The translations under genes and the position numbers were made by a program. A stretch of DNA of 64,000 bases, taken from assembly GCA_019454045.1 (NCBI GenBank), contig SKCR01032772.1:1-64000 (forward strand). Reading direction: 5' to 3'. This document shows positions 1 through 64,000 of this stretch, in pieces; position 1 is the first letter of the stretch, and each line of letters opens with the position of its first letter. The notes beneath the pieces are model-generated. The model made no database searches and was not told the DNA's origin. It worked only from the letters and a program-made list of their open reading frames with translations. The DNA is from Zanthoxylum bungeanum. Its lineage: Eukaryota; Streptophyta; Magnoliopsida; Sapindales; Rutaceae.

Positions 1-1180
1 AGCAGGCGCAACACCTTCCCACAGAGGAACTTGTTCAGCCGCTGCCAACGGACGTCACTCATCCGCAATATTACATTCCATTCCACAACTCAACCCGGAT
101 GGGTGGCCGTTGGCTAACCCCTTTACATTCCATTCCATAACTCATAAAAAGAAACGCTTCTGTTGCTATCATACATTTTTCATGCGAACTCATTCTTCAT
201 CTCGTTCTGATCTACTTCTTCCCATTTCATTCATTATGCTGTTGAACTATCCATCATCCTACGGTTTCTACATTCTACCATCGTCTTACTACGTGAGCTG
301 CTTCTTGTTATTTCCCCACAGACGGCGCCAACTGTTGACGGCTGATTTTTATCCCAGTGGCTATTTCAGGATAACTCCCCCGAGACAACATTCTCTCAAC
401 CTTGAATTTGTTTGGTTATGGGGAGACCAAAAACAAACTTAGTAAAATGTAAGAAAAAACGTAAAGGTTAACAAGAGAGTTTTAACGTTGTTCGGTGGAG
501 TGAATCCACCCTACATCCACGGACACAAAACGATGGAGGTTGTTTTATTGCCAAAACTGACTCGACCGACCTGTTTTGAACAAGGTTTGAACGTGGCCGA
601 GCAGTTGAAAGAGTGTTACAAGTGGTGTTCTTTTTCTTTCTTTACAAGTTTTTTACGTCTAAAAGACCCAACCCATATAAATGAATCTACCCTATCTTTA
701 TATACTCGGTAAATATACATTGTTCCTCTAATTTTATGACGTTTCCTGCGTGGTCACCGACTGATTGACGGGCTCTCTGCCCCAAGACTGTCTTTGCCGA
801 AAGTAAGTCTACTGCCTGACGGCCTGTCACATCACTCTGCTTTCTCCACTGCCACACGCAAAAATAATGGTGACAGCCTATAAAGTGCTTTCGGGAAATG
901 ACACATGTCGAAGGAAAGATCCAGCCCTTCTGATCTTCTGTAGGTCTTCAGGAGGTCGGCCAAGTGACTTGTTGAACTTCTCAAATTGTTTCCATCTTGA
1001 GTTGAACCGAACCGAACCGAGCCTACGACCAAAAGTGTTCGGCCATAGCTATGAGGTGGTAAGTTTCCGATACCGTCTCATGCTACATCCTATGGCCGGT
1101 CATGCCCAATAAACCGGAGCGATACATCTCCTCGGACCCATTGTCCTATGGATGGGGTGAATTACCCTTTCTGCCCTTAC
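1..1180. repeat. Probable decayed LTR-retrotransposon fragment
   Basis: No credible gene is seen; the open frames here are short and unlike known proteins. A TGTTGACGG start near 334, preceded by a CCCACAGACGGCGCCAA stretch, and a 'cctacatccacgg' block near 510 resemble pieces common in plant LTRs. No second LTR, target duplication or pol domain is visible in the window, so the element cannot be classified and the edges are approximate. Confidence 0.3.
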
Positions 1181-1792
1181 CGATATGTGCAAAAGACTTA
1201 ACCGCAGAAATCATCATCAATAATCTATATTGATACTGGGTTTTATTTCATTTTTATGTTTTATGTATTGTAGGAACATCAACTTATGGAAGATTTATGG
1301 CGCTGTTATTGACAGATTTACTACTAGACAAGTAGATTAAAAGTTGTGGAGAATGGTGCTCTATGTGTTCTCTCTAGTCGTCAGTAGGTTGTTAGTTGGT
1401 TATACACTGTATATAGATTGATGTAAAGATATGTTGTTATATTCCACTCCTGATTCGGATTTTGAATTCATCAACAATAGTATATGTGAGAGATTGAAGT
1501 CGATTCATAAAATCCTCCCGTTGTTTCGATAGTTTTAGATATATATCTGACTTCTGATCAATTATGATGAATATGTAATGTACTTAGTTTATGTTGTTAG
1601 GCTACTTCCTCATTAACTTGAGTTATAAGATTCATTAAGTATTGTTCTCAAGGGTCATGTATAAATGGTGTCTTTAAGTAATAAATATTCTCATTAATCT
1701 TTTTTTTTTTTTTAGAGAGAGAAAAGTTGACATTTTTTTGAAATATAAAATATATTATTTTAATTATAAAAAATTAATATCCACAGGCCGTG
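1181..1792. other. Gene-free AT-rich stretch
   Basis: No open frame of note, no RNA gene and no repeat beyond short A/T runs. Confidence 0.5.
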
Positions 1793-2181
1793 TTTGGCAC
1801 TAGACCCGGCTAAGGTTCGGAACCAGAACCGAACCAATTGGAACCGGACGGTTCCGAAACCGAACCGGAACCTGGCCGGTTCGGTTAGGGTTCTTACCCA
1901 AACCGAACCGGTTGGAACCGAACGGTTCCAGCGGTTCCAACCGGAACCGTAAGGTTCCTATTGGAATCGTAAAGTTTAAATCTCAATTTTTTTAGTCAAT
2001 TAATGTTTAAATCTCAATTTTTTTCTTTAAAAAAAAACTGAAGGGAACCGGAACCGGAACCGAACGGTTCGGTTCCAGTTCCAGTTACGATTTCGGTTCC
2101 ACTTAAGTGTGGAACCCAAAACCATACGGTTCGGTTCTGGTTCGGAACCGGAACCGAACCGTGGCCACCTCTATTTGGCAC
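1793..2181. mobile_element. hAT-type MITE (373 bp) with 8-bp TSD
   Basis: The element itself is 1801-2173. It is flanked by a perfect 8-bp direct repeat, TTTGGCAC, at 1793-1800 and 2174-2181. The ends form an imperfect inverted repeat: the left begins TAGACCCGGCTAAGGTTCGG and the right, read in reverse complement, TAGAGGTGGCCACGGTTCGG. The interior is packed with GGTTCC/GGAACC and CCGAACCGG blocks, the subterminal arrays that hAT transposases bind in this superfamily. It has no coding capacity, so it would need a transposase supplied in trans. TSD length, end sequence and interior all agree on hAT. Confidence 0.8.
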
Positions 2182-2629
2182 TACATGGCTTGTGGGCTAA
2201 AAATCTCCGACCAGCACGACCCTTGTATTTGTATCGTTTCCATATGAACACGTGCCGGACACACCGACATCTCGATATACATGTAACAAATAATATTGTG
2301 AGCTATTAAATAAGTTTTTAAAAAATTACATATGAAGAATGAACATAGATGTCTAAACTTTCATTATATTTTTTAAAGATAATTTTTGTTGACCTTCTCT
2401 GAATTCAATTTAGTTTGGTTTTTTTACACCTACTCATTAGCGATGTAGGCAAAAACCTTTCTCAAAATTTTAAAATAATACAAATTAATCATTTTGATGA
2501 AAAATGATAAGGGTAACTAACTAATTATCACATGATCCTATAAGATAATGATACATATTGTAAAATTTCTATACCAACTTTCTAAACTTAGCATTACTGA
2601 TTTATTTTATACACAAATTCAAAAAATTA
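2182..2629. other. Gene-free stretch
   Basis: AT-rich DNA without a supported gene, repeat or RNA. Confidence 0.45.
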
Positions 2630-3185
2630 CAAGCGGTTCAGTTCCAAACCGCGAACCACATCGAAATCGAACTGGATTAGAACCGAAATTGAACTAGTCA
2701 ATGATTCGGCGGATCCGAACCGAACCGGAACTGCCGAAGAACCGGTTCGATTCCGGTTCTTCAAAATTTCCGAACCAAATCGCGAACCGAACTGAAACCG
2801 AGGATTGAACCGAACCGTGATCCGAATCGCAAGAATTGAACCAGAACTAAAATAATTCCTCGTGGATCATGAGATTTTGACAACAAAATAATTCCTTTTT
2901 CAAATTTCAAAATTTTGTTTTTCTTTTCCAATGAAAATTGAACTAAAATACCCAAAAATTTAAAAAAGCAAAACTATGTCATCTAACCGTTCCGGAACAA
3001 GTTCCAGATGATAAATGGTTCCAAAATCGGTTTTGGAACCATTTCGGAACCAGAGCCGAAGGGGAACGGGAACTGGAACTGGAACTGAACCAAACCAAAC
3101 ATTACACTATATGGTTTGATTCCGATTTCATCTTTGGCAAAACCATGAACAACCGGTTCAGTTCCGGAATCGAACCGTGGTCAGG
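2630..3185. repeat. GGTTC/GAACC-rich decayed hAT-like repeat
   Basis: Two GAACCG/CGGTTC-dense blocks (about 2635-2830 and 2985-3185) enclose an AT-rich core. They resemble the interior of the MITE at 1801-2173. The right edge (GTGGTCAGGGGTA near 3177) looks like a mutated hAT end, but no target duplication was found. Confidence 0.4.
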
Positions 3186-4280
3186 GGTACATATATCTTC
3201 AAGTTTTGTGAATATAATAGGAATGGGTAATAAATATACATTACCATAAATAAATTAAAAAACCTAGCATCCTTTATTTGGATGTGAGATCTTACTCTTG
3301 ATATTATATGGATAAAAGTAAACCTACCCAAACCCAAAAACTTAAGTTGGCAATTTTTAGTATAAACAGTTGTACAGTGAGTTGTTGCGACGTTAGTTAA
3401 ATATGTAATTAGTTGATGGTTTATTAATCTTTGGAAATTCTCCCAATTTTTAAGGATGAGTTCTATACATAGATTATTATAATTAATATCAGAACCAACA
3501 TAATACATTTCAGTTGCAATCGTACGGTGTATGAGATAATGTTATTATTGTACTGTTCGACTGAGACTAGTTGAATTATTGTAAAATATAACTTGTGTGA
3601 GTGCCTTGACTATGGAGTTTGGTAGAATATTGTAGTTTATTTATCCCACATTAACTAAGTATTATATTAATTTGTGATTTATTAATCATTGAACACTCTC
3701 TTTTTAAAAATTAATTTTTAAGAATGAATTTAACCCATAAATTCGTAAGATGAATTTGCTAGCTATCTATCACCATCTTCAACCACATACAAAAGAAATG
3801 AGAGGGGAGCAAATTTCAGCTGAAAAATTAGGTAAAATATCATGTGATTGGTGACACTATTATAAGTATATATTGATTAAAGAATGGCTAATTTCCAAGT
3901 TCAAATGCTGTAGCCAGCGCAATTATTTGCAACTTATGTCACATCATGTCCAATTTTATGCAATATAATTATAAGGTGTTCTTTCACTTTACCTACTTTC
4001 GCGGCCATCTATAATATATGGTGGAGATTGGAGATACATGGGCATGAGTACATGGAGATAGTATATTATGTTTCGAATATATATATTATTTATCTCACAG
4101 TAATTGGATTCCACACAGTTATGGAATCCAACTGTTATGAGAAAGATGACATATACCCCCAAAACATAATATAATTTTCCGAGTACATGGGTTGTATTTT
4201 TTTCCTTGTTTTATGTTTAAAATTTTTAATTTAATATGATCAAATTTTAGATTTAGGCCCCCCCTCTCTCTCAATCGTCC
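3186..4280. other. Gene-free AT-rich stretch
   Basis: Short open frames only, none with recognisable domains. No repeats or RNA genes recognised. Confidence 0.45.
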
Positions 4281-4835
4281 ATTTTAACAAGAAATACTAA
4301 CTTTTATGTTGTGTTGCTGCTGCCGCCCCCAATCCAAAAAGCCTTCTTTCGCACTCCACCTTGCCTTCTCATCTTCATTTTCTTCTCCATCATCATCCTT
4401 CTGTCTTTCCTTCTCAGCTTCATTTTCTTCTCCATCTTCTTTTTTCTTCTCCAGCAGCCCCTCTCCCTCCTCCCTCGGCGGCTGCCCCTCGCCACCCCTC
4501 TTCCTGATCTGTGTTTTCCTTTTTTTGGTTATTTTTTAATACTCTTTGTCTTTTATTTTTCCAGATCTATGGATCTGTGACTCCACCCTTTCGTAGTAGT
4601 AGATTTCCAATCTTGTGTTGAGTTTTTGTTTTCTATTTTACAGGAATAAAGTCTTTTCATCCGTCGGTCGAAGAAGATTGTAGATCTATCTTTGGATATG
4701 GGTTGTTGTAAAAGTTTGTAATCTTTATATTGTGTTTTTTTTTTGTAATTGTTCCGAATTCGGTATTAGCCAACATTAGTAATGGTGGGACATGAAGACT
4801 CGTGCATAAAATCTTCTATGTCCTTCAGTATATTT
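4281..4835. other. Pyrimidine-rich block, UTR-like, no supported gene
   Basis: About 4255-4510 is strongly CT-rich on the plus strand and opens in several frames, giving Ser/Phe/Pro-rich or Arg/Lys-rich low-complexity peptides. A downstream TTTTACAG near 4640 resembles an acceptor site. This could be a 5'-UTR remnant or simple low-complexity DNA; no protein domain supports a gene. Confidence 0.3.
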
Positions 4836-5138
4836 CGGTGTAAATATGACTTCAGATCGGAACAATTTTAGAGGAAGTGTGATATATGATTTTATATTTT
4901 TAGGCTTCGTCCTAAATAAGTTCGAGTCTTAGATTCTCCTAAATTTATAATCGAGCCGAAATGATCACATATTTAAACCTTAATGAGGTGTTTTAGTAAT
5001 TATATCTTTCATTACCTTTCCAAAAAAAAAAATTAAATTTGTAACAACTTCAAGTTCAACGATCCCATTATTAGATCACAAAAAAAAGAAAAAAAAAAAC
5101 TTAGTCGAAATAATTGTTGAAATATATATATCATTTGG

Positions 5139-5201
<63 letters not shown>

Positions 5202-5669
5202 ATAATAAGAGATAAATAGAGAATAGAGTACCTTGTAAAACTGTAAGTTTTTCTTATTAATTCTTAATTATAAATTCAGTGTGAATATGACTTCTGATCG
5301 GAATAATTTTAGAGGAAGCGTGATATATGATTTTATATTGTTAGGTTTCGTCCTGAATAAGTTTGAATCTTAGATTCTCCTAATTTATAATCGAGCCAAA
5401 ATGACCACATATTTACACCTTTAAGAGGGTGTTTTATTAATGATATCTTTCATTACCTTTAAAAAAATAATTAAATTTGTAACAACTTCAAGTTCAACGA
5501 TCACATTATTAGAACAAAAAAAAAACACTTAGTCGAAATAATTGTTGAAATATATATATCATTTGGATAATAAATAAATAAATATATATATATATAAAAT
5601 AAGAGATAAATAGAGAAGATGATACCTTGTAAAGCTGCAAGTTTTTTTATTAATTCTTAATTATAAATT
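4836..5669. repeat. Imperfect tandem duplication of copia flank plus partial LTR (~441-bp unit)
   Basis: Unit 1 (about 4836-5276) and unit 2 (about 5277-5669) share 'atatgactt' ... 'gatcgga' ... 'gaggaag' ... 'cttagattctcct' ... 'aacaacttcaagttcaacga' ... 'atcatttggataata' in the same order. Unit 1 ends in a truncated copy of the copia LTR (about 5201-5276) and unit 2 runs into the complete LTR at 5593. The duplication therefore happened after the copia insertion, with the junction in 'taattataaatt'. Confidence 0.75.
5142..5200. repeat. (TA)n microsatellite
   Basis: About 59 bp of almost pure TA with one phase slip near 5180. Confidence 0.9.
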
Positions 5670-5784
5670 ATAAGAGATGCTCTCTATTTATATGGAGAGA
5701 TTATGTTAAGATTGTTATCCCTAAGTAATGTGAGATAAATTAAACTTGTAAATATTAAAGTGAAGGATCACATTAGTTACAACA
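5593..5784 (-). repeat. Copia 3' LTR (left copy)
   Basis: About 192 bp, alignable with 38413-38608 through 'aaaataagag', 'attatgttaagatt' and 'tatccctaa'. Minus-strand reading starts TGTTGTAACTAATGTG after a purine-rich tract (AAATGAGAG, complement of 5785-5793) that suits a polypurine tract. The outer edge is blurred by adjoining TA repeats. Confidence 0.7.
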
Positions 5785-6399
5785 CTCTCATTTGGGACTT
5801 ATCACTTTAATTTTACAATAATTATCCAACCAAACATTATCTTCATTGATGTACCCTCATTTAATTTGTGCAATCCAATTCCAAACAACATTATCTTCAT
5901 ATATCACTGATGAAATTTATATGGCAGAGTTTAAATTACATGTACTCCGAATGTGATGGATAAGTGACATTAACCATAAACATTCTCTGTTTGCTTCATG
6001 TAATACAAGTATCTTTGAATGATTGGAAGATGTAGTAACAAAAGATTGTTTTGTAAATCGCCATGAGATTGCCGCATTATTGTAAGTAAAAATATACCCT
6101 ATCTGTAACTGTGCTTTATGATGGTCAGAGAGATATCATGTATCAGTATAACCAACAAGACTTGGATTTTGTGTTAGCTCATTTGAATAAAACAATCACA
6201 AGTCTTTAGTCTTATAAAGATAATGGAAGATATGTTTGACGTCATTCCAATGTCGTCGATTTGGCGCATAGTTAAATCTTGCCAATAAATTTATCGAGAA
6301 TGCAATATCCGGTTGGGTGCATTGAGCTAAATATAATAAGGCACCAATTTCACTAAGATATGGTACTTCTGGACCAAATATAACTTCATTATCTTATTT
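5785..6399 (-). pseudogene. Copia RNase H remnant
   Basis: Minus-strand translation from 6399 downward gives EDNEVIFGPEVPYLSEIG then ALLYLAQCTQPDIAF and a run matching the 'LLARF..P.RRHW..VKHI' block of plant copia elements. Further down there are stops, with a weak match to the 'CGN..W....KQT' RNase H segment near 6010-6080. It joins the RT piece that ends at 12233 once the TR-GAG insertion is removed. The coding sequence is dead. Confidence 0.75.
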
Positions 6400-6404
6400 A
6401 GGAT

Positions 6405-7506
6405 TGAAAATTCGATTTTACACAAAGGTTCTGACCCTATGCGAAATTATAAACAATAAGCAGGACAAGTCCTGTTACTGTTACTATGGATGAATAACAG
6501 GCAACCACAATAACCAACAAATAAAATATGCTGCAAATACTAAACCAATAACAGGAATTAAAGCAGCAAAATAAATCAAACCACACAAAATTCAACACAA
6601 TGATTTTGGTGACGAAGTGGAAAACTCTTCCGAGTAAAAAACCACTCCGGGTATAGGCTACCACCCGAATCCACTATATAGAGAAAAACTTACAGCGATG
6701 GTCAAGACCTATGGTGGCAACTCCACCGACTCAAGTACCTCAATACTGCAAGAACTCAAGGCAACTCCTCAAGCCCGGGACCCACGGTTTTCTTCAGAAC
6801 TTCTGAAGTCTGTGAGTAGATTATATCACCAATGACGCCGGAACTCCGACTACCAAACTTCCTCCTAAAGAACTCTAAAGGATTAGGGAATTTGGGTTAA
6901 GTTGTGTTGAAGGTTTATCAACGATTTGATTTCACCAAACAAATAGAAGACATGAGATTCAAAGAGTCTTCAAGGTGAAATCAAAGAGAGTTGAAAGTTT
7001 TGAGAGTATTTGGCTCAAGAGAAATATGCTTCAACTAATGAGAATGGCGGCTAAGGGTTATATTTATAGGTAGGGTGAAAAACTAGGGTTTTGCAGGCCA
7101 AAAACGCGTTCAGATGCGACTAGCGTTCGAACGGTTTATCGAACGCTTCACGAACGCGTGCCCACTAGAAAGACTCGTTCGAACGGCCATCGAACGCACA
7201 ACGAACGGATGATCTCTGGAATGATCTCGTTCGAACCCACCAAGAACGTGACTCGAACATTTGCTCTCTGGAATGCTCCCGTTCGAACCCAATAAAGAAC
7301 GTGCCACTAACGCCACACGTTCGAACCCAAAAACGAACGCAACACTAACGCCAATCGTTCGAACACTGCAACGAACGCACCACGAACGCATGTCTGATGC
7401 ACATCAGCCAGAAACCAGTCCAATTGCACAAAGATCTTCAAGAAAGATTACAACTCAATTGAACTTGTTTTGTCACGGACACATGCCAATAAAAATGGAA
7501 CTCACA
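6405..7506 (-). repeat. TR-GAG 3' LTR
   Basis: 1102 bp, nearly identical to 11127-12227. In sense it starts TGTGAGTTCC and ends AATTTTCA. It contains a cluster of CGTTCGAAC-type motifs at about 7107-7392 upstream of a TATA-like box at 7071-7079. Confidence 0.9.
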
Positions 7507-7518
7507 ATCTCCCCCTTT
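7507..7518 (-). other. TR-GAG polypurine tract
   Basis: Reverse complement is AAAGGGGGAGAT, directly abutting the 3' LTR; expected primer site for plus-strand DNA synthesis. Confidence 0.75.
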
Positions 7519-9207
7519 GACATTCTGTGACAAAACACTACCTAATACAAAGACTACGGTAATAGACCCAACAAAGCAAATAGTCAACTGTCAACCATCA
7601 AAACAGTGACTTATTACAAATGGACTCGATCTAACACCTAACAAAGTAGTCTTGAAAATAATGTCACCGCAGCAACATACATGCTACCTGAAACATCCAC
7701 AAACAACAATATACCGTGAAAAGCATTGGGATAATCAAATAGAACATAAAGCAGGTAAAAATCTCATGCATGTACAAGTAGAAATCTCTCTCCCCCTTAA
7801 TCTTAACTCCCCTTAAAATGGAGATATCGAAAGGATATTCTACGGCTCCCTCCTATATATTAAGGCTCTCCCCCTTAATATATTACTCTTCCCATTTTTG
7901 TCACGAAATGACAAAGGGTAAAAGAAATAGGAAAAATAACATGAGAACATGAGACACCACATGCAAGAGCATAAACAAACATGAATTACTCCCCCTCACT
8001 AACAGGTTCATACAGTTAGCAAAATCACATACGGGAAGTAAACCACAACTCAGAAAAGTGCACAGGAAAGAAAAAAAATTGGTATGCAATGACATGAAGC
8101 ACACACAAGCACATACTGAGATAAATGAAAATCCTGTCAAAAACTGACTGAAACAGCATTTCAAGCTGATACAATGATACCCAGTCAGTATTCAGCTGTT
8201 TATGACATGAAACAATATGCATCATTTTAAAAGTGGCTAAATACAACACTTATGCATATGACATAAACACCAAAGCATATAAAGCACTTGCGAGGAAAAT
8301 AAAGTGCATAACGAATCAAGGCTTAAGACCTTATTTTATGAGCTGGATACAGCCACAGAAATCCATCTCTAAACAAACCAAGTCCACAAAATATGTGTTC
8401 AAACCCAGCACCACTAGGACCTGAAAATAAGCAACATTGGTTGCATGCTATAATATTTACCCCATAAATATCATGAGCTCATATTTAACAACTCTTTCGA
8501 GTGAAGGGTTTTTGCTCTTATCTTTTGAATTTGGCCATTTTGGCTATTTTGCACTTGAGTCTCATTTTTTTTTTAAGAAAAAAATTTATTTCTTTTTACT
8601 TTTGCAAAAGGGGATTGCAATGTCAACTAGTCAAAGGTCACACTATTGAGCAAACAAGATATGATAGAAATCAGATTGCTATTCCAAAAACTCATACATG
8701 CGACCAAACCTTAACAAAATAAAAACGTGTATGTGAAGGTGCAAGCACAGGATATACCAAAGGTTTTTATCACACACACTCATGTATATAGAGCATCAAG
8801 AAAAATAAAAGCATATTATACATGCATAATCATATATCCTACATATCAGGATCACATGCACATGCTATTCATGCTCTAACAAGCCGTAAAAGAAAATAAT
8901 TTTTTTCTTTTTCATTTTCTATATTTTATTTTTTGAATTTTTCAAATTTTAACAAATAAAAAAAACATAAACAGGCTTGTAAAACATCCAATGGTACGTG
9001 GAGTTGTATCCCGAGTGCAGATCATACTACCGTCCATTCAGAATCGGCTATGAAATTTATGTCCGGGTTTCCATCCTATATACCAAGGGATATATAACAA
9101 AAACAAGACACACACACACACCCATATGCTGTGAAAAACAAAATAAACGTGCAAAAATATAAAACACACGCACACACACATGCAATGGGAAAATAAAAAT
9201 GCATATT
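7519..9207 (-). other. TR-GAG 3' non-coding interior
   Basis: 1.7 kb between gag and the polypurine tract with no sustained open frame. It holds AC-rich microsatellite stretches (9108-9121, 9168-9180), CT-rich runs near 7790-7885, and the 92-nt structured module at 8993-9084. No trace of protease, integrase or RT was recognised. Confidence 0.6.
8993..9084 (-). other. 92-nt putative structured RNA module, TR-GAG copy
   Basis: In element sense (minus strand) this 92-nt segment aligns without gaps to the module found twice in each LTR of the Ty3 element, differing from the copy at 16591 at six positions. It keeps the terminal GGTAT/GTACC pairing, CCCG/CGGG, TCATA/TATGA and GCCG/CGGT helices. 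It lies about 120 nt downstream of the gag stop, where a 3'-UTR signal would act. Its function is unknown. Confidence 0.7.
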
Positions 9208-11085
9208 TTAAGCAGAGTTACACCGAAGTGCACTCTCATCATGTCCATCAGGACACGCAGAAGAAGATGGAAATTCATCTTGCTTCTTCACCCAAACCTT
9301 TTTAGGAATCTCTTTCACATGAGTATTCCCAGACAACAAATCAAGTTTCTCACTCAGAAATTGAGCTTGTTTGGTTAGTGCAGAAACTTGAGACATTAGA
9401 TTTAAGGAATCAAATCTAGAAGACACACTCTTAGGCCTCTTCTTTTGCTTGTGCAACATGAAGCACTTAGGCCTAATATGTCCAGCCTTGCCACAGTTGT
9501 GGCACACAGGCACAAACCTCGTATGAGAGCGAGGTTTACCCACAATACCTCTAGATTGAGGTTGGGAAACATGACGAGGAATAACATGAGGAGAAACATG
9601 ACTACACATAACATGTTTCTTACCTAAGTCACGTTTAACTGCAACAGACACAGCTTTGGAAGAAGAAGCCCTATTGCAGTTAGGCTCAGAAATAATACCT
9701 AACATACGGTCCACTTTTTTATTTCCACTAGAAAATGCGGACAATTGGGTTCTAGCATTTTCAAGTTCGGTCTCTAATATTTGGACTCTATTAACTAGGC
9801 ATATGTTCCTCTCCTCTAGGTCATCAACAATCAAAAGGCTTTGCTCAAATTTAGCTTGAGCTTCATTCTTTTCTAGCTCTACAATTTTCAGCCTTTTACT
9901 GACCTCTATATTAGTCTTCTTAATAGCTAAACTCTCATTAAACAGTTCAGCAAAAGCTACCTGAAGACTATCCTCATCAACAGACTCATCAAGAGAGACT
10001 TCAGAATCAACATCATTAACAATAATCTCTCTCTCATCAGTCACACTAGCAGTAAATGCTATATAATTGTTCTTGTCTTTAGGAGACTCATTAGAGGTAT
10101 AGCCACCTTCTGAATCACTGGGAGAGGCAGCCATGGCTTTCTTGCCTTTAGCCCTGAGATATGTGGGACACTCAGATCTAACGTGCCCATATCCTTCACA
10201 CTCATGGCACTGGACATCACGGGATCTACTACCCCTATCCTCTCTAGACTCTTTCTTGCTATACCTCATTTATCTAGGCATAACCTCCTTATCTTTGTTA
10301 CTGCTATGGCCACTCTTCTTAAGTTTAAGAAATTTCTTAAACTTTTTTGCAAACAAGGCCAAATCACGATCCGTGATGGTATCATCATCACCAGACGAAT
10401 CATGCATAACTTCCTTAGCGATTTTCATCGTAAACGTTTTTGGCTCTCTATAACCAGGAAGCTTTTTCTCATAAACCTGCAGTTTTCCTACGAGTTCATC
10501 TAAATTAAGCTGATCGAGGTCATTACTTTCCTCGATGGCGGTGATTTTGGGTAGGAACTTATCAGGTAGGGATCTCAGGATTTTCCTAACTATCCTACTG
10601 GTAGGAATAGTCTCACCTAGGTTAAAACTAGAGTTAACAATATCGTTAATCCCAGCATAAAACTCATCAAAGGTCTCATCTTCTTTCATTCTGGCGACCT
10701 CAAACCTAGTAGCTAAATCCTGGAGTCTATTATTTTTAACAGACAATGTGCCCTCATGCACAGTCTGCAGGATGTCCCAAGCATCCTTGGCTATCTCACA
10801 CATTGAGATTCTCCTAAACTCAGCAGAACACACAGCACCATGTATGACATTAACAGCCTTGCTGTTCCTATTGCTAGCATCAAATTCGTCCTTGGTCCAG
10901 GTCAATTTATCTTTAGGGGAAGAAACCCTATCAACAACAACAACGGGAGGTTTCCACCCGTGTTCAACAGACATCCAGACCCTCTCATCTAAGGACTTAA
11001 GGAACGCCTTCATGCGAACCTTCCAATGTAAATATTTCGTGCCATCAAAAAATGGCGGACAATTCAAGGGTTGACTACGTTCCAT
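9208..11085 (-). pseudogene. gag: TR-GAG gag with one in-frame stop
   Basis: One reading frame of 626 codons is interrupted only by TAA at 10272-10270, which is followed at once by ATG. The upstream part (271 aa, from 11085) has the plant copia-type gag N-terminus: a PPFFDG motif, then KYLHWKVRMKAFL, then WMSVEHGW. The downstream part (353 aa) has two CCHC zinc knuckles (CHECEGYGHVRSEC near residue 20; CHNCGKAGHIRPKC near residue 255) separated by an acidic region and a likely coiled coil. Gag would form the particle and bind the element's RNA. The stop may be a simple nonsense mutation, or the ATG right after it may allow reinitiation and a separate nucleocapsid part; sequence alone cannot decide. 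Confidence 0.85.
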
Positions 11086-11112
11086 AGCTAATAGGTCAAG
11101 GACCGAGTTCAG

Positions 11113-11124
11113 GCTCTGATACCA
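11113..11124 (-). other. TR-GAG primer-binding site
   Basis: Reverse complement reads TGGTATCAGAGC, the usual plant primer-binding site complementary to initiator tRNA-Met, two bases downstream of the 5' LTR end. Confidence 0.9.
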
Positions 11125-11126
11125 AT

Positions 11127-12227
11127 TGAAAATTCGATTTTACACAAAGGTTCTGACCCTATGCGGAATTATAAACAATAAGCAGGACAAGTCCTGTTAC
11201 TGTTACTATGGATGAATAACAGGCAACCACAATAACCAACAAATAAAATATGCTGCAAATACTAAACCAATAACATGAATTAAAGTAGCAAATTAAATCA
11301 AACCACACAAAATTCAACGCAATGATTTTGGTGACGAAGTGGAAAACTCTTCCGAGTAAAAAACCACTCCGGGTATAGGCTACCACCCGAATCCACTATA
11401 TAGAAAAAAACTTACAGTGATGATCAAGACCTATGGTGGCAACTCCACCGACTCAAGTACCTCAATACTGTAAGAACTCAAGGCAACTCCTCAAGCCCGC
11501 GACCCACGGTTTTCTTCAGAACCTCTGAAGTCTCTGAGTAGATTATATCACCAATGACGCCTGAACTCTGACTACCAAACTTCCTCCTAAAGAACTCTAA
11601 AGGATTAGGGAATTTGGGTTAAGTTGTGTTGAAGGTTTATCAAAGATTTGATTTCACCAAACAAATAGAAGACATGAGATTCAAAGAGTCTTCAAGGTGA
11701 AATCAAGAGAGTTGAAAGCTTTGAGAGTATTTGGCTCAAGAGAAATATGCTTCAACTAATGAGAATGGCGGCTAAGGGTTATATTTATAGGTAGGGTGAA
11801 AAACTAGGGTTTTGCAGGCCAAAAACGCGTTCAGATGCGACTGGCGTTCGAACGGTTTATCGAACGCTTCACGAACGCGTGCCCACTGGAAAGACTCGTT
11901 CGAACGGCCATCGAACGCACAACGAACGGATGCTCTCTGGAATGATCTCGTTCGAACCCACCAAGAACGTGACTCAAACATTTGCTCTCTGGAATGCTCC
12001 CGTTCGAACCCAATAAAGAACGTGCCACTAACTCCACACGTTCGAACCCAAAAACGAACGCAGCACTAACGCCAATCGTTCGAACACTGCAACGAACGCA
12101 CCACGAATGCATGTCTGATGCACATCAGCCAGAAACCAGTCCAATTGCACAAAGATCTTCAAGAAAGATTACAACTCAATTGAACTTGTTTTGTCACGGA
12201 CACATGCCAATAAAAATGGAACTCACA
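11127..12227 (-). repeat. TR-GAG 5' LTR
   Basis: 1101 bp, the partner of 6405-7506 with only scattered substitutions, so the insertion is recent relative to the copia host. It carries the CGTTCGAAC motif cluster (about 11828-12115) upstream of the TATA-like box. Confidence 0.9.
11782..11790 (-). promoter_or_regulatory. TATA-like box of TR-GAG 5' LTR
   Basis: Reverse complement CTATAAATA. The CGTTCGAAC-rich block lies about 40-330 bp upstream in the sense direction, an enhancer-like position. The same box is at 7071-7079 in the other LTR. Confidence 0.55.
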
Positions 12228-12232
12228 AGGAT

Positions 12233-13677
12233 GAAATGGATCATTTTTAGGATTGAGAGATCGACTACCATGTGAGTACTTAATAGATGAACATTATCCA
12301 TGTTGAAGCATGTTAGAATCTTCTTAATATATGCAAACTGATTGATAAATACTTCGTCAGTTTTATGCTCAATCTGCAAGCTAAAATAATATTTCGTTTT
12401 TCCCAAGTCTTCCATCTCAAATTCTTTTTTCAAATATTCAGCAGTTTGTAAAAGCTTTTCAGGAATTCTAATTAAGTTAATGTCATCGATATATACTGTT
12501 ATAATAGCAAGTCTAGATTCAGACTTTCTAATAAATACGCATGGGCAGATATGATCATTTATGTATAATTCCTTCATCAAATATTCACTCAAACGATTGT
12601 ATCACATGCGTTCAGATTATTTTAATTCATATAAAGATTGTTGTAACTTGATTGAACATAATTTACTATCATTTTATTTATATGCTTCATGCATTTTCAA
12701 TCCTTCAGTGATTTTAATATAATTATCAATGTCAAATGACCTAAATATCCATGCATACATCAAATCTTTTATAGACTGCCAAACTTATTAAAAGTTGAAA
12801 CATAATAGTATTACCTTTATAGTCAATATTAGGTCTCCACAGGAAACCTCACACGCGCTTTATATGTAATTATCTCATTATATATATTACGTTTCTTTAT
12901 GAATACACATTTATATCCAATAGATTTAACATCTTCAAGTGTCTGGACTACAAGCCCAAATACTTAATGTTTGGCTAAAGAAATCAATCTTTCTTGAATT
13001 GCTTCTTCCCATTGAAGCCAATCATATATTTGTCTACATTTATCGACAATTTGAGGCTTAAAATCATTTGTAATTTGAGTAGCTACTGTGAACGCAAATA
13101 CATTATCGATGACTAATTCATTACGATCTCACATTTCTTTTGTATACATATAATTTGTAAACTTTTTCTCTTTAGAAGCTTTTATCTCTTCAGGGGTCAC
13201 TATTTCTTCTGGAACTATTATTATAAGAATGTGGGTGTATTTATAGCTCGAGCATTATTTGTAACAATATCATGATCTTTTATTTTCCTCTTCTGGGGAA
13301 TAATATCTTTTGAACCAAATGGTCTGTCACGCTTCTAACGTGTAACAGATAATCCATTAGCTGCTTTTACACTAGATTGTTCAACAAGAACAATCACTCG
13401 GGTTAGTGTATTAACAACTAGTATATGTGACTTGATTACTTTTGATGTCTGTATAAATACATCACGTAATTGATTTGTAATTTGCTGCAAATGAACTATC
13501 ATTCACACTTCATTTTCACATTGATTGGTGCGAGAATCTAAATGAGACATAGTAAAAACTTTATAAGAAAATGTATGGCTTACTTCGGGAAGCTTCATTT
13601 CTTTCTTTTAAAGAGAGGAAAATTATCTCATTTAAATGGAAATATGTAAAAAGATAATTTATTAGAAGTTCCAATTG
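12233..13677 (-). pseudogene. Copia integrase tail and reverse transcriptase remnant
   Basis: Read on the minus strand from about 13560, the linker typical of plant copia polyproteins appears: SLDSRTNQCENEV, then QQITNQLRDVF, KSHI, and KRDRPFGSKD followed by PQKRK. RT follows (13150-12900) as IYDWLQWEEAIQERLISLAK, then VFGLVVQTLEDVKSIGYKCV, and after a gap the catalytic YIDD near 12490 and EFEMEDLGK. Several stops and at least one frameshift (the STHMVVRSL-like segment just before 12233) show it is dead. It continues at 6399 beyond the TR-GAG insertion. Confidence 0.85.
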
Positions 13678-14722
13678 CTAAAAAGTAGGGGTGACAAAAC
13701 GAATAAACGAATCGAATTCGTGACAAATACTAAACGAATCGAATCGTAATGCACTAAATTCGAATTCGATTCGTTTAATAAATGAATATTCGTATTCGAT
13801 TCGTTTAAATAAAATTAAACGAATTGAATCGAATTTGATTATTTTAATAAACGAATATTTGTATTCGATTCGTTTATTCGTTTAATAAAAATAAATACGA
13901 AATCAGTGGAATATTCATTGTTCTAGATTAAAAATTCTTACAACAAGCATATTCATTGTTATAGATTAAAAATCCTTAAATAAGCTATTTAATCATTGTA
14001 ATTTGGTAAGAAAAATGATGAATCCAGAAACATTATTTTTGAAACAAACAAACAAATATTCATGGAAATCTTCTCAATCAATACTTGAAATCAAAACTAT
14101 GAAATCTGATGAGTGGTTTTCGAACGCTCTAAACGGAGCTGTTGGTGTCGTTTTGAATCAAGGGTTTCTGGATTCTGCTGGAGTCGCTGTTTGTCGAGAT
14201 TCATGCGGAGGAGAGTGTCAAGGTGCAAAATTAATTTGGGTAGATGAATATTAGTGGTGGTGGGCGAAAGCTGCAACAAGAAGATGGGTTTGTGGTATTG
14301 TCGTGGGGAGAAACTCAGAAAAGAAGAGACAGCTTATATAGTGAGATTTGAGAGAGAGTTTTAGGTTTAGGTTTAGAATTTTTCTTTTATATAGTTAATT
14401 TTTTAGGTTATAAGTATCTAATTACTAAAATATCATTCTTCTTAAATACTTTAGTACAAAAATTACAATGGTTAATTTGTAATATAATTAAATGGATATT
14501 AAACTAATTGAATTCATATTCGATTTGTTTAATAAACGAATTCTAAACGAATAAACGAATTGACAAGTTTAAATTCGGATTCGATTCATTTAATAAACGA
14601 ATCGAATCGAATTGACCAATTTATTAAACGAATCCATTTTTCCAAACTCATATTCGCTTTAAAGCGAATCGAATCGAACGAATAAACGAATCCTGACTCA
14701 AATTACCACCCCTACTAAAAAG
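13678..14722. mobile_element. Non-autonomous hAT element, 1.03 kb, TSD CTAAAAAG
   Basis: The element is 13686-14714. Perfect 8-bp target duplications CTAAAAAG lie at 13678-13685 and 14715-14722. Both ends start TAGGGGTG in inverted orientation, the hallmark hAT terminus. Each subterminal region (13700-13900, 14510-14700) is filled with AAACGAATCGAAT-type repeats in opposite orientation, so the single strand could fold back extensively. The core has only short open frames (the longest 83 codons at 14003-14254) without transposase motifs. It interrupts the copia integrase region. Confidence 0.88.
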
Positions 14723-15310
14723 ATTATGGCGCTTTTCAGGGCCTTCAATTAGGTCAGTATGACCATATATGGTATATAGTTTTGCTCCAGACAATATTAA
14801 TATTTAGAAGTAAAACATAAACAACGCACACAATATAAAGTACTAATTGGCATCTAATTTTTCTCTCTTTAGTTTCAAAGAGATTCGACATATTAAGGTA
14901 AACAAGATCTGCTGGATCTTTAGTCACTCTAGTGTTTCTTATCTGCCGGTTATATATATTTTTATTACTTTATCATCATGGGGATCCGTGACTATTTTCA
15001 GGATATTAATCATGCCATTCTTTATCATTTACATATCCATTATGATAGATTTTACATCACTTTAAGGATATTAAATATTGTATTCCAATCAAAAAAATTT
15101 CAATTCACAATTCAGCTGTGAATAATATAGATAAAGTGAGTTAAAAACTCAATAATAGCAGACCAAAATGTTCTTTTATATAGTAGAATAGCTTCAAACT
15201 GTCTTGTAAAATATGGCAGAGGAAAATATTCATCCATCAGAGATAATTTTATTTTCCTTATGTACATTCCAAGCACTAGTGTGGATTCACATTTCAATAT
15301 TTATACCCCA
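14723..15310 (-). pseudogene. Copia pre-integrase region remnant
   Basis: Heavily decayed. A minus-strand stretch near 15030-14970 reads KEWHD then a stop, then PENSHGSP, resembling the copia 'LWHDRLGHPG...IIENSHGHP' zinc-finger region preceding integrase. The rest has stops in all frames. Position between the protease remnant (29.6 kb) and the integrase tail (13.5 kb) supports the call. Confidence 0.45.
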
Positions 15311-15968
15311 TGTAGGCATTGCATTTTCGCATGTGAAACCCGATGATGAGTCTCATTTGGAGGCACTACCTTTTGAGTCATGAAAGCCGCGGGAAACGGA
15401 TATCGGAAGGGGAAATTCAGGATAAACAAGCTCACTGTCTTCGTTGGTGCTGCGTTCGTTACTTCGTTCGAACCTCGTGCAGATTGCGGACGTTCGTGCC
15501 GCGTGCGATGAGGCGTTCGAACGGAGCCGGTAATTCTGGTTTTGCTGCTAGCCTCACACCCCAGCCCATTTAGCTCCCCAAAGCCCATAAAACACATCCC
15601 AAATTAAATAAATAAATATTAAATTAAATATTAAACATTAAAATAAAACATTTAAACCATTTACCAATTAAAATAACAATTACCAACTTAAATAAAATCA
15701 TGCCTAATATAAATGAATCAAATATATTTATACTAAAACTAAAAATAAGATTTGCCTAATTAAAATCAATCTTAACCAATTAAAGCCAATCATATATTTG
15801 ACTTCCTAATTCAATAAGATATCCACCAATTTAAAAGTTTTGACTTCCTAATCTAAACCAAATTTGTCCCCCCCTCAATCTTTGACTTTCCTTGCTAAAC
15901 ACCAAATCATATCCCTCTTAATGACAAAATCCCTTCCTTGTGACACAAGGCCAAACCCTACCTCTCCT

Positions 15969-15977
15969 CTATATAAA
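15969..15977 (+). promoter_or_regulatory. TATA box of Ty3 5' LTR
   Basis: CTATATAAA in a pyrimidine-rich context; the same box is at 26934-26942 in the 3' LTR. A start about 30 bp downstream would put the 92-nt modules, the hairpins and the 53-bp array in the transcript. Confidence 0.6.
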
Positions 15978-16590
15978 CATGACTAAACCAAGGCCATCCC
16001 GCCTCTCCAATCTCTCTAGCTTATACACCCAATTCACACAAGAATTATAGCAAGAAATCCTAGACACCAAAACAATCCCTCTCACACCACCGAAAATCAC
16101 ACCAAAACAATCCCTAACCACCACCGAAAATCCTCCCCAAACAGTCCCCAAAATCCAAAAACAGTAACACAAAAAAACAGCATAGATAACCTTAAGAATA
16201 ATCATATATAATTGCATTAAAAAACCCACACAAACTTGGAATAGGTTATTGAAAACGTTGAAACAGGTAGCCCGTGCGGGAGCGAGCAGCAAAACAGGAG
16301 CAAATAGGAGCAGAACGGAGTTCGAATCGTAAGCAAAGCAGCGAAGCAGTGAGCTAGGACGTTGAACCAGTGGACCAGAAAGTTGCGGAGCCTTACCCCC
16401 CTTTCGATTTCCGTGGAACGCGAGTCCGAGAGACGGCTTAAAAGGTTAGACCTGAGGGTATCTTTCACACTTATTCTCATTTTACTTTCTGGTCATTTAT
16501 TTTGATTATATTTTCTGTATTTGTGGTATATGTTGTGTGTATGATGTATGTTGTGGGTATTGGATGAATGAGAGATGTGTCAACTCTCGC

Positions 16591-16682
16591 GGTATATCGG
16601 ATGGAAACCCGGACATAAATTTCATAGCCGATTCCGAATGGACGGTAATATGATCTGTACTCGGGCCACAACTCCACGTACC
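16591..16682 (+). other. 92-nt putative structured RNA module, 5' LTR copy 1
   Basis: Proposed fold (module numbering 1-92): 1-5 with 88-92; 12-15 with 83-86; 18-21 (CCCG) with 72-75 (CGGG); 32-36 (TCATA) with 59-63 (TATGA); 37-40 (GCCG) with 53-56 (CGGT); an ATT/AAT apical stem. Compared with copy 2, pairs 21/72, 32/63 and 34/61 change on both sides while remaining paired. Likely present in the element's RNA, since it lies downstream of the LTR TATA box. Confidence 0.7.
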
Positions 16683-16779
16683 GCTTGGGCAAACGGCACA
16701 TCTTTCTTTCGTTGTGTTGCTCTTGTTTATTTAGTTTTCTTACTTAATTCAATATGTCGTTAGTTATGCATGATTCAAC

Positions 16780-17230
16780 CAGGCGCATGGGCTTAGTGAG
16801 TTAGTCCAAAGGTCCTCCATTTAGGAGACAAAGAGCCGAAAAGGCCACCTTCGTGACACTACTTCGCCGTGCCGGTTGATGTATGTTCGGTTGGACGCTA
16901 GATACGTTCAATCGGGCATACTTAGTTTAATATTATTATTATCTTTTTTTCGTATGAGTCAATCGAGCGCATGGGCTTAGTAAGTGTGACGTGAAATCCC
17001 CTATGGGGAGAGGCTAAAAGCCCTTTACCACGATGCTTTGCCGCGCCGGTTGATGTGTGTTCAGATTGGACGTAAGATGTGTTCAATCGGGCATACTTGG
17101 TTGACATGATTGGTTCTATTCTTGTATGTGTAATGTGATGCGCATGAGCTTAGTATGTTGGTCTAAAGGTCCTCTCTTTGAGAGATCAAGAGCCCCAAAA
17201 GGTCACCTTTATGCAGTAGTACTTCGCCGC
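16780..17230 (+). repeat. Three degenerate tandem repeats with conserved hairpins in 5' LTR
   Basis: Units begin at GCGCATG (about 16781, 16964, 17139). Each holds a short hairpin pair whose sequence varies but pairing persists: CTCC/GGAG (16815-16827), CCCC/GGGG (16998-17008), CTCTC/GAGAG (17172-17184), each followed by an A-loop hairpin (GCC/GGC at 16835-16845; GGCT/AGCC at 17012-17022; a weaker CC/GG in unit 3). Units 1 and 2 also end in a 17-bp hairpin (16881-16921; 17055-17096). Confidence 0.75.
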
Positions 17231-17282
17231 GCCCCTTATTTTCTGTTTACGTATTACATCCCATTTTCATGCATCAGGTCCG

Positions 17283-17550
17283 TGTCCGTTCGAACGCGTT
17301 TGCAAACGCAACTCGAACGCGCATACATTTTGCCTTATCATGCATCAGGTCTCCTTCCGTTCGAACGCGTTTACGAACGCTACTCGAACGTGAGCATTCT
17401 GTTTCATTTCCGTTCGAACGCGTTTACGAACGCTACTCGAACGTGAGCATTCTGTTTCATTTCCGTTCGAACGCGTTTACGAACGCTACACGAACGTGAG
17501 CATTCTGTTTCATTTCCGTTCGAACGCGTTTACGAACGCTACACGAACGT
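17283..17550 (+). repeat. 53-bp tandem array with CGTTCGAACG motifs, 5' LTR
   Basis: GTTCGAACG occurs at 17359, 17412, 17465 and 17518, exactly 53 bp apart; a diverged first unit at 17287 is 72 bp upstream. Each unit carries CGTTCGAACGCGTTTACGAA plus a CGAACGTG. The array is open in two frames by chance and encodes nothing recognisable. Confidence 0.9.
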
Positions 17551-17684
17551 GCACACACTGAACTGAGTCTGTCTTATTATATTCATGCATATTTGCCTAT
17601 TGGTTGATCTTTCTTTTGTAAATGTGTCAATGTATCACCATTCATATGCTTGTGTCATGATAACATTTGAGTATTATTTCTTGC

Positions 17685-17776
17685 GGTATATCGGATGGAA
17701 ACCCAGACGTAAATTCCGTAGCCGATTCCGAATGGACGGTAGTGCGGTCTGTACTTGGGCTACAATTCCACGTACC
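17685..17776 (+). other. 92-nt putative structured RNA module, 5' LTR copy 2
   Basis: Same length and boundaries as copy 1, with 11 differences, all transitions. Helices read CCCA/TGGG, CCGTA/TGCGG and GCCG/CGGT. U-G pairing at positions 35/60 and 25/66 is possible only in plus-strand RNA. Confidence 0.7.
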
Positions 17777-18224
17777 ACTTGGAAAAGTGCCCATATGTGT
17801 GCTTGTATGGTTACCATGTATGCTTGTATGGTTTATGTGTGCTTGTGTTTTCCTGAATGTGATGTACAAAGTTGTATGTTCGTTGCTATCTTGATATATG
17901 TTAAGCATGCAATCTTATATATGAAATACATGTATATTTAGGCGCATATTTTATTTTATATATGTGAATTTAGAAGCATGATACCCTTAGAAATATTGTT
18001 ACTTCAGCTTGTTTAAATTATTATATAAATCTTTTCATTACAAGTGACATAAGTAAGGGACTATTCCGAACCCAACGGTTTGAGGTCTTCCCTTGCGAGG
18101 GGTGAGTGCGGCCTTAAATCTTTGTCCCGGGTCACACCGGGTGGCGACTCCATGTTATGTAATCCTTCCCAAACTAGGCCGCGAGCCTAGGAACGGCGTC
18201 GCTCAGGTCCTGTGTCCCACAGTC

Positions 18225-18242
18225 TGGCGACTCCACTGGGGA
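18225..18242 (+). other. Ty3 primer-binding site
   Basis: TGGCGACTCCACTGGGGA begins three bases after the 5' LTR, the expected position and style for a plant Ty3 primer-binding site; the matching tRNA was not determined. Confidence 0.75.
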
Positions 18243-19381
18243 TGTGAGAATTGGCCCCGAAATATTGTCTTGTAATGAGTGGATTTATGTTTTAATTGGC
18301 CATGTCTATAGTGGATAAGTGAGGGTTTAATCAAGGGCACTTTAAGGCTAGGTAATGGTTTGGTGTCTTCCTTCACTCACTACCTTTCTAGAAGGAAAAG
18401 CTGTGAGGATACCTACATGACCATCTACTTGTAGCCTTTGTGATGGACTAATTTGGAGGACTCGTTGTTTATTCCTGACACCAAGCGATAAGAGCCTAAG
18501 AGGCTTGGGTACTTAAGTGAGCCTCGCTCCACCTTCCCTCTGGGGAATCTACAACGGGAAATCCATTTGACAGTCCGTCACACACCATAGCTCATTGGCA
18601 CGTACCTTAGTGTATAAAAAGGGATACGCTCACTTGGTCACTTGAACCCTTGAGTGGGGAGACCTAGTTGTGGGCTATCCTTCGCCAGTGAGAGCCTTTG
18701 TCCATACTCTTGCAAACCACCCATAGACTGGTTTATATGGTTGTTAAAGTAGCAATTATTTCCTTGAGTATGTGCTTGTGGACCATCCTCATTTGGATGC
18801 AGTTGGACTATTGTCAGAAATGCGGGCTTGCTGGGCCATTTAAACTGGGGCAAGTTCGTACTGTATGACTATTAGGCCCAAGGCTTCTGAAATGTTGATG
18901 GGCCATTATGAAAAAAATTATTATGTTGTTTGCATTATCTCCCTTCTATGCTTATGTTTGGGAACATCACCGTTTGGATCCATTTGGACCATTTGTCATG
19001 GGATATGGGCTTGTTGGGCCATTTAAACTGGGACAAGAACGTATTTCATGACTATTGGGCCAAAAGCTTCTAAGTGATTGATGGGCCACCTTGTGCTTGT
19101 TTTCGGAATATTATCATTTGGATTTAGTTGGGCTCTTTGCCGTAAGACATGAACTCGTTGTGCCATTTAACTGGGACGGGTTCACCCTTATGACAATGTC
19201 CCAAAAGCTTCTAAAATGATAATAGGCCGATTTGTTTGAGAATTTTATTTGATTTAATATATGTTATATATTCTTATGCATATCATGCATACATATACCC
19301 TGTTAACATCCTTGTGTCTTAAAAGACACCATAGATACCGTTTGGGTTAGAGAAGGAACCAGACTCACTAAAAGAACAAGT
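18243..19381 (+). other. Ty3 5' leader with three degenerate repeats
   Basis: Untranslated leader between primer site and gag. Three related blocks (about 18770-18905, 18950-19090, 19092-19230) share 'tttggat', 'ttgttgggccatttaa', 'ctggga' and 'aagcttct', spaced roughly 140-185 bp. No open frame of note. Confidence 0.65.
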
Positions 19382-20355
19382 ATGAGTGAATCCGATAATG
19401 AGGTGTCCCGTATGGATCAGTTAGAGAATGGTCTCGCCAAGATCACTGAACAGTTGCAGGCTTTGACTACTGCTATGGCTGGTATAGCTGGGTCTCGTGC
19501 CGGGGTTAATTCTGGGGATGTGAGGCAAGAGGAATCTCCGAACAGATTGGGGGATGATCCCCGCTTTTGATGATGATATGGCAGAGTATGCAGCAGGCAG
19601 AGTATCTGGGTCTCAGACAGAGTTGCAGAAACTTCGGGATCAGGTTGAGTCAGTTACCCGCAAGATGAGGGGTAAGAATGAGGATCTGCTGGATTATGAC
19701 ACATTGACTTTTGAGGAACAGTTGCCAGCACAGTTCAAGATGCCAGATATGGCGCTAAGTTCAACGGGAATGGGGATCCGAGGGTGCATCTCCGACAGTT
19801 TGTATCAGTCATGAGTTCAGTTGGCTTGTCTCAGCGCCAGGTGCAGAAAATGTTTGGAATGTCGCTTGAAGGGGCTCCCGTGGTATGGTACCACAGTTTG
19901 GAGAAGAAGGTGAAGAAGATTGGAGGGAGTTAGCTGATGCCTTCCTGAAACAGTATGTCACTGACTTGGAGATCGACTTGTCACTCCGTGATCTGGAGAA
20001 TGTTAAGCAGAAAGCGGAGGAGAGTTTTAAGGAGTATGTGGACCGGTGGAGGGGTCAATTATTGAAAATGCAGACTAGGCCTTCGGAGAAGGATCAGATC
20101 AAGATGATCATCAAGGGCACCAAGCCCTCCATTTATGGCAAGTTGAGGAGGATGACCTCCATGATTGCAGACTTTCGGCAGTTGAGGGAAACTGTCATGG
20201 ATATTGAGGAAGAAGAGGCCGAGAATAGAAAATTCTATGGTCTAAACAGGAGGCCCATTGGGGGAACATCGGGAACAAAGCCCGTTTCTGCTGAAGTTGC
20301 TGCTATCCGGAACAGGCAGTTTTCCAATTGGGAAGGCCCCTGTCTAAGGTGCTAG
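19382..20355 (+). pseudogene. gag: Ty3 Tat gag (frameshifted)
   Basis: Starts with ATG at 19382 (MSESDNEVSRMDQLENGLAK, coiled-coil-like). The reading frame shifts near 19560 and again near 19890. The core retrotransposon gag region appears as HLRQFVSVMSSVGLSQRQ then EGAPVVWYHSLEKK, then, in another frame, FLKQYVTDLEIDLSLRDLEN, SFKEYVDRWRGQLLKMQTRP and KGTKPSIYGKLRRMTSM. This is the particle-forming protein. Three frames are needed to read it, so no full-length gag could be made from the sequence as given; some shifts may be sequencing errors. Confidence 0.85.
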
Positions 20356-21857
20356 AGAAGTTGAAGAGGCAAGGGCTTTTAAAACCCTTGGATACCAAAC
20401 CATTACCCAATCCCCTACCACCACATTTTAACCTAAGCCTTTATTGCCACTTCCACCAACAAAAAGGCCATGACACCGACAACTGCGCCCGACTCCGCCA
20501 TGAAATCCAAGACCTCATAGACTCCAAGAAAATACCCAACCCAGAAACAGAACAGCCCGATACACACAGAAACCCCTTACCTAACTACCGTGCCGTACCA
20601 CCACCAGCCTATATGATCAATTCTGGCCTTCCAGAAGACCTTGTCCTAAAATCCTTTCACCCTCAAGCCTTTTGCCTGGGAATCTGGGATAGCACTAGTG
20701 AGGATGAGTTTGAGCAGAAGGACTTTTGGCTTGATTTCTCTAGCAGCGATGAGGAGGAAGTAAGGGGAATGACACGTAGCGGTCGTTTTTATAATGATAT
20801 GGCGGAAAAGGGTAAGGAAGCTTTGACAGATGGTAGAGAAGTGGTTGAGGCTGCAGAAAATACTGAAGGGGATATAGTGCTGAGGCAATTGAGGAAGACT
20901 AGAGCACAAGTCAGTATCTGGGAACTATTATGTGCATCTCGGGAGCATAGACAGGCTATGGTTGAGGCCTTGAGCAAGATCGTGGTACCGGAGGATGCCA
21001 ACCCCGCAATGTTTGTTGGGTCAGTTCAGAAGGAAGCTTTGCAGATATCCTTTTCTGAGGATGATCTCCCACCGGAGGGGAGGAATCATAATAGGCCTCT
21101 ATTTATCAGGGCCGAAGTGAGGGGCAAGAAAACTTCATGTGTGATGGTGGATGACGGTTCGTCCATCAATGTGTGCCCATTGAAAATTCTGGCAAGATTG
21201 GGTATGAAAGCAACAGACTTGGACCCCTCCAGTATGACTATTAAAGCTTATGATGACAGTAAGCGAGGAGTTGAGGGTACCTTTGTGGCTATGGTCAAAG
21301 TAGGGCCGATTGAAGATGAGGTCGAGTTCACAGTGCTGGACATCCCAGCCACTTTTGCCTTATTGCTGGGAAGGCCTTGGTTTCACAAGCTTGGGGGCGT
21401 GCCTTCCACTTTGCATCAGATGATCAGATTCCCGTATGAGGGAGAGATTGTTACCATCCGGGCTGAGTTAGATAATGCCGTGGCTGCCTTGGAGATACTA
21501 CCTTTCACAAGGTTCCAGGTATCAGCCACTTTTGAGGAGTGGGTGGATCCTAGGGTGGCTAGGATTATGGAGAAGATGAAGTTTGAGCCGGGTAAAGGTT
21601 CAAAGTTGCCGGATTTCAGAGGACAGACTACTCGGAAGGGTTTGGGGTACAAATCTGACGAAGAAAAGCCGAAGGTCAAGAAAAAGGGCCTGAAACTGAT
21701 GGAGTGCTTTGTGAAAGCTTCAGGGTATCAAGGAGAGCCTGAACCTGTGAAAGTCAATGGGATTGTGGTGCCTGGGTTTGAGATCTTCCAGGATTTGTTG
21801 GGTGAGAAACCATTGACTGGGAAGCTGTGGAAACAGAGATTTGGGAGGAGGAATTGA
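20328..21857 (+). pseudogene. Ty3 Tat gag tail and aspartic protease
   Basis: One 509-codon frame. Near residues 45-65 a CHFHQQKGHDTDNC motif is the divergent zinc-knuckle-like motif of Tat gag-pro. The protease follows about residue 275 with VMVDDGSSINVCP (DDGSS is the usual Tat variant of D-S/T-G) and the partner hydrophobic-hydrophobic-G block FALLLGRPWFHKLGG near residue 345. Near residue 420 MEKMKFEPGKG precedes a glycine-rich G-patch-like segment. The frame overlaps gag upstream by 28 bp and RT downstream by 31 bp in other frames; whether these are programmed shifts or indels is unclear. Confidence 0.85.
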
Positions 21858-22903
21858 TGAAGTTAGAGAGCCTGACTCTGGAAGATGAGAAGCCTGAAGA
21901 AGACCTGATTGCAGAGGAAGAAGTGTCTATTGATGATGAAGACATTTACCTTCCTGACTTATTTGAATGTACTCCCGCATTATCCAATAATAAAGACATT
22001 TCTTTTGCTTACTTGCCTGAGTCATTTCCATTCACTCTGCATGAATCCAGCATATTTGACATCAGTTCAGCCAGAACTATTGCATTTAACTTGGGCACAC
22101 TTGAGAACCCCAAAGAAATTTTGATTGCAAGTGAAGTAACCTCCGAAGAGAGGGAGAAACTAGAACAAGTGTTGGTCAGATATGCCAAAGTATTTGCTTG
22201 GTCTTATGAGGACATGCCCGGGGTAGACAGAAACATTGCCCAGCACACAATACCAACTTATCCGAATATGAGGCCAGTAAAGCAGAAACTTCGACGGATG
22301 AGACCAGAATGGGCTGAGAAAGTCAGAGAGGAAGTTAAGAAGCAGATAGATGTGGGGTTCCTGGAAGTGGTAAAATACCCTGAATGGTTGGCTAACATAG
22401 TACCGGTACCGAAGAAAGATGGGAAAGTCAGAATGTGTGTAGACTACAGGGATCTCAATAAAGCTTGTCCGAAAGATGATTTCCCTTTGCCGCATATAGA
22501 TGTTCTGGTTGACAGTGCGGCTTTGTCTGCTATGTATTCATTTGCGGATGGATTTTCAGGGTACAATCAGGTTCTCATGGCTGAGGAAGATAAACACAAG
22601 ACTGCATTTGTTACCGAGTGGGGTACCTATTGTTACAAGGTGATGCCGTTTGGGCTTAAGAATGCAGGAGCTACTTATCAGCGGATGGCCACTACACTCT
22701 TCCATGACTTGATGCACAAAGAGATTGAGGTGTATGTGGATGACATGATGGTGAAATCAGAAACGAGAGTTGGGCATATTGAGGCATTGGAAAGGTTCCT
22801 TCAGAGAGTTGACAGATATAACCTGCGGCTTAATCCCAAGAAATGTGTGTTTGGGGTGACATCAGGGAAATTGCTTGGTCATACAGTGGGAATGGCGGAA
22901 TAG
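21827..22903 (+). pseudogene. Ty3 Tat reverse transcriptase
   Basis: 358-codon frame. RT blocks appear in order: WLANIVPVPKKDGKVRMCVD, YRDLNKACPKDDFPLPHID, FADGFSGYNQVLMAEEDKHK, TAFVTEWGTYCYKVMPFGLK, NAGATYQRM, and the catalytic YVDDMMVKS near residue 302. It copies the element RNA to DNA inside the particle. The frame is lost about 22860 by a +1 or -1 shift, after which RNase H continues in the next frame. Confidence 0.9.
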
Positions 22904-23605
22904 AGGTAGACTCCGAAAAGATCAAGGCAATCACAGAAATGCCTGCACCAAAGACAGAAAAGGAAGTCAGAGCATTCTTGGGAAAGATTCAGTACATCAG
23001 TCGGTTTATTGCCAAGTTGACATCAGTATGTGAGCCTATCTTCAAACTATTGAGAAAAGATCAGCCGGTGAGATGGAATGAACAGTGTCAGACCGCCTTC
23101 GACAGAATCAGAGAGTACTTGGTAAAGCCTCCTGTATTGAAGCCTCCGAGGCCGGGTAGACCTTTGATATTGTATTTGGCTATAGAATCAGAAGCATTGG
23201 GGGGTATGATGGTACAGGCAGATGAGGCAGGGGTAGAACATGCAGTTTATTATCTGAGTAAGAAGCTGCTTCCGTATGAGGCTCGGTATCAGGAAGTTGA
23301 GAAGATCTGTCTTGCAGTGGTATGGGCTTCCAGAAAGTTGCGACATTACTTCCAGTCTTACAAGATCCAGGTGGTGGCAAAGGAGAATCCTCTGAAATAT
23401 CTGCATTCAGTGCCTTCACTAGTGGGAAAACTGGGCCGATGGTTGGTATTGTTGACAGAGTTTGACATTGAGTATATCACCTCCAAGGTGATCAAGGGAC
23501 GAGCAGTAGCGGAGTTTCTGGCATTGCAACCTGTTGAGGGGGATCAGTATAAGTTTGAGTTTCCAGATGAAGAGATCCAAGCAATAACAGTTCAGAGATG
23601 GAAGA
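22843..23605 (+). pseudogene. Ty3 Tat first RNase H (probably inactive)
   Basis: Continues pol in a new frame: EVRAFLGKIQYISRFI, then TAFDRIREYLVKPPVLKPP and LILYLAIESEALGGMMVQ, YLSKKLLPYEARYQEVEK and LRHYFQSYKIQVV. The first catalytic aspartate of Ty3 RNase H (normally Y-x-D-A-S) is replaced in YLAIESEALGG. Loss of catalytic residues from this domain after gain of a second RNase H is known for Tat elements. Confidence 0.8.
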
Positions 23606-24068
23606 TGTATTTCGACGGAGCAGTGAATTACAAGGGAGCCGGAATTGGGATCTGTGATAGTAACCCGAGGGAGAGACTTTGCCTTTGGCTAAGAGGTTGA
23701 CATTCAGAGTGACTAATAACATGGCTGAGTATGAAGCATGTGCTTTTGGCCTGACAGCATTGATAGCCTTGAAGGCCGGGAGTGTGGAAATCTACGGAGA
23801 TTCTATGTTAGTAGTCCAGCAGATGCGAGGAGAATGGGAATTGAAGGAAGAACGGTTGAGGCCTTATCTGTTTCACCTCAGAAAATTGGCACAGGGTATC
23901 CCCGAGTGTAAGTTTCAGCACCTACCGAGAGAAGAGAATCAGATGGCAGACGCATTGGCTACACTAGCAGCGACTTGGGAAAATCCAGAGAAGTTAGTGA
24001 TGAGACCATTGATACTGACAACAGCAAGTAAACCTGCTTATGAGATAGAAAGAAGTTCTGGAAGTTGA
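23606..24068 (+). pseudogene. Archaeal-type second RNase H (aRNH)
   Basis: Starts as MYFDGAVNYKGAGIGI in one frame and continues after a shift near 23680 as RVTNNMAEYEACAFGLTALI, VEIYGDSMLVVQQMRG and ENQMADALATLA. The four acidic positions (FDG, AEYEA, YGDS, MADAL) are all present, so this domain has its catalytic set and probably supplies RNA removal for the element. Placement before integrase is diagnostic of the Tat lineage. About 100 bp of broken frame separates it from integrase. Confidence 0.88.
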
Positions 24069-24170
24069 GGTTGACGATGGTAAGCCTTGGTATTATGACA
24101 TTCAGAGATATCTGGAACATGGTGAATTCCCGGAGGGGCGGGCAGAAAAGACAGAATAGCCATTCAGAAG

Positions 24171-25331
24171 TTGGCTTCCCAGTATGTGACTTTGAGAGGG
24201 GAACTGTACAAGAGGCAGGCAAACGGCATTCAGTTGAAATGTTTGAGAAAAGAAGAAGCTCAGAAAGTGATGGAAGAGGTACATGCCGGGGTATGTGGTC
24301 CGCACATGAATGGGCTGAACTTGTCCCGCAAGATAGTGAGACAGGGGTTTTATTGGTCAACCATGGAGACAGACTGCGCGAAGATGGTAAAGCACTGTCA
24401 TGACTGTCAAGCACACGGTAATTTGAATCACTTACCGCACACAGAATTGCACGGGCTGTCAGAGCCATGGCCGTTCTCAGCATGGGGGATTGACATGATC
24501 GGGGAAATTCGACCGAATGCATCTAATGGGCATCGCTTCATAGTAGTAGCAGTGGATTACTTCTCAAAGTGGGTGGAAGCCGAATCCTTCCGTAATGTTA
24601 CAGCGAAGCAGATGGCAAAGTTCATAGCTCGGAACCTCATTTGTCGGTATGGTATGCCGCATCATGTAGTGACAGACAACGGGGTCCAGTTTCAAGGAGA
24701 GACGAAGGCAATGTTACAGAGGCATGGGATAGGCCACCACAAGTCATCACCGTACAGGCCGCAGGCAAATGGGGCAGTTGAGGCAGCCAACAAGACTATA
24801 AAGACAATTTTAGCCAAGATGACAGAAAATTGTAGAGATTGGGCCGAGAAGTTACCGTATGCTTTGTGGGGGTACAGAACGTCGGTCAGAACGGCCACAG
24901 GTGCAACACCTTACTCCTTGGTCTACGGGATGGAAGCAGTATTACCAGTAGAAGTGGAAATACAGTCCCTGAGGGTATTAGCAGAGGCAGAATTACCGGA
25001 ACAGGAATGGGCCGCACAGAGATTTGATCAGTTAGCACTGTTGGATGAGAAGAGAACGAAGTCTTTGTATCACATGCAGTTATATCAGAAGAGACTAGCC
25101 CGGGCATTCAACAAGAAAGTACGTCCCACAAAGATCAGAAAGGGTGATTTGGTACTTAAGCAGTCGAGGCCGTCGACGACAGATCCGAGAGGCAAATTCA
25201 GGCCTAACTGGGAAGGACCTTACATCGTTCAGAAAGTCCTGGGAAATGGAGCAGTGAAGCTATCAGACTTGGAAGGAAATGAATTCACAGAACCAATCAA
25301 TGTCGACAGGTTGAAGTTGTACTTTGCTTGA
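24171..25331 (+). CDS. Ty3 Tat integrase
   Basis: Open frame of 386 codons covering a whole integrase: HHCC zinc region (H-H near residues 38-46, then HCHDC near 76-80), catalytic core with GIDMIG (D about 107), VTDNGVQF (D about 168) and GAVEAANK (E about 204, D-35-E spacing). A C-terminal part follows with KVRPTKIRKGDLVL and a GKFRPNWEGPYIV motif of the GPF/Y type. It ends IN...DRLKLYFA. Integrase joins the element DNA to the host chromosome. It is the only pol domain here readable without interruption, but it is cut off from upstream pol by a stop or shift between 24068 and 24171. Confidence 0.88.
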   Translation: MASQYVTLRGELYKRQANGIQLKCLRKEEAQKVMEEVHAGVCGPHMNGLNLSRKIVRQGFYWSTMETDCAKMVKHCHDCQAHGNLNHLPHTELHGLSEPWPFSAWGIDMIGEIRPNASNGHRFIVVAVDYFSKWVEAESFRNVTAKQMAKFIARNLICRYGMPHHVVTDNGVQFQGETKAMLQRHGIGHHKSSPYRPQANGAVEAANKTIKTILAKMTENCRDWAEKLPYALWGYRTSVRTATGATPYSLVYGMEAVLPVEVEIQSLRVLAEAELPEQEWAAQRFDQLALLDEKRTKSLYHMQLYQKRLARAFNKKVRPTKIRKGDLVLKQSRPSTTDPRGKFRPNWEGPYIVQKVLGNGAVKLSDLEGNEFTEPINVDRLKLYFA

Positions 25332-25569
25332 GAAGACTTGGTCGCCAGCGGAAGACCTAACCCAACGGAATAAGAAAACTCCTGCATACATGCATACACG
25401 TAACCTATATTGCATATTTTTGTGTTTGTTCTGTTTTGTGTAAACAGGTGTTGAAGACGGAAAAGAGCGAGCAGTAAGCCAATCAGAGATGGCAAAGGCA
25501 CAACATTTGATATGGGCAGTAATCTGAAGATTGAGGTCCCAATGAAGTTAAGTTCCGGGTATGGGTCTC
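25332..25569 (+). other. Ty3 3' untranslated stretch
   Basis: Non-coding region between the integrase stop and the tandem array; nothing recognised. Confidence 0.5.
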
Positions 25570-26160
25570 GGAGGGCGAAGCCCATATCGACTGGGGAGCG
25601 AGGCTCCACATACATCATCATGTTAGCTTGGGGCGAAGCCCATATCGGCTGAGGAGCGAAGCTCCACATCATCATTTTCGGGATGCGTCCCAGGGTCGAG
25701 GCCCATATTTTGTCAGCGGTATTGGGATGCGTCCCAGGGTCGAGGCCCCCGTTGTCGGTTGCAGCTATTGGGATGCGTCCCAGGATCGAGGTCCACTGCA
25801 TCATCATTTTCGGGATGCGTCCCAGGGTCGAGGCCCACATTTTGTCAGCGGTATTGGGATGCGTCCCAGGGTCGAGGCCCCCGTTGTCGGTTGCAACTAT
25901 TGGGATGCGTCCCAGGTCGAGGCCCACATTTTGTCAGTGGTATTGGGATGCGTCCCAGGGTCGAGGCCCCCGTTGTCGGTTGCAGCTATTGGGATGCGTC
26001 CCAGGGTCGAGGCCCACATTATTGTCAGCGGTATTGGGATGCGTCCCAGGGTCGAGGCCCCCGTTGTCGGTTGCAGCTATTGGGATGCGTCCCAGGTTCG
26101 AGGCCCACATCATCAGCAGCATCGAGATGCGTCTCAGGATCGAGGTCCACTGCAGTATCA
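25570..26160 (+). repeat. Ty3 3'-UTR tandem array, 44/46-bp alternating units
   Basis: GGGATGCGTCCCAGG starts at 25680, 25724, 25770, 25812, 25856, 25902, 25945, 25991, 26036 and 26082, with spacing alternating mainly 44 and 46. Two monomer types (tails 'gttgtcggttgcagctatt' and 'attttgtcagcggtatt') alternate, so the higher-order unit is about 90 bp. GGGATGCGTCCC is itself an inverted repeat. Diverged units flank it. Tat elements often carry such 3' arrays. Proteins predicted across it in several frames are artefacts. Confidence 0.9.
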
Positions 26161-26254
26161 GCTCAGCTCGAGACAGCTAGCTAGCCAGGTAAGTAAAATG
26201 CATTGCATAACTTTGATAGGATTGTTCAAAGTCACACACTGCACAAGTCCCATC

Positions 26255-26268
26255 AAAGTGGGGGCGAC
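26255..26268 (+). other. Ty3 polypurine tract
   Basis: AAAGTGGGGGCGAC directly before the 3' LTR. Confidence 0.75.
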
Positions 26269-27574
26269 TGTAGGCATTGCATTTTCGCATGTGAAACCCG
26301 ATGATGAGTCTCATTTGGAGGCACTACCTTTTGAGTCATGAAAGCCGCGGGAAACGGATATCGGAAGGGGAAATTCAGGATAAACAAGCTCACTGTCTTC
26401 GTTGGTGCTGCGTTCGTTACTTCGTTCGAACCTCGTGCAGATTGCGGACGTTCGTGCCGCGTGCGATGAGGCGTTCGAACGGAGCCGGTAATTCTGGTTT
26501 TGCTGCTAGCCTCACACCCCAGCCCATTTAGCTCCCCAAAGCCCATAAAACACATCCCAAATTAAATAAATAAATATTAATTAAATATTAAACATTAAAA
26601 TAAAACATTTAAACCATTTACCAATTAAAATAAACAATTACCAACTTAAACTAAAATCATGCCTAATATAAATGAATCAAATATATTATATACTAAAACT
26701 AAAAATAAGATTTGCCTAATTAAAATCAATCTTAACCAATTAAAGCCAATCATATATTTGACTTCCTAATTCAATAAGATATCCACCAATTAAAAGTTTT
26801 GACTTCCTAATCTAACCAAATTGTCCCCCCTCAATCTTTGACTTTCCTTGCTAACACCAATCATATCCCCTCTTAATGACAAAATCCCTTCCTTGTGACA
26901 CAAGGCCAAACCCTACCTCTCCTCTATATAAACATGACTAAACCAAGGCCATCCCCCTCTCCAATCTCTCTAGCTTATACACACAATTCACACAAGAATT
27001 ATAGCAAGAAATCCTAGACACCAAACAATCCCTCTCACACCACCGAAAATCACACCAAAACAATCCCTCTCATACCACCGAAAATCACACCAAAACAATC
27101 CCTAACCACCACCGAAAATCCTCCAAAACAGTCCCCAAAATCCCAAAAACAGTACACAAAAAAACAGCATAGATAACCTTAAGAATAATCATATATAATT
27201 GCATTAAAAAACCCACACAACTTGGAATAGGTTATTGAAAACGTTAAAACAGGTAGCCCGTGCGGGGAGCAGCAAAACAGGAGCCAAATAGGAGCAGAAC
27301 GGAGTTCGAATCGTAAGCAAAGCGGCGAAGCAGTGAGCTAGGACGTTGAACCAGTGGACCAGAAAGTTGCGGAGCCTTACCCCCCTTTCGATTTCCGTGG
27401 AACGCGAGTCCGAGAGACGGCTTAAAAGGTTAGACCTGAGGGTATCTTTCACACTTATTCTCATTTTACTTTCTGGTCATTTATTTTGATTATATTTTCT
27501 GTATTTGTGGTATATGTTGTGTGTATGATGTATGTTGTGGGTATTGGATGAATGAGAGATGTGTCAACTCTCGC

Positions 27575-27666
27575 GGTATATCGGATGGAAACCCGGACAT
27601 AAATTTCATAGCCGATTCCGAATGGACGGTAGTATGATCTGTACTCGGGCCACAACTCCACGTACC
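27575..27666 (+). other. 92-nt module, 3' LTR copy 1
   Basis: Identical to 16591-16682 except position 58 (G instead of A). Confidence 0.7.
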
Positions 27667-28269
27667 GCTTGGGCAAACGGCACTTTCTTTCTTTCGTTGT
27701 GTTGCTCTTGTTTATTTAGTTTTCTTACTTAAATTCAATACGTCGTTAGTTATGCATGATTCAACCAGGCGCATGGGCTTAGTGAGTTAGTCCAAAGGTC
27801 CTCCATTTAGGAGACAAAGAGCCGAAAAGGCCACCTTCGTGACACTACTTCGCCGTGCCGGTTGATGTATGTTCGGTTGGACGCTAGATACGTTCAATCG
27901 GGCATACTTAGTTTAATATTATTATTATCTTTATTTTCGTATGAGTCAATCGAGCGCATGGGCTTAGTAAGTGTGACGGAAATCCCCTATGGGGAGAGGC
28001 TAAAAGCCCTTTACCACGATGCTTTGCCGCGCCGGTTGATGTGTGTTCAGATTGGACGTAAGATGTGTTCAATCGGGCATACTTGGTTGACATGATTGGT
28101 TCTATTCTTGTATGTGTAATGTGATGCGCATGAGCTTAGTATGTTGGTCTAAAGGTCCTCTCTTTGAGAGATCAAGAGCCCCAAAAGGTCACCTTTATGG
28201 CAGTACTTCGCCGCGCCCCTTATTTTCTGTTTACGTATTACATCCCATTTTCATGCATCAGGTCCGTGT

Positions 28270-28535
28270 CCGTTCGAACGCGTTTGCAAACGCAACTCGA
28301 ACGCGCATACATTTTGCCTTATCATGCATCAGGTCTCCTTTCCGTTCGAACGCGTTTACGAACGCTACTCGAACGTGAGCATTCTGTTTCATTTCCGTTC
28401 GAACGCGTTTACGAACGCTACTCGAACGTGAGCATTCTGTTTCATTTCCGTTCGAACGCGTTTACGAACGCTACACGAACGTGAGCATTCTGTTTCATTT
28501 CCGTTCGAACGCGTTTACGAACGCTGCACGAACGT
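28270..28535 (+). repeat. 53-bp tandem array, 3' LTR
   Basis: GTTCGAACG at 28344, 28397, 28450 and 28503 (53-bp spacing), with the diverged first unit at 28272; matches the 5' LTR array. Confidence 0.9.
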
Positions 28536-28669
28536 GCACACACTGAACTGAGTCTGTCTTATTATATTCATGCATATTTGCCTATTGGTTGATCTTTCTT
28601 TTGTAAATGTGTCAATGTATCACCATTCATATGCTTGTGTCATGATAACATTTGAGTATTATTTCTTGC

Positions 28670-28761
28670 GGTATATCGGATGGAAACCCAGACGTAAATT
28701 CCGTAGCCGATTCCGAATGGACGGTAGTGCGGTCTGTACTTGGGCTACAATTCCACGTACC
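28670..28761 (+). other. 92-nt module, 3' LTR copy 2
   Basis: Identical to 17685-17776. Confidence 0.7.
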
Positions 28762-29204
28762 ACTTGGAAAAGTGCCCATATGTGTGCTTGTATGGTTACC
28801 ATGTATGCTTGTATGGTTAGTATGTGTGCTTGTGTTTTCCTGAATGTGATGTACAAAGTTGTATGTTCGTTGCTATCTTGATATATGTTAAGCATGCAAT
28901 TTTATATATGAAATACATGTATATTTAGGCGCATATTTTATTTTATATATGTGAATTTAGAAGCATGATACCCTTAGAAATAGTTGTTACTTCAGCTTGT
29001 TTAAATTATTATATAAATTTTCATTACAAGTGACATAAGTAAGGGACTATTCCGAACCCAACGGTTTGAGGTCTTCCCTTGCGGGGTGAGTGCGGCCTTA
29101 AATCTTTGTCCCGGGTCACACCGGGTGGCGACTCCATGTTATGTAATCCTTCCCAAACTAGGCCGCGAGCCTAGGAACGGCGTCGCTCAGGTCTGTGTCC
29201 CACA

Positions 29205-29921
29205 CCCATGAAATAAAATGGTATAATAAGACATCCAGGGAAAAAAAATTCATAATCATATATAGAACTCCAAGTTCATATATATGATACTGTAAGCTTA
29301 GAACTTTAGGTTCTAAATGAGTAAAGTTGTAACTTAGAACTTTATATTCTATTTTGTTTCCTAAAATTTCGAATTCTCTTTTAGAATTCATAACTCCAAA
29401 CTTCAGGTTTAGGTTTAAAAATTATCGTAGAACTTCCAGTTCTAATTTATATGATTAATTTTCCGAACTTCAGGCTCATATATGAAAATGATAGATGTAG
29501 AAATTTTGGTTTTAAGAGTTACATTTAAGAACTCCAGGTTCTAATTTATTTATAATTGCCAATAGTATATATATACTTGTATCTTGATATCATAACCAGT
29601 TTAGCGGATATCTTTGAAATTCATCATATTTCTACTAGATATGGCTGAATATAAAATATTTTCGATATATAGTTTAGTTCCACTTGCTATTAAAATTATG
29701 GCTATTCCAAAACCTTCAATTAATATTAAGTTCAAGCAATATTTCTTATCTCGAAAAATATATAACAAGACTATCAACTAAGCATATCTCCTCCTCATTT
29801 TTCGAGAGAGGATAATTTATTTTGTAAATCTCTATAATTTCTAAAAATAATCATAAAAGTTGATCAATGATATCTACAAATAAGATATAAATTTTGTGTA
29901 CATCAAATACATAATCATTGT
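29205..29921 (-). pseudogene. Copia protease/pre-integrase remnant
   Basis: On the minus strand about 29830-29580 reads EEICLVDSLV, KKYCLNLILIEGF, SGTKLYIENILYSAISSRN and MNFKDIR, matching the copia segment 'CL.DS.TTH..L..KKYF' through 'ALYS..SRRNLLSFKDIR.NGYHIE'. The DS may be what is left of the protease active site. Toward 29205 the frame dissolves into GAACTT/AAGTTC motifs also seen at 37.0-38.1 kb. Stops throughout. Confidence 0.65.
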
Positions 29922-30563
29922 TGTACGAGCCAAATTTGGTACATGGGCAATTTCATCCTTTTACTTCAGGCCCAAGCTTCTACCTCAAAGGGAAGCCCCA
30001 ATGTTTAAAGTGCATAGAGGCCTAGAGATTCATAAGCCCAAGCCCAGTAAGACGTCACGTGCTCAAAGCATAATCGGGGCTCATCCTAATTCAATCCACA
30101 TAACGCCCAGGCTCATAAATGTCATTCACAACCCATCTGTTCCAGCCTACAACGCAGTAAAAGCTCCTCATAAAGTTGACTGTTACCATGATCCAAACGG
30201 ACGATTAATCAAAAGAGGCACACGTTACTATAGCATGAATATATAAGGAACAAGGCTCCAAGAGGAAATGGATTCAACTTCTAGCTCTCCTACTCACAAC
30301 TTTGAGACATCCTCAAGCTCACCACACCTCCGACTAATCGCCCTCACGGCACCCTACTAAGTCCAAGGTAGTATCCAACCTTTGACTTCCCACCTTCTAA
30401 CTCATTTGTACCTTCACTGATTTGAGCGTCGGAGTGCCCCCGGCACCCACCACACCGGTGGGCAGTACTCCCGCTCACTCTACATCTTTGTTTTACAGGA
30501 TCGCCAGTGCCTCATCCTCACGAAATCTCAATTGTAGATTTGGAGCGAAAATCAGTGTCTACA
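29922..30563 (+). repeat. LARD 5' LTR
   Basis: 642 bp; differs from 35982-36623 by scattered substitutions (a few percent by eye). TATATAA at 30240-30246 is a likely TATA box. Confidence 0.9.
30240..30246 (+). promoter_or_regulatory. TATA box of LARD 5' LTR
   Basis: TATATAA followed by GGAACAAGG; same sequence at 36300-36306 in the 3' LTR. Confidence 0.5.
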
Positions 30564-30566
30564 GTT

Positions 30567-30584
30567 TGGCGCCCACCGTGGGGC
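30567..30584 (+). other. LARD primer-binding site
   Basis: TGGCGCCCACCGTGGGGC, a common plant Ty3-type primer-binding site, three bases after the 5' LTR. Confidence 0.85.
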
Positions 30585-32332
30585 CCTAGCGATTCATGGC
30601 AAGCAAAGATCTCTCCATCTATGATCTTTCAAAACACACTCCTACCCGTTTGGCGTCGCGCAACGAGCAAGCACCAAATCTCATGAACATTGGAGCATAT
30701 TTCTAAATCTCAAGGCCCAAAGCTACGGGTCACCGCAACAATCCTACCACAATAAACCACCATCAGACGACCGTTCACTAAACCACCAATGAAGAAATCA
30801 TATTTCTCCAGCAGACCGATCACAACAAGATTCCTCTTCCACGTGAAAGGAAGTACAAGAGTTTAAAAGAGCAATCCTCATCAATCTACCTGGAGTCACA
30901 CTACTAAAAAGGAAGAGTCGAGCCACGATAGTACCAGACTATGCAAAAAGGATCATTATCAACTTATCACTACATATGAAGTTTTTCAAATTCATCAGAC
31001 AATATGAATAAAACTCTATCCCCTTCGCACAACATGAAAGCGGTGCAGTCTTCTTCAAACGTCATGAGAGGATTGTCATCTCCTCTAGGATCAAGGAGAA
31101 GGATGTCCCAGTCGACTATACCCGAATGAAAACTTGGCGTAGGCATCCCGTTCAAATATTACCACTCCATGAGGCTTGACACTTGTCTAAGATTTCATTC
31201 GACATGAGATGAAAGAAGTTCTAGATAGAATCTGAGACTCCACTCGACACGCCGAGGGAGAAGTCTTAGCTAGAGGCTAAGGTTCTAGTCGGCGCGGCGT
31301 GAAGGAATGATCAACTATTAGCTGAAGTTTCATTTGACACTGAGGAAAGGATGAAGACCCGATTCATTGTGGATGCTCCAATTAACACATGAAGATTCAA
31401 AATAAGGTAAGTGTCTCGCTCGACATGGTAAGGATGTAGACTCAACTTATAGAGGATAATCAGAATGAAGATCCGACATGAGACAAATAAGCCATGAAGG
31501 CTTCCTTTTATACCACTCTCAATTTGGCGCCCCAAGTTCCAGCCTATAGATGCCTCAAAGTTCCAGTTCTCACTCACAGAGCCACATTCGAAAAGGTGCG
31601 TTCAAAGGTATGGCATCAAACAGAAATGCCACTTCGACAAGGCAAAATTAAAGGTCAACCAGCGACTCTACTTGTATCAAGGTCTGATATTGGGCAGAGA
31701 TACCATCCAACACTATACGAATTAAGACCTGACACCAGTCATAGGTCCACTCGGCATGACAAATCGAAGACGGTTGAATTTACAAGTGCCTAGCGTTCAT
31801 TCGACACTACATATTGATTGACGAACGAAGCCCACCATGCGCTCCAAAATACCTCTTTAAAGAGCAACCAAGTGGCACACTCGCCAGAGTTACCAAATGA
31901 CACAGACCATTTATCTTGATCCCTTACAAAGGGAGAATGAGAGAATATCATAATCATACCACATGTCTTTCTCCCTATCGGTATCATGGAACCTTTGTTG
32001 CGCACCACTATGAAACGAGTATATAATATAACGAATACACGAAGCATTTCGCCAAAGGACACTTCATACTACTTTTCGACATGTGGCGTCTCAACTCAAC
32101 TGGGCGTAGGAGAAACAAACAATACTGAGGCAAAACAATTGGTGAATTTCCTCATATGAAGGCTCTATGTACCAAAAGACAGAATTCCATTCGACACGCT
32201 TTATACATGTGGGATCACAATGGCTTTAGCCTATCGGCCTTTTTCGCGTGGAGATTGCTTCGTTGGACATTGAGTAGTCTGCGCCATCAACAGGAACGGA
32301 TAGTAGAGCCCATGTCATCGTAACCAGAAGAT
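30585..32332 (+). other. LARD interior, non-coding
   Basis: No gag or pol motif. Many stops. Degenerate repeats containing 'ttcgacac' or 'tcgacat' recur between 31180 and 32200. Confidence 0.6.
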
Positions 32333-32800
32333 ATGACAGAGGTTGATGGAGCACATAAGTCATGCTTGAGACCACACGAGAACCCACTGAAATTTGCTGA
32401 GTTGATTGGTAAGGAGCATGTTGAGTCGACAGAAGTTGATGGAGTACATAAGTCGTGCTTGAGACCACACGAGAACCCACTGAAAGTTACCGATTTGATT
32501 GTTAAGGAGCATGTCGAGTCGACAGAAGTTGATGGAGTACATAAGTCGTGCTTGAGACCACACGAGAACCCGCTGAAAGTTGCCGAGTTGATTGGTAAGG
32601 AGCATGTCGAGTCGACAGAAGTTGATGGAGTACATAAGTCGTGCTTGAGACCACACGAGAACCCACTGAAAGTTGTCGAGTTGATTGGTAAGGAGCATGT
32701 CGAGTCGACAGAGGTTGATGGAGTACTTAAGTCGTGCTTGAGACCACACGAGAACACACTGGAAGTTGCCGAGTTGTTCAGTAAAGAACACCTCGGGTCG
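32333..32800 (+). repeat. 93-bp tandem array (5 units) in LARD
   Basis: GTTGATGGAG units start at 32342, 32435, 32528, 32621 and 32714, exactly 93 bp apart. Because 93 is a multiple of three, the array is open in several frames on both strands (for example a 157-codon plus-strand frame with a 31-residue repeat containing EVDGVHKSCLRPHENPLK). No start context, homology or gag/pol similarity supports translation. Confidence 0.9.
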
Positions 32801-34730
32801 GCATAGGTTGATGGATTCGGTTACATGGCTGCTAATATCGGTATGGAAGTCAACAACCTAGCTCATTGTCAATGAAGAAAGTGCTGTGAAGGAAGTGCAT
32901 TCAAAAAGGAACGGATCTGGATTCCACCAAGCAAAGAAAAGATCATCATCTGCCCAAGTGTAGAGAAGGAACCAGCGGGTTGATCATCCAACACTATTTT
33001 TAAACAGGTATCATTATTCTCCCTTACATCTACCGTAGATAATATCTCCACCAAACGAGAATATTACAGAAATCAAGCCCATCCGACAAAATGAACATGT
33101 TCCTATGAAAAGAACCCCACTCAGCTTGGATGAAATGATATGGTCGATTGCCCGGAGTATATGTTCTCCACTCGAGAATATGAGATGTTCTAATTTTGGG
33201 GGACCATCAGATGACAAGTATAAAAGGGAATTCAAATGGATAAGTGGGCCCAAGTACATAGGTTTTCCAATTTTCTTTTAGTAAAAACATTAAAGCCACA
33301 CAAGCATTGAAAAAAAAATAGTTTATAAGTAGAATTGTTGACCTTAGAAAGCTATTGGACCACGAAATAAGACTTTGAGAATGAAGCAAATAGCTTGCAT
33401 CGTGGGCCCTAAATGTTAGCATTAGGTTTGAAATTGTGATGGTAATTAAAAAGCCTGCAAAGTCACGTGAAGAAATAAAAAAAATGGAACATGACAAACT
33501 GCCAAGCACACGTGCCAAGCGGGCCCATACTCACACCATGCAAAGACTTTCCACGAGAACACAAAGAAGCCACACCCTTCAGCCATGTAATGGTCTCATT
33601 CGACACAACACAAACAAAGGTTTAACATGTGGCAGAGGTTCCATTCGACATGGATGAAGGCTTGCATTTGGTAGAGGTCTCATTCTACACGTCATGGATG
33701 AATCATCTTCTCCACATGACAAGACATGGGTGTCACCTTCAGGTTAGTCATCATCTCCATGCTACGTTGATTTAATACTGTCAACTCCAGACTACCTAGG
33801 GAACCTTTTATCATGCCTAGTAGAATGAAGAAATTCCTTGGACCTCATTCATATCCAATCAACCAACCATGATCAGGTTAGGAAGTATGAAAATTGATAG
33901 GATCCCCATCAGGTTCAATCGGCCAACCTTCATCAGGTTAGGTAGATGGAAAATTATTTTGAACTCCATGAGGTCCATTCAACCTTAGACCCTCATTGAT
34001 ATCTAGAAAGGTATTGTAGTAGGAGGAATGAAACCTTCTTTGACCTTTCATAGATCTAGTAGAGTCAGGAATGATGATTTCCTTGGGCTTTCATCAAGTC
34101 CATTATTCAAATCCATTCGACAGCAGTCTCGTAGAGTAGAGATGACCTTGATATCTTACATCAAAATCCATTATATTGTAGTATCATAGACTTTTTTTTT
34201 TATAATGACCTTGATAGGCATTCATCTCTTCCATACCACGTATGAAGATAATCACCTCCACACTACGTTTGGAGATTATCATCCACTCTAGACTACATGG
34301 ATGGATTTCCATAAACTTTAGAAAGTATTGGAGGAGCTTCATAAACCTTCATTAGGTTCATTCGACCGTAGTCTCATAGATCTTCATCAGGAGAATGAGT
34401 GACGAACTTCATCAGAACTAGTAGTATGAGAAGGAAAGACTTTCATATACCATCCTCGGGACTAGTAAAGATCCTCATTGATTCATGTTAGATCATGTAG
34501 AATGAAGATAGAAGATCCATGTGGATCTTCATCATTTACGGAGTGTGTAGACTCTCATGTACCTTCATCAGGTATAGTGAAGTGTGTATACTTTCTTGGA
34601 TCTTCATTGGTTCATATAGAGTATAAACTCTTATGTACATTCTTCAAATATAGTAGAATGAAAACTTTCTTAGACCTTTGTAAAATCTAGTAATCTGTAG
34701 ATTATATTATACCTCCATCAGTATGTATGG
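32801..34730 (+). other. LARD interior, non-coding with degenerate repeats
   Basis: Imperfect repeats of 'cttcatcaggt', 'tagaatgaa' and 'attcgac' type; no gene. Confidence 0.55.
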
Positions 34731-35402
34731 TCGACCGGGGACATCCCCCATAGCTCATGTAGAGTCAAGTTCAACACATGACCTTCATCTGGTCTAGAAA
34801 AATTTGAAGACTCCCATGGTCATTAACCAGTAATATGGAGATTGTCCTGGCCTCATCAAGTCCAGTCGATCGGGGACATCCCCTATAGCTCATATAGAGT
34901 CAAGTTCAACACATGACCTTCATCTGGTCTAGAAAATTTGAAGACTCCCCTGGTCATTAACCAGTAGTATGGAGATTGTCCTGGCCTCATTAAGTCCAGT
35001 CGACTAGGGACATCCCCCATAGCTCATGTAGAGTTAAGTTCAACACATGACCTTCATCTGGTCTAGAAAAATTTGAAGACTCCCCTGGTCATTAAACAGT
35101 AGTATGGAGATTGTCCTAGCCTCATCAAGTCCAGTCGACCGGGGACATCCTTCATAGCTCATGTAGAGTCAAGTTCAACACATGACCTTCATTTGGTCTA
35201 GAAAATTTGCAGACTCTCCTGGCATTAACCAGTAGTATGGAGATTATCCTGGCCTCATCAAGTCCAGTCGACCGGGGACATCCCTCATAGCTCATGTAGA
35301 GTCAAGTTCAACACATGACCTTCATCTGGTCTAGAAAAATTTGAAGACTCCCCTGGTCATTAACCAGTAGTATGGAGATTGTCCTGGCCCCATCAAGTCG
35401 AG
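34731..35402 (+). repeat. ~134-bp tandem array (5 units) in LARD
   Basis: TCGACCGGGGACATCC-type starts at 34731, 34866, 35000, 35135 and 35268 (spacing 133-135), next at 35403. Units share 'agttcaacacatgaccttca' and 'attaaccagtagtatggaga'. Confidence 0.88.
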
Positions 35403-35800
35403 TCTACCGGGGACATCCCCCATGGACTCATGTCGAGTCAAGTTGTAGACATGGACTACACATGTCGTATGACTTATATCCTGAACCTTCATCTGGTTCA
35501 GTCGACCGGAGACATCTCCCATGGACTCATGTCGAGTCAAGTTGTAGACATGGACTACACATGTCGTATGACTTATATCTTGAACCTTCATCTGGTTCAG
35601 TCGACCGGAGACATCCCCCATGGACTCATGTCGAGTCAAGTTGTAGACATGGACTACACATGTCGTATGACTTATATCCTGAACCTTCATCTGGTTCAGT
35701 CGACCGTGGACATCCCCCATGGACTCATATCGAGTCAAGTTGTAGACATGGAATACACATGTCGTATGAATTATTTCATGACCTTCATTTGGTCCAATCC
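35403..35800 (+). repeat. 99-bp tandem array (4 units) in LARD
   Basis: Starts at 35403, 35502, 35601 and 35700 (99 bp apart). It grew from the upstream ~134-bp unit: both share the CGACCG-GACATC and TCATGT-GAGTCAAGTT segments. Divisible by three, so it is open in several frames (33-residue repeats) without coding support. Confidence 0.88.
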
Positions 35801-35964
35801 ATTGGGAACTACCCCAATGGCTCCTGTAGAGTCAAGTTCACAACTTGACATTCGTTTGGTTAATCAATAGTCTGCAACGACGCTCAAGTACACCTACACA
35901 CTATGGCCTCCTCCCAAGCGACACACGCGTCAAGTACTCTCCAAGCCAATGACTCCTTAACTTA

Positions 35965-35981
35965 GAGAGTAGGGGACAAAC
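35965..35981 (+). other. LARD polypurine tract
   Basis: GAGAGTAGGGGACAAAC directly before the 3' LTR. Confidence 0.7.
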
Positions 35982-36623
35982 TGTACGAGCCAAATTTGGT
36001 CCATGGGCAATTTCGTCCTTTTACTCCAGGCCCAAGCTTCTACCTCAAAAGGAAGCCACAATGTTTAAAGTGTATAGAGGCCTAGAGATTCATAAGCCCA
36101 AGCCCAGTAAGACGTCACGTGCTTAAAGCATAATCGGCGTTCATCCTAATTCAATCCACATAATGCCCAGGCTCATAAATGTCATTCACAACCCATCCGT
36201 TCCAGCCTACAACGCAGTAAAAGCTCCTCATAAAGTTGACTGTTACCATGATCCAAACAGACGATTAATCAAAAGAGGCACACGTTACTATAGCATGAAT
36301 ATATAAGGAACAAGGCTCCAAGAGGAAAGGGATTCAACTTCTAGCTCTCCTACTCACAGCTTTGAGACATCCTCAAGCTCACCACACCTCCGACTGATCG
36401 CCCTCACGGAACCCTACTAAGTCCAAGGTAGTATCCAACCTTTGACTTCCCACCTTCTAACTCCTTTGTACCTTCACTGATTTGAGCATCGGAGTGCCCC
36501 CGGCACCCACCACACCGGTGGGCAGTACTCCCGCTCACTCTACATCTTTGTTTTACAGGATCGCTAGTGCCCCATCCTCACGAAATCTCAATTGTAGATC
36601 TGGAGCGAAAATCAGTGTCTACA
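35982..36623 (+). repeat. LARD 3' LTR
   Basis: 642 bp, same length as the 5' LTR, TG...CA ends, followed by the TSD. Confidence 0.9.
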
Positions 36624-36628
36624 ATTGT

Positions 36629-38412
36629 ATTTTTGTATTAGTTAAAGTAATATCTTCAAGATATTTGAAAATACTAAATTTCTTCTGGATATTTGAAAGA
36701 TCTAACATTTTATCATAAACATATCACATCCGGTGATGATTCAAATCTTAGTAAACTTAAAATAATAATTCAAGTGTGTAAAGAGGAAGTAAATGAAAAT
36801 AAATAGTTTTAAAGTAAATAAAGGGATATAAATAGAGTAATACAAAATTATAAATTGTATTCACAAGTGTGTTATGATTTCATTTACCACATCTTTATTC
36901 ATTTACTGTAGCAGAGTTTCTCTATTATAACTATACATAGTTGGAATTAACATTCACTATTGGGAATATTAAGAAACTGATTTTCGTGTTATGAGAACAT
37001 CACGTTTTATTTAAAAATTATAGTTCAGAACTACAGGTTCTGTTATTGAAAGCTAATTTAAACTTCAGGTCTGATTAGTTTTTTATTATTGCAAACTTCT
37101 TGCAGTAATAATATATATATATTATAATTCAAAAGAATTAAGATAATAATAAATATAAAATAAAAAAGCACACAAATTCGTATGATGCAAATAAAAATTA
37201 CATACACATATTTAGAACTTTATGTTCTCTTTAAAAATATTTATTTGATCAAGAACTTCAAGTTCCGATCTTACATTTTTTTTTTAATTTAGAACATCAG
37301 GTCCTAAAAGGGAAGTTATATTTCAGAACTTCAATTTTTTTGATTGATAAGGTTAATATTTAAACTTCAAATTCATAAATATAGTATTATAAATTTAGAA
37401 CTTCAAGTATTATGGAAGATTTAAAACTTCAGGTTTTAATCCAAAATTTTAATTGATGGGGTTAGAACTTAACGTAAATTTAGAACTTTGGAATTTATAA
37501 TTATTTTGTAATTCAGAACTTCAAGTTCTAATTAAAAAAAAAATCAATAAGATTAGAACTTCAAGTTCTAATCTAAAAAATTAATTAATGAGGTAAAATT
37601 AAATAGTGATAATCGTGAAATTTATTCACAACAGAAAAATTGATTGTTTATTGCATGCGAAATGAAGATCGAGGGGCACAACAATTCACCCATAAAATTA
37701 AGAGCAGACAATAGATCTGTAATATTTTTTGATATGGAGGATCCAATTTAATGGCAACCACAGAAAATAATAAAAAAAATACATAAAATATAACATAATG
37801 AATTAGAACTACGTGTTCTAATTTTAAGATTGAAATTCAGAACTGCAGGTTCAAAATTATAACTACTGGTTCTAATTTTGAATATTGAGATTCAGAACTT
37901 CAGATTCTGAATTAGAACTACAGGTTCTAATTTTAATATTGAGATTCAGAACTTCAGCATCTGAATTAGATTTACGGGTTCTAATTTTAATATTGAGATT
38001 CAGAACTTCATGTACTGAATTAGAACTACAGTTTCTAATTTTAATATTGAGGTTCAGAACTTCAGGTTTTGAATTAAAACTATGGTTTTTAATTTTAATA
38101 TTGAAATTCAGAACTTCTGGTTTTGATTTATTTATACTGCAAAATTTCAAGTTGCAATATTAAAAAATAATAAGAATTTGGATTCAGGCAATATAAGAAT
38201 TAAGTATGCAAATCAAAAATCGTATATAAATCATAAACCACCATGATTTGGCTTTCGATTTGATTACAATCAGAAACCTCATATCAATCATAAACCATAA
38301 TGATTTTTCTTTTGGCTTTGATTATAAACAGAATCTGTATATAAATCATAAGCCATATTCATTACTTCTGATTATAGCAAATTGGATTCAGGCTGATGAT
38401 TCGTCGATAACA
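36629..38412 (-). repeat. Copia 5' leader region with palindromic GAACTT repeats and 54-bp array
   Basis: Lies between the copia 5' LTR and the protease remnant, where leader and gag should be, but no gag is recognisable. About 37020-37580 has many scattered AGAACTTCAAGTTCT-type inverted repeats. At 37830-38130 they form a 54-bp tandem array (ATTGAGATTCAGAAC-type starts at 37884, 37938, 37992, 38046, 38100), open by chance for 92 codons on both strands. Confidence 0.7.
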
Positions 38413-38608
38413 TGTTATAAAATAAGAGAGAAATAGTGAAGAGAGTACCTTATAAAAATGCAAGTTTTTCTTATTAATTATTAATTTTAAATTACAAGAG
38501 ATGTTCTATATTTATAGGGGGAGATTATGTTAAGATTATTATCCCTAAACAATATGAGATAAACTAAACTTATAAATATTAAAATGAGGGAGCACATTAT
38601 TTACCCCA
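38413..38608 (-). repeat. Copia 5' LTR (right copy)
   Basis: About 196 bp. Minus-strand reading begins TGGGGTAAATAATGTGC and ends TTTTATAACA, followed by TGTTATCGACGAA, which may be a variant primer-binding site. Partner of 5593-5784, clearly diverged, so this is the oldest insertion of the nest. Confidence 0.7.
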
Positions 38609-38744
38609 TATATATCATTTTAGTGATTGATTTCTTACTTGAAAAGTACAGTCATTCCAAAAACATCAGAAGGAAAATGAGTCTTGAAACTCAGCTAAAT
38701 TGTGCATTATTTGGATAATTTTAACCTATCTATATCATCAAAAT
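38609..38744 (-). other. Residual 3' flank/UTR of the transporter gene
   Basis: 136 bp between the copia LTR edge and the transporter stop codon. It must contain at least part of the 3' UTR; no obvious poly(A) signal was identified by eye. Confidence 0.4.
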
Positions 38745-41700
38745 TTATGCATAGAAAGTATATGTAGAGGCATCCGTGACAATATTTCGAAACCCTCCAA
38801 TTGTTGATGCCAACATAATGAAGACTCCGATGAATATTGAAGCCTGAAATTGAGACACAAATTACAAGACACATTATTTATTTATTAAAATAAAGAAGCT
38901 CACATACTTTTCATTGTTGTATTGCAGATAATAAAATAATATTTATATGATTTTTTGTTTACCCAATTGATGATCCATTTGGGGCTGAATCGTTTTGGTT
39001 TCTTGATTACCAGCCACATTATACTTGGAAGCTGCAATAATTCTCAAATATATTATTAACTCCTTATTGCACTAAAGAGTTTAAGTATTTAACAACAAAT
39101 TCAAAAGCTTAAAGGCTTACAAAAAATGACGTGGGAGCAAAACCAAATCCGCCAAAGAAACCAAGAAGATCTCCAAAGAAGGGAAATGTTACTCCAGCAA
39201 ATAGTGTAAATGCTGCAAATTATAAGGTACTGATGTTCCTCAATGTACATTATTTTTGAAAAAAGAAAGTATACAAGAGGTTAATACTATAAGCAAGATG
39301 TGTGACCAAACGGATAGCAAGTTAACAATATTTAATCATCGCCCGTCGCATTAGGGCACGACCTTTAAAAGTGTCAAACATAAGAATCATACCTACATAA
39401 GCAGATCGAGCAACAACTCTTACTGCAACTCCCGGTGGAAAATTGAATTTCTTAATCATCATCCTCTCAAGCAAGTGAAACACTGGCATAGCAAAAACCT
39501 ACACGTACATATAATATATATTTATTTCTTCACTAGTTCACATGATCTATGCTTATAATTAAGCATATTTATTGTATAGAGGAAAAATATTCTTTGGGTT
39601 CTAACGTTACCGTTAGAACAATAGAGACATAAAGGATAATTATGAAAAAAAATAAAGGACTCCGAAAAGACATTCTCCCTTGTATATAATGTATGTAAAT
39701 GGATTGGAACCTGATAGCTGCCAATGACATGAACGACGACCATTAAGTTAGCGGCGGCGATGAGCCATGGAGGTCTTTGGAGGGCCATGAGTACATTATC
39801 ATCAACATCTTGGCCAAATGCCCAGTAACCGATAAGGGCAACTGGAAAATAGCAAATAGCGTTGACAAAATAGGCACCCAATGCACCTTTCCACATGGGT
39901 ATTTTTGAAGGCTTCTCTGGGGTTGATGGGATTGTGGCCTGAATTTCAAGAACGACTGCATGTCCAGCAAATGCAAATGAAATTTGACCTAATGCGTTGA
40001 ACACTCGAAACATGTAATCTTCTGGGCTTGTGTGTTTGTATCCATAGCTCACGTTTTCATTCCTACCATGACTCAAGCTACCAGCCCATGCTATTGCTGA
40101 ATAACTGCAATCACAACCCTAATTTATTAATTTGTGATTAAAATAAATATTCATCAGTATATATAGTATCTCAATATCTAGCATGGCTTCAGAGTTGGGA
40201 TTTGGATTTGATATTGAACTGAATTTTATATTGAGTTTTTTTAATAAATTGCCATTGGTATAAGTTATTGGATATAATAATTTAAAATATGTGTGACGGT
40301 TGATTATGAAAAACTTGGTACAATTCAACTCAATACTGAATCTAAATTCCCAAAGTTAGATCACTCTATCTGCAAGAGGATAGTTGAAACCATTCCGTAT
40401 TATAAAAAACTAACTTGTCTTGTAATTGGTGTTTGCAATATCATGTTTGTATGTGCAAATCTGTGACTAGATAATTTCTCATAAATAAATAATCAAAGAT
40501 GAGACTGAAATCATTACGTTAAATCCTAGAATAATATAGAAAAGATGTTTCAATAAAGTTAGGTTGTGACTTTTAGACTATAAAGCAGCCCATTTAAAAT
40601 ATTTTCCTCAAAGATACTTTACCTCAGCTTCTTCAATCAACCACTAATAGACTCAGCTAAAGAAAGGGCTCAGAAAAACAACTAAAAAAGGAAATGGAGA
40701 AGAGATTTCTTGTCATCCAATGTTCATGAGCAATTAGATTAATAATAGACATATGCCCCCTAGGGCCTGGCCCTGATGCAGGTTTATTGGCCGTTTCTGA
40801 AGCAGGGGTGTCATGACTACTGAAGGTTACAGCCTTTTAATTACCATCATGTTAGCTTCGGATCCGAATTCAATATTAAGTCGAGTTTGTGTTTAATCAA
40901 TTTTCAAGATTTATTTAATGTGAGCACTCATCTCCTAATCGATTCAATGATAAGTACATATTCAACATTAAATCCTAATTCGTTAACTTCTCAGTTGATA
41001 TTTATTTTACACTTCGAATATAAAAGATAACAGAGTGCATGAGGCTTCATACACTCTAAGCTATAGGAAGGATTCAATGTGTACATAGTTTTATCTTTAT
41101 TTATTTTTTTATAAAGAGATTATTTCCGCTACTCGAATATGAGACTTTCAAATCACAATCACAATAAAGTAATCTTACCATTATACCATGCTCATCCTCT
41201 TTTATACTTCAAATACATTAAAAAAAAACATTTTAATTAATTTATTTCTTGACTCCTATAAACCCATGCAAGTATGCAACTTAAGAATTTTTTCTCAGAT
41301 CCATAAACCACAAGTAAACAGAAGGAGAAATTAAACAAGTTTTAATGAAGAACCTGAGTGACATGATGGCTGCTGCCAATGAAACACCAGCAACAGAATT
41401 GATATCAGGAAGCTGAGACAGGAAGAAATGGAGAGAACCAAATATGACGATCCAAAATGACTGCCTGAGCGGCATGCAGTTGGCGCAGGCCATTTCCACG
41501 AATTTTTTCAAACACTTGCCTCCGGTAACCATGTACACAATATCACAGCCAACTTGAACGATCAGCTGCTGAGGAAGCACAATCCATGGCCCGAGTTTGG
41601 GTCCGAAAGCATGTCTACCAAGGTCAATATACCGATCAAATCGAGTACCAGGGACACATTCATGGAGTTGTATCATTTGCCACATTGAGTTCAAGGTCAG

Positions 41701-42207
41701 CAACCAAGATAATGCTAACATCATCGTCCCTGGACCCCTGCAGGTTCATTATAGATAAGAATGTAAGAGTAGTTAATTTTCGACTATATATAATTATGTC
41801 TGATGCACACGTGGTGTAAGATTTTTTAAGAACTCAGAAGAGCTCGGATCAGATGAAACGGAGATGAAGATTTTAAAGCTTTTGTTGGGTTGAGTTTGAA
41901 AGTATATACCATCCTAAGTAAGCCATGGCATAGGGGAGGCTGAGAACGCCAGCGCCTATCATGGTTGTGACACAGTGGAAAGTTGAGTACCACCATTTGG
42001 CTCGGCGAGTTGGTTCCTCTTCGCTCCATTTTGAGTTTGATTCAACTTCCTGTTAGTGTTAAAAAAACAAGTAAGAATAACAGATGATCAAGAAATTAAC
42101 TTTGTAAGGGATCAAATGGGAAAATTTTGGCATAAAATTTAGTGTAAGATATAGTGAGAGGTGGATCATGCTCTCACCTTTGGGGGAGAAGGAGAACCTG
42201 AAACCAT
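38745..42207 (-). CDS. LHT: LHT-family amino-acid transporter (AAAP superfamily)
   Basis: Eight exons, all with GT-AG introns and matching phases: 42207-42178, 42049-41910, 41737-41354, 40104-39711, 39498-39393, 39212-39121, 39031-38963, 38843-38745. They encode 437 aa, the usual LHT length. Signature blocks are [20 protein letters not shown] and [16 protein letters not shown] near the N-terminus, then [76 protein letters not shown] and [20 protein letters not shown]. The protein is rich in membrane helices (the family typically has about 11). LHT proteins are proton-coupled importers of amino acids at the plasma membrane; which member this is cannot be told. Start chosen as the ATG giving a short hydrophilic N-terminus with a clean donor. 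The gene looks intact despite the copia element 137 bp beyond its stop. Confidence 0.93.
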
Positions 42208-42544
42208 GGTTGCAGTTAAAGATGGAGACCTCTTGAGTGTGGGAGTTAAGTGATCATCATCATGTATATGTAGAATGTAGTGGTTGATTACTCAAATGTT
42301 TGATGGAATAAAGGTAAGAAGAAGAAACTTACTTTGGATTAATTACCCTCCAAAAACCCATATTGCAATATGAATGATAAACCAAATCAAATAAAAATAT
42401 TTTCGTATTAGGTGAGATCAGTTACATGAATTTTTTGACGTAATTATATTCTATTTTAAATTATTATCTCATTAAACTCAATAATAAATAAGTAATTCTT
42501 TATGAGTTTTTTTATGTCAATTTAAAATAATGAGAAAAAAAAGA

Positions 42545-42738
42545 GAAGGAATCTTCTCCAAATAAGTTCCAAAAAAAACCCACCCCATGTATAATACAAT
42601 TAAGAGACTTAAACCCAACCCTTACCTTTATGTACAAGATCCAAAAAAACCTACCCTATATATAATACAAGTAAGAGACTTAAACCCACCCCTTACCTTT
42701 ATGTAGAAGTTCCAAAAAAAAAACTACCCCATGTATAA
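42545..42738. repeat. ~71-bp tandem repeat
   Basis: Two to three copies containing 'aagagacttaaaccca', 'cttacctttatgta' and 'tataatacaa' (starts about 42602 and 42673), upstream of the transporter gene. Confidence 0.75.
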
Positions 42739-42938
42739 TACAATGAGGAGAAAATCTTCTATGCAACAGTGGTATCATGTCATCCATGCAACAAGTCAAT
42801 CATCCACTGCCACGCGTGCTAAAAAATTGAAAAACAATTAAAAAATAGGTGAAGAAACTCTACATGTCATTTTTTAATTCGCTTGTGGTATCACGTCATC
42901 CATACCACTGTTGCACCAAAGAATCTCTCTACAATGAG
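42739..42938. mobile_element. Mutator-like MITE (182 bp) with 9-bp TSD
   Basis: The element is 42748-42929. A 9-bp direct repeat, TACAATGAG, flanks it at 42739-42747 and 42930-42938. The ends are inverted repeats sharing GCAACAGTGGTAT: left GAGAAAATCTTCTATGCAAC, right in reverse complement GAGAGATTCTTTGGTGCAAC. A 9-bp duplication with long inverted ends indicates the Mutator superfamily. It lies about 0.5-0.7 kb upstream of the transporter start codon. No coding capacity. Confidence 0.75.
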
Positions 42939-44239
42939 AGACTTAAACCCGCCCATGTATTGATTTAGTAGTTGCAATCCAACTTGTATTAACTACTTTA
43001 TTTCGTTTTTTGTTATGTAAAATTTGATTTTAAATTATAAACATCAACTCCTCTAACTGTCTATACATATGGACAGCCACTACCCACAAACTCAAAGAGA
43101 TAGGACACTCATTCTCTCTCTCTCTCTCTCTTTTTATTGTCTTTCCTTTTCATTCATTCCCCCCCGAAAAGAGAGAGATTCATTGCAAAGAGGGCTGTGG
43201 AACAAATCTTCCTACTTAGATTTTGCAGATGATTAGGGAATCGAACGAGTTTATGGTGTGTGGCACACTAAGGACATTGTTGTCATTTCCATTTTCCTGA
43301 ATTTGGAGCAAATTATGAGATGTTTTGTTGGTTGGCGAATTGTATCAATCTTTGAATCATTACACCTCCAATTATTGGCTTTAGCAAAAGATCAAAGTTT
43401 CAGGAATAATGATTAAAGTGAGGCTGCTTGTTGTGCAAAATTGGTGCGGGTCCCATTCTCTCTCTTTGAAAGTGAGCCCCCATTGGCTTTAGCTTTGACG
43501 CCGAAAGGGACTTCAAGCCAATTTAAATACCACTTTGCTCTAATGTTATATCAACATCAGCGTCATATATCCATCATAGTGATTATGTTAGCACCGGTGT
43601 TCAAATGTTGCTTCAATTGGACAACCCGTTTCCGAATTAATCGAGTTTGAAATATTAAATTTTTAACTGGTCTTGCGAGTGAGGGTTGTGTTTCGGATTT
43701 ATTAAAAAATATCCAGTTGGACCCGCGTGGCTAACATTTATAGCCCAACTTGTCTCTAAATATATAAATGTTAACGATGGATTAAAAGATTAAAACCCAA
43801 CGGCTCAAACCGATATTTTAATAAAAACTTACCCGACCACCAGACCCGATTACCCAAAGAAATATCAAAATGTGTTTCGAAAACACTACTATCTGCTTCA
43901 GTTCATGTTACTTTTTAAAAGCGCCTAAATGCGATATCATCTCAAAGTGCCAGATCTCAAGCTCTGCCAATAGTTCAATTTCTTCCATTTGAGAAATTGT
44001 TACACATAAATCCCCTACTGTTATTGAGGGATTAGCCTAACAAAACACATTCTTCTTTTCCTTCTGGAACAACGGGTGTTTATCCACGGTGCAAGATCAA
44101 TATCCAGTACAAAGTAACCACAGAGATTGATACTTAACTGCACTCCACAGAATAATTACATATACAAAGCGCTCATAAATTAACTTGCGACGAAAGGTCA
44201 TTTAAGCTACTATCCATTTCGTGATAAGTTACGGGCTAT
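42939..44239. other. Intergenic region between transporter and MED25
   Basis: Holds the upstream region of the transporter and the 3' side of MED25. A (TC)n tract sits at 43113-43131, followed by CT-rich DNA. Nothing with a protein domain; the 69-codon frame at 43441-43650 is not supported. A CGACCC-containing stretch (about 43610-43860) may be an old transposon piece. Confidence 0.45.
43113..43131. repeat. (TC)n microsatellite
   Basis: About 19 bp of TC repeat, some 900 bp upstream of the transporter start codon; such tracts are frequent in plant promoters and 5' UTRs. Confidence 0.85.
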
Positions 44240-47200
44240 TTAACCCATAAAACCTCCTCCAGGCATGTTAGGAGCTCCTTGTGATGAAACTTGACCTTGA
44301 GAAACTAATTGTGTGCGGCCTGGACCTTGAACATAACCTTGGGCCATTCCTGAACCAACCATCTGTTGTGTCTGAGGAAGTTGCTGCTGCTGCTGCTGCT
44401 GTAGTTGCTGCTGTTGCTGCATCTGTGGCAGCTGCTGCTGCTGTTGAAGCTGTGGAATCTGAGGCTGTTGTTGTTGCAGCTGTGGAATCTGCTGCTGCAG
44501 TTGCGCTAGCTGGTGCTGCTGTTGCAACTGCGGAAGTTGCTGCTGCTGCAGATGTGGAAGTTGCTGCTGCTGCTGTAACTGTGAAAGCTGTTGGTGTTGC
44601 AGTTGTGATTGCATCTGCTGTTGTTGCTGCTGCTGTAACTGTTGTTGTTGGCTCGATATTTGTGGTTTGAACACAACCATATCCTGGTTAATCAGCAGAG
44701 TACAGTAGGCACAAAAGAAATGAAAACTCAGGGTGAAAGCAACTTTTAATGCTCCAATTGAAAAGACCTCTGCATTATGAACTAAACAAAACCTCAAACT
44801 ACGAAAAATCAGATTCATGTTCACAAAAAAAATTCTCACCCCAGGAAAGAGCATTCCTATCAAGCGGCAAGCCTTGTCAGAAACAGAGAGCAGCAGCGTC
44901 TGTGATGGTAATTGGATGACTGCACACTAAAGAATGAGAAATAACAAAGTCCAACATCAGAAAAACCCCATCAGACAGAGAAACAAACGATTTAAAAATC
45001 AGAGACGTGATAAAGCATAACCTAAAGCAATTTTCCTGTTTCCAAGCAAAGGGGGAAAAAACAAAACAAAAAACAACATATATAGTTCCTGGAAGCTTTA
45101 AGGTATGTGATTTTTAATTGTCAGGTAAAATCCATTCCCTTGAAAGCTTCAACATGTTGTCCACAAGAATCTAAGATAACATCCTCAAGAGAAAGTAGAA
45201 CTCCGGGTGTAATGCACCAGTCCAATAGATTATTGCTATGTTTTGCATGCATATTTGAAACAACTAATCATAGAAAAATAACTGCACACATGGAAAAATA
45301 TAATGAAAGGGTGTGTTACACCAGGAGTATTAAAGACTTTCTCCATCCTCATAAATTGAAGCATTCAAAATATATGCTGATGAGTCAATAAGAGAATCCA
45401 CCATTTTTACTTTTTCCTCCTATGCAGAAATATTGCAAAGCCTATTTTTACTGGTACTCGGATCATAGCATGCCCAGAATTCAGTTAACGAAATTTGAAA
45501 TTCAAAATAAACTAACTCCATAAAATTAGGTAAAGCAGCCTCAGAGACAGTTGTGGCACCGGGCACCTAATTTCCAGTCAGCTAGATAGGTGACAAGATA
45601 AACACTAAAAGATGTGGAAAGCAAATTGGCCCCAAATTCCAACCACTCTTCTCCCAAAGGCTTTGTTTGTTCCACTACAAATTGTAATATGACGAACTTT
45701 TTTAAGCGACTAATATCATGGGAAAAATATTCCACATCGGCTAAGAGCAGTTCTTGGGCTAACAGTACAAGTCTTGAACAACCCTAAACTCTTAAGCTAG
45801 CTTTTGATTATGAGTTAGGCCCATTGGCTTTTAAATGATATCAGAGCCAAGCTCATGCATGAGTGTGCCAACACTACCTTACCACATTAACAGGACCAAG
45901 TAAAAAGACCGGCATGCTAATTATAGAGGTGATAGGGAAAACAATCCACATCTAAGAGCAGTTCCTAGGCTAATATTATAAGCAATAGTAAACCTTAAAC
46001 TCATGAGCTAATGTTCGAGTATGAGTTAGGCCTGTGGGCTTCTATAAAATGAGCCATGGCTATCACATCATCTTTCACCTTGATTCCCACATTACCACAA
46101 TTAAGTTCCTGGCAGTAATGCAGTTAGGAGATGATGATATTTGTATACATAGATTCATACAAGAAAATTCTAGAACTCACAAAACTACTGAATAGAGAAA
46201 TAAACCTACAGAAACAAAAATCTAATTTGACAAAAGACTGGGTGGATATACTTTATGGTACACTACTCCAAAAAATAAACCTTCATACAAAATAAATGAA
46301 TTTAAAAGATTAAGGCTTCAGATTGCTTACAAGCTTCTTTTCTTGGAGCTGTCCAAGAAATCCATGCTGATTCATTGCTCGAAAAACTAGAAAATCTGCC
46401 TTTCCAACATATTGCCTGATTGATGAGAATTAACAGTGAATGTCAGCGTAAATGAGCAAAGCAAGAAACTACAAAATAGGTGAAATAAAAAAATTTCGAG
46501 TATGCTGAAATTACTTGTTATTCATGTGGTCCTGAGATATAAGGCGGACTATTTGCATTGTTGGTGGCCAGTTAGCTGCAAGCCTGGGAAGAGCATAAAT
46601 AAGCTCAGACAATAGGATAACTGTTGTTGGAACTCAAGTAAAAGAGTAACAGAATATACTAACAAGCTATCGCGCCAATTCATTAACAAATGTATGTAAT
46701 AAAGAAATGAAATCCATGAACAGTATACAGCTCACTAGTCCTTTTGTTTTGCTCATCCTACCCCCAATCACTTCCAAGGTCACCCCCAATGGTTTAAGAA
46801 CATCAGGATAACGCATTATTATATCAGCACGTAATTTCAGTGGTACAACAAGAAGCAATTAATAACTCTTTCCATTTCAATTCTGTAATGCCATAGATGA
46901 CTCATCAAAAGAAGCGATAATAACAGCTGTCCAGCAGTTAAATCATCATTTGGGATTGACTTCGATAAAAGGCTTCCTTAAAAGTGCAGAACACTCATCA
47001 CAACATGGAGACAATGAACACAACTTTCCAGTTACCAGTATGATCTAGCAGTTCAACAATTCTATATATATATATATATATATTTTGCGTATAACGCTTT
47101 CATGTATTTCTAAGAATGGATGTACTCAGGGTATCTGCTGTTACACAGGTTTAACTTTCATAGGAAATCAATGAAGATTATTAGTTTAACTAATTATTGA

Positions 47201-50200
47201 TTATGAATACGTCTATAATTGCGCTAAAGAGAGGATAACATTACCATGTGCCTACATTCAGATGTAGCACCTTTTGTGTAAAAAAAACTCCGTCAAAGTT
47301 GGCCCCACACATGACTGCTATTCCATTCAACTAAAGAATGAGCTACAGAATTAACAAGAAAGCAGTTTGCAAGTGTGCCTAGTTGTTTAAAATAACCCAG
47401 GATCAGTAGGTGTGGGTAAAATGTCTGTAGGGCCCTGAAAATGAGTTGATAAACCATTTTTTTTCGTTTTTAGAGATGTTTCCTTTGGATTAAGTTTGTG
47501 AATCTAGCCACCAAAGTTTAGAAGAATTTATGTTATGAATTCATAATAATCACTATTCCATTAGAGAACAAAATATATTGAAGACATTCTATTATTAAGT
47601 TGATATTTATTCTTCTTATAAATGTACAGAACAAAATATATTGAAGACATTTTATTACTAAGTTGATATTTATCCTTCTTATAAATGTCTTAATTTTTCA
47701 TGGTATTAAACAGTATCAACAAGTTGAATCTAAAATTAGATGCATTTGGGTCAGCATCTTAGCACACTTTTCGTGCTCGGACCCAAGGAATGATCAATCT
47801 AATCCCACCCTAAGGGCGGTAGGCGGGGCAAGGCGTTTTAGTAGTTCAACCCGCTCAAGAGCCGCCTTTGAGGGTTGACTAGTCAACACATGTAGAATTT
47901 TATCTAATATATAAGGAGTCCTAAATTAAAGAAACAATTCAAGCAAGTGCCTAAGCACATGCAGGGCCTATAGCTGCCTAAGCAGTTGTTTGAAAACCCT
48001 GTCCAAGCACCCGCTTAGGTTAGCGCCTTTAATAGCATGGATCCCACCCTATCCCATTGCCAGCAGTAGTTAAATGACTATCTGTATGACAATATACTAA
48101 GGCCATGTTCTCTTGGATGGAAAGAGGGAGGAAGAGAAAAGGAATTCAAATTCCTTCCCCATTTCCACTGTTTAGTTACACAAATGGGGAAGGAATTTGA
48201 ATTCCTATGGAATTCAATTTCCCTCAAATTGTGCAATTTGGATTCCTTGGCAAAAGGTAAGGAATCCAAATTCTCTTCTATTGGAAACAAAAACTTCCAA
48301 TATTACCCTTATTAAATTTTTTATATGTTTTTTTAGTATCTATAATAATAATTTTTTCAAGCACTCTGGCTTTCTCGGTGAGATGCATAAAATTAAATTT
48401 ATAGTTTTCTAACTATCAGCACTCCATGCAAGACATAAATGTCTGTATGAGAACGAAAATTTTCTAACTATCAGTATGCTACACAATTTCTCACTTTTAA
48501 AAAATGCATAAAATTATATAATTAATCATAAAATATTTATGAATAAATAAATTAAAATTTTAATTAAAAATATTTTATTTATTAATGGTTTATTTTTTTG
48601 ATTAGTTAATTTATAGTTTATTATTTTTCTTGTAAATTTAATAATAAGTATTGATAGTTTATAAGTTCAATACAAAAAGGGTAAACTTGGCCCAAAAAAA
48701 TAATGTAATTTCCTTCCCCTCAAATTCTATTCACAAACCAAACAATGGAAATGAATTCCAACCTCCTTTCCTCTCCTCTCCTCTCCTCTCCTTCCAACCA
48801 AACCCCATTTGAGTCTGAAAAATAAACTGCTGTTTCCTTCTGCACATAACAGAGGAATTTTAATTCCAAGCCATTCTAGTGGTTGACATGACCCTTGTGC
48901 TGGTAACATAATAGACAGCACACCATATTCAGTGCTGACCATTTCACCATCCTATAGATTCTTGAAACTAAACCTGACCCGAAGTGATACTTCTCATCAC
49001 TAACAGTTAAATAAGTTATTAATGACTTGTATGAGAGCGAACAGACAAGTCTAGAGTAAACTCAATTAACATCAAATCCTTTGAATTAGTAAAAGAAAAG
49101 AGATGATAATGTAAAGCATCTTCAACTTTTGATAACAATCCCTTGACTTTTGTATACTTTTAAGAAGAAATAAAAGATAATTCCTTAACTTACGTCTCAG
49201 AAGCTGATGAACTCCGGTAACCCTGCCACAATAAAAGACAGAATCAGGTTAAGCTCTGGTCAGTCATACAGATATGAGATGGTTGCAATGTAGAAGCTGA
49301 GACTGAACAATAGGAATTATAAATATCATACATTAAACAAATGTATGATGAAAAGTAAATCTTGTCATATTTGAATAAAAAATTATAAGACATTTAAGAG
49401 CATACTTCTAGTTTGGTGATAAAGACAGGCTGCCCTTGTCTCTGTCCAGATAAATTTCCCTGCACGCAGTTTGACCAACAAAATCAATGGTTTCACATGC
49501 ACAATATCAATTTTAAAGAGTCAAATACTACGTCACAGTTTTTATTCTAAAACTTACGTCACAGTTTTGATTCTAAACTAAACATGCATGTTAGACAATA
49601 ATCTCAACATATGTGCGTGTAGCTTGAGCAAATTTCCAGTTAGGAGATTAGTTCAAATAATTTATTGAAGCCTCTAAACAAGTCCCCTTTGGCATTTATT
49701 GCTTAAAGGGATAAAAAAAAATGGTAGAGCCTCTGTAAGCAGGTAGAATACTCTCAAGTAATCTAACTGTGAGAAATTTAAAAGGAGAATAACTGGAGGT
49801 GAACATGTATGCACCCAGAAAAAGGGAAAAAAAAAAGCTCTAAAATCTGTTATTTAGAAATTCAAAAATTATAAATTGATTGCTGTTTACAAATTTATTG
49901 CAATATTTTCCAAAACTAGTCAACAGATTAGCATTCGATCTTTTAATGTTTAACCAGATTAGCATCCCAGCTTTTCATGTTTAACCAGCTTTAAATATGG
50001 ATATATACTTAAGAGGATTGCAAAGTTCACCAATATTACATTGTCATCTACAGTTCGCATTTTCGTCTTCAGTATATTGAAAAAAGACATGACTAACCTC
50101 CCACACTTTAACATATTTGGATTGTGATGATTGCAAAGCACTTGAAGTCTGTTGCCCCAATGGCATATTCGCTGCTGTATTGTTGTTCACACCAAGTGGT

Positions 50201-53200
50201 TGCATTCCAGATTGTGCTTGTTGAGACATTCCTGGGGTAGGAATCATTGTGCCTGTTCCAGAAGGGACACCCGATGGACCAAGACCACTCATCACGTTCT
50301 GATTCATGCCAATTCCATTTTGTACCATTTGTCCTCCTGAATGATTTACTTGGCTCATACCAGGTACTGGCTGGCCCACACTAGCACTTCCTTGGAGAGT
50401 ACCCATTGGTTGTGAAATACCAGGGTTTGAATTTCCAGACATATTAGAAGTTGCAGTAGTGAACGAATTAAGACCTGAGTTTTGTGGGACCTGTGAAGTT
50501 CCTGTAAGAGTTCCTGACCCAGCTATGGAAGTGATACCCGACTGCCCAGATGAAAATACAGGTTGAGAAGCAGGCACAGATGATGCCATTCCACTGGATA
50601 TCATATTTGACATATGCATGGCCATGGGAGTTTGACCCATTGATTGAAGTCCAATAGAAGTACCTCCAGTCAGGGCTGCATTGTTCATTACTTGCCTTGC
50701 TTGAGAAAGGTTGTTCAGTATGTTCACATTTGCCGCGGCAGGAGCCATAGGACGCAAGGGTTGTGACATGCCACCAACTAAAGGTTTTACTTCTGGCACA
50801 CTATCACCATTAGTGATCATCTCTTGAGTAGTAGAAGGCGGAGAAGAAGTCTGCAAGCTTGGGACTCCTTGAGAAGCAGGACGGGGGACATAAGTCGGTC
50901 CATTTACCATGGAAGTTACAGTGCTTGGTTCCTGAACAAATACAATTATGAACCTCTGACCACTTCATAATCCATCTCAAAACAATAATAGCAACAACCG
51001 ATATTTCCATATATAAACCATGAGAATTAGAACCATATGCAAGACTTACAACTTTTACAGTAGCAGTAGGAACATTTCCAATAGAAATCGGTGGCCTGTT
51101 TATTCCATTCACTGAAAATCACAGAAGTAGACCTCACAAGTGTTAAGCAAGAATTAAACAAAGTCAACATGATAACTCCAAGAATGATGATGATTCAGCA
51201 AGTATCTCAAGTAAAGATATCTTTCTTGTTCAATGGCTTATTCCTCATACAATCAAATACATAATATACAAGTCAGATCCAAATGCAATTTACATCAGCT
51301 AAATGCCAACTGATTAGAAAAAGAAATAATATCACACATCATAAAAGTTTACAATCAAAAAACCAAAACAAGCACCCTATGATAGTTATTAAAATAAACT
51401 AACAAACGCTCGAATCTTAAAAAAATCACACCCCTTGAGAAATTTCTAAAGCTAAAACAAGAGAGGAGTTTTGAAGCCAATATTTCCCATATTGGAGTCA
51501 ACATAGAATAATACAGAAGCACATGTCCAAGAGCCATACAATTATATAACTTGGCAATATGATTCCTCTGCACGTGCAAGCTATATTAAGCGACACTCCA
51601 TATCCATATTTGGGGTTTGACAAAACCATACTAGAAGTATAAGAGCCTCCAAGTGATGAGCAACAGATGACAAGTGATTGATGCATGTAATATTTTCATA
51701 TTCGCATACACAAAATCAAGTTTCCATTTTTTTTGGATGGGGTGGGTGGTAGGTGGTGGTGTTAGTAGGGTGAGGAAGTGATGAAACTAATAGAACTTGT
51801 AAATCACTCGGTCACACTCAAAGGTCAACATGAATTCAAAGATTTTGTACAGTAAATAAATAGAATCATTGGATAAACAACCTGATGGAATCGAAGTTGG
51901 CGCTGGCCCTGTAACTGATGTAATGGGAGCTATGTCCATTTTTACAGGATTCTGGTTCGGTGCCAAATTAGCAACTCCCGGACGACTAAGAGCAGCACGA
52001 GCCTCCATAAAGCTCTCTGAGATCATAACAAGAAACTGAGGGTTTTTACCATTGTCAACAGGCGGATCTGCTGCACGGGGGTTGCGCTTTCCCTGAATTG
52101 AGAACTGATGTAGTCAGTAAACAAGCCTGGCCTCCATTAAGAAGAGAAATGATGATTTCTTCTTACTTAATGAACACATAATCTAGCATTTTACTCATTA
52201 ATTTATTTGTTCAACTATTCGACATTTGTTGGTATCGGCATTTTCTGAAGAACATTTAAGATTTGGCAGGTATTTAATTTCATATGAGAATCATGTTACC
52301 AAGGAGTGTGTCAGAAGTTTCAACATAGTTTGCTCAATTCATTTCAAAACATGCAGCCCAAAACATTTTGAGAATGGCGAGAACTGTCGATAAACAAAGA
52401 GTGTAGCTGAGATGCTAATCATGTTTGTATATGAAATCGCAACCTCATCAAAAATATCATGCTCACCGCATTGTAGATTGCTTTAAGTTTTGGAAGCGGT
52501 TTTGGACATATGACAGATAAAGATACAGAGCACTGCAATGATGAGGTAAAATGTCAGTCACTGATGATTGCAACCCTCACAAGGCAGATCCATTACAAAT
52601 TTACAATTAATATAAAGATGAACTACAAAGTATAAGTACCTGAACAAACGACTTGGCCAATGTCTCTGCATCAGATAGGCGACTTTCTGCATGTGCTTCA
52701 ATATTTTCATTCTGCTCCAAATTCTGCATTTGTGGTCGAAAAACTGGTGTTGGCAATGGATGAGGATTACTTGCAGCAACAAGAATGCAATGCCTTTGCC
52801 CATCTACATTTTGTTGATTTTGGCTTCCATTTGGAGCAGAAAACATCTGAGTGATGCATCATTGAAAAGGTAAATAGTTGAGCTCAAGACCTCAAGCATA
52901 AGAAGCAACATGAGTTAATGTGGATAAATAACCTCCATTTCATAGAAACCCAACAGAAAAGTCATTGGAAAGAAATAAGTTTATTTCTGTAAAATGTAAC
53001 CATTGACCTAAGTTCTTCAATTAAGCCATCATGTAATCCTGCTTTAGACATGATCCCATAAAATTAAAATCTTGAATATAAACAATTCTGACTACGTCAC
53101 ATCAAGCTAATCATCTGATATTAATGCAATGTGTATAAACTATTGGTTTCATTGAGATACGTGGTAATTTTCATACCGATCTGCATGCATCTATTCATTG

Positions 53201-56200
53201 TACGATTTTTTTGCTTGATGTTCTGTGTAAATCCCCAAAAAAAATGTAAAAGAATTTTCAGAAATTAAGAAAAATCAATAAATCGATCCTCTGTCAATGG
53301 AGAAACTAGAAATGCAGTTAAATTACTTCTGCAGACCTCTAACCATGACCAACATTGCATGACATTGGTAGTTCATTAATCTGCAGTGAGAAAGGCTACA
53401 CGAGTCTGATAATGGGGAACAATAACCTGCTGTAGGGGTAAAAAAGTGTTGTGATTTTAAAAAATATATTTGGTGTGTGTCAGTGGAAGGAGAGTTTGAG
53501 GCTGTCTGTTAAATATACTAGGGATTGAATGTACCTTTCGTCCTATTATTTATCTAGGTAATATATTTGTTAACCATAAAAAATATACACTTATTTGAGA
53601 TTAAAAATGAGTCTTCTCTAGCAGATGGGATAATGCTTTGAACCCAAGCCACCTTAAAACCTCACTACCAAAGTAACCAAACTCTAATACAAGGAGTCAG
53701 AATAGTATCATAAGGAACTGAAAGAGATTAAAGAACAAGAGAAATGAAAAATGGTGATAATATTATAATAATGATAATGACAAAAATAATGATGACGATA
53801 GCTACCATATTTCTTTCAAATTCAATGTGTTAAGAAAATTCAATATTCAGTGAATTATTTTAAAAAATTTATCTGGAAGAAGAAATGGTGATGAAATGAA
53901 GAATTATATAGCGATTATCATCAACAGAAAACCAAAATATGACAAATAACTCTTGAAGGGAAACTGTATATATCAAAACCTGAAAAGAAGAATCAAAAGA
54001 TAAAATATGATAATACGAATAATTGTATGAGATAAAAACTCACCATTAGAGCCTCAGAAAGCCCTTCTGCAATAGCAGCATCATTGAAACCACCACCAGC
54101 AAATGGTATGGCTGACAGCCATTGTAAAAAGATATCAACATCTTTTGTCCACCCACTTCGCTGTACCAAACAAGCTGCAAAAAAGAGGGTGAAGATAGAA
54201 AAGGATGTTCTTTAGTCAAGCTGTGGCTGCGTGTCGATGAGCAAAGCAATATCGTCGTGTATTTTTCCTCGCAACATAGTTTCAACACTAAAATTCACAA
54301 AATGTAAACCAATAAATAATGAAAAAAAGATGAACTAAAAAGATTGAGCAAAGCACATACCACAATAGGATCCATGAGTATTAAAGGTGACCAGTGACAG
54401 TTCAACACTAGAGGTACATGCCTTCTGCAATTCAAGGAGAAAAAGAGCTGGTAAGGTGACAAAACCATGTTTACTACAAACAAATAGGAGGTAATAATAG
54501 CAAGTTTGAAAGCTTCAGCTTACAAAAAATTTGCAGCATTTTATGCAGAGGAAATCTCAAAGTCAATGAAGACAATGTAGAAAAACTAACAGAAAACAGA
54601 ACCATAAAGAAAGTTTTCCACCCTGAAAGCATGTTCATCCTGTGAAAAACCACAAGCATATACATGTATATATAATACACTTTAATATATGCGTTATTTG
54701 GAAAAAGAGACTTTGTTTTTGTGTGTGTTTGTTTGTAAGCCTCCTCTCCAACCAATCCATGAACAATTGATGAACATCCCAGTAAACACCCATGCCCTAA
54801 TAAACTATACAGGGTCAAATTTTTATCCCTACCTTGTGAAAGACAATTAGTCAGGATTAATTTGTAAGAAGGATATCGGAGTTTAATTACTATTGTTAGG
54901 ACCTTTCTTACCAATTACATCAGTTTTTTGGTTAGAGAATCCTCAATATGGTCTTAAAGCCAAGCTAACCAAGAGATAATGAATCTCAATACTCTCATTC
55001 TTTCAGATAAACTGCAATATATTGGGCCTAAATCTGGATTCATGTGTGGGTTTGCGTGATGGATTCATTTGAAAAGTTTGTCAATTAAATTTGACAACGA
55101 CAAAAGGCACTTTGCAATCACTTTTTAACTGAATCACTCTGCAACAGTATCCGATAAACAGCTACAGTAACTTTTTGTAAGAATTAGACAGTTTATAATT
55201 CAAAATACAAAGATTGAAGCAGTTTGACGCAGATTTCAGTAACTATGTCATAGTGAAAGGGGAACAAAAATATTACCTGCCCAGCCAACTCATTACCACA
55301 GAAACACCTGTACAAACACACAGATAATTTAGAATAGTCATAAATACACAGAACCAAAGCACTTAGTATATTTTTACTATTTTAAACTAAAACAATCATA
55401 ACTCATAAATGGCGGCAATTTCCAGAAAGAGTATATATAGCATAACTCATAAATGGGGCCCATTCCAACAACAGTATATAAAGCATTAGTCAAAATGGAA
55501 AACATCAGACTTAAATCTTATCCTAGATAAACTGAAGTTGCAACAACTGAAACTTCTTTTGAAAAAAGTAAATCATGATTAAAGCGGCTTCTGTTTTCCC
55601 ATCAAAATGACTACAACAAATGTAAACATACATGGCTAACTTGATCAGTCTCCCCACTACAAATGCCAATTAATACTCATACAAGTTTTTTTCAATATCT
55701 TTTAGACCTTAAGCATCATTCTCAAACACTCCACTCTGAGATTAAAAAATATAGATACTGTATTCATTTAGTACAACTGTAAAACTTCATTACACACATC
55801 ACTTTTCTTTAATCATTTAAGTTGCACTCTCCGCATCTCAAATTGCTGCAGAAGCAATTTCTTAAAGTAAACTACTGTGGCTATAAAAATTGGCCAATAA
55901 AACAGCTTATTTCTTATCTTTTCTTTTTTTGAGGGGGTAAGAATTTGAAAAATATATTCACCCCCTGGCTAAAAAAAAAAGACCTAATAAACAGCAATGC
56001 TATCCAGCAGTATTCACCAATTCCTCATCTATAACAGCCACCACGAGCAATGTAGCCATTGCACTTTCAATATTGTAACTGCCAAATACATTTTAGATAC
56101 AGCGAAAGGGAGAGTGATAAGCCAATTGTCCAATAGCAGTCATGAACCTCATCACAATTGACATTGTGAAGTACAAAGACATATTTGGGAATTACTGTAG

Positions 56201-56598
56201 AGAAAAAGTAACACGATTTTGATTCTCATAGCATGCATAGAACTCCATATCACCATTTAATCAAAACAATTTCGGGAAACGGATTTAATTAATTGCGGTG
56301 TAAAACATTTGGCTAAATAATAAGTAAAATGAAGTTAATTTGAATAACATGGCAACGGATCAGAAGCTTAGGAGTGAATATCAGTAAAATTGAACACTAA
56401 TTTTGTAAATTTGCAAAACAGTATCATGAATCGAGCGAGAATTAATTAGCAATTAAAAATTCAGCTATAAATAACTAAATTTGTGAAAGTAGGGGGGGAC
56501 CTGATGATCTTTTCGAGGTAATCAGAGACGACGAATTTCCAGAACGGTCCCATGGCGGCCGTGCCTTCAACGGCGACAATCAGCTGCTTCTCCGACAT
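44240..56598 (-). CDS. MED25: Mediator complex subunit 25 (MED25/PFT1)
   Basis: Fifteen exons with GT-AG introns and matching phases: 56598-56501, 55307-55277, 54424-54361, 54174-54044, 52846-52640, 52532-52467, 52092-51882, 51111-51050, 50931-50098, 49459-49406, 49222-49194, 46583-46515, 46415-46331, 44926-44840, 44683-44240. They encode 823 aa, close to Arabidopsis PFT1. Residues 1 to about 200 form the vWA domain that anchors MED25 in Mediator (start MSEKQLIVAVEGTAAMGPFW). Residues 270-560 are a Met/Ser/Gly/Gln-rich linker. About 560-680 is the ACID domain (KYVKVWEGNLSGQRQGQPVF, GKADFLVFRAMNQHGFLGQL, DKACRLIGMLFPGD), which binds activators such as MYC2 in jasmonate signalling. A poly-Q tail ends GGGFMG. 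The gene appears intact. The 834-bp exon 9 codes most of the linker. Confidence 0.96.
44330..44660 (-). repeat. CAG/CAA tract encoding MED25 poly-Q tail
   Basis: In-frame CAG/CAA-rich stretch in the last exon, coding glutamine runs separated by Leu, Pro, Met, Ile and His (residues about 693-795). The antisense frame gives an Ala/Val-rich 129-codon frame that is only a shadow. Q-tract length is known to affect PFT1 function in Arabidopsis. Confidence 0.9.
45730..46075. repeat. Two-copy repeat in MED25 intron 13
   Basis: Copies at about 45738-45900 and 45950-46070 share 'taagagcagttc', 'taggct', 'taaactc', 'gagctaa/aagctag' and 'gagttaggcc'. Probably an intronic transposon remnant; not classified. 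Confidence 0.5.
47063..47083. repeat. (TA)n microsatellite in MED25 intron 11
   Basis: About 20 bp of TA repeat. Confidence 0.85.
48100..48815. mobile_element. Possible MITE in MED25 intron 11
   Basis: Left end GGCCATGTTCTCTTGGATGG and right end in reverse complement GGGGTTTGGTTGGAAGGAGA show a loose inverted-repeat relation. Both ends are followed by GGAATT-rich DNA. The core is AT-rich without coding. No convincing target duplication, so superfamily and edges are uncertain. Confidence 0.45.
55385..55500. repeat. Short tandem duplication in MED25 intron 1
   Basis: 'cataactcataaatgg' followed by 'cattccaa/atttccag' and 'agtatata' occurs twice, about 53 bp apart. Confidence 0.6.
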
Positions 56599-57050
56599 AT
56601 TGCCAAGTGGAGAACAGTATATGTTTCACAATTAAAAGGACCTGTGATTAGTTGTGGCTTGTTTTGCAATTGGGAGAAAATTAGAGGATCTAAAAGAAAT
56701 TAATTTCAATTTCGGTTCCCTTCTGTGTTGTGTTTCAGTAGGGGCTGAGGTTCTGGCGCTGGAATTTGATCCTTCATGAGGATGCAGACTCGATTTTTGG
56801 TTGGGGAGATCCAACACGTTACGTGATTTTATTTTGACTTTAGGCAGTATAAAACGCAGCGTATTATGTACAAGTATTTTGTTTTTTAAAAAACATAAAA
56901 GTTATATTAAATTTGAAATGTTTTTATTTAAAAGTAACTAACATTGTACTTGCATTTTGCGTGGGTTGAGCAAATCATCGTTTATATTTTAGTTTAAAAC
57001 AACCAATAAAAGTAGATTAACCCACCTTAACAAAATATGATAATCAGTAT
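56599..57050 (-). promoter_or_regulatory. MED25 5' flank
   Basis: Must hold the 5' UTR and core promoter of MED25. No unambiguous TATA box was found; a pyrimidine-rich sense stretch lies within 200 bp of the ATG. Confidence 0.4.
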
Positions 57051-57430
57051 GGGTATTCATAGAATCGGGTCAAACCGCAACCTGATACCATCAGGTTCTA
57101 AAAAAATTAATACAATTTCAGGTTGACGTGACTCGACCCAATTTTTACGGGTCGGATCACGGATTTGATGACGCAACTCGACCCAACCCGAAAAAATAGT
57201 TTTTATTATTTTTCTAAAATTTTTATTATTTTTTAAATTTTTTACTACTATTTCAATTATTTATTACTTTTTTATCTTGAAATTTTATATATATGATAAA
57301 TTTCGAGACATAAAATAGTAAGTATTTATGTCTTAAAATAATTAATAAATATAAAAATTCTTATTTTTACCGATCCGACCCGATCGGATTTCGCAAAATT
57401 CAGATAATCCTCGAAATACAACAAATCTCT
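57051..57430. repeat. Decayed hAT-like repeat with CGACCC/GGGTCG motifs
   Basis: Starts GGGTATTCATAGAATCGGGTC and carries ACTCGACCCAA and GGGTCGGATC blocks, ending near ACCGATCCGACCCGATCGG. Composition and left end resemble hAT MITEs, but no right end or TSD was found. Confidence 0.4.
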
Positions 57431-58587
57431 TTCAAGGAGTTCTGGCGCAATCCAAGGACAACATCTTTTTTTTTCACCCCTCAGTCTTTTACGGGAGTTT
57501 AAGGACATATAGTCAAATTTCTTCCTTTTTCTCTAGAAAATGAATAAACCCATTTAAAGTAAATTATATAATTTCATTATTGAACCCTAAGAATTTATAA
57601 GTCTTCTATATTCAAATATTCTAACAAATCGAGAAATCTTACACACTCAGATAAAATAGAATTGAGTAACTCAATTGTTCAAATGCGTTAAAGTAAAGCA
57701 TATTATAAACTAAAAAATATATCGACATTTTAGTTCAATTTGAAGAGTGGTAATATTGAGACTAGAGTTTAATTGAGAAGAAAACAAATTCACATCAAAC
57801 ACGAATATTCATGTTCTCGTATTGTCAATCATCTAAAAGTAAAACAATAATATTTCCTTACAAACCAACCTCTACAAAATTGCATTACTTTCAATAACTT
57901 ACTCAAAAAGTATTTAATCATCAATAAAAAAATAAAATTATTAATAATGAAAATATTACATTGATTAAGCATGAACTTGAAAGTTGTGCCTCTATCATTA
58001 TTGGTTACCGTCTAACAAAGTCCAAATATAATGAACTAATACAAAATATACAAAATAAGAAATAAAAACCAAAATAAAAATAATAGTTTTCAAAGAAAAT
58101 GAGAAAATATCTTCAATTTTGTCGTTATTTATTATTATTTTTTTTAATTAATACGCTAATATAATTTTAATAATTATATTTTATATAATTATATTTTTTT
58201 ATTTCAATTAAAATAGTGGATTTCAATTAGATTATTATTTGTCCTTTTTTAATTTAATTTTTAATAATATCGCGTGTCGCGTTGAGTGAGCATGAAAACA
58301 GTTAACTTGCTAATATAATTTTAATAATTATAGTTTTATTTTTATATAATTATAGATTTTGATTTCAATTTCAATTAAATGGATGATTTTGAATTCAATT
58401 ATATTAATATTTTATCTTTTTTTTATATAATTTAGGTTTTAGTTTTATATAATTATTAATTTTGATTTCAATTATAATAGTGAAAAATTTTGAATTTAGT
58501 TAGATTAGTATTTTTTAATATATTTTTTAAATTATATTCATTTTTTAAATAATCCTACATGGCATGTTCTAGAGCATAAAACTTTTA

Positions 58588-58624
<37 letters not shown>

Positions 58625-59480
58625 ATATTTCTTATTTTAAAATTTAATAAAAAAATTTATTGTAGATATCGGATTAATTATAAAGATTAAGTATTACATA
58701 TGATTTTTATTTTAATGAGAGATTATAATATTTTTTATTATTATATTAGGTTTCTTATTTAATAAATTATAATATTAATTAATTAAATTAATTAATAGGT
58801 TTCTTGTTTTAATAGTATATTATATTTTTATCTTGTAATAGGTTTCTTATTTTAATTTTATAATTTTATAATCTTATATAGATATTTTAATTAAAAAATT
58901 AATTATAGATCGATAGATATAAATATAGATATTGATGGGTTTCTTATTTTAATTTTATATTTTAATAATAAAAAATTAATTTTAGAGATATTTTAATTTT
59001 GTAATTTAATAAAAAAAAATTTAATTATAGAGATTAAGTGTCATGTATTTAATTAATAGGTTTCTTATTTTAATATGAGATTATATTTTTATTATAATAT
59101 GTTTTCTTGTTATAATAATGTCCTTATTTAATATATTTATTAATTTAATTTTATAGTTTAATAGTGTTTCTTATTTTAATAGAATAGTATAATATGTTTT
59201 TTTATTATAATAGAGTTCTTATAAAATTATAATATGTATTTTTATTATAATAAATATAATTTATTAATTTAATTTTATAATTTAAAGTGAGTCGCCATGT
59301 AGAGCGATAATAGAGTTATTATTTAATGGATTTATTAATTTAATTTTATAATTTAATAGTGTTTTTTATTTTAATCGAAAAATTAATATGTTTTCTTGTA
59401 TAATAGAGTTCCTATGAAATTATAATATGTATTTTTTATTGTAATAAATTTTTAATTTAATAGATTTATTAATTTTATTT
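57431..59480. other. Very AT-rich gene-free region
   Basis: Mostly A/T with frequent degenerate 'ggtttcttattttaat' and 'aattataatatg' repeats (58300-59480) and a (TA)n run at about 58590-58627. No gene or RNA. Confidence 0.6.
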
Positions 59481-60195
59481 TATAAAAACAAGCTCAAGGT
59501 CAAAATTAGTCAAATCGGATGAAACAAACCCACTAGCACAAGAAGCCCAATAGAGGAAAAGTTAGCCCACGAAGCTTGATACCACTTCGAGTCCGCAGGT
59601 CTTGAGAAACCACTATCAACCTCGCTGAAGCCACATGGAACGTGATCCTCCCGAGAGCATCCATGAGCTTAACTCATCCTAAGAAAGAGCTCGTAAAACG
59701 CATCCCAGGCCACTTGGACATCGCATACGACATATTTTTAAGGTCGTTGCTCGCAGATCATTTCATACGACCCAAAAGCCTTATGAAGTTCATAATGTTC
59801 TCAAATAGACCAATAAAGGGAAGAGAATCACCTCAATGCAGTTGTATTACCAAAGATCTCTCCCTCCAATTTAATATGGTATTAAATCACAATAAATCCA
59901 GGATAGTTATTACTCATGATTATCTCTAATTGTTATCATATTTTTGCTATTGAAACGCCCCCACAACACTATAAATAGGGGAAAATCCCATTATTTTGGA
60001 GAGAGATAACAAAACCTTACAGATGCTCTGCCAATTTTGTGAGAGAATTGTTAGCTTTTGAAACTTCTATCAGCATAATTAATAAATTTGACTCGTGGAC
60101 GTAGGCATTTGATTTGTATTCCACATTAAAAACAGTGTCTTATTCTCTCATTTTGTTTGACTTCGGTGTTAATCGGTTTTGACCGTCAACACATA
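59481..60195 (+). repeat. Probable solo or truncated LTR
   Basis: Composition jumps from AT-rich to mixed at about 59490. It contains CTATAAATAGGGG (59969-59981), a likely TATA box, then GACTCGTGGACGTAGGCATTT (60091-60111) as in plant LTR U5 regions, and ends GACCGTCAACA near 60191. No partner LTR or TSD identified. The 95-codon frame at 59642-59929 matches nothing recognised. Confidence 0.5.
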
Positions 60196-63100
60196 TATAG
60201 AGATGATATTCATACAAGAAAAAAATTATATAAAAAATAATTTCTCTATTTGACAAACTCTTTTTTGTCTTAAATACGTTTGTACAAATTTTTGTATTAG
60301 AGCAACTATTCTCAAAATCTCAAAACGTGCTGAGTTGGAATCCCATTCTAACTAAGGATTCTTGTGGTTCTGGATGATCCAGCTATAGGAGAACCAGGAA
60401 CGGAGAGCTTTCTTTTTTTGTAAATTTATCATTTTTGTAAATTTAATTCACTTCCATTATTGTATTGCTTTAATAATTCATTTATTTCCATTATTGATTT
60501 GCTTTTGTAGATACTGAATTTAAAGATAAATAATAATCAGATGGATTTTTTTTTTTATTCCTCTGCAAGATAGAAATGAATATATTATGGAATAATTAAA
60601 GATTTATTCTTTTTTATCAACTAAATTTCATAGTTTATAAATCTATATTTCAAGAAAGGTTTTTTTTTTATTATTATTATTTTGTGAGAAGGAAGAAACT
60701 TTATTAACCATAGGTTAAATTAGCTAAAATTATGACATATATTCAAATCTTGATAATCTAATAGCCTTGGATAAAGAACAATGTATTAATTAAGTGAATA
60801 TTAATTTATCAATAAGCTAATAAATTAGTCATATATAAATACATTTTACGGAATAAAAGATTTGTCGTGCTTAAAAAATAGTCAATGATCTTCTTATTGT
60901 TAACATATTGACTATCTTTGTAACATCCAGTCAAAAGACATGATACTATCGACAAATGACAGGTTGTCTCATCACCTTCAGCCTCAAACTACGCACATAT
61001 CATTATAGGTACACATATACACAGTAACCATATCAAACACCTTTATTATGCATATTTTATTTACAAACATAAACACATTTAACCGGCGTCATGGCCTGAC
61101 ATAATAATTATATACACATCCACATGGGCCCAGACATTGAATACCTTCAGACTGTGATGTTAATGTTGGAGTTGGTGCTTGGAGCGCCAATTCGAATAAT
61201 GTATTATACATTTTATTATTTATTAATAAAATAACTATATTTTCATTTCATAGTTTATTAATGATATTATCATCATGCTTATTAGATTGGTGTATATATA
61301 TATGGTAAGAATGACATCGACCTTAGAATATTATTGCAGTAATATTGGACACTAGGTGGTCCGATATTGGGATAAATATTACTATTATAAACTATTCTTA
61401 AAGTAAATAATCATAGTTGTTGGTTTTGGAATACGGTCGAATTTCTATAACCTAGAAGACTAGCACATGTCCTATATTGGAATTGGAGTTTCAATGGTTT
61501 AACCATATATATCATGAGTTTTGGAAATTCATATAGACGTGTGAGTATTGGTTGGACCGAATACTGAATGACTCACAGGTGATTCCTAATAGTTTGAAGT
61601 ACACACCACCATCAATAGGAATCTCATCGAGTCGAGTAGCATATTTAATCCTCTGATTATAAGATAACATTGATTTTATGTGAGATCATCCACACTTTGA
61701 TGTCATGTATGTCAAAAATCTTTCATGGTATGGCCTTTAGATGTTCATTGGGTGTGGACCGATGCACACAGTAATCAAGTGTGAAGCAATATAGGATCTG
61801 TCGACCCGTATGTGTACCATAAGGGGTTTAAGTATCCATGTGAGTAAAGTTACGATTCTTAAAATTTTGGCCAAAGTTGATCACCTAGGGTGGATCGCAT
61901 CAGTTATGAATAATCGATGACATGTCGACATGACATATGCGCCTCTGAAACTTGACGATGTATTCTATGTTTCCTAAGCAGAATTCGGATAGCCTACGAC
62001 AAATGGATTGTTAAACATATGTGATGACCTCGACTTGTATAGTTCAGAAAGGTCGTTCGTGTTCTTCGCGAATTCGGAGATGGCTGAATTGCGTACATAT
62101 TAGCTAGGCTTATATAACGAACGTGTCTGAATTTAGAGAGTCCCAATAAGAATTGTACTCGTTGAGCACTTGGGCAGCTGATTAATTTTGATAAAATATA
62201 ATATTCGATATTATAATTATCAACCAAGATAATCAAGTGTTATTGGATAACATTGATTATTTACTTTAACCTAATTGGATTAATTGATTTAATTCAATAA
62301 TTACACAAATATTTAATTGTAAAATCATAATTATCTATACCATTTGAGAATATTATGGTAATTGTAAGTATGTAATAATAGGTGGTTTTGGCTTGATTTA
62401 ATTGGATTAAATCAAAGTGGTGACATTGAACTAATCCATTTCCTAATTCTTGTCTTGATTTATTTGGATTAAATTAAAGTGGTATACAATGAAGATTAAT
62501 CACACATAATTATACATATCTGAACAAATTAGATTAAACCCACCTAAAAATTGATTACAAGTTTTATTAATTAAAAATTACCTAAGTTTTGCTATAAATA
62601 GCGAGCTTTAAGAAGGTTTTAATTAAGAAAAGCAAAAGCTTGAGAAAGCTAAATACAAGCAAGAATTAAAGAAATTAGCCTAAGTTAGAGAAGTGTTTAG
62701 AGAAGTTTTGTGAGGTCTCTACAACATTTCAATTAGGAGAAATCAAGATTGGATCTTGGGGTGAAGCTTGCTAGCATTGGAATCAAGAGTAGATATTGGA
62801 GTCAAGCTTGCTAATCCTTGGAAGTTCTCCAAATATTTCAACAATGAGAAGTATATTAGATATTTGAATCAACCTTGTTAGGTAAGTTTGATTTTCTCCA
62901 AAAGCTATATTTTTCATTAGTGAGACATATAGTGTTGAATTATGTATTAGATACATAATGTTGAAATTAGGCTTATTAATTGTGTTAGGATGCTTTGGAA
63001 GTATAAACACAATATGCTTGTAATTGAGTCATAATATTTATGTTAAACATAAACATAAAATTAGAGTTTGGAACTCTAGATTAAAGCTTAGAGCTATGGC

Positions 63101-63379
63101 TACCATTCTAGAATCATTTGACCATATTTGGGTGAGCTAGAATTGATCATGAGACATTTCTTATTGGGATTCTAATTTGGTTTTTGTTTTGGATTCAAAA
63201 TTTACGCAAGTGTGTATTTAGAATAAATTTATGTTTTTATAAAAAATTGATATTTTGAAAATTTTGATTTTTGTTCTATTAACATGTGTTGATGTTGGTT
63301 TTGATGTTAAAAATTAATTTTTGGTGTTTTTGAAGTGTTTAGAGAGAGTTGGAAGCAATTAGGATAATAGACCATAATT
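60196..63379. other. Gene-free region, possibly LTR-derived in part
   Basis: No gene recognised. The 61150-62900 part is less AT-rich and non-coding, with GCTATAAATAGCGAG at 62591-62605 (TATA-like), so it may be an old solo LTR, but no repeat partner, primer site or TSD supports this. Confidence 0.4.
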
Positions 63380-63416
63380 CCTTCAGCTCTCTGGAAAATT
63401 TACAGAGAGCTGAAGG
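63380..63416. other. Perfect 14-bp hairpin
   Basis: CCTTCAGCTCTCTG and its exact reverse complement CAGAGAGCTGAAGG flank a 9-nt loop. Too short for a typical plant miRNA precursor; role unknown. Confidence 0.7.
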
Positions 63417-63469
63417 CACATTTGAAACAAAATAATTTTTTGTTAAAAAAAAAATGAGTAATGGGCGCT

Positions 63470-63700
63470 ACAACAATTATCACAATAGAGATCGAGACAT
63501 CTCACAAACCGATCGAGGCATCAGAGGATCGTGGGTCCAACAACCATGACAACAGAGATCGAGACATCTCTCAACTCTCACAAGCCACCAAGGGGCTTGA
63601 GTTCCCATTTTCATCTCAACTCTCACAAGCCACTGAATGCCCATTTTCATCTCAACTCTCACAGCCACCAAGGGGCTCGAGTGCCCATTTTAGCTATGGA
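63470..63700. repeat. Short interrupted tandem repeat
   Basis: 'tctcaactctcacaagccac' with 'aaggggct.gag' and 'cccattttca' recurs three times (about 63570-63690), and 'agagatcgagacatctc' twice (63485, 63551). Open in both strands by chance. Confidence 0.6.
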
Positions 63701-63868
63701 AATTCAATCGGTATTTACAGACGATTTTTTTTTATTGGTAAAAATTATAATGACAATCATTTACCGACGGAATTATTCAATCAGTATTTTATCAACAACT
63801 AAATTCACCTATGAATTTTCATCATTTACTCACTGAGTATTTACTTATTTCTTTAAGTGAGTATGTTA

Positions 63869-64000
63869 TAAGGGTATTCGCGGTGCGGTTCAGGTCGGTT
63901 TTTTCGTTTTACACTTCAAACCGTGCGGGTTGGCGGTTTGGAAAATTAGAAACCGAAACCACAAATTTGATAAGGAAAATCACGGCGGTTCGGGTCGGCG
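63869..64000. mobile_element. Left end of a hAT-like element, cut by window edge
   Basis: Starts near AAGGGTATTCGCGGTGCGGT, a hAT-like terminus, followed by repeated GGTTCGGGTCGG/GCGGTTTGG blocks. The right end lies outside the window. Confidence 0.45.

What the first reader, a model, noticed from the sequence alone, without database searches (positions are those of the whole stretch)
16591..17776. 92-nt module with compensatory base changes, shared by two unrelated retrotransposon families
Seen: five ungapped 92-nt copies (16591-16682, 17685-17776, 27575-27666, 28670-28761 and, on the minus strand, 8993-9084). The first four are two per LTR of a Ty3 Tat element; the fifth is downstream of gag in a gag-only element with copia-type gag, in sense orientation. 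Copies 1 and 2 of one LTR differ at 11 positions, all transitions. In the proposed fold six of these make three double exchanges: 21/72 G-C to A-T, 32/63 T-A to C-G, 34/61 A-T to G-C. 35/60 and 25/66 become U-G, allowed only in sense RNA. The termini pair GGTAT with GTACC, matching the homology edges. Inference: a conserved RNA element (packaging, export, dimerisation, translation or processing) exchanged between, or needed by, elements that share machinery. I know of no description of it.
Basis: partly seen in the sequence, partly recalled or inferred. Interest (0 to 1): 0.88.

Follow-up and report, generated by a model that had tools for sequence, protein, structure and literature searches.

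The report
RNA hairpin shared by retrotransposon families
A 92-base RNA hairpin, some of whose paired bases have changed together during evolution, sits in two unrelated families of plant jumping genes and in other sequences with different surroundings, which suggests a small RNA part traded between them, with a job still to be found.

Summary
In detail: five ungapped 92-nt copies, two in each LTR of a Ty3/Tat element and one downstream of gag in a gag-only, Sirevirus-like copia element. Searching proteins with antisense translations gave 36 further copies in short, unnamed ENA contigs, fully readable at 38-57 of 92 columns.

Edges hold: module peptides are 77% and 84% identical, flanks 13-24%. 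Changes mostly respect the fold: 511 of 524 fully readable cells pair, and 34/61 is G-C or A-U in 24 of 24 readable rows. With a fold predicted from one copy alone, random transitions give the window pattern with P about 3e-4.

The copia copy equals one ENA copy at 53 of 53 readable columns though their flanks do not match, which supports exchange. The two Gag proteins are of different families, so a host partner (RNA export or expression) is the best guess. Function is inferred, not shown. Against: ordinary stability, no double change in the outer stem, copies 2, 4 and 5 predicted to misfold in context, few independent events. The host genome could not be searched.

The parts
16591..16682 (+). 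module copy 1, in the 5' LTR of the Tat element, LTR offset 1281, downstream of a TATA box
17685..17776 (+). module copy 2, same LTR, 1094 nt further on
27575..27666 (+). module copy 3, in the 3' LTR, 91 of 92 identical to copy 1
28670..28761 (+). module copy 4, in the 3' LTR, identical to copy 2
8993..9084 (-). module copy 5, in sense orientation, 123 nt downstream of the stop that ends the last gag stretch of the gag-only copia element
15311..18221 (+). 5' LTR of the Tat element (TG...CA); TATA-like sequence at 15970
26269..29204 (+). 3' LTR of the Tat element; aligned to the 5' LTR (nearly its whole length) with 11 mismatches and 69 gap columns in 2951
19870..25328 (+). Tat coding remains in several frames: gag PF03732, RT PF00078, RNase H PF17919 and PF17917, second RNase H PF13456, integrase PF17921 and PF00665; protease PF13650 only below Pfam's cut-off
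11127..12227 (-). 5' LTR of the gag-only copia element
6405..7506 (-). 3' LTR of the gag-only copia element, 97.8% identical to the 5' LTR; ATCCT flanks both outer ends
9208..11139 (-). copia-type gag in two stop-to-stop stretches (PF14223, then a zinc knuckle); the first runs a few bases into the LTR end because it is counted from stop to stop
7509..7996 (-). four AGGGGGAG tracts, the last beginning 10 nt before the 3' LTR
   Evidence: position read

Best explanation
The module is a cis-acting structured RNA element that works in the sense transcript of LTR retrotransposons. It folds as one long hairpin with internal loops (central helix 32-40/53-63, second helix 18-22/71-75, closing helix 1-5/88-92). 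Three loops (14-17, 28-31, 46-49) hardly vary, as expected of a protein-binding RNA. It passes between element families as a cassette, most simply by reverse-transcriptase template switching. Since the families carrying it have different Gag proteins, the partner is most likely a host RNA-binding protein. The leading guess is that it helps full-length RNA leave the nucleus, or escape decay and be translated, as transport elements of animal retroelements do. Shown by computation: family, edges, pairing changes in the central and second helix, one module in unlike contexts. Inferred: action as RNA, template switching, host partner, export. Export in particular I put at about 0.3.
For: In the fold of copy 3 alone, 9 of the 10 changes to copy 2 lie in stems; no pair breaks and three are double exchanges. 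In 200,000 draws of 10 random transitions both together have P 2.75e-4; with the five-copy consensus fold (7 of 10 in stems) P 2.1e-4. Among 20 ENA copies of one frame, 34/61 is G-C in 15 and A-U in 5; with four window copies 24 of 24 pair. Over 40 rows 511 of 524 fully readable cells pair, against 23-57% for six slid structures; 13 do not, against a shuffle mean of 20.7 and minimum of 15 in 2000. Sharp edges. Several flank contexts. Copy 5 equals P0003 at 53 of 53 readable columns while their flanks do not resemble each other (4426 and 3553 of 5000 shuffles score as high). Loops: 1 of 89, 0 of 107 and 0 of 67 readable cells depart from the commonest base in 14-17, 28-31 and 46-49. Both window elements carry it in sense, downstream of TATA boxes. 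Gag families differ.
Against: Folding energy is unremarkable (z -1.14, -0.93, -0.76, -0.64 for copies 1, 2, 3, 5). With 100-300 nt of context copies 1 and 3 keep the fold (mean pair probability 0.84-0.85), but copies 2 and 4 (0.24-0.37) and copy 5 (0.20-0.42) do not, and for these three the antisense strand keeps the equivalent pairs better (0.43-0.66). The outer stem has no double exchange, and three rows break it (P0005, P0007, P0015). Counting also partly readable cells, of 1160 row-pair cells 567 certainly pair, 17 certainly do not, 552 are undecided and 24 have no residue; six of the 17 are in the central helix (P0006, P0012, P0018, P0023, P0034, P0036). Unpaired columns as a whole vary more than paired ones (68 of 760 against 81 of 1493 cells). 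On a tree built without columns 34 and 61 each changes twice, one change is co-located, and random placement reaches that in 1732 of 20,000; 32/63 and 35/60 show no co-located change. So independent double events are few. No functional data.
Confidence: 0.5

Rival explanations
1. Gag-facing RNA signal: packaging or dimerisation of genomic RNA, kept by each family separately or borrowed so that RNAs are cross-packaged.
For: R-U5 leader position in the Tat element, and a gag-only element whose RNA must be packaged. Cross-packaging would also allow exchange by template switching.
Against: The two Gag proteins belong to different families, so one RNA would have to suit both. Copy 5 lies near the middle of its element, not in the leader.
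Confidence: 0.2
2. Translation element in a very long leader (ribosome landing or shunting), or a 3' translation enhancer.
For: In the Tat element two copies lie between the TATA box and the first recognised gag stretch, nearly 4 kb (15970 to 19870).
Against: In the gag-only element the module follows gag, and no open stretch of 150 aa or more lies between it and the 3' LTR.
Confidence: 0.15
3. A small mobile hairpin that inserts into other elements and does nothing for them.
For: Sharp edges at an inverted repeat (GGTAT/GTACC) and several flank contexts.
Against: No target-site duplication or poly-A seen by eye around copies 1, 2 or 5. Double exchanges in the inner helices are not needed for a DNA transposon's ends.
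Confidence: 0.08
4. Unconstrained sequence spread by recombination; the transitions are decay of methylated cytosines.
For: All changes between copies 1 and 2 are transitions, and 5 of the 10 copy-3/copy-2 differences touch a CpG. Seventeen cells certainly do not pair.
Against: Decay alone does not explain the pairing (P 2.75e-4), a conserved module between diverged flanks, or 24 of 24 pairing at 34/61.
Confidence: 0.06
5. The conserved thing is a peptide read in one of the open frames.
For: The first antisense frame is open in all five window copies, and a search with it found 20 proteins.
Against: Only 4 of the 11 copy-1/copy-2 changes fall at third codon positions of that frame (counted by hand). 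P0020 and P0021 appear to change frame inside the module. The second antisense frame has a stop in copies 2 and 4, the sense frame one in copy 5. All three frames found homologues, which a real reading frame would not predict.
Confidence: 0.01

Closest known systems
RNA transport elements of animal retroelements: RTE of mouse IAP and MTE of musD (PMC12786077, passages); CTE of simian retroviruses (recalled)
   Same: A structured cis RNA in retroelement genomic RNA that serves unspliced transcripts through host export proteins. A provirus that gained a transport element by recombination with another virus group is described (SERV-K/MER11, PMC11379458, abstract).
   Different: No Rfam match. Export activity is not shown here. 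[quoted passage not shown] Here the sharing crosses Ty3 and Ty1.
Sirevirus conserved non-coding motifs (PMC2829016; abstract, outline and Results sections 6 and 9 seen)
   Same: Conserved non-coding signals in plant copia elements; the gag-only element has the multiple AGGGGGAG tracts and palindromic LTR boxes.
   Different: Those are polypurine tracts, palindromic boxes, an inverted repeat at the PPT/LTR junction and LTR-end signals; a 92-nt hairpin shared with a Ty3 element is not in the parts that I saw.
Retrozymes, plant retroelements with hammerhead ribozymes (PMC4918200, search listing only)
   Same: A folded RNA inside plant retroelements.
   Different: No ribozyme match at gathering score in the window or at E up to 5 in 15970-18250.
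Cassandra elements with 5S RNA (title seen in the reference list of PMC12786077)
   Same: An RNA domain embedded in a plant retroelement.
   Different: No 5S match at gathering score and no tRNA here.

Membership tests
CTE/RTE-like RNA transport element | mediates nuclear export of unspliced RNA | not testable with these tools
   needs a cell assay
CTE/RTE-like RNA transport element | conserved structured RNA in the sense transcript | tested here: inconclusive
   pairing changes support a structure; stability is ordinary and context predictions disagree between copies; no transcript data
CTE/RTE-like RNA transport element | match to a described family | tested here: not met
   no Rfam match at gathering score in the window; two chance-level matches outside the module at E up to 5 in 15970-18250 (copy 5 not scanned at that threshold)
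Retroviral-type packaging or dimerisation signal | binds the element's own Gag, usually in the leader | tested here: inconclusive
   leader position for copies 1 and 2, not for copy 5; binding not testable
Self-cleaving ribozyme | match to a known ribozyme family | tested here: not met
Plant microRNA precursor | about 21 nt of nearly continuous duplex (recalled) | tested here: not met
   no consensus helix exceeds 5 pairs without a bulge or loop
MITE or other DNA transposon | terminal inverted repeats with target-site duplication | tested here: not met
   5-nt imperfect inverted ends, no duplication seen by eye at copies 1, 2 or 5
Ty3/gypsy Tat lineage (host of copies 1-4) | second, archaeal-type RNase H next to integrase (recalled) | tested here: met
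   PF13456 at E 4.9e-20 in 23664-24065, before the integrase stretch; best solved relatives are RNases H
Sirevirus (host of copy 5) | several AGGGGGAG tracts, the terminal one 10 bp upstream of the 3' LTR | tested here: met
   four tracts in 7509-7996; last begins at 7516, LTR at 7506; criterion from PMC2829016 section 6
Sirevirus (host of copy 5) | palindromic LTR boxes with a CGG-CCG core upstream of the TATA box | tested here: inconclusive
   palindromic CGTTCGAACG boxes, six per LTR at up to one mismatch, but no CGG-CCG core; the paper lists one such exception, Tnd-1

The most novel reading that the evidence does not exclude
A portable, host-facing RNA transport or expression element that plant LTR retrotransposons trade across the Ty3/Ty1 divide, the first of its kind in plants: elements that differ in their proteins share one key to the same host door.
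Probability: 0.3. Interest if true: 0.9.

Novelty: new variant of a known kind. Interest (0 to 1): 0.72.

Why it matters
How plant retrotransposon RNA leaves the nucleus is, by a 2025 review, not directly studied (PMC12786077, passage). A compact, conserved RNA with natural variants that differ by paired changes gives a handle: fish with it for the host protein, and compare the natural variants. It would also show that regulatory parts move between superfamilies that are normally treated as separate lineages.

Tried and rejected
Rfam at gathering score on the window: no match; at E up to 5 on 15970-18250: two chance-level matches outside the module. tRNA or tmRNA: none. DNA pattern scans of bacterial and archaeal genomes (two) and of viral contigs (one): nothing, as expected for plant DNA. 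Coding, microRNA and MITE readings rejected (see rivals and membership test). A degenerate pattern for the longer shared palindrome unit found nothing, not even the known copies, because I wrote it badly; it is no evidence. Covariation on a tree was weak as a formal test.

Limits of the ENA copies: they are known only as translations, so 38-57 of 92 columns are fully readable, and some columns become readable only when the codon is unusual (for example columns 10, 21, 39), which adds mismatches. I masked the frame-shifted parts of P0020 (columns 1-20) and P0021 (columns 75-92) from then on, left P0020 and P0021 out of the edge and flank counts, left P0001 out of all counts, and dropped copy 4 as identical to copy 2. 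P0011 at 19/74 and three other certain non-pairs are absent, which counts only fully readable cells; one search adds them. Rows are not independent (for example P0017 and P0018). The organism of the window and of the ENA contigs is unknown to me; that it is a plant I take from the kinds of element present.

Full report
What is there. The window holds nested retroelements of plant kinds. A Ty3 element (LTRs 15311-18221 and 26269-29204) has coding remains on the plus strand: gag, RT, RNase H, a second archaeal-type RNase H and integrase, with a weak protease below cut-off; the second RNase H marks the Tat lineage (recalled). A gag-only element on the minus strand (LTRs 12227-11127 and 7506-6405, 97.8% identical, ATCCT at both outer ends) has a copia-type gag and a zinc knuckle and four AGGGGGAG tracts, the last beginning 10 nt before the 3' LTR, as described for Sireviruses (PMC2829016 section 6). 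Five copies of a 92-nt module lie at the stated places: two per Tat LTR, downstream of a TATA-like sequence at LTR offset 660, and one 123 nt after the last gag stop of the copia element, in sense. A covariance model finds these five in the 64 kb and otherwise only the reverse strand of copy 5 at E 1.9.

More copies. The host genome could not be searched. The module happens to be open in several frames, so I searched 5.8 billion predicted proteins with its translations as bait: sense frame, 1 protein at E up to 0.01; first antisense frame, 20 at E up to 0.1; second antisense frame, 16 at E up to 0.1. All are from short ENA contigs. The longest-contig lengths listed for the two antisense searches do not coincide, so they appear to be different contigs. 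These 36 copies are fully readable at 38-57 of 92 columns.

Edges. In the first frame (21 rows) mean pairwise peptide identity is 0.77 inside the module and 0.22 and 0.14 on the two sides; in the second (19 rows) it is 0.84 inside and 0.24 and 0.13 outside. The first two residues outside on the sense 3' side are intermediate (0.65 and 0.43 in the first frame). By flank similarity above a shuffle threshold, single linkage gives a group around Tat copy 1, a group around Tat copy 2, a group of 13 rows joined to no window copy, the copia copy alone, and singletons. So the module sits in at least four contexts.

Fold. The five-copy consensus is one hairpin of 29 pairs. With the structure predicted from copy 3 alone, 9 of 10 changes to copy 2 lie in stems and none breaks a pair: three double exchanges (21/72, 32/63, 34/61) and three one-sided changes that leave G-U (35/60, 25/66, 13/77). 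Random placement of 10 transitions reaches no broken pair with at least three doubles with P 2.75e-4, and no broken pair alone with P 0.03. In the ENA copies 34/61 is G-C in 15 of 20 and A-U in 5 of 20, and 32/63 shows C-G, U-A and the U-G intermediate (11, 3 and 4 of 18 readable rows, window copies included). In 40 rows 511 of 524 fully readable cells pair; six slid structures reach 23-57%; no shuffle of 2000 has as few unpaired cells. One-sided departures that leave a G-U in sense RNA (14 cells) outnumber those that leave A-C, which would be fine only in antisense RNA (7 cells). This favours the sense strand, modestly. Loops 14-17, 28-31 and 46-49 hardly vary.

Results against. Energies are close to shuffled sequence (z -0.64 to -1.14); with 6 nt more on each side z is -1.96, -0.58 and -1.41 for copies 1, 2 and 5. 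With 100-300 nt of context copies 1 and 3 keep the fold, copies 2, 4 and 5 largely lose the outer helices while the 32-40 helix is partly kept, and for these three the antisense strand keeps the equivalent pairs better than the sense strand. The outer stem has no double exchange and is broken in P0005, P0007 and P0015. Counting partly readable cells too, 17 cells certainly do not pair against 567 that certainly do, with 552 undecided; six of the 17 lie in the central helix. Unpaired columns as a whole vary more than paired ones (68 of 760 against 81 of 1493 cells), and other loops vary freely (for example 17 of 82 cells in 6-8). On a tree without the two columns, 34 and 61 change twice each with one change co-located, reached at random in 1732 of 20,000; the remaining changes lie close to the root, so placing them is uncertain. 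For 32/63 and 35/60 no change is co-located.

Exchange. The copia copy is identical to P0003 at all 53 readable columns and differs from copy 3 at 5 of 92. The flanks of P0003 do not resemble those of the copia copy (4426 and 3553 of 5000 shuffles score as well). Its 3' flank resembles that of Tat copy 1 (32 of 5000), its 5' flank does not (782 of 5000) but strongly resembles that of P0021 (0 of 5000), whose 5' flank resembles that of copy 1 (27 of 5000). Weak resemblances also appear between copy 5 and copy 1 on the 3' side (75 of 5000), copy 5 and copy 2 on the 5' side (65 of 5000), and P0003 and copy 2 on the 5' side (84 of 5000), among 18 comparisons. The plainest reading is that a module of this version moved between a Tat copy-1-type context and the copia element, in either direction, with edges near the base of the hairpin. 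A second shared part exists: CGTTCGAACG boxes, 12 in the copia LTRs and 14 in the Tat LTRs at up to one mismatch. Units of about 34 columns from the Tat R-U5 cluster match the copia LTR at 91% in reverse orientation, and the boxes near the Tat LTR start match it at 78-82% in the same orientation. So this second part occurs in both orientations, as a DNA element may, while the 92-nt module is in sense in both elements. With two elements this is only suggestive.

What it does. A structure kept by paired changes in transcribed, apparently non-coding sequence points to RNA. Two families with different Gag proteins using one RNA point to a host partner. The best analogues are transport elements of animal retroelements (PMC12786077 passages), and gain of such an element by recombination is described for a primate provirus (PMC11379458 abstract). 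Packaging, translation and plain parasitism remain possible (rivals).

Novelty. No match in Rfam, and eight literature searches listed nothing that describes such a module; of the papers listed I opened three, in part, and saw the rest as listings. The kind (structured cis RNA of retroelements) is known; this family, in plants and across the Ty3/Ty1 divide, appears new.

Noticed in passing
16770-17240 and 27756-28224: A second repeated unit, three diverged copies per Tat LTR, with a small hairpin whose arms seem by eye to change together. Folding z-scores are -0.02, -2.16 and -1.07. The leader may be an array of RNA modules.
   Followed up: partly
7124-7365, 11845-12086, 15465-15523, 17287-17526, 26423-26481, 28271-28511: Palindromic CGTTCGAACG boxes in the LTRs of both the Tat and the copia element, 26 at up to one mismatch against 0.41 expected; longer units alike in either orientation.
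   Followed up: partly
29922-36281: A third LTR-like pair (300-nt repeats 96% alike, 6060 nt apart) with 93-nt and about 134-nt tandem repeats inside and no copy of the module.
   Followed up: no
25660-26150: Tandem repeat of a GGGATGCGTCCCAGGGTCGAGGCC-type unit shortly before the 3' LTR of the Tat element, open in several frames.
   Followed up: no
44363-44657: Short tandem repeat with spacings in multiples of 3, inside a 228-aa open frame without Pfam match at E up to 0.001.
   Followed up: no
39525-40118: Part of an amino acid transporter gene, PF01490.
   Followed up: no
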